Origin: Nitrososphaerota archaeon
GTDB taxonomy: Archaea > Thermoproteota > Nitrososphaeria > Nitrososphaerales > JAAOZN01
Direction: 5' to 3'
NCBI GenBank assembly: GCA_011605775.1
Contig: JAAOZN010000062.1
Coordinates: 1-42,355 of the forward strand
Length of the DNA: 42,355 nt
Part shown: positions 1 to 42,355 of the stretch, in pieces
Layout of the letters: each line of letters starts with the position of its first letter
How positions within the stretch are numbered: position 1 is the first letter of the stretch
Position numbers and translations under genes: made by a program
The notes under the pieces: generated by a model
The model's database searches: none
What the model was told of the DNA's origin: nothing
The model's input: only the letters and a program-made list of their open reading frames with translations

Positions 1-41
1 CTACTAGCAGACATCCCTATCAGCCAAAAGACATAAAATGA

Positions 42-2153
42 GTGTTTTACCATACTTTGAAGTCGGCGGTTAAAGTGGGTGTAGCACCTCTCACTAAGGT
101 TACACTTTTACTACCCCGAAGCGAGCTCAACGACTGCCTCAGAAGCCTTTTTGAATTTGAGTGGTTCCACCCTGAGCAGCCTGAGTCCTCTGTGGCTGAT
201 CCCTACTTGAGCGATTTGAATGGTAGAGCCTTTAGGCTCTTTGCGAATCTAGACGAGCTTGTAAAGAAGCTAAGTATACCCCTTGAACCTAATGTGCTAG
301 AAGTTATTGGAAAGGGGTATAGGGTGGAGAAGGATGTTAAGAGCGCCAAAGATTGGGCAGATCTTATCCAAAGACTTGAGGCTGAAGCAGCACCGATTAT
401 CGACACCCTAACCTCTCTTCTTGAAGACACTACACAGCTGCGTAAGAAGATATCTGACTACGAGGCTCTTAAGGCTGCGCTTTACACGATCCAGCAGTTC
501 TCGATAGATTTGGATGCTCTCTCAAGGTTTAGAAGGGTCTATATAGTGTTCGCGGTAGCTGCCCTTAAGGATGTTGCTGAGATTAGGCGAAGCTTATCTG
601 AAGCCCTTATTATCGAATGCCCTCTAACTAAGAACGACAGCGCCGTACTAGTCGTTGGCGCAAGGTCTGATGCTGATAAGATCGAGAAGGTGCTCCGCAG
701 CTTCGAAGTAAAACCCTTCCTCATACCTCAAGACCTACCTCAAAACCCAGCAGCAGCCTACGATGCCGTTGTAAAAAGACTTGAAGAGGCCGAACGCCTC
801 CTAGCAGAGTGTGAAGCCAAGTTGGAGGAGATGAAGGTTAAGTCAAGCACAAAGCTACTTTCACTTAGGGAAGCGGCGCAGGTAGCTTACACAACGATTT
901 CTAGGCTTAGAAAAGCGGGTGATCTGAAGAGGTTCGCCGTTATAGAGGGCTACATCCTGAAAGAGAAGGTCGACGAGTTTAAGCAAAGGTATTCGTCTTA
1001 CCTGCTCTTCTTTGAAGAGGCGAAGCATTCTAACCAGCCTACTCTTATGATTAATAAGAGGCCGATAAAACCGTTTGAGAACATTACATTAACACAAGGT
1101 GCTCCGAGAAGCGGTGAAATCGACCCAACACCCATCATCGCATTCATCTTCCCAATCTTCTACGGAATCATGTTTGGCGACTTTGGTCAAGGGCTGCTTC
1201 TCCTCATCTTCGGACTAATACTCAAGATCAGAGGAAGCCCCTCGCTAAAGCATTGGGGGGAGATAATAATGGCTGCAGGCGCATCCGCTACTGTTGTAGG
1301 AGCCTTGGTTGGTGAATGCTTCGGATTAGAGTTAGGCTCTCTGCCAGCTATTGGAGACTTCTTTAAACGCTTCCAGCTTCTACATCTTGTTGAGCACGGA
1401 GGCTTCAACATAGAGTCTGTAAGCACAATACTTACCGTCGCCATACTGATAGGAACCATTCATATCTTCGTAGGGCTTGTGCTCGACGTGCTCAAAGGTC
1501 TTAAGGAAGAGAGTAAGATCGAGCTCTTCACACTTAAGATCCCTTCACTACTACTCTATGTGTTTGGTGTAGGCTTCAGCCTATCATTCATAGCCTCAGG
1601 CTACAGCTTCTCAGAAGTCCTCACAAGCAGCAAACCAGTTCCGATCATATCAGATCTACTAGGCTCAACTGTAACAGCTAGCTCACTTTCAACAATAACG
1701 CTGCTGGTCTGCTTGGCGGCTGCTGCTTGGATAGTCATCGGCAAGCCACTAGAGAGCATATTAGCAAAAGGTCACGGAGAAAAAGGAAGCCCCTTCATGG
1801 GTATTATCTTTGGCATAGTTGAATTCCTACTTAGGTTGGTTGAGTTCCTAGCCAACACTATAAGCTACGCTCGACTTGGCATACTCCTTCTAGTTCACGC
1901 CGCCCTAATGTTCGCGGTAACTATGACTTTAAGCAGCGGCTTGGTAGGGCTGCCGATCTGGATTATAGGTAATTTAGGTGTTATGACTTTGGAGGGGTTG
2001 ATCGTCTACATTCAGGACATAAGGCTTCACCTATATGAGTGGTTTACAAAGTTCTACGAAGGCACAGGTCAACTCTTCGCTAAGATAGCACCAGAAACCA
2101 CATACGTCAAGATAAAGTGGGAATCTAAGATAGAAGGATCATCTTCGACATAA
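42..2153 (+). CDS. atpI: A-type ATP synthase subunit I (a-subunit)
   Basis: Membrane a-subunit of the archaeal A1Ao ATP synthase, which forms the ion half-channels and the stator. About residues 1-350 are soluble and rich in charged coiled-coil (long Glu/Lys/Arg helices around 110-145 and 245-285). Residues about 370-680 hold the transmembrane half, including the ISYARLG segment typical of subunit I. The length of 703 aa is slightly above the usual 620-700. The start is uncertain: GTG at 42 is the longest frame, and GTG at 75 fits the family N-terminus better. The gene stands alone on this strand, and its last 29 bases overlap the convergent subunit C gene, so this ATPase is not in a single operon here. 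Identity is firm; only the start is open. Confidence 0.93.
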   Translation: MFYHTLKSAVKVGVAPLTKVTLLLPRSELNDCLRSLFEFEWFHPEQPESSVADPYLSDLNGRAFRLFANLDELVKKLSIPLEPNVLEVIGKGYRVEKDVKSAKDWADLIQRLEAEAAPIIDTLTSLLEDTTQLRKKISDYEALKAALYTIQQFSIDLDALSRFRRVYIVFAVAALKDVAEIRRSLSEALIIECPLTKNDSAVLVVGARSDADKIEKVLRSFEVKPFLIPQDLPQNPAAAYDAVVKRLEEAERLLAECEAKLEEMKVKSSTKLLSLREAAQVAYTTISRLRKAGDLKRFAVIEGYILKEKVDEFKQRYSSYLLFFEEAKHSNQPTLMINKRPIKPFENITLTQGAPRSGEIDPTPIIAFIFPIFYGIMFGDFGQGLLLLIFGLILKIRGSPSLKHWGEIIMAAGASATVVGALVGECFGLELGSLPAIGDFFKRFQLLHLVEHGGFNIESVSTILTVAILIGTIHIFVGLVLDVLKGLKEESKIELFTLKIPSLLLYVFGVGFSLSFIASGYSFSEVLTSSKPVPIISDLLGSTVTASSLSTITLLVCLAAAAWIVIGKPLESILAKGHGEKGSPFMGIIFGIVEFLLRLVEFLANTISYARLGILLLVHAALMFAVTMTLSSGLVGLPIWIIGNLGVMTLEGLIVYIQDIRLHLYEWFTKFYEGTGQLFAKIAPETTYVKIKWESKIEGSSST

Positions 2154-3216
2154 TCTCTTTCGCTGAAAGCCCTTGCTCCACACCGAAAGCTAGGGCGGAG
2201 AGGTTTCTCACTTCAGCCTCCTTCAGCTTAACCAGAGCCAACGCCACGCCTAGACCTGAGATCTGCCAAGGAAAGGTCTTCACAGCCTGCTTATAGCTGT
2301 AGATCTCCAATTCAGATTCAAGCCTCCGCACCGCCTCTTCCCCAACTACACCTGTTGGTATGAGTTTGCCGTAGGGTGTTTCAGCGACCTTCTTTAGGGC
2401 TTCGTTAAGATTGGCTGCTCCTATCATGGCTTGAATCTTCTTTTGAGGTATGTTGAATGCCGCGTCAACTACGAGTTCTCTTGTTTGTGGTGTGGTAAGT
2501 TCCCAGATCTTGGCTCTCAATATGCTCAAAATGTTGTATCCATCTATATCTATTGATATGAAGGGTCTTACGTTCACCTGCTCCCTTATAGGACGGCGTT
2601 TCAAATATATGCTTCTTCTCGTCAATCTGTTGTATTCGTTGAGGAGAAGTGAGTAGAAGGCTTTGTCTAGGTAGGTGTCAAAGATCCTTAGATCACCCTT
2701 TTCACGATAGAGCTCAGCGGCTTTAAGGATTTCACCAGAGAACTCAGTCTTAGCCAAAGATTGCACCAATCCAGCTAAATCTGGTGCTGAAAGCGCTCTG
2801 ACGATTAGGTCCCTTCTGGCGACCAGTTCCTCAGCATAAAGGTTAACCTTTGAAGCTATTTCATCATAGCTCAGACCAAGAGCCTTCCCCTTCGCTATTG
2901 TCTTAAGGTTCCAGATAAGGTGCTTGATATAGTAGGCTGTTAAGAAGGATGGTCTGGGCGACACTTTGATAAGTGAGTAGTGTGTCAATGCTAGATGCTC
3001 TCTGAAAGCCATCTCCAGCTTATCTGAGGTATAAGGTCTGGTAAGTTTGGAAACTACTTCATTATACGGTGTCCCTTTAAGCCTGCCGACTAGATCCTCG
3101 AGCCCTCTAGACTCTGCTAAGGTTTCAACCATCGCTTTCTGCAAAAGTATGCCTTTTTCTGCGAAGCACTTCACCATTAGATAGGTTTCGTCGGCAAGCT
3201 CGCCTCTAACCTTCAA
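2125..3216 (-). CDS. atpC: A-type ATP synthase subunit C
   Basis: V/A-type ATPase subunit C (homologue of eukaryotic subunit d), the funnel-shaped all-helical protein linking the central stalk to the membrane rotor. The 363-aa sequence is almost wholly helical. It has repeated patterns of the family such as the FDTYLDKAFY stretch near residue 180 and the later pattern of a helical tail with conserved Asp/Asn. The start overlaps the stop of the upstream 114-aa stator gene by 4 bp, implying translational coupling in a two-gene unit. The 3' end overlaps the facing subunit I gene. Identity rests on overall family resemblance and the ATPase context. Confidence 0.85.
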   Translation of the reverse strand: MKVRGELADETYLMVKCFAEKGILLQKAMVETLAESRGLEDLVGRLKGTPYNEVVSKLTRPYTSDKLEMAFREHLALTHYSLIKVSPRPSFLTAYYIKHLIWNLKTIAKGKALGLSYDEIASKVNLYAEELVARRDLIVRALSAPDLAGLVQSLAKTEFSGEILKAAELYREKGDLRIFDTYLDKAFYSLLLNEYNRLTRRSIYLKRRPIREQVNVRPFISIDIDGYNILSILRAKIWELTTPQTRELVVDAAFNIPQKKIQAMIGAANLNEALKKVAETPYGKLIPTGVVGEEAVRRLESELEIYSYKQAVKTFPWQISGLGVALALVKLKEAEVRNLSALAFGVEQGLSAKEIMSKMILLS

Positions 3217-3557
3217 AGCTTCTTTTCACCGATAATGGCTTTTACAGCCAAATCGACCGCCTTCTCAATGGACCTATCTATCTTAGCTTTCAATTCAATT
3301 AGCTCAGTTTTAGATTTTTGGAGGATCTCTTCCGCTTCCTTTTCAGCCTCAACCCTCGCTTTCTCCAGCTTCTCCTGCACTAACGCGTTTGCTTCGTTTA
3401 AGGCTTCAGTCATAGCTCTCTCCCCTTCTGCGGCAGCCAAACTTACTAAGGCACGCTTCGCTTCAGCCACCCACTTCTCTACTTCATCCAATTCTTTCTC
3501 TAACTTTTCTAGAGTGGATATGGCTTCTTGAACCCTAGATGCTGATTGCTGTAACAA
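3213..3557 (-). CDS. A-type ATP synthase stator subunit H/G-like coiled coil
   Basis: A 114-aa protein that is nearly all Ala/Glu/Lys/Arg coiled coil with heptad spacing and no Cys. This fits the peripheral-stalk subunit H (AhaH/G-type) that pairs with subunit E. The TTG start at 3557 is chosen because no in-frame ATG or GTG lies nearby. It overlaps atpC by 4 bp and is clearly its operon partner. It could instead be an N-terminal fragment of subunit E, but the length matches subunit H (about 100-110 aa) and a globular E C-terminal domain is missing. Low-complexity coiled coil makes family assignment depend mostly on context. Confidence 0.7.
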   Translation of the reverse strand: MLQQSASRVQEAISTLEKLEKELDEVEKWVAEAKRALVSLAAAEGERAMTEALNEANALVQEKLEKARVEAEKEAEEILQKSKTELIELKAKIDRSIEKAVDLAVKAIIGEKKL

Positions 3558-3601
3558 TCTCGATCCACTAGCTATACCTCAGACAATATTTAATTTTACC
3601 T

Positions 3602-4075
3602 CTATGCAAGGTCCCCAAGCCTAATCGTTTGAGAATTGCTATCATACCTCAGAATAAGGGCGTGCCTCCCCCACTCTATAATCCACTTAACCAGCTTGGC
3701 GGCATCTACATCTGGCATCTCCTCTTCTAACAATGCGATCAACTCCTCTTTACTCATCGCGTCACCTCTGTTCTTGAGCTGCTCAATTAGCCACTTAAAC
3801 AAGCTGGTTCTTGAGAGCGTTTGATTTAGAATCTTCTTACGCTGCGTCGAGTTGCCCGCTAGGTACTCTTTACCCTTGTCGGTAAGTATGAGATCCCCTG
3901 AGTCGACTTTGATGAAGCCAAGCATCTCCGCAGCCTCTATGGCTGGAAGTATATCATCTAGTTCCAACATAAGCTCGTCTGCAATCTTCGCAGCATCCAC
4001 CTTACCTTGGTAATCCTCCAATATCTCAAGAAGCCCAGCCACGATGCTGAGGTGGGTTCTCGGTATAGGCTCCAA
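3602..4075 (-). CDS. Stand-alone AAA_assoc_C domain protein of NitT/TauT ABC importer
   Basis: This 157-aa protein matches the 'C-terminal AAA-associated' domain (AAA_assoc_C, PF09821) that is normally fused to the C-terminus of nitrate/sulfonate/taurine-type ABC ATPases. Recognisable parts are the winged-helix-like N-terminal half with LADEL/ELDDILPAIEAAEMLGF-type sequence (about residues 30-55), a TDKGKEYL wing, and the WIIEWGRHA motif near the end. It lies 47 bp downstream of the ABC ATPase and is co-oriented with it, so it is probably the same functional polypeptide split in two. The likely role is regulatory or structural for the ATPase dimer; the ligand is unknown. Confidence 0.82.
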   Translation of the reverse strand: MEPIPRTHLSIVAGLLEILEDYQGKVDAAKIADELMLELDDILPAIEAAEMLGFIKVDSGDLILTDKGKEYLAGNSTQRKKILNQTLSRTSLFKWLIEQLKNRGDAMSKEELIALLEEEMPDVDAAKLVKWIIEWGRHALILRYDSNSQTIRLGDLA

Positions 4076-4122
4076 TCTTTTACCTTCAACCCCTTATCTT
4101 CTGCTGAGCATAAATATGTTAC

Positions 4123-4875
4123 TCAGGCTATTAAAGATGTAATCTGATCAACGAGCGCATATAGTTTATCACTCCTCGGATCACGTGGTCTAGGAAGGTC
4201 TACAGGTACCTCCTTAATTATGGTTCCTGGTCTGTGGCTCAAGACGATTACTCTATTAGCAAGGTAGACCGCTTCCTCTACACTGTGAGTAACCATTATT
4301 ACTGTGTCAGGCGCCAAATTAGGGTTTAGCCAAAAATCGACAAGCTCTTCCCTGAGGTGGGTTGCTGTCAAAGGGTCAAGTGAAGAAAACGGTTCATCCA
4401 TAAGTAAAACGGTGGGCTCGGAGACGAGCGCCCTCGCTAAACCAACCCTCTGCTTCATACCGCCAGAGAGCTCTCTAGGATACGCCTCCTCGAACCCCTT
4501 CAACCCTATCATCTCAATCATCTTCAGAGCTCTCCTCTTCTTTTCTTCCTGAGAAATCTTCTTCGAATAAAGACCTATCTCAACGTTCTCCAAGACTGTG
4601 AGCCACGGGAATAGGGCGAAGCTTTGGAAAACCATAGCCATCTCGTCGCAAACACCTTTAACCTCAACCCCTTTGTAGAGGACTTTCCCATCAGTAGGGG
4701 GTATAAGACCACAAATTATTCTAAGGAGTGTCGACTTTCCGCAGCCAGAAGGACCAACTATGCAGACAAAATCCCCTTTATCCACAGCCATCGTGATATG
4801 CTCTAAAACTACAAATGGTCTTGCGGACTTAGATGCAAAAGATTTTGTTACGTTTTTTAACTCTAGGAGCGGCAT
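4123..4875 (-). CDS. ABC transporter ATP-binding protein, NitT/TauT (SsuB/TauB/NrtD) type
   Basis: Energising ATPase of a nitrate/sulfonate/taurine-class importer, 250 aa. It shows Walker A GPSGCGKST (41-49), Q-loop Gln about 84, signature LSGGM (136-140), Walker B VLLMDEP (156-162), D-loop SSLD and switch His about 197 (THSVEEA). All catalytic residues are present. It sits 12 bp after the permease gene and before the detached AAA_assoc_C gene, forming a three-gene operon. Substrate cannot be read from the sequence, and no periplasmic or lipoprotein binding protein is encoded in the window. Confidence 0.92.
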   Translation of the reverse strand: MPLLELKNVTKSFASKSARPFVVLEHITMAVDKGDFVCIVGPSGCGKSTLLRIICGLIPPTDGKVLYKGVEVKGVCDEMAMVFQSFALFPWLTVLENVEIGLYSKKISQEEKKRRALKMIEMIGLKGFEEAYPRELSGGMKQRVGLARALVSEPTVLLMDEPFSSLDPLTATHLREELVDFWLNPNLAPDTVIMVTHSVEEAVYLANRVIVLSHRPGTIIKEVPVDLPRPRDPRSDKLYALVDQITSLIA

Positions 4876-4887
4876 CCATCTTCTCCT

Positions 4888-6516
4888 CTACTCGAACCTA
4901 TATCGATCTAGCACATAGTGGTAAGCTCTCCTCCAGATCACTCTATTCATAAGCACAATAGTAGAAGTCATAGTAACAAGGATGATTAGAAGTAGGGTCA
5001 GGTTACCGAGCTCATACGCAGCCCTATCCAGCAAAGACCCTAATCCTAAAACCGCATATGTTTCACCACCGTAGTTTATGTACTCTGAGACGATAAGAGC
5101 GTTCCAACCACCACCCCAACCTGTTATGCTGCCTGTAATAAGTGCTGGCATTACGCCTGGCAACATAACCATCCTCCATAGGCTTAACCCTCTTAAACCA
5201 AAGGAGCGAGCTGCTTCAACGATATCAGAAGGTATGCTTCTGAAACCGCCAATTAAGTTAAATAAGATGTACCATTGCATCCCGGTCATCGTTAAAATTA
5301 TCGAGGTTAAAAATAGACCGTAAGGCAGATGTATTGTTAAATTTATTATTAGAGGGAAGAGCGCAGTGGCAGGTATAGAGGCTAAAACATCTAGTAGTCC
5401 AAATGCAGCAGCACGCGCTCGCCAAGCCAGCCAAGCAGCCAAAGGTAGAGTCCACGCCAAGCTCGCCACATAAGCCAAACCTAACCTAGCTAAAGATGTG
5501 AAGAGCGCCTGAGGTAGCAAGCTCAGCTCCCTCAAAAATTGAGGTTGCTTAAGCGACCCCATAAACTCATTAACGCCCTCAATAATCCTCTCATGTTGAT
5601 ATAGCAAAATAATGGTAAGTGACGCAGCGACTAAAATAATCAAAAGAGTGGAGATGAATTTTTGATGCGTCCTCACTTTAGGTAGAGGTGTATAAACGAC
5701 TGATATGATCTCTTTGGTCTTCTCTAAGCCTCGCAGCCTAACCGTAGGTAGAGTGGGTCTTTTCAGATGCTTTTCAAGCCATTTTAAGCTCCTCTGATAA
5801 AGTTTAGGTTGTCCTATTTCTTGAGCCGCGAAGGCTTCGTATCTAAAGCGTTCAGCATAATCCCTTAACGGAGCCCATAGCAGAAGATCTACAATTACAA
5901 CCGAAAAGATGAGCGCACCTAACCCGAGGAGAGCGTGGCTCAGATTACCGGAGTAGGTCGCTTCAGCTATATAGCTACCTATCCCAGGCACTTTATACTC
6001 CTCCGAGCCAATTGTAATTATCTCCGCCGCTACCAGAAAGTACCAGCCACCAGCCCAAGACATCATCCCGTTATACACCAGTTTAGGCACGCAGCTAGGT
6101 AGGTAGAGCTTCATTAACCTCCCCGCTCTCCCTAATCTGAAGGCTCCTGATGCTTCAAGGAGCTCGCTAGGTATCGCTGAAACAGACTCGTAAGTTGAGA
6201 AAGCTAGGTTCCAAGCTTGACTCGTGAAGATTAAGAAGACGGCTGCTAACTCAACACCAATTCTAGAGCCCCCGAAGACCGCGATGAAGAATAGCACCGC
6301 TACCGGAAAGAACCCCAAGATAGGCACAGATTGGAGTATATCGAGAATAGGCAGCATAACCGACTCAGCCCTTCTACTTCTAGCAGCCACGATACCGTAG
6401 GGGATGGCGAAGAGGTAAGATAGGATTAGGGCTGCGAACTGCCTAAGTAGAGAGTAGGATAGGTTTATAAGAAGCAGCGGCGCTTCGTTGAGTAACCCCT
6501 CTATTTGAAGCTGCAT
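4888..6516 (-). CDS. ABC transporter permease with two fused BPD_transp_1 domains (NitT/TauT type)
   Basis: Membrane permease of the importer. It is an internal duplication: each half has about six hydrophobic segments and an EAA-type coupling loop (EASGAFRLGRAGR in the first half, EAARSFGLRGLS in the second). Both halves carry the AGGWYFLVAAE / GGGWNALIVSE pattern typical of NitT/TauT permeases. A cytoplasmic linker lies around residues 225-290. A longer reading from 6549 adds 11 residues, but the ATG at 6516 is preferred because a TATA-like element is centred about 25 bp upstream, consistent with a leaderless start. The fused two-domain form usually occurs with AAA_assoc_C partners, as here. 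Confidence 0.88.
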   Translation of the reverse strand: MQLQIEGLLNEAPLLLINLSYSLLRQFAALILSYLFAIPYGIVAARSRRAESVMLPILDILQSVPILGFFPVAVLFFIAVFGGSRIGVELAAVFLIFTSQAWNLAFSTYESVSAIPSELLEASGAFRLGRAGRLMKLYLPSCVPKLVYNGMMSWAGGWYFLVAAEIITIGSEEYKVPGIGSYIAEATYSGNLSHALLGLGALIFSVVIVDLLLWAPLRDYAERFRYEAFAAQEIGQPKLYQRSLKWLEKHLKRPTLPTVRLRGLEKTKEIISVVYTPLPKVRTHQKFISTLLIILVAASLTIILLYQHERIIEGVNEFMGSLKQPQFLRELSLLPQALFTSLARLGLAYVASLAWTLPLAAWLAWRARAAAFGLLDVLASIPATALFPLIINLTIHLPYGLFLTSIILTMTGMQWYILFNLIGGFRSIPSDIVEAARSFGLRGLSLWRMVMLPGVMPALITGSITGWGGGWNALIVSEYINYGGETYAVLGLGSLLDRAAYELGNLTLLLIILVTMTSTIVLMNRVIWRRAYHYVLDRYRFE

Positions 6517-6536
6517 CGCATAAAACCGGCAATCCC

Positions 6537-6546
6537 AATATTTATA
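6537..6546 (-). promoter_or_regulatory. TATA box for the ABC importer operon
   Basis: On the minus strand the sequence reads TATAAATATT. It is centred about 25 bp before the ATG at 6516, which fits a leaderless archaeal transcript and decides the start of the permease. Confidence 0.5.
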
Positions 6547-6723
6547 CACTTTTTCCGCAGATATGTAGATTAGCTCTGATGTTTATCAGCCTCAGCAAGA
6601 AGATAACCCAGGTGGATTCATCTAAACTTCATCCAGAGCTAGCTGGTGAGTGGAATTATCCCAAATAGCTAGGATTAGAGGTATAAAATGCCAAGAGTCT
6701 TTGGCAGCTGTAAATTTGTAGGG

Positions 6724-7017
6724 TTAAGATTGCTTCGCTTTGCTTCTAGCTATTATTTCTTGTGAAATCTGTTCCTTTGTTTTCCCTGTAACATCGATGC
6801 CCATCTTTATGGCAGTGACGATCAAGGGATCTACTTCTACCTTCGCCTCCTCTTTCTTCACACCCTCTTTCTCCTCCCCTTCTTCGCCTGCTTGCTTAAG
6901 CTCCTTCTTCGCTTGACCTAATGCTCTGGCTAATTTGGGTATCTGCCCCGGACCCCAGATCAGTAATATCGCTACGATAGCTATTATGACGATCCATTCC
7001 CAACCTACCACTACCAT
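6724..7017 (-). CDS. tatA: Twin-arginine translocase subunit TatA/E
   Basis: 97-aa membrane protein that builds the export pore of the Tat pathway. It has one N-terminal transmembrane helix (WIVIIAIVAILLIW, about residues 8-21), the short hinge G-P-G, then the amphipathic helix with IPKLARALGQAKKELK (about 26-41), followed by a Glu/Lys-rich tail. This is the canonical TatA order. The C-terminal 35 residues (VDPLIVTAIKMGIDVTGKT) form an added small domain also seen in archaeal TatA proteins. No TatC is in the window. The gene is single, separated by about 170 bp from the ABC operon downstream. Confidence 0.9.
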   Translation of the reverse strand: MVVVGWEWIVIIAIVAILLIWGPGQIPKLARALGQAKKELKQAGEEGEEKEGVKKEEAKVEVDPLIVTAIKMGIDVTGKTKEQISQEIIARSKAKQS

Positions 7018-7192
7018 TATCTTTTCACTCTACCATCCCTACTTCCACAACACCATATATTTATTGTTTTAGAGTTACTCCAAGAACCACTCTACTCTTC
7101 CTTAAAGGATTCGTAAAATGTATTTGACTTATTCACCACGCCCTTCCTTACATAGCCGCTTCTAAACCATCTAATCTATAGATGTAGTAAAG

Positions 7193-7202
7193 GTTTAAAA
7201 AG
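7193..7202 (+). promoter_or_regulatory. TATA box of the ribosomal protein operon
   Basis: GTTTAAAAAG lies 36-45 bp before the L3 start, with a GGTGAAGG ribosome-binding sequence at 7230-7237 directly ahead of the TTG start. The 220-bp gap 7018-7237 holds nothing else recognisable and serves as the divergent promoter region for tatA and the ribosomal operon. Confidence 0.6.
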
Positions 7203-7237
7203 CGTGGCATGAACCTCCAACCTTGGACTGGTGAAGG

Positions 7238-8245
7238 TTGGGTCACAGAAAGCGCAATGCGCCGCGGAGAGGGTCTTTAGCCTACAGACCTAGAGCGAGA
7301 GCTAGGCGTATTGTCCCCGCTCTTGAATCATTTGAGACACCCCAAGTTCTAAAGCCAACCATTCTCGGATTCGCAGGCTATAAGGTTGGTTGTATACATA
7401 TCATAACAATAGATGATAGAGAAAAGACGCCTAACTTCGGTAAGCCACTCTTTAACGCCTCTACAATAATAGCTACCCCTCCTATGACTGTTTATGGATT
7501 CAGAGCATACACACGCGTAAACGGTGCGCTGCAAGCTTTTTGCGACGTGTACGCTAAGGCTCAGCCTAAAGATATAGAGCGGCTCGTAAAGATGCAGGTA
7601 AAGGACCCGAATGAGCCCATATCTAAGATAGAAAAGAACCTAGACTCGATTGTAAAATTTACTGCTTTGGTCTACACGAGGCCACGTGATGCCGGTTTAT
7701 CGCAAAAGAAGCCCTTCCTCTTTGAAATTACGGTTGGCGGAGGAACCATAAAAGAGCGTTTCGAATACCTCAAATCCGTTTTAGGAAAGCAGATCAGAGT
7801 TAGTGAAGTGTTTAAGCCGGGCATGTATGTTGATGTAGCTGCCATAACGAAAGGTAAGGGATTTGAAGGCCCTGTTACAAGATTCGGCATTAAACGTAAG
7901 CAGCATAAGTCCAGAAAGAGTGTTAGGGCTGTTGGTGCGCTTAACCCGTGGCACCCAGCTACGATAATGTACACAGTACCAAGAGCGGGTCAACACGGCT
8001 TCCATAAGAGAATCGAGTACAACAAGAGGATACTTCTGGTGGCTAACCCGTCTGAAACTCCGATTACACCAAAAGGCGGCTTCCACAAATACGGTGTAGT
8101 GAACTGCGACTACATCGTGCTAAAAGGATCTGTGTCTGGACCAGTCAAGAGGCTCGTCAGACTAAGGTTTGCTGTAAGGCCCAAGAACCTCAAGGTTCAA
8201 CCTCCTAAGATACTGGAAGCCAGCATACCTATTGGTAAAGGGTGA
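7238..8245 (+). CDS. rpl3: 50S ribosomal protein L3 (uL3)
   Basis: Large-subunit protein that binds 23S rRNA near the peptidyl-transferase entrance. The 335-aa archaeal/eukaryotic form begins GHRKRNAPRRGSLAYRPR and carries the GKGFEGPVTRFG and HPGTIMYT-like stretches and the central W-finger (about residues 190-250). The TTG start at 7238 is supported by the GGTGA ribosome-binding site and by the family N-terminus. First gene of a five-gene block L3-L4-L23-L2-S19. Confidence 0.97.
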   Translation: MGHRKRNAPRRGSLAYRPRARARRIVPALESFETPQVLKPTILGFAGYKVGCIHIITIDDREKTPNFGKPLFNASTIIATPPMTVYGFRAYTRVNGALQAFCDVYAKAQPKDIERLVKMQVKDPNEPISKIEKNLDSIVKFTALVYTRPRDAGLSQKKPFLFEITVGGGTIKERFEYLKSVLGKQIRVSEVFKPGMYVDVAAITKGKGFEGPVTRFGIKRKQHKSRKSVRAVGALNPWHPATIMYTVPRAGQHGFHKRIEYNKRILLVANPSETPITPKGGFHKYGVVNCDYIVLKGSVSGPVKRLVRLRFAVRPKNLKVQPPKILEASIPIGKG

Positions 8246-8252
8246 AATGTAG

Positions 8253-9056
8253 TTGGTTGAAGCCAACGTGTACGGGTTAGATGGTTCAGTCATCGACAAA
8301 ATAGAGCTCCCAGAAGTTTTTGAAACCCCTTTCAGACCAGACGTGATCCAAAGAGTCTTCTGGGCTCTGTTCACACACCACTTACAGCCTCAGGGGCGCG
8401 ATCCTCTGGCTGGTAAAAGGACGACCGCAGAATCACGTGGTGTTGGATTAGGTATCGCAAGGCTAGCCCGTGTGAAGGGAGGCGGTCCTAGAGCTGGTCA
8501 AGCGGCTGGCGTGGCTAGTGTAGTTAAAGGTAGGCAAGCCCACCCTCCTAAGGCTGAGAAGATCATCTGGAAGGCCATAAACAAGAAAGAGCGGCGGCTA
8601 GCCACAGCCTCTGCTATAGCAGCAACAGCCTTGAAAGATGTTGTTGCAGCAAGAGGTCACAAAGTGGATAAGATCCCTGCTCTACCGTTGATCGTAAGCG
8701 AGGAGATAGAGTCGATAAGTAAGGTTAAAGATCTACTCCCAGTGCTTGAAGTGTTAGGTCTTATGGATGACGTTGGTAGATCACAAGAGGGCATTAAAAC
8801 CAGGTCGGGTAAACCACGAATGCGTGGCCGAACAAAGCGTATTCCGAAGGGACCTCTGTTTGTTGTCGCTGAGACGAAGGGGCTGGAGAAAGCTGTTGAA
8901 AATCTTCCTGGTGCTGAATGTGTAGTGGCTAAAGATCTTTCAGTACTACATCTTGCGCCAGGTGGTCACGCTGGTAGGTTGGTTGTTTGGTCTAGGGCTG
9001 CGCTTCAATCTTTGCCTAAAGGTGTTTTGGAGGTGTGTAAGAAGGTTGCGGCCTGA
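8253..9056 (+). CDS. rpl4: 50S ribosomal protein L4 (uL4)
   Basis: Exit-tunnel protein, 267 aa. It shows the archaeal features [12 protein letters not shown] (about 27-38), the long basic loop with [22 protein letters not shown] that reaches into the tunnel, and [10 protein letters not shown] near residue 190. The TTG start at 8253 lies 7 bp after the L3 stop. Co-transcribed with L3 and L23. Confidence 0.97.
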
Positions 9057-9063
9057 AGATGCT

Positions 9064-9312
9064 ATGAAGATTATCTTATATCCCTATGTTACAGAGAAGA
9101 CGTTTGATCTTATTGAGAAGGAGAATAAACTTGTGTTCATTGTGGATAGAAATGCTGATAAGAGTAAGATTAAGAAGGCTGTTGAGGCGCTGTATTCGGT
9201 GAAGGTGGAAAATGTGAACGTGCTGAATACTGTTAAAGGCAAGAAGGCGTATGTTAAACTAGCAAAAGAGAGTTCAGCCGCGGATCTAGCTGCCAAGCTA
9301 GGGTTGGTGTAG
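9064..9312 (+). CDS. rpl23: 50S ribosomal protein L23 (uL23)
   Basis: 82-aa protein at the exit-tunnel rim, the docking site for SRP and nascent-chain factors. It begins [14 protein letters not shown], which is the family N-terminus, so the ATG at 9064 is preferred to an upstream ATG at 8953 that would run 110 bp into the L4 gene. It lies 7 bp after L4. Confidence 0.96.
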
Positions 9313-9316
9313 AAGG

Positions 9317-10054
9317 TTGGGTAAGAGGATAATACCTCAAAGAAGGGGTAAAGGAGGATTACAGTGGAGAGCGCCGAAGAAGGGTAAAGTAGCTCCAGCC
9401 AGATACCCACCGATCAAGGCAGAAACCATTAAAGGCTACGTTGCAGAGATTTTACACGAAAGGGGAAGAAGCGCACCACTAGCACGGATAGAGTTAGAGG
9501 ATGGCGAGGTATTCTATACCGTCGCAGCCCACAGCATGAGTAAAGGTCAGATCATAGAGATTGGCGCTACAGCCAAGCCTACCGTTGGTAACATTCTTCC
9601 TCTAGCAAACATACCTGAAGGAACCACGATCTGCAACATAGAGCTTGAGCCTGGGGATGGTGGGAGGTTGGTTAAGACAGGGGGTACCTCAGCCATACTC
9701 TTCTCTCAAAGCGGTGACAAATCTATAATTCGCATGCCTTCGGGCAAAACGATAACCCTCTTAAACAAGTGCAGAGCTATGATAGGTAGCGTAGCAGGCG
9801 AAGGAAGGTTAGAGAAACCACTACTCAAAGCCGGAAGAAGCTACTGGAAACATAAAGCCAAAGGCAAAGCCTATCCTAGAGTAAGAGGTGTAGCGATGGC
9901 GGTAGTCTACCATCCCTTCGGAGGAGGTAGGCACCAGCATCCAGGCAAGTCAACTTCAACTCCTAGAAACGCGCCACCAGGCAGAAAAGTAGGTCACATC
10001 GCACCTAGAAAGACTGGGCGTAAGAAGATTACAAGAGTTGTTGAGGTGAAGTAG
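9317..10054 (+). CDS. rpl2: 50S ribosomal protein L2 (uL2)
   Basis: 245-aa core protein of the peptidyl-transferase region. It starts [13 protein letters not shown] and has the [23 protein letters not shown]-type OB/SH3 core (about 125-150). The conserved [20 protein letters not shown] segment near residue 195 includes the histidine linked to peptidyl transfer. TTG start, 4 bp after L23. Confidence 0.97.
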
Positions 10055-10055
10055 G

Positions 10056-10451
10056 TTGCCAAAAGAGTTCAAGTATAGAGGTTACACCTTAGAGCAGCTT
10101 CAGAACATGTCTTTTGAAAGCCTCCTTATGCTTCTACCCTCTAGGCAGAGACGCTCACTTAATAAAGGAATATCTGATGAGAAGCGTAAGCTGCTTGAAG
10201 AAGTCAGGGCTGCTCGGGATGGTAAGCTGAATAAACCGATAAAGACACACGCTAGAGATATGCCTATACTACCCTATATGGTGGGGTTAACTATACACGT
10301 GCATAACGGGAAAGAGTTTGTGCCACTCACGATCAAACCTGAGATGATTGGGCACTACTTAGGCGAATTCGTAATAACCAACAAGAAGGTTGTGCACGGC
10401 ACACCCGGTATAGGCGCTTCCAGATCAAGCCTCTATGTGCCCCTAAAGTAG
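10056..10451 (+). CDS. rps19: 30S ribosomal protein S19 (uS19)
   Basis: 131-aa head protein of the small subunit. [13 protein letters not shown] opens the archaeal N-terminal extension; the core contains [21 protein letters not shown], and [27 protein letters not shown]. It begins with TTG one base after the L2 stop. In many archaea L22, S3 and L29 follow S19; here the operon ends and the next gene is the proteasome beta subunit. Confidence 0.97.
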
Positions 10452-10455
10452 ACCA

Positions 10456-10468
10456 TTCTTCTCTTTTT
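10456..10468 (+). terminator. Pyrimidine-rich putative terminator after S19
   Basis: A T/C run ending in five T lies a few bases after the S19 stop, in the 93-bp gap before psmB. Archaeal terminators are oligo-T, so this likely ends the ribosomal operon. Support is compositional only. Confidence 0.35.
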
Positions 10469-10544
10469 AGAACGGAAGATTTATCTAAATGTTTTTACCC
10501 AGCTAAGGTGAGCGCTAAAGAAGATTCAGTCTTCCTTACGGCGC

Positions 10545-11219
10545 GTGGGTGATATAATTAAGTTGTCGACAGATGATAGAAGATTTAGTGGCCTAAGAGG
10601 TGTGCACGGCACAACCACTGTAGGAGTGGTATGTAGAGAGGCTACAGTCTTGGCTACAGACACCAGAGCAATAGCAGGAGGCTACTTCATAGCGCATAAG
10701 CACGTAAAGAAGATTCAGAAGATTGATGACCACCTAGCCATGACGATAGCTGGTGCAGTCGCAGATGCGCAAAACGTGGTTGACACGATAAGATACTATT
10801 CTAACCTATATAAGATCGATAAGAGGGTGCCTATACCTGTTAAAGCAGCAGCTAGGCTAGCTTCAAACATCTTCTTTTCGGCTAGACTCTTCCCCTATAT
10901 CGCCGATGTATTGGTTGGGGGTTTTGATCAAGATGGCCCTAGTGTCTATAACATAGATCTCCTTGGCTCTTTAACTGAAGCAAAATTTGTATCAACCGGA
11001 AGCGGCTCGCCGGTAGCTTACGGTGTTTTGGAGAGCGAATACCGCGAAGACCTAACTGTTGACGAGGCTATAGATGTTGCGGCAAAGGCAGTTATCGCGG
11101 CTATAAAGAGGAATGCTGGGACAGGAGACGGTGTTGACATAGCGGTCATAACAAAGAACGGCTTTCGAGAACTGAGTGAGCAAGAAAAACGAAAGTACTA
11201 TGAGCTTTATCTTCGGTAG
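10545..11219 (+). CDS. psmB: Proteasome subunit beta (catalytic)
   Basis: Threonine protease subunit of the 20S proteasome, 224 aa. A 22-residue propeptide ends in HG before Thr23 (TTTVGV), the autocatalytic cleavage site and nucleophile. The TDTRA Asp and the HKHVKKI lysine match Asp17 and Lys33 of the mature enzyme, and GSGSPVAYG and GDGVDIAV complete the active site. GTG start at 10545. It is followed 9 bp later by aCPSF1, linking protein and RNA turnover genes, an arrangement consistent with archaeal exosome/proteasome neighbourhoods. No alpha subunit is in the window. Confidence 0.95.
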   Translation: MGDIIKLSTDDRRFSGLRGVHGTTTVGVVCREATVLATDTRAIAGGYFIAHKHVKKIQKIDDHLAMTIAGAVADAQNVVDTIRYYSNLYKIDKRVPIPVKAAARLASNIFFSARLFPYIADVLVGGFDQDGPSVYNIDLLGSLTEAKFVSTGSGSPVAYGVLESEYREDLTVDEAIDVAAKAVIAAIKRNAGTGDGVDIAVITKNGFRELSEQEKRKYYELYLR

Positions 11220-11228
11220 AAGATCGAT

Positions 11229-13148
11229 TTGGGCCAGCGTCTCAATACTACCCAGAACACGCTGATACATACAGTCTTCCAAAACATCCCACCCGAAGCC
11301 GAGATCACTAGGGTAGAGTATGAAGGGCCGAGGATAGCGCTGTACACAAAGAAGCCTAGATTTCTGTTTGAAAACAGCGTCATCATATCAGAAATAGTCA
11401 ACACGCTAAAGAAGAGGGTCGTGATAAGGACGGATAAATCGATTCGCAAACCTGAGCCTGAAGCAAAATCCATTTTGTTATCAAAGCTTCCTCAGCAAGC
11501 AAACGTCACAGCTATAATCTTTGATGATGCTTTTGGAGAGGTGCTAGTGGAGGCCGAGAACCCCAAGGCTCTTACACCAGAGACGGGCTTCGATCAATAT
11601 AAGTTAGTTGACGAAATCGGTTGGAAGCTTAGGATAAGAAAGGCGCCGCATATCCAGTCTCCTACTATGCAGTGGATATATCATACACTCAAATCTTCTT
11701 CAGAAGAACGAATGCAGATACTAAGGAATGTAGGTGAACGAATATTCAGAAGAAGACTTGCTGAAAACACGGAGATCGTGATCTACACACTAGGGGCGTC
11801 GCAGGAAGTAGGACGCTCAGCTATACTCGTCGCCACCCAGGAAAGCAGGATTCTGGTGGATTGCGGCATCAACCCAGGTACTAGGACGCCGCCAGACGCC
11901 TACCCTCGCCTAGATTGGCTTGATCTAGATCTTGACGAGCTTGACGCAGTTGTTATAAGCCACGCTCACATCGACCACCAAGGCTTTCTGCCTGTGCTCT
12001 TTAAGTATGGGTATGATGGGCCGGTCTACTGCACCGAACCCACTCTACCGCTGATGGTTCTTCTGCAGAACGATTTTGTTAAAGTTTCTTCTATCTCTGG
12101 CTCTAGACCTCTGTATGAGTTAAGGGATGTTCGGGCGGTTATAGAGCACTGCATAACCCTACCCTACGGTGTGGTAACAGATATTTCGCCTGATGTTAAA
12201 CTTGTGCTTAACAACGCTGGACACATCCTTGGTTCTGCTACTGTACATTTGCATATAGGTGAGGGTGCGCATAATATCGTCTACACAAGCGACTTCAAGT
12301 ACGCTAAGACCATGCTTCTAGATAGTGCTAGCTGGAACTTCCCAAGAGTTGAGACCCTCATAGTGGAGAGTACTTATGGTGCTAAGGAGGATATTATGCC
12401 TAGCAGAGAAGAAGCTGAGCAAACCTTGGCTCAATCTGTAAACGAGACCCTCTCTAACGGTGGTAAGGTGCTCATACCTACGCCAGCTGTAGGTAGGGCT
12501 CAGGAGATTATGCTCATTTTAGACAATTTGATGCGCGCGGGTGCGATAATAGAGGCGCCGATATTTACTGAAGGTATGTTATCTGATGCCACAGCCATAC
12601 ACGTTTCACACCCAGAGTATCTTGCAAAAGAGTTAAGAGAGAAGATAATAGAAAATGGCATCAACCCCTTCTTGTCAGAATACTTCACGAATATAGAGCA
12701 TCCAAGCAATAGAGAGGAAGCGCTTAGAGAGGGACCAGCCATAATAATGGCCACTTCAGGCATGCTTGAGGGAGGACCTGTTATAGAGTATCTACCCGAA
12801 ATCGCCTCATCCGAGAAGAACAAGATCCTATTTGTTTCCTATCAGATACAAGGCACCTTAGGGCGAAGGATCTTAGATGGTGCTCGGCAGATAAGTTTAG
12901 CAGACGAGGGTGAAAAGATAAGGGTGATAGATGTGCGATGTGCGGTTGAGAAGATAGACGGCTTCAGCGGGCACAGCGACTACAACCAGATAATGAAGTA
13001 CATAGCTAAACTTAGACCAAAGCTCAAACAGGTTATAGTAAATCACGGTGAAAAGAAGAAGGTAGAGAGCTTAGCCTCCTCTATAGCCAGAATATTTAAG
13101 CTACCCGTCTACGCGCCTTCTATACAAGAAGCGATCAAGGTGTATTAG
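11229..13148 (+). CDS. aCPSF1: KH and beta-CASP metallo-beta-lactamase ribonuclease
   Basis: Archaeal CPSF73 homologue, a 5'-3' exo/endoribonuclease that acts in transcription termination and 3'-end formation. Length 639 aa is typical. About residues 1-145 form two KH-like RNA-binding domains. The metallo-beta-lactamase core follows with HAHIDH (245-250) and an NNAGHILGSA motif. The beta-CASP insert contains ESTYG and PTPAVGRAQE, and the last zinc ligands lie in DGFSGHSDY. All metal ligands expected for activity appear. It starts TTG at 11229, 9 bp after psmB, and its stop overlaps that of the convergent sepF gene by 4 bp. Confidence 0.94.
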   Translation: MGQRLNTTQNTLIHTVFQNIPPEAEITRVEYEGPRIALYTKKPRFLFENSVIISEIVNTLKKRVVIRTDKSIRKPEPEAKSILLSKLPQQANVTAIIFDDAFGEVLVEAENPKALTPETGFDQYKLVDEIGWKLRIRKAPHIQSPTMQWIYHTLKSSSEERMQILRNVGERIFRRRLAENTEIVIYTLGASQEVGRSAILVATQESRILVDCGINPGTRTPPDAYPRLDWLDLDLDELDAVVISHAHIDHQGFLPVLFKYGYDGPVYCTEPTLPLMVLLQNDFVKVSSISGSRPLYELRDVRAVIEHCITLPYGVVTDISPDVKLVLNNAGHILGSATVHLHIGEGAHNIVYTSDFKYAKTMLLDSASWNFPRVETLIVESTYGAKEDIMPSREEAEQTLAQSVNETLSNGGKVLIPTPAVGRAQEIMLILDNLMRAGAIIEAPIFTEGMLSDATAIHVSHPEYLAKELREKIIENGINPFLSEYFTNIEHPSNREEALREGPAIIMATSGMLEGGPVIEYLPEIASSEKNKILFVSYQIQGTLGRRILDGARQISLADEGEKIRVIDVRCAVEKIDGFSGHSDYNQIMKYIAKLRPKLKQVIVNHGEKKKVESLASSIARIFKLPVYAPSIQEAIKVY

Positions 13149-13435
13149 AGTAACCCTCTCCAGATCTTCACTCCCGGAGGGGTAACAACGACTCTCTCAT
13201 CACCTAGACGGGCTATATCGCCACCTATAGATGTCGCATAATTATATAACTCCTCTACAGCCTTTCTCAACTCCTCTATGTTCTTCTGTGCGAGAGGCGT
13301 TATGCGTAAGATAACTATGAAGTTTGATGAAAGATCCTTCTTTATATCATCAACCTCTTCCCTATCTCTCAAAGGCAGTGCCTTAACGTATATCTGCGGT
13401 TTCTCCAACTTACTCTTTCCTTGTTCCATCCCCAT
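13145..13435 (-). CDS. sepF: SepF-family cell division protein (DUF552)
   Basis: 96-aa protein matching the SepF core (PF04472): a strand QIYVKALPL, the helix EEVDDIKKDL, a strand FIVILRITPL, helix with ELRKAVEELY, and the terminal VVVTPPGVKIW. Archaeal SepF anchors FtsZ filaments to the membrane. This copy is short, and the 15-residue N-terminus before the core is charged rather than a clear amphipathic membrane-targeting helix. It lies downstream of the PUA protein in the minus-strand run and overlaps aCPSF1 by 4 bp at its end. Confidence 0.8.
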   Translation of the reverse strand: MGMEQGKSKLEKPQIYVKALPLRDREEVDDIKKDLSSNFIVILRITPLAQKNIEELRKAVEELYNYATSIGGDIARLGDERVVVTPPGVKIWRGLL

Positions 13436-13478
13436 TCTTCTTAACCTACGCCTATTTCTTATCTCTTTTGGTTTCCTT

Positions 13479-13967
13479 TTAGATTATGCCCTTCTCTTTC
13501 GCCATCTCCCAGATCTTATCGCCAACATAATGTATGTTAATAATGATAGGTCCTTTAGTAAGCTGTTGGGCTTCTTCGCTTGAAACGCTCGCTTCGCCAA
13601 CCGCTACTGCTTTATGATACTTCTCATCTTTAACCACCACAACATCTCCTTTTTTGAAGCTGGTCGGAAATGACTTCACACCCGGCCGCATAACATCCGC
13701 ACCATTACATATGAAGCGGACAGCACCTATGTCTACAGTCACGTACGGGAATGCCTCCACACGTTTAGTATCAGCCAAGAAGGGGACAAACTTATCACCT
13801 ACTCTAACAACTTTAAAATCATCTAGCATCAGCAAAGCCCTTCTGTCATCTAACTCTAAAGCAAGAAGCCCCTTGAACCTTTTAGGTAAGATATCTCTAG
13901 ACCAGTTCTTTAGCAGCTTATTATAGATCTCTTCAGCCTCCTCCCTAGGAACAGATCTACTTCTCAT
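13479..13967 (-). CDS. PUA domain RNA-binding protein (archaeal MCT-1-like)
   Basis: 162 aa with a pre-PUA N-terminal region (about 1-75) and a C-terminal PUA domain (about 78-155) recognisable from VTVDIGAVRFICNGADVMRPGV and KGDVVVV...AVAVGEA. This order is that of the archaeal family related to eukaryotic MCT-1/DENR-eIF2D factors. Those act in ribosome recycling and re-initiation; the archaeal role is not settled. It overlaps the upstream phosphatase gene by 4 bp. Confidence 0.8.
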   Translation of the reverse strand: MRSRSVPREEAEEIYNKLLKNWSRDILPKRFKGLLALELDDRRALLMLDDFKVVRVGDKFVPFLADTKRVEAFPYVTVDIGAVRFICNGADVMRPGVKSFPTSFKKGDVVVVKDEKYHKAVAVGEASVSSEEAQQLTKGPIIINIHYVGDKIWEMAKEKGII

Positions 13968-14458
13968 TTCTTCTCCCTTTTGCTGGCGAAGGCTATTAGC
14001 GCTTCTATTTGAGGGTCTTCTATGGAGCCCGGTCTTATTCTTCGGATATATCTTATTGCTTCATCGAGCGGTGTGTCTTTGTACTTTATGAAGTATGCCG
14101 CTAATACAGTTCCGGTTCTACCTTTTCCAGCCGCACAGTGTACAAGTATAGGTTTATTCTGCTCGATCTGCTCCTGTATGAAGTCTACAGCCTCCTCTAA
14201 GCTTAATAATGGAGGCGGCTTATGATCAAGCATAGGCACGTGCTTATAACAGATTCCATCTACCCAGCTATCTGGTAGCCGACTTTCAGTCAAGGTTAAT
14301 ATGGATCTTATGCCTTGCTTCACCAGCCATTCTACCTCTCTTTTGCTAGTGGGTCTCCCGCTTGCTGCCAGCCTGTCTTTAATGACCCAGCTGAAGCTAC
14401 TAGGCTTTCTGTTAACCAGCCCGCGTACGATCCTGTAGATTTCCCCAACTCTACCCAA
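13964..14458 (-). CDS. Dual-specificity / tyrosine protein phosphatase
   Basis: 164-aa cysteine phosphatase. The P-loop HCAAGKGRTG gives His107, nucleophile Cys108 and Arg114, and an upstream MLDHKPPP supplies the likely general acid Asp78. The size and the VADYLVKQGIRSILTL-like N-terminal half resemble the small archaeal dual-specificity phosphatases. It follows enolase by 13 bp on the same strand and is coupled to the PUA gene by a 4-bp overlap. The substrate is unknown. Confidence 0.88.
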   Translation of the reverse strand: MGRVGEIYRIVRGLVNRKPSSFSWVIKDRLAASGRPTSKREVEWLVKQGIRSILTLTESRLPDSWVDGICYKHVPMLDHKPPPLLSLEEAVDFIQEQIEQNKPILVHCAAGKGRTGTVLAAYFIKYKDTPLDEAIRYIRRIRPGSIEDPQIEALIAFASKREKK

Positions 14459-14471
14459 AGAATCTTAGCAC

Positions 14472-15737
14472 CTAAGCGTAGGCGAGTGAAGCCATATGCG
14501 CTTCTGAACCTGTATCAAGATATATACGCTCATTTATCCTTAGGAGCTCGTTGAGCTTGGCTATCCTCTCCCCGCCCACTATACCAGTCTTTATCATCTT
14601 CGAGCCAGTCGCCACAGCCACGTGTGAAATGTGACTATCTACCGTGTCGCCTGAGCGATGTGAAGTTATAAGCACGATGCTGTTTGCCGCAGCCAGCTCA
14701 GCAAACTCAAGAGCGTCTCCGAGCGAACCAGCTTGGTTCACCTTTAGAATAGCACCGTTACAGGAGCGTTTAGATAAAGCGGTCTTCAAGCGGCTTGGGT
14801 TTGTTACTAGAAGATCATCACCCACGACAAGGGCACCCTTAACCGACTTGCTCAGCTCGCAAAAGTCTTCAAACGCATCTTCGTGCAACGGGTCCTCAAG
14901 AAAGAATAAGTCAAATCTATCTTTAAGTTCGGCAACAAACCGAATCTGCTCCTCCGAGCTAAGCTTCTTACCACCACGAGCATAAACATACGCCCCCTCT
15001 TTTTCGCTCCAAAGCGACGAAGCAGCGAAATCGACACCCAGCCTAATGCGGAAACCTAGTTTATCAGACGCCGCAGCTACAGCTTCGGCGGCCAACTCAA
15101 GAGCCTCCTCATTACCCAGATTCGCAGCCCAAGCGCCTTCATCACCCTTCCCGCCAGCAAAGAGGGGCTGCTTCTTCTCGATCAGTCTCCTAGCTTCTGA
15201 GTGAACTGTTATGTTAGCCCTTAGAGCGTCTTCAATTCTCTTAGCACCAACAGGGCAAGCAAGCAGCTCTTGTATATCGGGCGCACCAGGTCCGGCGTGT
15301 TTCCCCCCTCCTATGAAATTGCCTAGAGGGAATGGTAGTTTAGGCTCCACTTTAGGTGATATAATCGAATAGAGCGGCTTCCCAAGGTGCGAAGCTGCTG
15401 CCTCAGCAGCAGCCATAGATAGAGCATAAGCTACGGCACCACCTATCTTGCTATAGTTTGGTGTGCCGTCTATTCTCCTTAGGGTTGATGTTAGTGCTTT
15501 TGGGTCGGATGCATCTAAACCTACAAGTTTGGTAGAATATTCTTTTAGGCGCCTAAGTGCCTCTCTAACACCACCTTGAGGGAAGTTCTGAGCCTCAAAC
15601 CTTCCTACGCTGGCCCCAGCTGGAGCCATAGCTCTACCTAAACAATCCCCAGCCTTTACATCGACTTCTACAGTTTCTTGGCCGCGGGAGTTGAAGCATA
15701 GGCGTCCCACGACCTCTTTTATAGGAACTGCAACCAT
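14472..15737 (-). CDS. eno: Enolase, divergent archaeal form
   Basis: 2-phosphoglycerate dehydratase of glycolysis/gluconeogenesis, 421 aa. It keeps FNSRGQETVEVDV at the N-terminus, GDEGAWA, FLEDPLHEDAFEDF (metal Glu), VVGDDLLVTNPSRL (metal Asp), KVNQAGSL (catalytic Lys) and SHRSGDT. It departs from the usual sequence in several motif positions: DEGGFAP is DEGAWAA, AASEFY is AASSLW, and SGETEDT is SGDTVDS. Core catalytic residues remain, so activity is likely. Gene order rpoN-eno is the common archaeal one; it starts 4 bp after rpoN. Confidence 0.9.
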   Translation of the reverse strand: MVAVPIKEVVGRLCFNSRGQETVEVDVKAGDCLGRAMAPAGASVGRFEAQNFPQGGVREALRRLKEYSTKLVGLDASDPKALTSTLRRIDGTPNYSKIGGAVAYALSMAAAEAAASHLGKPLYSIISPKVEPKLPFPLGNFIGGGKHAGPGAPDIQELLACPVGAKRIEDALRANITVHSEARRLIEKKQPLFAGGKGDEGAWAANLGNEEALELAAEAVAAASDKLGFRIRLGVDFAASSLWSEKEGAYVYARGGKKLSSEEQIRFVAELKDRFDLFFLEDPLHEDAFEDFCELSKSVKGALVVGDDLLVTNPSRLKTALSKRSCNGAILKVNQAGSLGDALEFAELAAANSIVLITSHRSGDTVDSHISHVAVATGSKMIKTGIVGGERIAKLNELLRINERIYLDTGSEAHMASLAYA

Positions 15738-15741
15738 CTAT

Positions 15742-15975
15742 TCAACCCTCACTCGAATACTCGGTATGCCTCTTCCAGATCGCCTCATAGTAGGGGAGGA
15801 TCTCGTCACTTAGATCTACGCTGGTAAGTAGCATCCGCCTACAACAGTACCTCTTTATCCCAAGCGAATCCAGAACCTTGGCTGCGTCTTCACCAGCCTT
15901 AACCCTCTTCTCAAATTCAGCAAACTTATCGCCGATAAGTGCGCCGCAAGTGAAGCATCTTATAGGATAGAGCAT
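15742..15975 (-). CDS. rpoN: RNA polymerase subunit N (RPB10 homologue)
   Basis: 77-aa zinc subunit that helps anchor subunits D and L. It has the RPB10 zinc set: Cys7 and Cys10 (IRCFTCG) with the paired Cys44/Cys45 (RYCCRRM). Located between S9 and enolase, the standard archaeal position. Confidence 0.96.
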
Positions 15976-16031
15976 TTATCCCAAACTCCCTTTCTCATCT
16001 TCTTAAACTTTTCCCATTCTGTTAAATGTGG

Positions 16032-16448
16032 TCACCGATAGGATTTCTGCCTCCTTCTCCTAGGACCTGGTCCACCGAACTTTTTAGGCTCGGTTTGACG
16101 CGGATCGCCCTTAAGCAGATGCTCATCCAAAGCCATTATCTTCGCCTTCAGCTCATCTGATTTGAAGAATTCGACAAGCGCTCTCGAGATAGCCATCGCC
16201 GCAGCATAAGCCTGACCCATCACACCCCCACCCTTCACAGTCACATCGATATCGACCTTATTGCGTAGCTCCCCCGCTATTTTGAGCGGCGTCATTATAA
16301 CCTCTCTGGCGACATAAGGCATCCATATTTCAGCTGGAAAGTTATTGATCCTAACCCTACCTATCCCTGGTCTAATGGCTGCTGTTGCCTTTGCGGTCTT
16401 TCTTTCTCCAGACACTAACAGAAGTTGCTGCTGCTTCTTCTTAGACAA
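16032..16448 (-). CDS. rps9: 30S ribosomal protein S9 (uS9)
   Basis: 138 aa with GERKTAKATAAIRPG, the GGGVMGQAYAAAMAISRAL core, and the basic C-terminal tail ending RRRRQKSYR that reaches the P-site tRNA. It lies 5 bp after L13 in the rpoD-L18e-L13-S9-rpoN unit. Confidence 0.97.
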   Translation of the reverse strand: MSKKKQQQLLLVSGERKTAKATAAIRPGIGRVRINNFPAEIWMPYVAREVIMTPLKIAGELRNKVDIDVTVKGGGVMGQAYAAAMAISRALVEFFKSDELKAKIMALDEHLLKGDPRQTEPKKFGGPGPRRRRQKSYR

Positions 16449-16453
16449 CTCTC

Positions 16454-16912
16454 CTACTCACCTCTCCAACCCACCAGTTTAGCGACTTCGGCTAAACTGA
16501 CATAATATGCCGCAGGCTTTGTTATCATAGCTTCTTTAAAGCCCACCTTCTCCACATTCTTATATTCTTCTGGTACGCCTATGTACGTTCTTAACCTCTT
16601 TAGCGCCAATCTCCCCTTAGGTTTCTTTCTAGGAACCATCCCCCTAACCATCCTAGCGAAGATTCGATCAGGTCTTCTTGGGTGCACGGGTGTGTGTTTA
16701 GGATTGGTTACACTAGTTATTTCAAGCCTAGCTTCCCACTCTCTGCGAATACTATCTACGCTACCAGAAAGTAGGATCTTCTCTGTATTAACGACCACAA
16801 CCCGCTCCCCTTCAAGCAGCTTCTTCGCTACGATAGATGCTAGTCTACCAGCGATATGCCCAGCACCATCCACTACAATGGGCTGCTTGCTCTTCTGCAG
16901 ACTAACCTCCAA
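16454..16912 (-). CDS. rpl13: 50S ribosomal protein L13 (uL13)
   Basis: 152 aa with VDGAGHIAGRLASIVAKKLL, the RPDRIFARMVRGMVP motif (about 80-95) and YIGVPEEY. It overlaps the L18e gene end by 11 bp, indicating coupling. Confidence 0.97.
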   Translation of the reverse strand: MEVSLQKSKQPIVVDGAGHIAGRLASIVAKKLLEGERVVVVNTEKILLSGSVDSIRREWEARLEITSVTNPKHTPVHPRRPDRIFARMVRGMVPRKKPKGRLALKRLRTYIGVPEEYKNVEKVGFKEAMITKPAAYYVSLAEVAKLVGWRGE

Positions 16913-17267
16913 TCAGCTTAACCCCCTTATAACTCGAGTATGTGTCGATAAACTTCTTTATCGGCAGAGCCTCGCCGCCAGCAGCGATTATCTTCGAGCG
17001 AGCACTCTCAGAGAAGGAGAAGCCCCCTACCACCACTTTATGCTCTATGACGCCACCACCGAGAACTTTACCCGGCACGATAACCACATCACCAGCCTTA
17101 GTAAGCTTAGCTATCTTCCCAACGTTAACCGCTATTCTCTTCGATCTACTTCTCTCGAGGTACTCTGCAACCGCCTTCCAGAGTCCACTCTTCTCCCCTT
17201 TCTTAGCTGCTTTCTTCGAGGCGATTATGTCGCTCTTTAAAAGAGGGTTTCTAATCTTAACCACCAT
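16902..17267 (-). CDS. rpl18e: 50S ribosomal protein L18e (eL18)
   Basis: 121-aa archaeal/eukaryotic protein. Features are RNPLLKSDI near the start, KIAKLTKAGDVVIVPGKVLGGG in the middle and the SESARSKI segment. It overlaps rpoD by 11 bp at its start and L13 by 11 bp at its end. Confidence 0.96.
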   Translation of the reverse strand: MVVKIRNPLLKSDIIASKKAAKKGEKSGLWKAVAEYLERSRSKRIAVNVGKIAKLTKAGDVVIVPGKVLGGGVIEHKVVVGGFSFSESARSKIIAAGGEALPIKKFIDTYSSYKGVKLIGG

Positions 17268-17928
17268 CGTCTTTCACCTTCAAATCTTCATATATACTGC
17301 TTATCTTCTTGTGAAGAATCTTTATTGCCTGTAGGAGTATTTCGGTTGCTGGTAAAGCCCCTACAGACTCGATGAATAGCTCAAACTTCTTACCCTCTTC
17401 ATCAGCGTCACGCAACACAGCTACGGTAGCTGGCTGCCATTTAGCGTGGTCCTTACCCCTTCCGAGCTTAGCATACGCCTCAAGCTTAATCTTCTGACCT
17501 GGGGCAAGCTTCACTATAGGTATGTTTGGGCTTATTGGCTTGGTCTCCTTATCCTCTGAAACTAGGTCGCCTGAGTATATGGTCTTGGGTTTATCGGTAG
17601 CCGATGCATCGAGCACAAATAGGACTCTGCATCTAGGGCACCCTAACTCGCTCTTGCAATCACACTCCTCTGGTAACGTGTATCTGCTTAGATCTGTGTA
17701 GATCGGTATAAGCCCGAGTCTATGTGCTAATACCTCATCATACATTATGGAGGTGTTTTCAAGAATTACTACATCATCTATAGCCATAACGGGCACTTCG
17801 CTCAAAGCGAACCTTCTCACAGCATTAGCATAAACCCTATCTACACCACTCAAAACTACTCTAACTTTACTATTATCAGCCTCTAATACACTAATCTCCA
17901 AGGGTCGCCACTGCCTCTTCCAAACCAA
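17257..17928 (-). CDS. rpoD: RNA polymerase subunit D (RPB3 homologue), without Fe-S domain
   Basis: Assembly-platform subunit of RNA polymerase, 223 aa. The dimerisation part carries YANAVRRFALSEVP (about 33-46) and HRLGLIPIY. A cysteine loop at residues 89-100 (C-x-C-x6-C-x2-C) sits where eukaryotic RPB3 has its zinc loop. The protein is about 40 residues shorter than crenarchaeal RpoD, and the ferredoxin-like Fe-S domain 3, expected around residues 165-220, is absent. TTG start. First gene of the minus-strand run. Confidence 0.95.
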   Translation of the reverse strand: MVWKRQWRPLEISVLEADNSKVRVVLSGVDRVYANAVRRFALSEVPVMAIDDVVILENTSIMYDEVLAHRLGLIPIYTDLSRYTLPEECDCKSELGCPRCRVLFVLDASATDKPKTIYSGDLVSEDKETKPISPNIPIVKLAPGQKIKLEAYAKLGRGKDHAKWQPATVAVLRDADEEGKKFELFIESVGALPATEILLQAIKILHKKISSIYEDLKVKDDGG

Positions 17929-18065
17929 GCTTTGGTGTGCTAAGCATACCTAACCAGCCTCCCCTATTCACTCTTAAATATTTTATCCACAAACCACATC
18001 CCTATCGCTATCGATTAAAATAAACCTTAAGTGTAACAATCTTCAACCCGCTTTAGGAAGGCACG

Positions 18066-18551
18066 ATGCTGAAACCCATTGCCCGAGCAGCAGCCTACGT
18101 ATCTATCACGGTCTTTCTAGTCCTCATCTTCTGGGCTGGTCTCACCTTCGCGCTAGGCACGTCAAGCCCAGCCTACGTAGTCTCATCTGGTAGCATGATT
18201 CCAACACTAAATGTTGGCGACATCATCGTAGTCAAGGATAAGGATAGCTTCAAGTCCCTCCAGGTCGGAGATATCATAGTCTTTCACAGCCCGGCTGGCG
18301 ATGGCAGAGTAATAGTTCATCGAATCTACAGTATGAATATAGACCAATATGGTGTAGCCATCTATACCAAAGGCGACAACAACCCAGCTCCAGACGGTTG
18401 GGTGGTTCGAGAATCACACTATATAGGCAAGGTGGTCTTTACTCTACCCTACCTTGGCAGAATAACCTCGATTATTCAGCCCCCGCTAAACTATATTCTG
18501 ATACTCTTCTTTATTGTCCTGATATTTGTAGTGGAGTTAAAGCGTAAGTAA
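18066..18551 (+). CDS. Signal peptidase I, archaeal S26B type
   Basis: 161-aa membrane protease that removes Sec signal peptides. An N-terminal helix (about 8-30) precedes the SSGSMIPTL box with nucleophile Ser43. The general base position is His85 (VIVHRI), the Ser/His arrangement of archaeal and ER enzymes rather than the bacterial Ser/Lys. TKGDNNPAPDG supplies the conserved Asp region, and a second hydrophobic segment ends the protein (about 141-157). Monocistronic, with an AT-rich promoter region in the preceding 137-bp gap. Confidence 0.92.
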   Translation: MLKPIARAAAYVSITVFLVLIFWAGLTFALGTSSPAYVVSSGSMIPTLNVGDIIVVKDKDSFKSLQVGDIIVFHSPAGDGRVIVHRIYSMNIDQYGVAIYTKGDNNPAPDGWVVRESHYIGKVVFTLPYLGRITSIIQPPLNYILILFFIVLIFVVELKRK

Positions 18552-18582
18552 TGGAGTGTGAACTTCAAAGGATTCGGATACG

Positions 18583-18592
18583 GTTTAAATAC
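18583..18592 (+). promoter_or_regulatory. TATA box of tbp
   Basis: GTTTAAATAC lies about 30 bp before the ATG at 18621, the expected distance for a short-leader archaeal promoter. Confidence 0.6.
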
Positions 18593-18620
18593 TTCCATCT
18601 GCTTTATTAGAGGGCGGTAA

Positions 18621-19178
18621 ATGCCGCAGACAAAACCTATAATAAGCATAGAGAATGTAGTCGCATCAGCGACCATAAATCAGCGTGTAGACTTAAACGC
18701 GATAACACGGAACTTTACAGATGTTGAATACCACCCAGACCAGTTTCCAGGCTTGGTCTTCCGACTCAAAATGCCTAAAACCGCCACCCTCATATTCAGC
18801 TCAGGCAAGATGGTGTGCACAGGAGCAAAATCTGAAGAGCAAGCAATAAAGGCGGTTAAGACAGTAGTCCAACGCTTAAGAAAAGGGGGTATAGATATAC
18901 AGAACGAACCCGAAATCGAGATACAGAATATAGTAGCCTCAGCCAGCCTCGGAGGCAGGGTTCACTTAGAAGAGGCGGCTAGGCAGCTCCCAAGATCCAT
19001 GTATGAACCAGAGCAGTTCCCAGGCCTCATCCACCGTATGCAAGACCCCAAGACGGTGATCCTTCTGTTCGCTAGTGGTAAGCTGGTGTGTACGGGTGCG
19101 AAGAAGGAAGAGGAAGTCTACCGAGCAGTCAACAACCTTCACGCGCTGCTCGAGAGCAAGAACTTGATGATATACTGA
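18621..19178 (+). CDS. tbp: TATA-box binding protein
   Basis: General transcription factor, 185 aa. Two direct repeats of about 90 residues form the saddle, each holding the pattern QFPGLxxR, a DNA-kinking Phe-bearing strand, and SGKxVCTGAK (near residues 55-62 and 147-154). There is no acidic C-terminal tail. The stop abuts the stop of the convergent pyrE gene with no intervening base. Confidence 0.97.
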
Positions 19179-19814
19179 TCATCTCGCCGCCCTCATCTGC
19201 TCCCTTATCGCTTTAATCTGCTCGGAGTCAAGTAGCCCTGCGTCGAAAAGTAGCTCAGATAATTCAGAGATGTCTGTGAAGCAGTGTAGCTTAACACCCT
19301 CATTGAGCAAAGCCCTCTCAGCACCCTCCCTCCTATCTATCAACACTACCGCGTCTTCTACCCTTCCTCCTTCGCTCCTTACAGCACGAGTAGCGGTCAG
19401 AATCGATTCACCCGTAGTCGCTAAATCATCTAATATCAGAACCCTCCACCCAGGGTAAAGAACCCCCTCCAAAACCTTGCTCAAACCATGCTCCTTCCTC
19501 TCACGCCGCACATAAACTAAAGGTTTTGATAATGTGTATGCGACCGCAGCAGCAAACGTCAGCCCAGAGGTAGCAATCCCACATACCGCATCAAAACCAG
19601 TTAAACCTATTTTGTTTTTTAACGTGTAAAGGTAGCAGGCGACAACTTCTTTGAAGACATCAGGGAAACTAGGGACTACTCTAAGGTTAATATAGTAGGA
19701 GCTGAGTTTACCACTTGTAAGCTTGAAGGTACCGAACTGAATAACATTCATCTTAACCAAGACCTTACCCAAGTCTCTAACCAGCTTCTCCCGCTCAACA
19801 GAATCCACAGCCAA
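19179..19814 (-). CDS. pyrE: Orotate phosphoribosyltransferase
   Basis: Converts orotate and PRPP to OMP in pyrimidine synthesis; 211 aa. The PRPP-binding motif VLILDDLATTGESI is complete; upstream are YVRRERKEHGL (flexible catalytic loop Lys/Arg) and YYINLR. No pyrF is adjacent, unlike many genomes. It shares a short divergent promoter region (19815-19874) with the LarA-like gene. Confidence 0.94.
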   Translation of the reverse strand: MAVDSVEREKLVRDLGKVLVKMNVIQFGTFKLTSGKLSSYYINLRVVPSFPDVFKEVVACYLYTLKNKIGLTGFDAVCGIATSGLTFAAAVAYTLSKPLVYVRRERKEHGLSKVLEGVLYPGWRVLILDDLATTGESILTATRAVRSEGGRVEDAVVLIDRREGAERALLNEGVKLHCFTDISELSELLFDAGLLDSEQIKAIREQMRAAR

Positions 19815-19874
19815 GCCATCCTATAGTGCATAAAGAAGCATCTTTAAGTCTTCCTTCTATGCACCAAATACGGT

Positions 19875-20993
19875 ATGCCTGAAATCTGGCTACCCTACGG
19901 CACAGTCGAAGTACCCCTGAAGATAAAGGCGGAGAACTTAGGAAAGATCCACACCCCCAACACCAAACCACTAGATGAAAACTCTGTGAAGAGCAGGATA
20001 AAAGAGCTCGAGCTAAAGGGGAATACGCTAATCTTTGCGTGTGAAGCAGACGAAGCATCCGCCTCTCTCATAAAGGCTGTGGTCAACACATCCACCGAAA
20101 TTGGTAAAACAACCTCCATCACCGTGAGTGCTGAAAGAAGCCTACACTCTTGGGTTAAGAAGGTCTGCGAAGGGTTAAATGTGAACACTAAAGTCTTCAC
20201 GGCATCAGAGGCGTCAGAAGCAGAGGTGCAACAATATGACACAAAACTTCTTATCTCAAAAGTCAGCTTTAACCCTCTCTTCGGCTTCTTAGGCGGCCCT
20301 GTTACGCTACTCAAGAGCTTAAGACCCAACTTTATAGCAGAAGCTTTTAAGCGCGTACAAAGCAGCGAACCTAGACCGGCTGAAGAAACCGAAGCAAGTT
20401 TCTATGCTTACTCAGAAGCCGAGCACTTTCAGATGTTAGGCTTAGAATACATCTCTATAAACGATGTGTTAGTTGATCTGGCGGTAGGAGATTTGGTTAA
20501 AGCGCATAAGCAGATTTCTCAAACACTTCTAGATCTATGTAAAATCGCTTTGAGCGACCCACCTGAAGCGATAATAGCCTCAGCGGGATCACGTAAACCA
20601 GCTTCCACCCTAGCCTCAGCACTTAACACACTCTGGAACATAACGAAACCTATAGAGGACAGTATAATAGTCTTCTTCGCAGAATGCATGGACGGCCTCG
20701 GCTCAGAAGCACTACGCTTAGCAGCGACCAGAAACATAGAGCCCTATCTTTCACAAGGTAACTACATAGACGGTTTAGAATCTATAATTTACCTGAAGTG
20801 GCTGATGAAAAAGACAAAACCAGCTCTCCTCTCAACCCTACCAAAACACTACGTAAATCAACTCGGTTTCGACCACTTAAGAAGCGCCTCCGATGCTCTA
20901 CCATATATCCTAAAACAAAAAGGGAGTAAAGTCAAGATACACATCTTCCCAGTGACCGAAGCCACTCTACTTACAACAAGCGAAGTTCTCTAA
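19875..20993 (+). CDS. LarA-like (DUF2088) protein
   Basis: 372 aa. The N-terminus WLPYGTVEVPLKI resembles the opening of the LarA/DUF2088 fold. The segment PEAIIASAGSRKPAS...SIIVFFAECMDGLGSEAL (about 230-280) matches the LarA C-terminal domain pattern. LarA itself is the nickel-pincer lactate racemase. I do not see the cofactor-binding histidine pair and lysine clearly, and the usual GGYPKD motif is AGSRKPA, so this is probably a paralogue of another function. No larB/C/E genes are nearby. Moderate confidence, based on two remembered motifs. Confidence 0.55.
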   Translation: MPEIWLPYGTVEVPLKIKAENLGKIHTPNTKPLDENSVKSRIKELELKGNTLIFACEADEASASLIKAVVNTSTEIGKTTSITVSAERSLHSWVKKVCEGLNVNTKVFTASEASEAEVQQYDTKLLISKVSFNPLFGFLGGPVTLLKSLRPNFIAEAFKRVQSSEPRPAEETEASFYAYSEAEHFQMLGLEYISINDVLVDLAVGDLVKAHKQISQTLLDLCKIALSDPPEAIIASAGSRKPASTLASALNTLWNITKPIEDSIIVFFAECMDGLGSEALRLAATRNIEPYLSQGNYIDGLESIIYLKWLMKKTKPALLSTLPKHYVNQLGFDHLRSASDALPYILKQKGSKVKIHIFPVTEATLLTTSEVL

Positions 20994-21069
20994 AGGCTCT
21001 TTCCCCGACACGAAAAAGTAAACTCCCACGTAACACCACAAGCGATCATCCTTAGCCTACCACTGTAGG

Positions 21070-21080
21070 GCTTAAATTTA
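21070..21080 (+). promoter_or_regulatory. TATA box of tRNA-Leu
   Basis: CTTAAATTTA is centred about 30 bp before the tRNA 5' end. It is the only AT-rich element in the 112-bp gap after the LarA-like gene. Confidence 0.5.
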
Positions 21081-21105
21081 CCATATCGAGATAGCAATAC
21101 CGTGC

Positions 21106-21190
21106 GCGGGGGTTGCCAAGCCAGGTCAAAGGCGCGAGGCTTAGAACCTCGTCCCATAGGGGTTCGTGGGTTCAAATCCCACCCCCCGCA
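21106..21190 (+). tRNA. tRNA-Leu (anticodon TAG)
   Basis: An 85-nt class II tRNA. Acceptor GCGGGGG (21106-21112) pairs with CCCCCGC (21183-21189), and the discriminator is A. The D stem is GCC/GGC. The anticodon stem CGAGG/CCTCG encloses loop CTTAGAA with anticodon TAG at 21142-21144. A long variable arm lies at 21152-21165, and the T arm is GTGGG-TTCAAAT-CCCAC. No intron and no encoded CCA. Confidence 0.96.
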
Positions 21191-21249
21191 CTCCAGAAGA
21201 ATACTCGAAGCTATCGTGATCGATCTCTTGAGCATTTTACGAGCAAAAG

Positions 21250-21258
21250 GTTAAAATG
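21250..21258 (+). promoter_or_regulatory. TATA-like element and ribosome-binding site of mtd
   Basis: GTTAAAATG sits about 40 bp before the mtd ATG. A GAGGTG ribosome-binding sequence at 21281-21286, 10 bp before the start, supports the chosen ATG. Confidence 0.45.
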
Positions 21259-21295
21259 GTGTTCTGCATATGTCTGCGCTGAGGTGTGAAAAGCA

Positions 21296-22138
21296 ATGGT
21301 TTTGAAGGTGGGTTTTGCGAAAGTGGGGTGCATAGGTAGTGCGGTGTTGTTGGAATACCTTCTCGATGAGCGGGCTGAGCGTGAAGACATCGACGTTAGA
21401 GTGGTGAGCTCGGGCGCAAAGGTTGGCGTTGAGCAGGCTACAGAGGTAGGGAGGACGCTCGTTGAAATGAAGCCTAATCTAGTAATTATAACCTCCCCCA
21501 ACGCAGCTCTACCAGGCCCTACTAAGCTGCGTGAGATATTTAAGGAAGCGAACCTTCCTACTATTACTGTCTCTGACGCTCCAGCGAAGAAGGCTGTGAA
21601 ATCTATCGAGGAGGCTGGTCAAGGCTACATTATCGTTGAAGCTGATTCTATGCTTGGCGCGAGGAGGGAGTTTTTAGATCCGGTTGAGATGGCTCTGTTT
21701 AACGCAAATATTGCAAAGGTGCTCGCTATAACAGGCGCCTATAACATACTGAGGAATGAGTTGGATACGGTGATAGATGCTCTGAAGCGCGGTGAGAAAC
21801 CGTCTTTGCCTCGCATCATTGTAGACAAGGAGAAGGCGATCGCTAATTCTGGTCTACAGAACCCCTATGCTAGAGCAAAGGCTATGGCAGCATATGAGAT
21901 GGCTAGGCGGGTTGCTGACCTTACGGTAGAAGGTTGCTTTGTTGTCAAGGAGATGGAGAGGTATATGCCTCTGATAGCTGCTGGGCACGAGATGCTGGCT
22001 GCAGCCGCTATGCTAGCTGACGAAGCTAGAAGTATAGAGAAGTGCAACGATACTGTCTTCAGGTCGCCTCACTACGATGACGGCACGATATTGAAAAAGT
22101 ACAAGTTTGCCGAAAAGCCTTCTAAGCCCTCCGCGTGA
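21296..22138 (+). CDS. mtd: F420-dependent methylene-tetrahydromethanopterin dehydrogenase
   Basis: Reversibly oxidises methylene-H4MPT to methenyl-H4MPT with coenzyme F420, in the cytoplasmic C1 branch. The 280-aa sequence follows Mtd throughout: KVGFAKVGCIGSA at the N-terminus, VISSGAKVG-like and ITSPNAALPGPTKLRE, SDAPAKKA, DSMLGARREFLDPVEMALFNA, and LQNPYARAKAMAAYEMA. Length and motifs are normal, so it is probably functional. Its neighbours mer, beta-RFAP synthase and the DHPS-related gene act on the same carrier, but lie on the other strand. Confidence 0.95.
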   Translation: MVLKVGFAKVGCIGSAVLLEYLLDERAEREDIDVRVVSSGAKVGVEQATEVGRTLVEMKPNLVIITSPNAALPGPTKLREIFKEANLPTITVSDAPAKKAVKSIEEAGQGYIIVEADSMLGARREFLDPVEMALFNANIAKVLAITGAYNILRNELDTVIDALKRGEKPSLPRIIVDKEKAIANSGLQNPYARAKAMAAYEMARRVADLTVEGCFVVKEMERYMPLIAAGHEMLAAAAMLADEARSIEKCNDTVFRSPHYDDGTILKKYKFAEKPSKPSA

Positions 22139-22148
22139 ATCTAAAAGT

Positions 22149-23129
22149 CTAGCTTAGCTTCTGGAGCTTAGCCCCTCTGTTATCTGCTTCAGCAACAAAG
22201 ACTTTTTTCTCAAACTCTGAGCCTAGTAGAGGCTCTAAAGACAGCATAATCTTTCTAGCTTGCTTCATTCCTTGCGCTAGCGCGTAGACCGTTGGTCCCC
22301 AGGAGCTTTGTCCTACTGCTTTTGCACCAGCTTCTAGCATCTTTTTGCAGCTTTCTTCGGCTAGTCTGCTTGCGTAGATGCCTCCTTGTATCTTCTCAAA
22401 GCATTTACCCGTTAATATCTGGATCTTTGTAAGGGCTTTTCCGAAGGTCTCTATGTCTTGTTCGATGAGGGCTGGTATTAGGTTTAGGTGCACTAGCCTG
22501 CAGATGTCCGTAGCCCACTCTTTTCTTGGCGTGGGTAGGGTGTCGAATGCCTTCCTCTCTTTCTCTCCACTAAGCCCCCTTCTTTCCTTTTCTGTAACCG
22601 CTACGACGAAGAGCCAATCTTTCGGGAAGGGGTGTCTAAAAACGATGGGTGCTATACTCTTTTTTTCTTTTTTAGATCTTTCCCACGGGTTCACTTTATG
22701 TCCTGCGTCGACTATAAACCCGCCGTACTTGAAGACTCCTATACCTATACTTGATATTGAGGCCCTACCTGTGAGCACAGCAGCCTCCTCAACAGAAACC
22801 CTTAGGTTGTTTATACTGCTGATAAGTGAAGCCACTGCTAGAGCCGATTGCGTACCTGAGCCTAATCCCACGTGCATAGGTATAGTCTTCTCCACAATAA
22901 TCCTACATTTGATCTTAGCGTTTACAGCTTCTATAAACCGCTCAGCAAATGACCTGAACCTTTCAGCCTGCTCACCCTCCACCACTAACCTATCTGATTC
23001 TTCAGCGGTCAAGATCACGTTCGGATACTTTATCCCAACCCCGATAGAGCCGAATGCTCTGCCCAAGTCTCCCCGAAGATCAATCAGACCCATATGGAGC
23101 CTGCTAGGCGTCTTTATCGTGAGTCTCAT
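22149..23129 (-). CDS. Beta-ribofuranosylaminobenzene 5'-phosphate synthase
   Basis: Condenses 4-hydroxybenzoate (or pABA) with PRPP in the first committed step of methanopterin synthesis. It belongs to the GHMP-kinase fold. IKTPSRLHMGLIDL opens the protein; the glycine-rich loop VGLGSGTQSALAVAS lies near residue 90, and FKYGGFIVDAGHK is conserved. The ATG at 23129 is preferred because it gives the family N-terminus; the frame could extend to 23183. The start lies 26 bp inside the end of the DUF447 gene, so the two are coupled. Confidence 0.92.
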   Translation of the reverse strand: MRLTIKTPSRLHMGLIDLRGDLGRAFGSIGVGIKYPNVILTAEESDRLVVEGEQAERFRSFAERFIEAVNAKIKCRIIVEKTIPMHVGLGSGTQSALAVASLISSINNLRVSVEEAAVLTGRASISSIGIGVFKYGGFIVDAGHKVNPWERSKKEKKSIAPIVFRHPFPKDWLFVVAVTEKERRGLSGEKERKAFDTLPTPRKEWATDICRLVHLNLIPALIEQDIETFGKALTKIQILTGKCFEKIQGGIYASRLAEESCKKMLEAGAKAVGQSSWGPTVYALAQGMKQARKIMLSLEPLLGSEFEKKVFVAEADNRGAKLQKLS

Positions 23130-23670
23130 ATTCGGAAACCAACCTCCTACAGTATGTGTAGATTTCATCTGCTGCTTGCGCATAGGCAGAGTGTTTAGCC
23201 ACCCTAGATATTATGGAGCGGTGATGCTCTATGAGGTGAAGCAGCCTTCTAGCCTCGTTTAGATCTGACTCAGCATACGGTCTGATTCTAGTTGCGTGTA
23301 TTATGCACTCCATTAATGCGTGAGGTGCCCGGGAATATGGTTCAACTCTCTTCATCTTAGGCCCTTTTATTGAGAGGACTGAGCATTCAAAGAGCGCGCG
23401 TTTCTCTCCATCTCCTGTGATTCGCTCCACACTTACGCTCAAGACCGCATCAGCTTTCCTTAGCTCAGGTGAATCTACGGCATCCGAACGCTTAAACATT
23501 CTCTTCAAACACTCTGCTTTAAGAAACTTCAGGGCTGAAAAGTAATAGAGCAAAGGGTCTGAGGAGAAGTTTATGGTTGCGCAGCCTGTCCTCAAAAGGT
23601 TACGGTATGTGGCTGTATCTGTATGGGGGCGTATAGCCACTTTACCACCTCTTAACGGGGTTATGCCCAT
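23104..23670 (-). CDS. DUF447 family protein (start likely further upstream)
   Basis: The 188 aa from the first ATG match the DUF447 family, a flavin-reductase-like split-barrel protein repeatedly found beside tetrahydromethanopterin genes in methanogens and methylotrophs. The reading frame stays open upstream. Residues encoded between 23671 and about 23765 (GHIYEGIVCTWNPDNTPNAAP, read in frame) look like the missing conserved N-terminal strand, yet no ATG, GTG or TTG occurs there. True translation therefore starts at a rare codon (CTG, ATT or ATC) or the base sequence is altered. The gene overlaps the beta-RFAP synthase start. The function is unknown. Confidence 0.75.
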   Translation of the reverse strand: MGITPLRGGKVAIRPHTDTATYRNLLRTGCATINFSSDPLLYYFSALKFLKAECLKRMFKRSDAVDSPELRKADAVLSVSVERITGDGEKRALFECSVLSIKGPKMKRVEPYSRAPHALMECIIHATRIRPYAESDLNEARRLLHLIEHHRSIISRVAKHSAYAQAADEIYTYCRRLVSEYETHDKDA

Positions 23671-23827
23671 CGGTGCAGCGTTAGGGGTGTTGTCTGGGTT
23701 CCAGGTGCAGACTATCCCCTCATAGATGTGCCCAACTTTCAGACCGAGCCTTTCAAGTAAATGTTTAGAATTCAGAGCGCTATCGAAGATGCGGTTGAAA
23801 ATGCCTCGTAAAAGCTTTACGCTTAAA

Positions 23828-25381
23828 CTAAAAGAGATCTGAGTCCTGTATGTATCCTTTGCCTGTCTTCAAGGCGATCTCGGCTTTCTGAAGCTCTCTC
23901 CCCAGGTAGGCTGCGTGATCAAGCCTTGAAACAAGCCCTAAATCTATAATCTTCTTTACGATCTTCGACGTCTCTCTACCATAGATGACGACATCGACAT
24001 CTTTGAGTGAACGGGGGTAATGGTAGACGACTATCTGGGAGTTTTCTCGGTCAACCGCTATCTTAAAAGAGCCCCTCTGATCAATATACACAGATTCTTC
24101 ACCATCCGCCTGAACTCTTCCACACTGCTCACCCACCTGAATAAGGGGGTCGTCTCTAAGCCTCTTCTCTTTAAGCATGAGTAGATCTAAACCAAGATCT
24201 TTGGGTACTGAGCCTCTGCAGTAAGCAATATACATCATCTTGCAAGCCTTGGCAAGCTCCTTTACAGCCCCCCTCGTCTTGACACTAGCTTCGGTAGCCA
24301 AGACTATAGATGCGCCAAGCTCCATCGCTAAACCAGCTAGAAGCGCGTTAACCCCGATGGAGTCAGCATCCAGAAGCTCGCTGACATTTGCTAGCCCCAT
24401 GAAGAGGGGCGTATAAGGCTCCTCTCTCCTAAAGAGGTGGTGTGCAACCAGAGATCGCACCAGCCCAGGGGTTATCAGCACATCTGTTATAGGGTCTGCG
24501 ATGACCTTAGTCAAACCTAGGGTTCTAGCGAGCTGTAGGTTTTCTCTAAGCGCCTTCACTCTTTCCTCAGGGTCTTTAGGGAAGTAGCCCGCTTCTGTAT
24601 GTGAGGGTATTATGACTGAGGGTATATCTTTTGCGAATGCCGAGGCTTCTTCTAGCGTCCCTCTGTCAAAGCTGAGGATCAAGTCTACACCAGCTTTAGC
24701 TGCCTCTTTACACTCATTTACATCTAATGTATCTATACTCACTGGTTTGTCTATATGCCGTTTAAGGAGCTTTACTATTCTACCAGCGTCCTCAGGTCTG
24801 CTTTCACGCGCAACCATACCTACGTCGATTATATCGGCGCCCGAAGATATGTAGTAGTTTGCTCTCTTTAGTATCTCTTCCTCGCTGAGAAGAGGTGCGT
24901 CTACTATCTCAGCCATAACTCTCATCGGCAACCCATAACCTACGCTTAATCCACCTACGTTAATCCTACCTTCCCCGCCAGCTTTAAGCGCCGCTTCTTC
25001 ATGCTCCCTAATGTATGTTTCAGCCTCAACCCTTAACATACTGGCGAGAAGCTCACACGCAGGCACGGTCTTGGAGAGTGTAACTGAACCGACCAGATTT
25101 AACACCAGGGGCAGATCAGCAGCGTACTTAGGCCCCTTATACACAGGCACACCGACTGCCTTCTCAACTATATTAAGATCGCCGAAGCATAGACCGGGTA
25201 GAAGTATCATATCATAGCCCCTAACATCCTCCTCCTGCAGTTTTCGTGCTATGTATGATGTGTTGAGCAGAGCGGCTACGGGTCTCGGAAGTACCAAAAC
25301 CTCACAATCAACATTACTCGATTTAACCTGCTGTTTAACCACCTCCGCGGCGAGCTGCGCAGTAACAACGAGCACTTTCAT
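23828..25381 (-). CDS. Dihydropteroate synthase-related protein (methanopterin pathway)
   Basis: 517-aa archaeal DHPS-related family. About residues 1-150 form a unique N-terminal domain (VLVVTAQLAAEVV, LLPGLCFGDL). A TIM-barrel with pterin-binding features follows: GADIIDVGMVARESRPEDAGRI near 195, KPVSIDTLDVNE near 222, and IADPITD near 292. The C-terminal about 130 residues are a further extra domain. The family is thought to serve H4MPT synthesis in place of classical folP; the neighbours here agree. It is the upstream gene of the DUF447/beta-RFAP pair on this strand. Confidence 0.88.
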   Translation of the reverse strand: MKVLVVTAQLAAEVVKQQVKSSNVDCEVLVLPRPVAALLNTSYIARKLQEEDVRGYDMILLPGLCFGDLNIVEKAVGVPVYKGPKYAADLPLVLNLVGSVTLSKTVPACELLASMLRVEAETYIREHEEAALKAGGEGRINVGGLSVGYGLPMRVMAEIVDAPLLSEEEILKRANYYISSGADIIDVGMVARESRPEDAGRIVKLLKRHIDKPVSIDTLDVNECKEAAKAGVDLILSFDRGTLEEASAFAKDIPSVIIPSHTEAGYFPKDPEERVKALRENLQLARTLGLTKVIADPITDVLITPGLVRSLVAHHLFRREEPYTPLFMGLANVSELLDADSIGVNALLAGLAMELGASIVLATEASVKTRGAVKELAKACKMMYIAYCRGSVPKDLGLDLLMLKEKRLRDDPLIQVGEQCGRVQADGEESVYIDQRGSFKIAVDRENSQIVVYHYPRSLKDVDVVIYGRETSKIVKKIIDLGLVSRLDHAAYLGRELQKAEIALKTGKGYIQDSDLF

Positions 25382-25460
25382 ACCAAGCAGTAATTTGGTT
25401 GAGAGTGATTAAAAAATCTGTCCGTAGATAGGTGATAGGTTGAGAGAAGCGCTAAGCCTT

Positions 25461-26456
25461 CTATCTGAAGTGTGGAATGACTTCTTTTACCACAAGATCG
25501 ATAGCTTTCCTCACATTACTGCCGATAGGTGAACCTACAACGAATTGTGTAACCCCAGCTTTAAGTATCTGTGAGATCTTCTCTATGCATTGTGCTGGTG
25601 TGCCGTAGAGGGAGAAGGCGTCAGCCATCTCTCTTGTTACTGCTGAAAACGCTGTTGGGAAGTCGCCTTTAACCAAAGCGTCTTTGATCTTCTTCGCCGC
25701 TTCTAGGTTGATTTGATGTTTCTCGAGTACGGGGTCTGGTGCACCCGCTACTATAAATGCTACTACAGGCATAGCAGCCTTGAATGCCTTTTCTTCGTTC
25801 TCGTGTATAGAGAAGGCGGTGTATGCTGCAACATCGATCTTATCCATGCTTCTGCCCGCTGATGAAGCCCCCTCCTTTACTAATTCCACGGCTTCTTTTA
25901 TGTCAGCTGGGTTGGATGCGTTTATCAGCACACCGTCCCCCATTTCTCCAGCGAGCTTCAGCATTTTGGCACCTTGCGCGCCTATGTAGATTGGGATCGG
26001 GTTCCTAACCTTGAAGGCTAGTCTAGCCGACTTGACTTTGAACACTGTACCTTCAAAGTTCTGCAACCCTTCTCCTTTAAGAAGGGCGTTTATCATCTGA
26101 ACGGCTTCTCTCATCGCCGAGAGTGGTTTTGTAACCTGCACACCAGCTTGCTCCAATGTGGTCAGATCTCCAGCACCTATGCCACAGATCACTCTTCCCG
26201 GTGCGACTTCGTTTAAGGAGGCTATGTTGCTTGCTGTAGCGAGAGGGCTTATGAGGAACGGGTTTGTTACCCCTGTTCCAACTTTTATTCTCTCGGTGTA
26301 GTTAAGGATAAGGGTTAGTGTAACGTAGACGCTTCGGTTGATGAAGTGGTCTGTTATCCAGAGGTTATCGAAGCCACCCTTCTCCGCTTGAATCGCGTAG
26401 TATACTGTTCTCCAATACACATCTTTAGGTACGAACTCTACCCCGAAGTTCACCAA
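25461..26456 (-). CDS. mer: F420-dependent methylene-tetrahydromethanopterin reductase
   Basis: Reduces methylene-H4MPT to methyl-H4MPT with F420H2. 331 aa, bacterial-luciferase-like TIM barrel. Features are FGVEFVPKDVYW, NLWITDHFINRSVYV, GTGVTNPFLISPLATAS, GRVICGIGAGDLTTLEQAG and PIYIGAQGAKMLKLAGEMGDGVLINAS, all typical of Mer. TTG start; a GTG is the next codon. It lies just after a small unknown gene on the same strand. Full length, with no inactivating change seen. Confidence 0.93.
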   Translation of the reverse strand: MVNFGVEFVPKDVYWRTVYYAIQAEKGGFDNLWITDHFINRSVYVTLTLILNYTERIKVGTGVTNPFLISPLATASNIASLNEVAPGRVICGIGAGDLTTLEQAGVQVTKPLSAMREAVQMINALLKGEGLQNFEGTVFKVKSARLAFKVRNPIPIYIGAQGAKMLKLAGEMGDGVLINASNPADIKEAVELVKEGASSAGRSMDKIDVAAYTAFSIHENEEKAFKAAMPVVAFIVAGAPDPVLEKHQINLEAAKKIKDALVKGDFPTAFSAVTREMADAFSLYGTPAQCIEKISQILKAGVTQFVVGSPIGSNVRKAIDLVVKEVIPHFR

Positions 26457-26463
26457 CTCTAGA

Positions 26464-26763
26464 TCACCCTTTTTTGCTGAGTTTTTGTATAGCGTCGGCT
26501 ACTTCGCTTAAGTTACTCTCGCTGAGTTGCTTCAAGGTTGCTTCAGCGTCTAAAGATAAGGCTGCTTTAAGCAGAACATCCATACCCTCATCTTCCGCCA
26601 ACCTATCCTTCTGCCAGAGGTAGAGGAAGCTCTTAGCTAAGCTGCTTGATAGCTTATCTCCGCCTTTAGCGTTTAGGAGTATGTCGACGAGCTGTGTAGA
26701 GAGGTTGCTGCGGATGCTTCTCGGTATTTTAGCCACAACCTCAGATAAATCTACACTACTCAT
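26464..26763 (-). CDS. Hypothetical helical protein upstream of mer
   Basis: I do not recognise this about 99-aa protein. It is predicted all-helical, Leu/Ser/Ala-rich, without Cys or membrane segment. It ends 7 bp before mer, so it is co-transcribed with it. An ATG at 26763 is preferred to a TTG two codons earlier, because a TATA-like TTTTTAACTA lies about 25 bp before the ATG and no ribosome-binding sequence is present, suggesting a leaderless start. A Mer-associated accessory role is inferred from position only. Confidence 0.6.
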   Translation of the reverse strand: MSSVDLSEVVAKIPRSIRSNLSTQLVDILLNAKGGDKLSSSLAKSFLYLWQKDRLAEDEGMDVLLKAALSLDAEATLKQLSESNLSEVADAIQKLSKKG

Positions 26764-26797
26764 ACCCAAGTGAGCTGTTGGAAGTAGTTAAAAAGGT

Positions 26798-27517
26798 TTA
26801 ACTTCTGCTTTTTACCAGATGGTATGCTGCGCCTAACCTGGAGATTATTAGGAAGGTTAGGGCTTTAAGATCCTCTAGAGGTATCCGGGTTAACAGTGTC
26901 TCAGCACCATAGAGTACGGAAGCGTAAGGCGGCAGCTCTCCGTCACTAGACCAATATGCGAACCTCACCCTGACCGATGCGAGTGGCTCTATCTCATAGG
27001 CCCAGAGGGCGTCAAGGTGATCGACAACCCTACCCCCCACGAGCTCAGCAGCCTTTTGTACCTCTTCTGGTGTGGCGTTGGGCATGATGCTAAGCAGCTG
27101 CGATGCGAAGACCCTATCGTATCCACGCATAGTATCAGCTCCTCCGAAGCGAGCTATGCTGATTAGTTCAGTGCTGGGTGGAGGGGGGTCTGATTCAGCC
27201 AAGCAGCCTCTTTCAAAGCAGTTAACCGCTATCCATAAGTATTGGGCGTAGTGGCGGGGCTTCTCTAACCTATCGATGTAATACAGCTCTACCTGAGGAG
27301 GCTTAATGCTAAATAGTAGATCAAGCCCCATAAAGGATGTTTTGAGCAGCGCATCTGAGGCCGCACCACTCAGCCCCGCTTTTAGGTATCTTGCCCCCCT
27401 GAGAAGAGCGTCCCAGCTCTTTGATTCAAACAGTGTTGATAGCTTGGTGAACCATCTCTCCTCTATTCCCTCGCCTTTTCTGAACCCCATCTTCTCAAAC
27501 AGATCTACCGAAGCCAT
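26798..27517 (-). CDS. DUF3786-like protein
   Basis: 239 aa. The C-terminal third, with FAYWSSDGELPPYASVLYGAETLLTRIPLEDLKAL, follows the DUF3786 pattern (aromatic strand, acidic-Pro-Pro turn, LP-x-EDL). The middle part HYAQYLWIAVNCFERG fits its helical part. DUF3786 proteins occur with C1/corrinoid and CO-related genes in anaerobes; their biochemistry is not established. It heads the minus-strand run containing mer and faces the ZIP transporter across a short shared promoter. Confidence 0.5.
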   Translation of the reverse strand: MASVDLFEKMGFRKGEGIEERWFTKLSTLFESKSWDALLRGARYLKAGLSGAASDALLKTSFMGLDLLFSIKPPQVELYYIDRLEKPRHYAQYLWIAVNCFERGCLAESDPPPPSTELISIARFGGADTMRGYDRVFASQLLSIMPNATPEEVQKAAELVGGRVVDHLDALWAYEIEPLASVRVRFAYWSSDGELPPYASVLYGAETLLTRIPLEDLKALTFLIISRLGAAYHLVKSRS

Positions 27518-27539
27518 ACCACTGGTTGATGTTCACTTA

Positions 27540-27551
27540 TCTTATATAAGA
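27540..27551. promoter_or_regulatory. Palindromic TATA element between divergent genes
   Basis: TCTTATATAAGA is a perfect 12-bp palindrome, about 29 bp before the DUF3786-like start and about 55 bp before the ZIP transporter start. It can serve as TATA box for both strands. Confidence 0.45.
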
Positions 27552-27602
27552 GATACGTTGGAGAGGATGGAGTATTTGAGATAGTGAGCGGGGCGTCTGA
27601 AG

Positions 27603-28346
27603 ATGGATGCTTTACAGCTCGGTGTTGTGGCTAGTATAGTGGTCGGCGCGACGACCGGTCTCGGAGGAATCCCGGTGCTGTTTATGAAGAGCCTAAGCCA
27701 ACGCATCCTAGACGCTCTACTCGGTTTCGCTGCAGGCGTCATGTTAGCGGCTACAGCATTCAGCCTCCTAATACCCGCCATAGCCTATGGTGGGGTGACA
27801 CAGGCGACTACCGCTTTTGTCGTAGGTGCTGTAGCCATATATCTTCTGGACAAGTATGTTCCTCATGAGCACATGTTCAAAGGTCACGAAGGACCTGCTT
27901 CCCATCTATCAGGCACAAGCCTCATGATTCTCGCGATTACCATACATAACTTCCCTGAAGGTATGGCGGTGGGCGTTTCATTTGCTGGAGGCGATTTAAC
28001 CGCAGCGCTAACAGTAGCTGCAGCTATAGCTCTCCAGAATATACCTGAGGGCTCAGCTGTAGCCTTCCCACTTGTTAGAGCTGGGTTTGGGCGAGGTAGG
28101 GCTGCTTGGTATGCTCTACTTACTGGACTCTTGGAGCCAGTAGGTGGGGTTATTGGTGTTTCAGTGATTGCTATTTCGTTTGGGTTTCTGCCGCTTGCCT
28201 TAGCCTTTGCTGGGGGTGCTATGGCTTTTGTGGTCAGCCACGAGATGATACCTGAAAGCCACAGATTTGGGCATGAGAAGGAGGCTACTTTCGGCTTTGT
28301 TTGCGGCTTCGCTCTAATGATGCTTCTTGATAACGCCTTTGGGTAA
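27603..28346 (+). CDS. ZIP family divalent metal transporter
   Basis: 247-aa integral membrane protein, probably eight helices, taking up Zn or Fe. Signature metal motifs are HNFPEG (115-120, helix 4) and QNIPEG (145-150, helix 5). A His/Glu-bearing loop HEHMFKGHEG (88-97) and HEMIPESHRFGHE near the end add metal ligands. Length matches ZupT/GufA-type members. Single gene on the plus strand. Confidence 0.92.
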   Translation: MDALQLGVVASIVVGATTGLGGIPVLFMKSLSQRILDALLGFAAGVMLAATAFSLLIPAIAYGGVTQATTAFVVGAVAIYLLDKYVPHEHMFKGHEGPASHLSGTSLMILAITIHNFPEGMAVGVSFAGGDLTAALTVAAAIALQNIPEGSAVAFPLVRAGFGRGRAAWYALLTGLLEPVGGVIGVSVIAISFGFLPLALAFAGGAMAFVVSHEMIPESHRFGHEKEATFGFVCGFALMMLLDNAFG

Positions 28347-28382
28347 AGTAATCTTTTTTGGTAACCCCTTCATTTACAGAAG

Positions 28383-29330
28383 ATGAGCTTGGTTACGCTG
28401 ACGGAAGCTGCTGATATACTGGTAAAGGTCTGCGCGAAGGTTTCGGCGAACGAGATTGTGCTCATAATCTCAGATAAGGCCCAAGACACTCAGATACTCG
28501 AGGCACTCAAGCAAGCGGTGGAGCGAGTTGGAGCTAAGCCTAAGGTTGTAATCTACGGTTCACTTGAAGGGGGGAGACTGCCCGCTCCCTATGATTCTGC
28601 TTTTAACAATGTCGATGTGGTCTTCGCTTGCAGCACCGAGCCCTTCTCCTATGACTACTTCTATGACTGCACCTCGAAGGGAGCTAGAGTGCTAACTATG
28701 TTTAGAATCAATACATCAACGTTGCTGCGCACAGTTCAAGTAGACTATGAGGAGTTGGCTGAGGAGCTCGAGGATCTTGGGAAGAGGCTGCAGAAGGCTA
28801 AGATAGCTGAGGTGAAGACGCTCGCCGGCACAAACCTTGTGATGGAGCTCGCTGGAAGAAAGGCTAGGTTGGCAACTGGTTTAGCGCATAACAAAGGTGA
28901 CCTAACATCTATACCCGCTGGCTTAGTAGCTGTCGCTCCGAAGGAGTTTACAGCCAAAGGTAGGCTCTTCATAGATGGTACGATTATAGGTTCGGGGAGG
29001 GTTCAGAAGCCCATTATGTGTATGATTCAGCGCGGTAGATTAACGGATTTAGCGGATGACCAAGCCTACCCGCTTCTGAGGCACAAACTCTCGAGAGACG
29101 AAGATGCGAATGTGCTCTGTGAGCTGGGTGTGGGCACCAACCCTAAAGCGAAGATTGTAGGGGGCGCTGAGGACGCGCGGGTAAGAGGCACCATCTCCAT
29201 AGGCTTCGGCGACAACACACTACTCGGCGGAAAGATCAGAAGCCAAAATCACCTCGACGTAACCATGCTGAAAGGCACACTGATACTAGATGGAGAGCTA
29301 GTAGTCGAAGCTGGGCAGATATTAGTTTAA
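28383..29330 (+). CDS. Aminopeptidase-like protein, M29 fold
   Basis: 315 aa. The C-terminal half carries the M29 pattern: an N-terminal glutamate position, ELGVGTNPKAKI, EDARVRGTISIGFGDNTLLGG, and the metal-site NHLDVTM segment. The N-terminal domain is Rossmann-like (ADILVKVCAKVSANEIVLII). Related proteins include thermophilic aminopeptidases and the 2,5-dihydroxypyridine dioxygenase fold, so substrate is uncertain. This is the last ordinary host-type gene before the replication island. Confidence 0.78.
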   Translation: MSLVTLTEAADILVKVCAKVSANEIVLIISDKAQDTQILEALKQAVERVGAKPKVVIYGSLEGGRLPAPYDSAFNNVDVVFACSTEPFSYDYFYDCTSKGARVLTMFRINTSTLLRTVQVDYEELAEELEDLGKRLQKAKIAEVKTLAGTNLVMELAGRKARLATGLAHNKGDLTSIPAGLVAVAPKEFTAKGRLFIDGTIIGSGRVQKPIMCMIQRGRLTDLADDQAYPLLRHKLSRDEDANVLCELGVGTNPKAKIVGGAEDARVRGTISIGFGDNTLLGGKIRSQNHLDVTMLKGTLILDGELVVEAGQILV

Positions 29331-29359
29331 AAACCTCCTACGAATCTACCTAACCTTGT

Positions 29360-29386
29360 GGGCCCGTAGCTCAGCATGGAAAAGGT
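29360..29386 (+). pseudogene. 5' fragment of a tRNA gene (acceptor and start of D arm)
   Basis: GGGCCCG, then TA, GCTC and AGCATGG, is the canonical order of a tRNA 5' acceptor strand, positions 8-9, D stem and D loop through the conserved GG. The complementary D-stem strand GAGC is missing, and no anticodon or T arm follows. It is either a scar of integration into a tRNA gene or chance, and chance seems unlikely over 20 nt. Confidence 0.5.
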
Positions 29387-29475
29387 TACGATATAACGTA
29401 GCTCTTTTATAATTATTACACCATAGCATAGTAAAGTTTGCTTAAAGAAAGTAAGCTTCTCGCTCTAAATCTCTC

Positions 29476-29502
29476 TCCACTGGTTGTTTTAAATTTAGGG
29501 GG
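29476..29502 (+). promoter_or_regulatory. cdc6 promoter with possible ORB-like half element
   Basis: A TATA-like GTTTTAAATTTA (29486-29497) lies about 20 bp before the TTG start. It is flanked by TCCACTGG (29476-29483) and a run of five G (29498-29502). Archaeal origin recognition boxes combine a TCCAxxGGA dyad with a G string, but spacing here is longer than usual. The 183-bp gap 29331-29513 is otherwise AT-rich, with a small hairpin GCTTA/TAAGC at 29440-29456. Confidence 0.35.
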
Positions 29503-29513
29503 TTGGTGTTCAG

Positions 29514-30698
29514 TTGAGTTTGATCTTTAAGGATAGGGAGAAGCTTACGCCTAGGTATATACCCTCTACCCTACCTCATCGGGAGGAGCAGATAGCTCAG
29601 CTCCATAGCTTCTTCAAGGACACTTTAATTAGACCTTCTCAGACTCATCTTCGCACGGTTCAGATCGTTGGGAGCGTGGGTTGTGGTAAGACCGCTGCGA
29701 CTAGGCTGTTTGGCGATCGCTTTCAGGAGGAGGCTAAGCGCCTCAAAATCGACCTCAACCACATATACGTCAACCTGAAGCTGCACGGGCGTAGTAGAGT
29801 ACTCCTCTACAGGTATCTGGTGCAGCAAGCGGCTCCAGAAGCATACTCAGCAAGCCTTAGCGCTGAAGAGCTCATCTACCAGCTCGTAAAGTACCTTAGG
29901 GAGAGAAACCGCTACCTTCTAATCACGTTGGATGAAATAGACTACTTCATCAAGCACAGTAGGGAGCCAGACGTCATCTACGACCTCACGAGGCTTGAGG
30001 AGGTCTCTGAGCCAGGCAAGCCCTGCAACGTCATAGGCGTAGTATTCACAGCAAGAAGCAGAGAGTTTCATAAGATGTTGGATGAAGCAGCACTCAGCAC
30101 ACTAGGAAGAATACCCATAGAGTTCAAGCCATACAACTCCAAGCAGATACTAGACATACTGGATCATAGGGTTAGGGATGCTTTTCAACCACGAGCCCTA
30201 TCGAGCGACGTTCTAGAATATGTAGCCGACATAACCGCTAAGCCGCCTGTCAACGGGGATATGAGATACGCCCTAGACCTACTACTATACTCAGGAACCC
30301 TAGCGGAGCACGAGGGCGCTGAAGCAATCACAGCCGAGCACATAAGAAGGGTCTTGAACGCAACAACACCATCCATAACAGAAGAAGACATAGCAAACCT
30401 ACCACCAAGAGAGAAGCTCGTCTTGCTAGGTGTGGTGAGGTCTTTGAGAGCGAGCGGCAGACCATACACATCACTCAAAGAAATCAGACTTTCAACAGGA
30501 GTCGTCTGGGAGGAATACAAGCTCAAACCGATGAGCGTAGATGAGATAGAGGAGTGCGTAGAAGACCTACACGACAGAGGGATCGTAGAAATCAAATCGC
30601 TAACCTCAATAGGCATAAGCGGCGTACCAACAGAAGCGCTAGACAGATTCCTAGACACACTCATCGAAAGAATAAAGGCTGGTGTAGATGGAGGATAA
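29514..30698 (+). CDS. cdc6: Orc1/Cdc6-family replication initiator
   Basis: 394-aa AAA+ ATPase that recognises origins and loads MCM. Walker A GSVGCGKT (53-60), Walker B LITLDEID (D140/E141), sensor-1 region VFTARS, and sensor-2 GDMRYALDLL (Arg retained) are all present. The C-terminal about 110 residues form the winged-helix DNA-binding domain. It begins FKDREKLTPRYIP, the usual Orc1/Cdc6 opening. TTG start. The winged-helix gene overlaps its end by 11 bp. Whether this is the chromosome's initiator or one carried by an integrated element cannot be told. Confidence 0.92.
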   Translation: MSLIFKDREKLTPRYIPSTLPHREEQIAQLHSFFKDTLIRPSQTHLRTVQIVGSVGCGKTAATRLFGDRFQEEAKRLKIDLNHIYVNLKLHGRSRVLLYRYLVQQAAPEAYSASLSAEELIYQLVKYLRERNRYLLITLDEIDYFIKHSREPDVIYDLTRLEEVSEPGKPCNVIGVVFTARSREFHKMLDEAALSTLGRIPIEFKPYNSKQILDILDHRVRDAFQPRALSSDVLEYVADITAKPPVNGDMRYALDLLLYSGTLAEHEGAEAITAEHIRRVLNATTPSITEEDIANLPPREKLVLLGVVRSLRASGRPYTSLKEIRLSTGVVWEEYKLKPMSVDEIEECVEDLHDRGIVEIKSLTSIGISGVPTEALDRFLDTLIERIKAGVDGG

Positions 30699-30981
30699 GA
30701 GGAGAAGGGTCGAAGAAGAACTTGTTGAAGCGCTTGGAAGCGAAGGAAAGATCAGAACCATAATAACCCTAGCGGAAAAACCAAACCAACTACTCACAGC
30801 CTATGCCGTAGCGAAGAGAACAGGCCTAAGAAGACAGGACGCAGACAAGATACTCAAGAAGCTACTCCAACTAGGCTGGGTGAAGCAGCACACCTACGGT
30901 GTCAAAAAGTACCAGATCAACATAGATAAGGACGAAGTTAAGAAGCTGACAGAGTTCCTCAGAGCCATCGAAGCGATCTAA
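30688..30981 (+). CDS. Small winged-helix DNA-binding protein
   Basis: 97 aa. A basic N-terminal helix (EDKRRRVEEELVEAL) is followed by a winged helix-turn-helix: TAYAVAKRTGLRRQDADKILKKLLQLGW (about 41-69), with wing VKQHTYGVKKYQI. Its start overlaps the end of cdc6 by 11 bp, so the two are translationally coupled; it may regulate cdc6 or act beside it at the origin. Family not identified. Confidence 0.75.
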   Translation: MEDKRRRVEEELVEALGSEGKIRTIITLAEKPNQLLTAYAVAKRTGLRRQDADKILKKLLQLGWVKQHTYGVKKYQINIDKDEVKKLTEFLRAIEAI

Positions 30982-31084
30982 CCGAATCGTAAAACATCAA
31001 CCAACACTCACCCATAGCACCCAGCTGTTCATTAACTAAGGTTTCCGAACACCCCCCTCCCCCTGGGCGCCAAACTCCTCCAGC

Positions 31085-31121
31085 GATTAAATAGTCTAGG
31101 CTTATCTTAATTTTCGGAGGT
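31085..31121 (+). promoter_or_regulatory. radA operon promoter and ribosome-binding site
   Basis: GATTAAATAG (31085-31094) is a TATA-like element. GGAGGT (31116-31121), 7 bp before the ATG, is the strongest Shine-Dalgarno sequence noticed in the window. The 146-bp gap 30982-31127 also carries a pyrimidine strand of 6 C, T, 5 C (31052-31063). Confidence 0.55.
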
Positions 31122-31127
31122 AAGGGT

Positions 31128-32120
31128 ATGGCTCAAAGCGTACTCGATCTGACCCTCAAGGACTTGGATGGTGTTGGACCAGCTACAGAGAAGAAGCTGC
31201 GTGAAGCAGGAGTAGAGTCCATAATAGATCTGGCTGCAGCCCTCCCAGAGGAGGTGGCTCAGATCATAGGTGGTTCGAGGGAGAGCGCTTGCGCGCTCAT
31301 CTACGTGGCACAGACCGCTTTGATGAAGAGCGGGTTGCTTGAGAAGGAGTTCATCAGGGCGTCTGAGGTCTTCGATAGAAGGAAAGCCCTGATGAGGTGC
31401 ACAACTGGCTCTAAGAATCTGGATGAGCTTCTGAAGGGCGGTGTTGAGACCCAGGCGATAACAGAGCTGTGGGGTGAGTATGGGAGCGGTAAGACCCAGA
31501 TCTGCCACACGCTCTGCATAACCTGCCAGCTACCGTTGGAGAAAGGCGGTTTGGGTGGATCTGCCCTCTACATAGATACGGAGTCAACCTTCAGACCTGA
31601 GAGACTCTATCAGATCGCTGAAGCGAGGGGTCTGAACCCACAGGAAGCCCTCAACAACGTGGTCTTCTGCAGAGTATATAACAGCAGCCACCTAGAGCTC
31701 GTGGTTAAGAGCCTAGGTAGGCACATAGAGAAGGATAACATAAGGCTTCTAGTGGTTGACAGCGTCATCAGCCTATATAGGGCGGAGTTCTCTGGCAGAG
31801 GGAGTTTAGCTGAGAGGCAGCAGAGGCTTAACAGCCTACTACACAGGCTACTCAGAATAGCTGAAATATACAACGTAGCTGTGGTGGTTACGAACCAGGT
31901 TCAGGCGCAGCCAGACACCTTCTTCGGCGACCCCAATAAGCCAGCTGGAGGGCACGTGATAGCCCACGCAAGCACCTACAGAATCTACCTGAAGAAGGCT
32001 GGGCAGGAAAGGAGGGCGATCTTAGTCGACAGCCCCTACCACCCACACTCAGAAGCAACATTCACCATCAACGAGAAGGGTGTAGTAGACCCAGAGCCGA
32101 AGAAGAAGACTTCAGACTAA
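31128..32120 (+). CDS. radA: RadA recombinase
   Basis: 330-aa archaeal RecA/Rad51 that forms the strand-exchange filament on ssDNA. An N-terminal helix-hairpin-helix domain (LDGVGPATEKKLREAG, about 13-28) precedes the ATPase core. The core has a polymerisation motif region near FIRASEVFDRR, Walker A GEYGSGKT (116-123), Walker B LLVVDS (Asp211), and L1/L2 loop region SGRGSLAERQQ and NQVQAQPD. All key residues are intact. It is the first gene of a six-gene operon ending in polB. Confidence 0.95.
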   Translation: MAQSVLDLTLKDLDGVGPATEKKLREAGVESIIDLAAALPEEVAQIIGGSRESACALIYVAQTALMKSGLLEKEFIRASEVFDRRKALMRCTTGSKNLDELLKGGVETQAITELWGEYGSGKTQICHTLCITCQLPLEKGGLGGSALYIDTESTFRPERLYQIAEARGLNPQEALNNVVFCRVYNSSHLELVVKSLGRHIEKDNIRLLVVDSVISLYRAEFSGRGSLAERQQRLNSLLHRLLRIAEIYNVAVVVTNQVQAQPDTFFGDPNKPAGGHVIAHASTYRIYLKKAGQERRAILVDSPYHPHSEATFTINEKGVVDPEPKKKTSD

Positions 32121-32136
32121 CCGACGGTGATGCGAG

Positions 32137-32295
32137 ATGCTAACTGAAGCGATCAAGGCGTGCAAATGGTGTGGGAGGAGACTCGGCAGCGAACACTACT
32201 ATAGGTGCTTGGTTTGCGGTGAAACATACTGCTGGATACATATGGCTAGGCACCGCCAACACACCTTAACACAAGCATCTGGCTTTAGTAGGTGA
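32137..32295 (+). CDS. 52-aa zinc-finger microprotein
   Basis: Reads MLTEAIKACKWCGRRLG and continues to a stop overlapping the next start by 4 bp (GTGA). Zinc ligands are CKWC (9-12), CLVC (24-27), then CWIH (32-35) with later His39 and His42, a treble-clef or B-box-like set. It lies 16 bp after radA inside the operon. Too short to classify; likely a DNA- or protein-binding partner of RadA/RPA, by position only. Confidence 0.65.
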   Translation: MLTEAIKACKWCGRRLGSEHYYRCLVCGETYCWIHMARHRQHTLTQASGFSR

Positions 32296-34019
32296 GGCTT
32301 TTGAGCCTGCTGCTCGACGGCAGATATATCCCACCTGGTCCTGAAGCGATACCTCAGCCGAAGCCCTATGAAGCTAGGAGGCTACTAACATTAGCTGAGC
32401 TCACACCAGGCAGATACGTGGACACTGTTGCGAGGCTGGTGAACTTTAGGGTCTTGGAGAAGCGTGACCAACTTGGTGTGAAGATGGTATACCAAGGCGT
32501 CTTGGAGGATAGAACCTTTAGGGTGCCTTTCATCTGCCACAAACCAACGCCAGTATTCGAAAGAGGAGGCGTCTTTAAGATCAGAGGAGCGTATGTACAC
32601 GAGTTCCAGGATAGATCGATCCTACTCGTCATCACAGAATACAGCGGAGTCCAACCCCTCTCTGATGTGGATGCGAGGGAGTACGTCTGGAGACCTAAGA
32701 TTGGGAGCATACCTAGGCCGATCTACGACGTAACACTTGAAGGCGTTGTAACCAACATCTTCAGCGCATCTGGTTTGGTTAAGAGGTGTAATAGATGTGG
32801 GAGAGTCATCTACGACACCTGCCCAAACGGTTGCGGGGATGGTTGGAGTTGGGGTCTAAGGGTATCAGCTATGCTCTACGACGGCTCAGGCTCCATCAAA
32901 ACCGTCTTCACCCGACACATAGCTGCTGAGTTGATCGGGAGGAGCTTAAGCGAGATCCTACTACTAGCCAATGCGTCGCAGCAATCTGTAGAAGGCTTTG
33001 ATCTCATCACCTACCACCTAACCCTACCAGATAAGGTTGATGTTGTTGAGGCGGTTGTTGAGAACGCATCTAGCCTCCGCAGCAGAAACCTCATCATGGC
33101 GACTGAGGGCTTCAACCTCGCCTACTTCCCCTCAACCAGAGATCTACCTAGCAGGGTATTGGAAACTTCTACAAGGAGGCTAGACCCAAAGGATCCACAC
33201 GACTCGAAGATTCTGAGGAGGCTGATCGAGAGGGCTCTTTGGCTTAGGATAGAGCAGACGACTGGTAGACCTATGATCCACGGCATACATCTACTAGATG
33301 AGCCGACACCACTCTACGGCTGTGAGCGGGCTAAGCTATACCTCGGCTTCTCAACAAGAGTAAACCTAGCAGATAGGACAATTGTGGTTGAGGCATCGCC
33401 TCAAGCCCTAGTTAGGGAGAGCGTATGGGAGTACGTTAGGTGGAGGAGGGGTAGAGGGGCTTCGGCTGAGGCGATAGAGAGGGCTCTGAAGACATTCAGA
33501 AGCTGCGTCCACCTCGCACCACTAGGCCAGATGGGGAGGATCGAAGGCGTCATCTACAGGAAGGCTTGTGAGCAGCAGGTCTCGGAGAGCGACCGAAGAA
33601 ACCTCGTCGAGTTCTGGAGAGAAGTTTACAGTTTAGAAGTTGAGCCAGATGAAACACCACTACTCAAGGTGAATCTGATGAACTCTGAGCAGCTCTTCAC
33701 ATACCCACCATCAACAGCTTTCTTCGAAAGCGGTGCGATCTACATAAACCACAGCGCGAATAAGTTTATCGAAGCCAAGAAGGCATCGCTTACAAATCGA
33801 GTTAGAGCTGTGCTACGAAATGTGCTTCAAGACCTACGCCTAGGCGACAACACACTACCGCTTACGCAAGGAGAGGGGAGGGGTGTCGATGCGCAGAAGC
33901 TGGTACTCAGCAACATCCACCAGAAGATCCTAAGTAAGAGGGTTAGAGCTAGAGGACAGATAATCCAGCTCCCAGACCAGCTATGCTTCATACCGAAGCA
34001 GATTCTGCGGGTGAGCTGA
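32292..34019 (+). CDS. RPA-like single-stranded DNA-binding protein with zinc-finger OB fold
   Basis: 575 aa. An N-terminal OB-like domain (about 35-125, with RYVDTVARLVNFRVLE and FKIRGAYVHEF) is followed by a second OB fold. Its inserted zinc finger (C166-x2-C169-x7-C177-x3-C181) and adjacent GWSWGLRVSAMLYDGSGSIKTVF match the RPA70/RPA41-type zinc OB domain. Residues about 280-575 are an extension that I cannot assign, mixed helix/strand and not a further clear OB fold. GTG start coupled to the zinc microprotein. Probably coats ssDNA for RadA and PolB encoded in the same operon. Confidence 0.72.
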   Translation: MRLLSLLLDGRYIPPGPEAIPQPKPYEARRLLTLAELTPGRYVDTVARLVNFRVLEKRDQLGVKMVYQGVLEDRTFRVPFICHKPTPVFERGGVFKIRGAYVHEFQDRSILLVITEYSGVQPLSDVDAREYVWRPKIGSIPRPIYDVTLEGVVTNIFSASGLVKRCNRCGRVIYDTCPNGCGDGWSWGLRVSAMLYDGSGSIKTVFTRHIAAELIGRSLSEILLLANASQQSVEGFDLITYHLTLPDKVDVVEAVVENASSLRSRNLIMATEGFNLAYFPSTRDLPSRVLETSTRRLDPKDPHDSKILRRLIERALWLRIEQTTGRPMIHGIHLLDEPTPLYGCERAKLYLGFSTRVNLADRTIVVEASPQALVRESVWEYVRWRRGRGASAEAIERALKTFRSCVHLAPLGQMGRIEGVIYRKACEQQVSESDRRNLVEFWREVYSLEVEPDETPLLKVNLMNSEQLFTYPPSTAFFESGAIYINHSANKFIEAKKASLTNRVRAVLRNVLQDLRLGDNTLPLTQGEGRGVDAQKLVLSNIHQKILSKRVRARGQIIQLPDQLCFIPKQILRVS

Positions 34020-34020
34020 G

Positions 34021-34146
34021 TTGAGTAGGAGAAGAAGCTACTCTGATGAAGAGCTCTCAGACCTCCTTAAGGAGATTTACGTAGCCATCGAGCGCCTCGA
34101 CAGATTAGGGGAGGAGCTGAAGTGCCTCTTAACCCCGTCGAAATGA
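34021..34146 (+). CDS. 41-aa acidic helical microprotein
   Basis: Starts TTG one base after the RPA-like stop and overlaps the next gene start by 25 bp. The reading is SRRRSYSDEELSDLLKEIY and then an amphipathic helix with one Cys (35). It has a charged helical pattern typical of small coiled-coil adaptors. It may be real, since it exactly bridges two genes, but short length makes this tentative. Confidence 0.45.
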   Translation: MSRRRSYSDEELSDLLKEIYVAIERLDRLGEELKCLLTPSK

Positions 34147-35165
34147 GGAGGGCTGCCGAGGCACTCTACGAAGAGAAGCTGAAGATGAGCACAGGCAACC
34201 CAGATCTAGATAGCTTGATAGGTGGTGTTGAGGAGGGTCTCTTCTACCTATTCTACGGAGAGCAGCAGATCTTAGACACACTAATCCACAGGCTCATCGT
34301 GAACTGCGTTCTACCAAGGGATAGGGGAGGTTTTCAGGCGAAAGGCGTCTACTTCAACAACACAGACTACAACACAGGTAAAACCATACTCGACCCAACG
34401 CTACTAGGAGGATTGGCGAAGCGGGTAGGCTTAGAGCCTAAGGATGTGTTCAGAAGCATATACACAGCCGCAGCATACAACGAGGAGAGGCAGCTCATAG
34501 TAGCCAACCAAGTAGCCGAGCTCATGGAGAGGGACCCTGGGATCAAGCTGCTAGCCGTACACAACATCACCAGATTCTTTGCGGACTCAAAGAGGGTTGA
34601 AGAGACAAGGAGGGTTCTGAAGCAGGTGATAAGCATACTATGGAGCACAGCAAAGAAGAGAGGAATAGCTTTAGTGGCTACCGCAGACGCCTTAAACACT
34701 GGTAGAGGCTTCATACCACGACCACAAGGCGGGAACTACCTACGCCACGCAGCAGGCATCATCGTATACATAAAGAGACTTGAGGATGCTGCTAAAGCGT
34801 ACCTCATCAAACACCCCTGCAGAAAGACACCCGACTCAATCACACTATACCTTGCTGAGGGAGGTGGTGATCTAGTGGGTAGGATAACACCCTCGTTCCG
34901 CCAACGCTACGAAGAAGCCATCAGCGAGCTTAAGACGAGCTACCAAAATGCGCTAATCGACCTAGAGCATAGGGAAGCGTTCAACCTCCTCCTCAAAGAA
35001 GCCTGGTGTGTTGAACAAGCAGCCATGGGCAACTCAAACCTACCAACGGTAGTGGATGCGCTCAACATAACAGCAAACATACACAACAGAAAGCTCATAG
35101 AGGCTCTGAGGAGGAGGCTCGAAGAGCAAGAGAAGGCGATACAAGAGCTCCAGAGAAGGGTTTGA
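34122..35165 (+). CDS. RadA/RecA-fold paralogue with degenerate ATPase site
   Basis: 347 aa. TGNPDLDSLIGGVEEGLFYLFYGEQ (about 24-48) aligns with the RadA/RadB/KaiC core start. The P-loop that should follow (GxxGxGKT) reads GEQQILDT (46-53), so Gly and Lys are lost. The Walker B strand LLAVHNI has Asn instead of Asp. ATP hydrolysis is therefore unlikely. The C-terminus (about 318-347) is a coiled coil. GTG start inside the microprotein gene; polB follows 17 bp later. It is structurally comparable to a mediator or to the RecA-like ImuA subunit, as an inference. Confidence 0.75.
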   Translation: MPLNPVEMRRAAEALYEEKLKMSTGNPDLDSLIGGVEEGLFYLFYGEQQILDTLIHRLIVNCVLPRDRGGFQAKGVYFNNTDYNTGKTILDPTLLGGLAKRVGLEPKDVFRSIYTAAAYNEERQLIVANQVAELMERDPGIKLLAVHNITRFFADSKRVEETRRVLKQVISILWSTAKKRGIALVATADALNTGRGFIPRPQGGNYLRHAAGIIVYIKRLEDAAKAYLIKHPCRKTPDSITLYLAEGGGDLVGRITPSFRQRYEEAISELKTSYQNALIDLEHREAFNLLLKEAWCVEQAAMGNSNLPTVVDALNITANIHNRKLIEALRRRLEEQEKAIQELQRRV

Positions 35166-35182
35166 AGCCCTATCTAACCTAG

Positions 35183-37447
35183 TTGGCGGAGCGAGGCCAT
35201 CAGAGAATGGGTAGCTTGGTAGGCTGGATACTCGACACATACATAGATGGCGATGAAGCAGCGATCTGGCTCAAAACAGTTGATAACAGAGCAATCAAGC
35301 TGAGAGACAAATACCAACCAACCTTCTACATAAAACCAAAGGGAAGGGAAGAAGGGGAGAGGCTCAGCACACTACTTCAGCAACACCTAAGCGTATTAGA
35401 TGTGAAGTGGGTTGAAAAGTACACCAATCTAAGAAACGGAGAGAAGAAGAGCCTTCTAAAGATAACTGTAGATAAGGCATCGAGCTATAAGAGGCTTCTG
35501 ATGATCTTGGAGTCCTCGGAGTATGTGGAGGAGCTCTTTAACACCGACCTACTGCACGTCCAACAATACCTCTTCCAGAATCTTGGTGTTGAGCCGACCA
35601 GTAAGGTGGAGGTAGAATACGATGAGCAAAGGCAACTAATCGGCGTTTCGAGGATCGATGACGATAGGGAGATCAAGCCGCCTCCCTTCACAACTGTATA
35701 CTTCAACCTACACACAAATGAACCAACCCCAGATCCAAGTAAGCACCCTATCCGATTGGCTGAGGTGAGGTTTGAGGGTGAGGAGGATGTCATCGAAGGC
35801 TCAGAAGAACACATCATCGAAGCGCTCTCAGAGTTAATCAGATCGAGAGACCCAGACCTCCTAGTCTCCCCTAACTGCGACGACTTCACCTTCCCATACC
35901 TATACAACCGCAGCAAGATCCTGGGTTTGAACCCTCAGCTAGGTAGGGAGAGAGTGGATGTTAACACAATACGGAAGCCGCTGCCATACTGGGTTAGGGG
36001 TAGGGTTGCGCTAGACTACAACCAATTCGGCTGCACATTCGACGAGTGGGGTGTAGCTGGCTTGGTCGAGAGGGCTAGGTTCAGCTTCCTACCACCAGGC
36101 ATCGCCAGTAGATGGACCAGCAACAGAATCAATGACAGCAGATGCTGCTACGAGCTGCTGAAGAGGGGTTATGTGATACCGAAGAACAGAGGACACTTCG
36201 AGTACATCAGACCGATGAGCGTTGTGGTTGAGAGGGATAAGGGTGGCATAATCATACCACCTAAGATAGGCGTGGTGCATGAGAACGTTGCTGAGCTCGA
36301 CTACGAATCACAGTACCCAAACATATTGGTGAAGTGGTGCATCAGCTACGAAACAGTAACACCAGAAGGCGTTAAGATGAGGGAGGATGCCCTACTACCC
36401 TACATCACAAAACGCTACCTGGAGAGGAGACTCTACTTCAAGAGGCTGAGAAACAACTACCCAAAGGGCAGCTGCGAGTGGGTTTGGTGTGAGCAGCGCC
36501 AAGCTGCTCTAAAGCTTATTCTCGTCACCCTCTACGGAACCTCTGGATGCTGCTGGAACAGATTCGGCAACGTACTGGCCTTCGAAGAAATCAACAAGAA
36601 GTCGAGAGAAATCATGATAAAGACGAAGGATATCGCTCAGCAGAGGGGTTTCGAAGTAGTTTACGCTGACTGCGACAGCATCTTTGTTAAGAAGAGGGGG
36701 GCAAAAAAAGAGGACTACGAGAACCTAGCTAAGGAGATCAGCGAGCAGATAGGGTTGCCTATGGCGCTAGACCACCACTACAAGTTCCTCATCCTCCTAC
36801 CCCTAGAAGCAGACCCATCAGCCATCATGGAGGCCCAAAAACACTACTTCGGCATACTATACGACGGCGAAATAGTAGCCAGAGGAATCGAGCTAAGAAG
36901 ACACGACACACCAAAATTCATAAAAGATTTCCAGACCAAGCTGATCAAAACCCTATTCAGCTGCGAAAACGCGGAGCAGGTACAGACAGAAGGCTACGAT
37001 AAAGCCCTTCAAGTCGTAACTGAAGCGATTGACGATCTTATGAAGGGGAAGATTCGGCAAGAAGATCTGGTGGTGTCGAAGACCCTAAAGAAACCCGTAA
37101 CACAGTACAGAAGCATCCTCCCACACGTCTCAGCAGCAATACAGCTCGCAAGCAGAGGCAGAAGCATCAAACCAGAAGAAAAAGTCAACTTCATCTACAC
37201 AGACGCAGACCACCACAACCCATTATGCAGAGTAATAGCATACGATCTAATAAACGGCCAGATAAACATAGACGAAGAAAAGTACAGAGATCTCATACTA
37301 GACGCGGCAGAAACAATACTATCAACACTAAACTTCAACAGACAGATTTACAACCTACCAAAACCAGATAAAAGATGGTGGAAAGAACTCATAGAAGAGA
37401 GGAGAAGAGAAACAGAACTCGAAGCGGAAACAGAGAAACAAACCTGA
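35183..37447 (+). CDS. polB: Family B DNA polymerase with inactivated 3'-5' exonuclease
   Basis: 754 aa (TTG at 35183, or ATG at 35207 giving MGSLVGWILDTY). Polymerase motif A is LDYESQYPNI (Asp373), motif C YADCDS (Asp496, Asp498): all metal aspartates are present. Motif B is KLILVTLYG (444-452), with Val where Asn is usual. The exonuclease motifs are destroyed: Exo I reads YFNLHT (173-178) instead of xxDxE, Exo II NCDDFTFPYL (231-240) has Thr for Asp. Exo III retains Asp318 but lacks the Tyr. So it is a polymerase without proofreading, like translesion B-family enzymes; subfamily is not determined. Last gene of the RadA operon. Confidence 0.9.
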   Translation: MAERGHQRMGSLVGWILDTYIDGDEAAIWLKTVDNRAIKLRDKYQPTFYIKPKGREEGERLSTLLQQHLSVLDVKWVEKYTNLRNGEKKSLLKITVDKASSYKRLLMILESSEYVEELFNTDLLHVQQYLFQNLGVEPTSKVEVEYDEQRQLIGVSRIDDDREIKPPPFTTVYFNLHTNEPTPDPSKHPIRLAEVRFEGEEDVIEGSEEHIIEALSELIRSRDPDLLVSPNCDDFTFPYLYNRSKILGLNPQLGRERVDVNTIRKPLPYWVRGRVALDYNQFGCTFDEWGVAGLVERARFSFLPPGIASRWTSNRINDSRCCYELLKRGYVIPKNRGHFEYIRPMSVVVERDKGGIIIPPKIGVVHENVAELDYESQYPNILVKWCISYETVTPEGVKMREDALLPYITKRYLERRLYFKRLRNNYPKGSCEWVWCEQRQAALKLILVTLYGTSGCCWNRFGNVLAFEEINKKSREIMIKTKDIAQQRGFEVVYADCDSIFVKKRGAKKEDYENLAKEISEQIGLPMALDHHYKFLILLPLEADPSAIMEAQKHYFGILYDGEIVARGIELRRHDTPKFIKDFQTKLIKTLFSCENAEQVQTEGYDKALQVVTEAIDDLMKGKIRQEDLVVSKTLKKPVTQYRSILPHVSAAIQLASRGRSIKPEEKVNFIYTDADHHNPLCRVIAYDLINGQINIDEEKYRDLILDAAETILSTLNFNRQIYNLPKPDKRWWKELIEERRRETELEAETEKQT

Positions 37448-37568
37448 CAGCGATACAATCAATCTCTTGAGCTGCAAGCCTATTCCTGACCTTTTCAAAG
37501 ACCCGTAGAGTTAAGTGTGGTGGATTTTGGTCGTTTTAGAAGAAATTTCTAGGGTGCTCGACTAGTCT

Positions 37569-38030
37569 TTACGGGGCTTCGCTCTCCTTTGACTCAGCAC
37601 TCATACGCTCAAACGCTTCTACGAGTTTATCTACTAGCTGCTCCTCCTCTCTATACGCTTCCTCTAGGAGCTGCGCTAGTAGAGATCTAATTAAGGCCCC
37701 TTGCACATTAACGATCTTCTCATACTTTTTAGCTGGTTTGCTGATGAGGTAGTGGAAGAACTCGTGCCTTAGCGTTTTAAGCGCATCTCTTTCATTCGAA
37801 GAATATACGTAGATGGTGTTATCCTTCACCTCACCCTCCTTCTCATATTCATCGTTGGGAATCCATTTAACCGAATGGATTTCATAACCGGTCTTAAAGA
37901 TGCCCTTCATCCTTACAAGCTCTTTATCTAAAGCGGACTGCACATCTACGCCAATTCTACTATTATGACGTGTAGTAGAAGCAACGTTGTGATCAGCGTT
38001 CAGACGGTTCTTCTTGAGGGTTTGAGCCAT
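37569..38030 (-). CDS. Small zincin metallopeptidase-like protein
   Basis: 153 aa. HEFFH at residues 89-93 is a HExxH zinc motif on a helix (LKTLRHEFFHYLI), preceded by the edge strand DNTIYVYS, as in minimal gluzincin folds of mobile elements (ImmA/IrrE-like or SprT-like proteins). A Glu-rich helix with EEAYREEEQLVDKL supplies the likely third ligand Glu. Last gene of the minus-strand operon, 3 bp after the Toprim gene. The 121 bp between it and the convergent polB hold only AT-rich, T-run sequence. Confidence 0.65.
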   Translation of the reverse strand: MAQTLKKNRLNADHNVASTTRHNSRIGVDVQSALDKELVRMKGIFKTGYEIHSVKWIPNDEYEKEGEVKDNTIYVYSSNERDALKTLRHEFFHYLISKPAKKYEKIVNVQGALIRSLLAQLLEEAYREEEQLVDKLVEAFERMSAESKESEAP

Positions 38031-38033
38031 CGG

Positions 38034-38888
38034 TTACGCTGCTCCCAGCTTTTTCTTCAGCTCCTCTCTAGCCTTCCTCAGGGTCTCTCTGTTTCTTTCG
38101 ATCACTTCGCTCCAGACTTTGGGGTCTATTTCGGCTTCAACAGCCTCTCTCACGATCCTCTGTAGCTCAGTTGGTTCTAGTGCATCGAGCTCCCAGCATT
38201 GATCACCGTATCTCGCTACGTATTCTTCGGCTCTTGGGTCAGCCTTCTTCGTTGGGTTTGGGAGAAGGTTGTAGCTTAGGACTTGTCCATAGGTTAGGGC
38301 GATTCTCTTAAGTGTGAAGTCTACGCCGAAGTATTCTACAGCCTCCTCCGTGAATCTTTCGATATCTATCCCACTTGGATCGTGGTCTCCGAGGTATAGG
38401 ACCTTCGCCTCGCAGTCGCTATGGAATATGTCTAGGTTGTCGTAGATGAAGGTCCAGGAAGAATACCCTCTCGATACGGCTAGTGGTATGTAGAAGCCGC
38501 CTACAGCATCGTATATTAACTCGGCTAACGCGTCCTTTTCGAGCCAAACAACGATTCTTTTGCCCATATCTTCCCACGGGTCTTCACCTAAGCCCTCTGT
38601 AGCCCTCTCAACCAACTCATCTACGTTAACTGTTTGCCCACTAGGTTTGAACCACCACCTGTATCTTACGTGATCAGCTAGGGAGTCCCAGGGGATAAGC
38701 CCACCCATCCTGGCTTTAACGAGTCTTTCGCTGAGTGTCTTGTAGCAGGCTTTGGTGTTCTGGTAGCCTCCGACCAGCTCAGATGCGAGCCTGTAATGGA
38801 CTTGTCTGAGTGTGGGTCTTATGCCCTGGCTGTTGTATGCTCTTATGAGGCTACAGGCTCTGTTTACGACGCTCTCCCAGTCAACCAA
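38034..38888 (-). CDS. Spo11/TopoVI-A-like Toprim protein ('Mini-A' type)
   Basis: 284 aa. The N-terminal part TLRQVHYRLASELVG with Tyr32 resembles the 5Y-CAP domain that carries the cleaving tyrosine of TopoVI-A/Spo11. The Toprim domain has its Glu in VVWLEKDAL (Glu117) and its DxD in YLGDHDPSGIDI (168-170). Thus both halves of a type IIB cleavage site seem present, but no TopoVI-B ATPase gene occurs in the window. Stand-alone homologues from viruses and plasmids are known as Mini-A. The function is unproven; cleavage at a replication origin or recombination start is possible. It overlaps the primase gene end by 8 bp. Confidence 0.72.
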   Translation of the reverse strand: MVDWESVVNRACSLIRAYNSQGIRPTLRQVHYRLASELVGGYQNTKACYKTLSERLVKARMGGLIPWDSLADHVRYRWWFKPSGQTVNVDELVERATEGLGEDPWEDMGKRIVVWLEKDALAELIYDAVGGFYIPLAVSRGYSSWTFIYDNLDIFHSDCEAKVLYLGDHDPSGIDIERFTEEAVEYFGVDFTLKRIALTYGQVLSYNLLPNPTKKADPRAEEYVARYGDQCWELDALEPTELQRIVREAVEAEIDPKVWSEVIERNRETLRKAREELKKKLGAA

Positions 38889-39900
38889 CTGTTAGCACCT
38901 CCTTCAGGTTCACGCCTAGGTGGCTTACTATCTCTGAGAGCTTCTTAAATGAAATTATCGGCACATCCTCCCCGCGTATCAGCTTTCTCTCTATGTAGCG
39001 TGGCTGATATGTTGCTAGGTATCTCGCTCTCTGATCCACCCTCCTAAGCTTGTCACATCTGTCAAGCCAGTCTTCGATTATCTTCGTCGCTTCCTCGGGC
39101 TCAATATCTCTCACTTTAACGAGGTATGGCGCTATCGCTAGCCCTATGCATATCTTCCTGCCGTCTGCGATAGGTGTGTTTAGTAGCTTCTCGACCCACT
39201 CGTACCCCCTAACCCTCTCTGCCTTTAGTGGTATTCTTCTCGCTTCGATGGCTCTGCTAACCTTTGAAATTTTGAAGTCGCCGTAGAGTAGGGTTAGGTC
39301 GGCTCTATTACCGCACCAATCTTGAATAACCTCAACTCTTCGAGAGATGAGCCCGCCTTCTACGATCTTGGAGTTTAGGGTGCAGGGTATCCTAAAGAGC
39401 CTGTTTAAGTCGCCTAGGATCTGCTTGTCGCAGAGCCCGTATGATAGGCGCTCCTGAATCCACCTCAAATACTCCTTAGCCTCCCCTACGCCTCCAGGCA
39501 GATCTCTAGGTTCGCAGGGTAGTAGGATGTGGAAGCCCTTGCCGCCAGAGAACTGTATAAGCGGCTTCACATCCAGCAGCCTCTTGACGAGCCTAGCTGA
39601 CTTAAGAGCATACTTCTTAGCAAGATCTAAATCAGATTCGAGATCTATGTCTATGAAGACTGTGCTTATGATGCCTCGGCGCTGCTCCACCTCACTATGC
39701 GTAGATAGGAAGCAGTTGTGCAACAAAGAGCTCTCCAAACACCCGATAAGCTCCTCCTTAGACGATACCTTGAACCTACCGTGCTTGATCTCGTCATTCA
39801 GCATGACATAGCTCCCTAGCCCAAACATACCATCTCTAGGGAGTCTGAAGGCTTCGGGTAGAAGTTGAAGAACGTAGTCGGCTATTTCAGCCGAGTTCAT
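38881..39900 (-). CDS. Archaeo-eukaryotic primase (PriS-like AEP), plasmid type
   Basis: 339 aa. The AEP motifs are in order: TVFIDIDLES (Asp84, Asp86, metal ligands), SGGKGFHI (118-125), and a third motif zone DLNRLFRIPCTLNSK (164-178). The C-terminal part from about 215 is helical (WVEKLLNTPIADGRKICIGL...EATKIIEDWL), as in plasmid/virus primases. Probably makes RNA/DNA primers for the element's polymerase. It starts 5 bp after the helicase-remnant stop and shares the operon with the Toprim protein. It may not be the chromosomal PriS, which is usually paired with PriL. Confidence 0.85.
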   Translation of the reverse strand: MNSAEIADYVLQLLPEAFRLPRDGMFGLGSYVMLNDEIKHGRFKVSSKEELIGCLESSLLHNCFLSTHSEVEQRRGIISTVFIDIDLESDLDLAKKYALKSARLVKRLLDVKPLIQFSGGKGFHILLPCEPRDLPGGVGEAKEYLRWIQERLSYGLCDKQILGDLNRLFRIPCTLNSKIVEGGLISRRVEVIQDWCGNRADLTLLYGDFKISKVSRAIEARRIPLKAERVRGYEWVEKLLNTPIADGRKICIGLAIAPYLVKVRDIEPEEATKIIEDWLDRCDKLRRVDQRARYLATYQPRYIERKLIRGEDVPIISFKKLSEIVSHLGVNLKEVLTVG

Positions 39901-39905
39901 ACCGC

Positions 39906-41258
39906 CTACACCCTTGGAGAGAAGTCTTTACAGGTCTCGGCGAAGCGGGCGGTCGGCATTACAGCGGCCCACTCTGGGTGCTTGAGGCAGGATGCGGACG
40001 AGTAATTGATGCAGTTGCCGCAGCACGCTTCTATGAGATCAAACTCAGATGTCTCCGCACAAGCTCTACACAAATACTCTATTCGCTTGAGCTTCGGGTG
40101 CCAGTAGCCCGACACACCATCTTTAGATCCGCATCTTGAGCATTCTGCTGAACCGCTGAACCCGGCTGAACCACCTGCTTCAGCAGACGATGAGGGTGAA
40201 TCTTTCCCCTTTAGCTGATCTGGGCTCGATTCTAGCCGATTGGTGGGCTCTGCTAAACGATCTGCTAAACCAATATTGTTAGCGAGCTTAGTTAGATCAA
40301 CTAATCGGCCGTCTATTGGGTCTACGACGAACCTCCAACCGTCCAGTGTAGGCTGGTCTTGTTCAGCAGATCCGTTAGGCTCACCTGCTTTCCACTCCTT
40401 CTCATGCTCAATAACCTTTGCCCAATCAATGCGCTGAATCACGTTTTCATCAGGGTTCGGCAGTTCAGCAGATCTTACACTTCGGCAATATAGCTTCCTG
40501 TTGGAGCCCTCTGGTTTGAATTCATACGCATATCCTAGGTTTACTAGGTCTGCAAGGTATTGTCTGGCGGTCGATTGCGCTACCCTAAGTTTCGCAGCAA
40601 CCTCCTCGCTGGTAAGCCCGCCTCCGTTGTAGGGTGGAATCTTATCGAAGCAGCGCTGAAGCCGCCCTGGCAGCTGGTAGAGCGACGATATCAAAACACC
40701 CCAGCCAACCCTCAGCGCTATGTAGAGGTCTGCTGCTGTTGCACAGATCAGGTTACCACGCCTAAAACGCTGATATTGGTGTAAGTAAGCGACGACTCTT
40801 ATTAGATCGAGGAGGAAGTCGAGTTTAGACCGATCCCATGGCGCCAGTTTGAGCAGCTCTTCAGCGTAAGGAATCACTACGTCGTAGTCTTCAAGCAAAT
40901 CCACGGCTGCGCGAAAGACTTTTAACTCTTCTTCGTCGGCTGGCTTGATCTTTCCAGCGGCAAATTCAACCTTGCGTTGGTTGATGCTCTTCGTAAGCTC
41001 CTCGTCTTCGTCCACACTCAGCAACCAGCATCTGCGGAGGGTTTCAGGCATAGGTAGCCTGCCAGCCGACGTTGTCACAACAGTCTTAGCGGGTATTTCC
41101 TCCACTTTCGTCTTCCACTCGCCCGTAGCTGGATCTCTTACAGCAACCTCGAATGCGTACCCGCCATCTTCCTTCATGATAAGCCTAAGGTCCAGTTCGG
41201 GTTGTGGGCGCCACTCGACAATAAACAGCACCTTGTAATGCTGATCACCGTACCGCAT
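39906..41258 (-). CDS. N-terminally truncated phage/plasmid helicase with HTH and zinc modules
   Basis: 450 aa. It begins abruptly at the Walker B-like strand KVLFIVEW (about 8-16) of a helicase family found in plasmids and phages. It then follows that family: RDPATGEWKTKVEEIPAKTVVTTSAG, LLSVDEDEELTKSINQRK, VVIPYAEELLKLAP, and LIRVVAYLHQYQR. The Walker A half and any primase domain that should precede are missing. A winged HTH (LTSEEVAAKLRVAQSTARQYLADLVNLGY, about 213-241) and a Ser/Gly-rich linker follow, then a Cys-rich end with CSRCG, CRAC, CCGNC and C-x6-C-type pairs (about 376-450). ATPase activity is unlikely; DNA binding is plausible. Confidence 0.7.
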   Translation of the reverse strand: MRYGDQHYKVLFIVEWRPQPELDLRLIMKEDGGYAFEVAVRDPATGEWKTKVEEIPAKTVVTTSAGRLPMPETLRRCWLLSVDEDEELTKSINQRKVEFAAGKIKPADEEELKVFRAAVDLLEDYDVVIPYAEELLKLAPWDRSKLDFLLDLIRVVAYLHQYQRFRRGNLICATAADLYIALRVGWGVLISSLYQLPGRLQRCFDKIPPYNGGGLTSEEVAAKLRVAQSTARQYLADLVNLGYAYEFKPEGSNRKLYCRSVRSAELPNPDENVIQRIDWAKVIEHEKEWKAGEPNGSAEQDQPTLDGWRFVVDPIDGRLVDLTKLANNIGLADRLAEPTNRLESSPDQLKGKDSPSSSAEAGGSAGFSGSAECSRCGSKDGVSGYWHPKLKRIEYLCRACAETSEFDLIEACCGNCINYSSASCLKHPEWAAVMPTARFAETCKDFSPRV

Positions 41259-41322
41259 CCCACCCCCAGTTAGGTAGGAGCGAGACGAAGAAGCGCCGAA
41301 GCAAAAAGGATCTGAGATAAAG

Positions 41323-41421
41323 ATGGATACCGAAGCCGTTGTAGTCCCAAGCCCTGAGCAAAGGGCTGCTAGTCTTCTAGCGGTTCAAACCCCGCCGCAT
41401 CAGAGTGGACAAGGAGTTTAA
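41323..41421 (+). CDS. Possible 32-aa leader peptide over a hairpin-rich stretch
   Basis: ATG at 41323 opens a 32-codon frame with ordinary codon use (MDTEAVVVPSPEQRAASLL...), ending inside the next gene by 17 bp. The same bases fold into three adjacent stem-loops, listed separately, so a coding and an RNA reading compete. Evidence for either is weak. Confidence 0.25.
   Translation: MDTEAVVVPSPEQRAASLLAVQTPPHQSGQGV
41350..41395. repeat. Three adjacent stem-loops, tRNA-like T-arm at the end
   Basis: AGCCCT/AGGGCT (41350-41367, 6-nt loop), GCTAG/CTAGC (41368-41381, 4-nt loop), and GCGG/CCGC (41380-41395) around TTCAAACC. The last differs by one missing G from a perfect archaeal T arm. It may be a degraded tRNA or a structured element in the gap between the truncated helicase and the next plus-strand gene. 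Confidence 0.4.
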
Positions 41422-41788
41422 GCCAGCGACCGTCTTCGAAATCGAGAGGGAAGCCTGGTACCACAACGTGAGGGAGAGCCTAGGTGAAGCCGTTTACCAC
41501 GAGGCTGTGAGGAGGGTTCAGCTGACAGACGAGGATCGAGCCGACTACAGGAAGGCGGTCAGCAAGCTTCTCAGCGTAGTGACATATATCGATGAGGATA
41601 CGGCTAAGCAGCTTCTCTGGACAGAGGCTGAGACGGCCATAGCTTACGGATTAGCTGAAGAGTGGAAGAAGAGGGCGAAGACCTACGAGGAAGCTTGGAA
41701 CAGCCTATCAGCAACTCTACCACAGATCCTATGTCCGAAGTGTCAGGTTGCACTCGTCACATACTACATGACGAGGGGTGCTCATTAG
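41405..41788 (+). CDS. Hypothetical protein with C-terminal CxxC
   Basis: 127 aa, GTG start. It is helical and rich in Glu/Ala (ESLGEAVYHEAVRRVQLTDEDRADYRKA), with one CPKC pair (109-112) near the end that might bind zinc with partners elsewhere. I do not recognise it. It stands outside the convergent operons and is transcribed away from the helicase remnant. The following 152 bp (41789-41940) hold no supportable gene. Confidence 0.55.
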   Translation: MDKEFKPATVFEIEREAWYHNVRESLGEAVYHEAVRRVQLTDEDRADYRKAVSKLLSVVTYIDEDTAKQLLWTEAETAIAYGLAEEWKKRAKTYEEAWNSLSATLPQILCPKCQVALVTYYMTRGAH

Positions 41789-41940
41789 CTATGCTAGCAA
41801 GTCACAGCAACCCCAATATTCCAATTATGGCGTGATACACTTTCTACCAGAGAAGACAGTAAACACAGCGTTGTGTTCACAGAGCAGCTCCTCAGAAACG
41901 CGCTTAACTAGATTGTTTTTAGTGGCTTACGCTTGTATCT

Positions 41941-42355
41941 TTAGGTTGCTAAGCCGATGGCGCTTAGCACCTCGTTGATCGCCTCTGGGCTAACCTTGCG
42001 CGCAAGTAGAGCGTTTACAACTCGATTGATTGCTTCACTTCCATCTAAACCTTTCCCAAACCAAGCTTCAACAAAATCTTTCGTGAACCGTAGCTCCACC
42101 AATATCTTCTCCTTCTCACGCTTAGCAGCCTCTATCTCGCTTAAGATCTTAACATATTCGCTTTTAGCATCCTCTACCTCGCTTCTAACCTTCTTCAGCT
42201 CTTGGATGTCTTTAAGCGCTGAAACAAACTCGTCAGGACTCATTCCTTCATCCCTCATTCTGTTATAGAGAGCTAGGTAGGACCAGACTTCACCTCGAAT
42301 CTTTGAGTAAAGATCATATAGCTCGTAGATGCCCTTTAAGCGCCAATAATCCTTA
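41941..42355 (-). CDS. Hypothetical coiled-coil protein, 5' end beyond the window
   Basis: Reading leftward from the window edge, the frame is open to 42355 without a start requirement (KDYWRLKGIYELYDLYSKI... then the ATG at 42258), so the gene is cut by the window end. The visible part is a coiled coil (KSEYVKILSEIEAAKREKEKIL) followed by a small helical domain (VEAWFGKGLDGSEAINRVVNALLARKVSPEAI). The family is not recognised. Such proteins often accompany plasmid partition or HTH genes, but nothing here proves that. Confidence 0.6.
   Translation of the reverse strand, partial: KDYWRLKGIYELYDLYSKIRGEVWSYLALYNRMRDEGMSPDEFVSALKDIQELKKVRSEVEDAKSEYVKILSEIEAAKREKEKILVELRFTKDFVEAWFGKGLDGSEAINRVVNALLARKVSPEAINEVLSAIGLAT

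Follow-up and report, generated by a model that had tools for sequence, protein, structure and literature searches.

The DNA analysed, referred to here as the window, is 42,355 nucleotides long and comprises the whole of contig C62 of genome G000 (1.62 Mb, 107 contigs). Chromosomal housekeeping genes occupy positions 1 to ~29,350 and include those for ribosomal proteins, the proteasome, enolase and RNA polymerase subunits; these were named by eye from the sequence, with RNA polymerase N backed by Pfam. The features beyond them are listed in Table 1. Six open reading frames (ORFs) extend from a radA gene to a gene for a PolB2-family polymerase, all on the + strand and with successive gaps of +16, −4, +1, −25 and +17 bp. 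A TATA-like sequence, TTAAATAG, at 31087 and a GGAGGT at 31116 both lie ahead of the ATG at 31128. A sequence-only reading of this DNA had described a six-gene operon with spacing of −25 to +17 bp behind a single TATA/Shine-Dalgarno, and both the recomputed gaps and the promoter elements bear this out. The unit also extends upstream, where a cdc6 gene and a winged-helix (wHTH) gene span 29514–30981.

Table 1. Features identified in the window.
Feature	Position	Strand	Evidence or remark
attL, 5' 21 nt of a tRNA gene (GGGCCCGTAGCTCAGCATGGA)	29360..29380	+	Left edge of the element
Second Orc1/Cdc6 (Orc1-2-like), candidate damage-response regulator	29514..30698	+	TIGR02928 2.3e-65
Winged-helix protein, 97 aa, paired with Cdc6	30688..30981	+	MarR_2 4.6e-6
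C-rich tract ACCCCCCTCCCCCT, conserved candidate operator	31051..31064	+	Upstream of the TATA
RadA, catalytically intact in motifs, distinct from host RadA	31128..32120	+	Rad51 4.7e-95
52-aa zinc-binding ORF, weak member	32137..32295	+	Cys as CxxC pairs
575-aa RPA-like protein with apparent Argonaute N-L1-PAZ-L2 lobe	32292..34019	+	RPA ~1–230, lobe ~231–575
41-aa helical ORF, weak member	34021..34146	+	Counterpart in one relative
iRadA, RadA fold without N-terminal domain or Walker A	34122..34874	+	Rad51 1.2e-16
PPB2, 96 aa, fused in frame to iRadA	34875..35165	+	VGRITPSFR N-terminus
PolB2-family polymerase, polymerase site intact, exonuclease dead	35183..37447	+	DNA_pol_B 1.8e-36
Phage-type DNA topoisomerase subunit, element gene outside the module	38034..38888	-	phrog_6247 1.8e-60
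Primase with PriX-like C-terminal domain, element gene	38881..39900	-	NF033412 PriX 1.7e-13

PolB2, an inactive RadA (iRadA) and the small helical protein PPB2 have been described as a three-part operon (Makarova et al. 2014, PMC4104785; Timinskas et al. 2025, PMC11791011), which the later study modelled as the PolB2 mutasome. The polymerase encoded in the window grouped with canonical PolB2 (support 100/100), apart from the host PolB1. Its motif C reads YADCDS, and the polymerase aspartates D373, D496 and D498 were invariant in nine homologues. The residues of the exonuclease site have been lost: the acidic residues of Exo I are replaced by N/H and the aspartate of Exo II by threonine, and the tyrosine of Exo III is gone. 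The earlier description of the protein as an exonuclease-dead polymerase is thereby upheld. The polymerase falls in a clade of PolB2 proteins with an intact DxD (support 100/99), a motif found by simple pattern search in 13 of the 14 members and, by the same search, in none of the sister clade of canonical Nitrososphaeria PolB2s. DxD-intact PolB2 proteins in TACK archaea were noted earlier in the PolB2 mutasome literature (PMC4104785, PMC11791011).

The RadA at the head of the operon has an intact Walker A motif (GEYGSGKT) and was separated from the chromosomal RadA of G000 with support of 100/100. The second RadA-like ORF had been called a degenerate RadA, and the absence of Walker A was confirmed (no match to GxxxxGK[ST]); the ORF is, more exactly, iRadA fused to PPB2. 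The N-terminus of PPB2 is reported to be MGRT with conserved Arg3 and Arg9 (PMC4104785, PMC11791011), and the C-terminal part of the window ORF has such an MGRT-like N-terminus with both arginines. The same stretch that begins VGRITPSFR in the window is encoded by separate ORFs beginning MGRITPSFR in loci L042, L044, L089, L090, L092 and L093. Within the fused ORF, PPB2 has a start of its own, a GTG at 34875 in frame 0, with a strong Shine-Dalgarno sequence GGGAGGTGG at 34859; it is probable from these signals that PPB2 is made both as an iRadA fusion and as a separate product. A fusion of iRadA and PPB2 with an internal start is an already published variant (PMC11791011, PMC4104785). The iRadA and PPB2 motifs, the PolB2 clade and the published definition identify the core of the cluster as a PolB2 translesion mutasome of the archaeal kind. 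The sequence-only reading had likewise proposed a mutasome-like module; PolB2, iRadA and PPB2 were indeed found, but the core is not new: its description dates from 2014, and models of it followed in 2025.

The two smallest ORFs are less secure. No homologue of the 52-aa ORF was found in relatives at a cut-off of 1e-3, which leaves it confined to the window. The 41-aa ORF resembles, by eye, a 61-aa ORF between RadA and iRadA in G027 (L036), and no counterpart was found in the other loci. Both are therefore regarded as weak members. The 41-aa ORF was considered as a candidate for PPB2 and rejected, PPB2 being the C-terminus of the iRadA ORF.

The 575-aa protein had been read as RPA-like, and this holds for its N-terminal half. 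Residues 33–223 match archaeal RPA/SSB models (PRK07218, 4e-25), this half also matches the RPA-type OB fold 2k75, and it comprises OB folds and a zinc ribbon with the cysteine pattern CNRCG...CPNGCG. The C-terminal half is instead an apparent Argonaute N-PAZ lobe. Pfam PAZ was matched in all nine homologues examined (best 4.6e-6), the match of the window copy taken alone (E 0.17) falling under the Pfam cut-off. The full protein as modelled by AlphaFold had a pLDDT of 69, with residues 186–235, part of the RPA half, poorly modelled (<50); a separate model of residues 231–575 had a pLDDT of 79 and a pTM of 0.65, so that confidence in both is moderate. The best PDB match of both models in Foldseek was the Argonaute of Kurthia massiliensis (6e-10 and 3e-10), followed by PIWI and human AGO proteins, with probability 1.00 and TM-scores (query) of up to 0.55. 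Alignments of the C-terminal half covered 323–400 columns, and the top 50 matches listed for its model were all Argonaute or PIWI proteins. The full-length model additionally matched the RPA filament 8oej (1.5e-8). Taken together, the RPA homology of the N-terminal half, the PAZ signal and the best matches of the predicted structures indicate that the protein joins an Argonaute N-L1-PAZ-L2 lobe to RPA-like OB and zinc domains. MID and PIWI domains are absent from the protein, and no PIWI gene was found in 11 genomes carrying the module by a search that did recover the M. jannaschii control; the protein is therefore not an Argonaute. No published description of such a fusion was found in the open-access literature searched.

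The distribution of the module was assessed with two queries. The polymerase, searched against 151 genomes of the order, returned a close group at 37–62% identity and a distant canonical group at ~30%. The 575-aa protein was present in 12 of 400 genomes of the order. Among loci whose contigs have enough flank, its gene lies between RadA and iRadA-PPB2-PolB2 in G000, G044, G142, G178, G192, G194 and G206; partial loci were found in G127, G231 and G175, and decayed copies in G196, G235 and G206. The order RadA, RPA/Ago-lobe protein, iRadA, PPB2, PolB2 is kept across other families of the order, and because it recurs in independent genomes the arrangement is not due to chance. In G044 the same order stands among chromosomal genes. 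A phylum-wide search added one further locus, in G646, which lacks RadA and reads RPA/Ago-lobe (frameshifted), iRadA, PPB2, PolB2, with a divergent wHTH gene and a Cdc6 of 42% identity to that of the window. A scan of the genome collection gave matches from Nitrososphaerales MAGs only. The RPA/Ago-lobe gene is missing from G058, G035 and G027, whose polymerases belong to this PolB2 clade, and is thus dispensable for the mutasome. Wherever the flank suffices, the close loci all have iRadA adjoining PolB, as do many of the distant ones. The sequence-only reading had named two observations that would count against an operon, a gene order not conserved in relatives and a polymerase mostly found alone; the order proved to be conserved and the polymerase to be accompanied by iRadA.

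The Cdc6-wHTH pair upstream of the operon also has relatives. The 97-aa winged-helix protein shares 35–45% identity with the ORF that follows Cdc6-2 in G027, G044 and G142, and the pair as such occurs in G027 (62% and 42%), G044 and G142 and beside the G646 operon. It was not found in G012 and G026, sister genomes of the same genus that lack the module. The contig with the pair and the contig with the module overlap by 127 identical bases in G044, and the order there is therefore Cdc6, wHTH, RadA, RPA/Ago-lobe, iRadA:PPB2, PolB2, as in the window. Enrichment of orc1/cdc6 near polB2 has been published (PMC4104785, PMC11791011), and in Saccharolobus the damage response is regulated by Orc1-2 (PMC9738581).

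A C-rich tract precedes the promoter. The sequence ACCCCCCTCCCCC is present in the window (31051), in G044 and in G027, and each of the nine module loci that could be tested has a C-rich tract 60–100 bp ahead of its first gene. The tract is among the best of its kind in each locus, with a combined p of ~1e-11 that is optimistic because the motif was chosen post hoc. It was missing from 10 of 11 control promoters, the one exception being the canonical operon of G055; the canonical operons of G133 and G085 have such a tract at −59. A role as a general mark of PolB2 operons was rejected, as only some canonical operons (G055, G133 and G085) carry it. That Cdc6-2 binds the tract is a guess.

Homology between the window and the sister genome G026 (G026:C91) ends at 29380, within a tRNA gene of which G026 has an uninterrupted copy. 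In G000 the 21-bp start of this tRNA occurs just once more, in a complete tRNA at C72:2878–2972, and 50 bp separate that tRNA from the start of a gene for a 412-aa tyrosine integrase. From the att repeat, the split tRNA, the adjoining integrase and the intact site in G026, positions 29381–42355 together with C72:1–2877 are read as belonging to one integrated element, 15.8 kb or more in length, whose middle is unassembled; a continuous element was not seen, and C62 and C72 proved to have no end in common, the search giving paralogous pieces on C33 and C102 instead. Integration into the 5' part of a tRNA gene is a rare type in Thaumarchaeota (PMC6563490). The topoisomerase subunit encoded beyond the operon is 37% identical to those of Pseudomonas phages. 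A search of the element part for RNA genes was negative up to E 0.5, and a search for plasmid relatives of the primase gave a LigD-like match only. Scans of IMG/VR with the RPA/Ago-lobe protein, primase, topoisomerase and integrase returned no relatives; a viral origin through direct relatives was rejected, since IMG/VR gave only one distant match, to PolB. An integrated element bearing a surviving replisome had been suggested previously. The split tRNA and the integrase support the element; the replisome is unsupported, because the polymerase belongs to the PolB2 clade, it is accompanied by mutasome subunits, and G044 has this set on the chromosome.

The cluster shares with the archaeal PolB2 (Dpo2) mutasome an exonuclease-dead PolB2, a Walker-less iRadA without an N-terminal domain, a PPB2 with a GR..PSFR N-terminus and a nearby orc1/cdc6. 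It differs in that the operon also includes an intact RadA and the RPA-Argonaute-lobe fusion, that a Cdc6-wHTH pair immediately precedes it, and that its polymerase comes from the clade with intact DxD. The bacterial Pol V mutasome (UmuC-UmuD'2-RecA) likewise joins an error-prone polymerase to a protein of the recombinase family, an architectural analogy already published for the PolB2 mutasome (PMC11791011), but its polymerase is of another family, its small subunit is unrelated and it has no SSB/Ago-lobe part. The presence of the module on an integrated element parallels the mobile Pol V operons of bacteria (rumAB, mucAB). A cryptic integrated element of Nitrososphaera gargensis, NitGar-E5, encodes PolB, two small proteins and an inactivated RadA (PMC6563490), so the mobility of the core is already known; no RPA-Ago-lobe protein is mentioned for NitGar-E5, however, and the window element differs further in being integrated into the 5' part of its tRNA gene. 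The predicted fold of residues 231–575 and the PAZ signal are shared with the N-L1-PAZ-L2 lobe of long pAgo proteins, whereas the window protein is without MID or PIWI, is fused to RPA OB/Zn domains and stands in a context of DNA damage tolerance rather than defence. The open-access literature searched yielded no account of an extended set that includes RadA and the fusion protein, and both the fusion and the conserved extended operon appear to be new.

These data are best accommodated, with a probability of roughly 0.6, if the cluster is an expanded PolB2 translesion mutasome on an integrated element, working by a damage-induced mechanism coupled to RadA. We infer that DNA damage would act through the Cdc6-2/wHTH pair to control the operon via the C-rich promoter tract. 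The RPA half of the 575-aa protein would then coat single-stranded DNA at a stalled fork or gap, while its PAZ lobe may hold the free 3' end. RadA may form a filament, or may be loaded by the RPA/Ago-lobe protein, and iRadA with a PPB2 trimer would dock PolB2 to the filament or terminus. The exonuclease-dead polymerase could extend mismatched or lesion-blocked ends without proofreading, a step that published tests of translesion synthesis and targeted mutagenesis by Dpo2 (PMC7390963) support by homology only. Carried on an element, such a module may help the element's own DNA, or that of the host, to survive damage.

Three other explanations were weighed. The operon could be the replication module of the element, PolB2 and its partners copying element DNA with Cdc6, primase and topoisomerase; genes for Cdc6, for a primase of the PriX type and for a topoisomerase of the phage type are indeed present on the element, and the active site of the polymerase is intact. 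We consider this unlikely, as the polymerase is exonuclease-dead and sits in the PolB2 clade with PPB2 and iRadA partners, the primase and topoisomerase form a separate unit on the opposite strand, and in G044 the order is chromosomal without a primase or topoisomerase match nearby. About equally improbable is a role for the RPA/Ago-lobe protein in defence or counter-defence, as a sensor of single-stranded 3' ends directed against guides or invading DNA and sharing the operon for co-induction only. The Argonaute lobe, carriage on a mobile element and the patchy distribution (12 of 400 genomes) would fit such a factor; it has no PIWI partner, however, and in loci with enough flank its slot between RadA and iRadA-PolB2 is kept across families.

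Slightly less credible still is an ordinary PolB2 mutasome joined by a host-derived RPA, in which the likeness to Argonaute would reflect no more than a shared small-barrel fold. OB-like barrels are found in many folds and the window copy matches PAZ only weakly, but the detection of PAZ in every one of the nine members and structural alignments that extend across the C-terminal half, with Argonaute/PIWI proteins alone in the top 50 listed, argue against it. An expanded translesion mutasome remains our preferred reading. Within it, a narrower proposal is made tentatively and at less than even odds: that a slicer-less Argonaute 3'-end lobe, fused to RPA, serves as the single-stranded DNA and primer-terminus subunit of a RadA-PolB2 translesion machine, one that is also mobile.

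To our knowledge, the PolB2 holoenzyme is known solely from models. An operon that combines an active RadA with an RPA-Argonaute-lobe fusion names likely missing single-stranded DNA partners of PolB2 and makes the mechanism of the polymerase testable. An RPA-fused Argonaute N-PAZ lobe outside guide-directed systems would be unexpected, and would bear on the origin of the Argonaute lobe and on the capabilities of PAZ at DNA ends. If the narrower proposal is true, it would give the Argonaute lobe a role in DNA repair that is independent of guides.

An operon-borne RadA is not limited to the window type of PolB2, because the operons of two canonical Nitrososphaeria loci, L049 and L050, also carry a full-length RadA. 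In both, the order is small ORF, full-length RadA, iRadA, two successive copies of PPB2, and PolB2, the first small ORF being ribbon-helix-helix-like by eye. In genome G194, a truncated DUF72-like ORF was found immediately 3' of PolB2, which agrees with the DUF72 enrichment already published for polB2 neighbourhoods.

Locations of the features described
Feature	Location	Strand	Remarks
Canonical PolB2 operon	L049 5949-11116		
Canonical PolB2 operon	L050 5923-11057		
Truncated DUF72-like ORF	L092 6333-6602	+	by eye
Topoisomerase-like element gene, archaeal	window 38034-38888	-	closest matches in phage collection
Small AEP-type primase with PriX-like domain	window 38881-39900	-	NF033412, 1.7e-13
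wHTH protein, 450 aa, Cys-rich parts at C-terminus	window 39906-41258	-	adjoins primase gene
Tyrosine-integrase element piece, same genome	L183 (C33) 717-2083		
Tyrosine-integrase element piece, same genome	L184 (C102) 483-3835		

The B-family polymerase encoded by Leptospira LE1-type phage records KF114879.1 and KX656785.1 of the phage collection is a PolB2 relative carried by phage; it aligned across 94% of the window PolB2 at 24% identity. The topoisomerase-like product had no Pfam match; in the phage collection it came closest, at 37% identity, to genes annotated as topoisomerase in phages of Pseudomonas and other bacteria. The primase gene combines AEP-type and PriX-like domains in one chain; PriX is usually a subunit of its own. 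L183 and L184 are remnants or copies of further tyrosine-integrase elements in G000, the genome that the window comes from. Among them are a piece 83% identical to the window end and a gene for a 399-aa integrase, accompanied by ORFs resembling ParB and HNH proteins.

Pairs of RadA and the RPA/Ago-lobe protein decayed by frameshifts and stops were present at L095, L096, L097 and L099 (MAGs G196, G235 and G206). These data therefore suggest that the pair has been gained and lost repeatedly.
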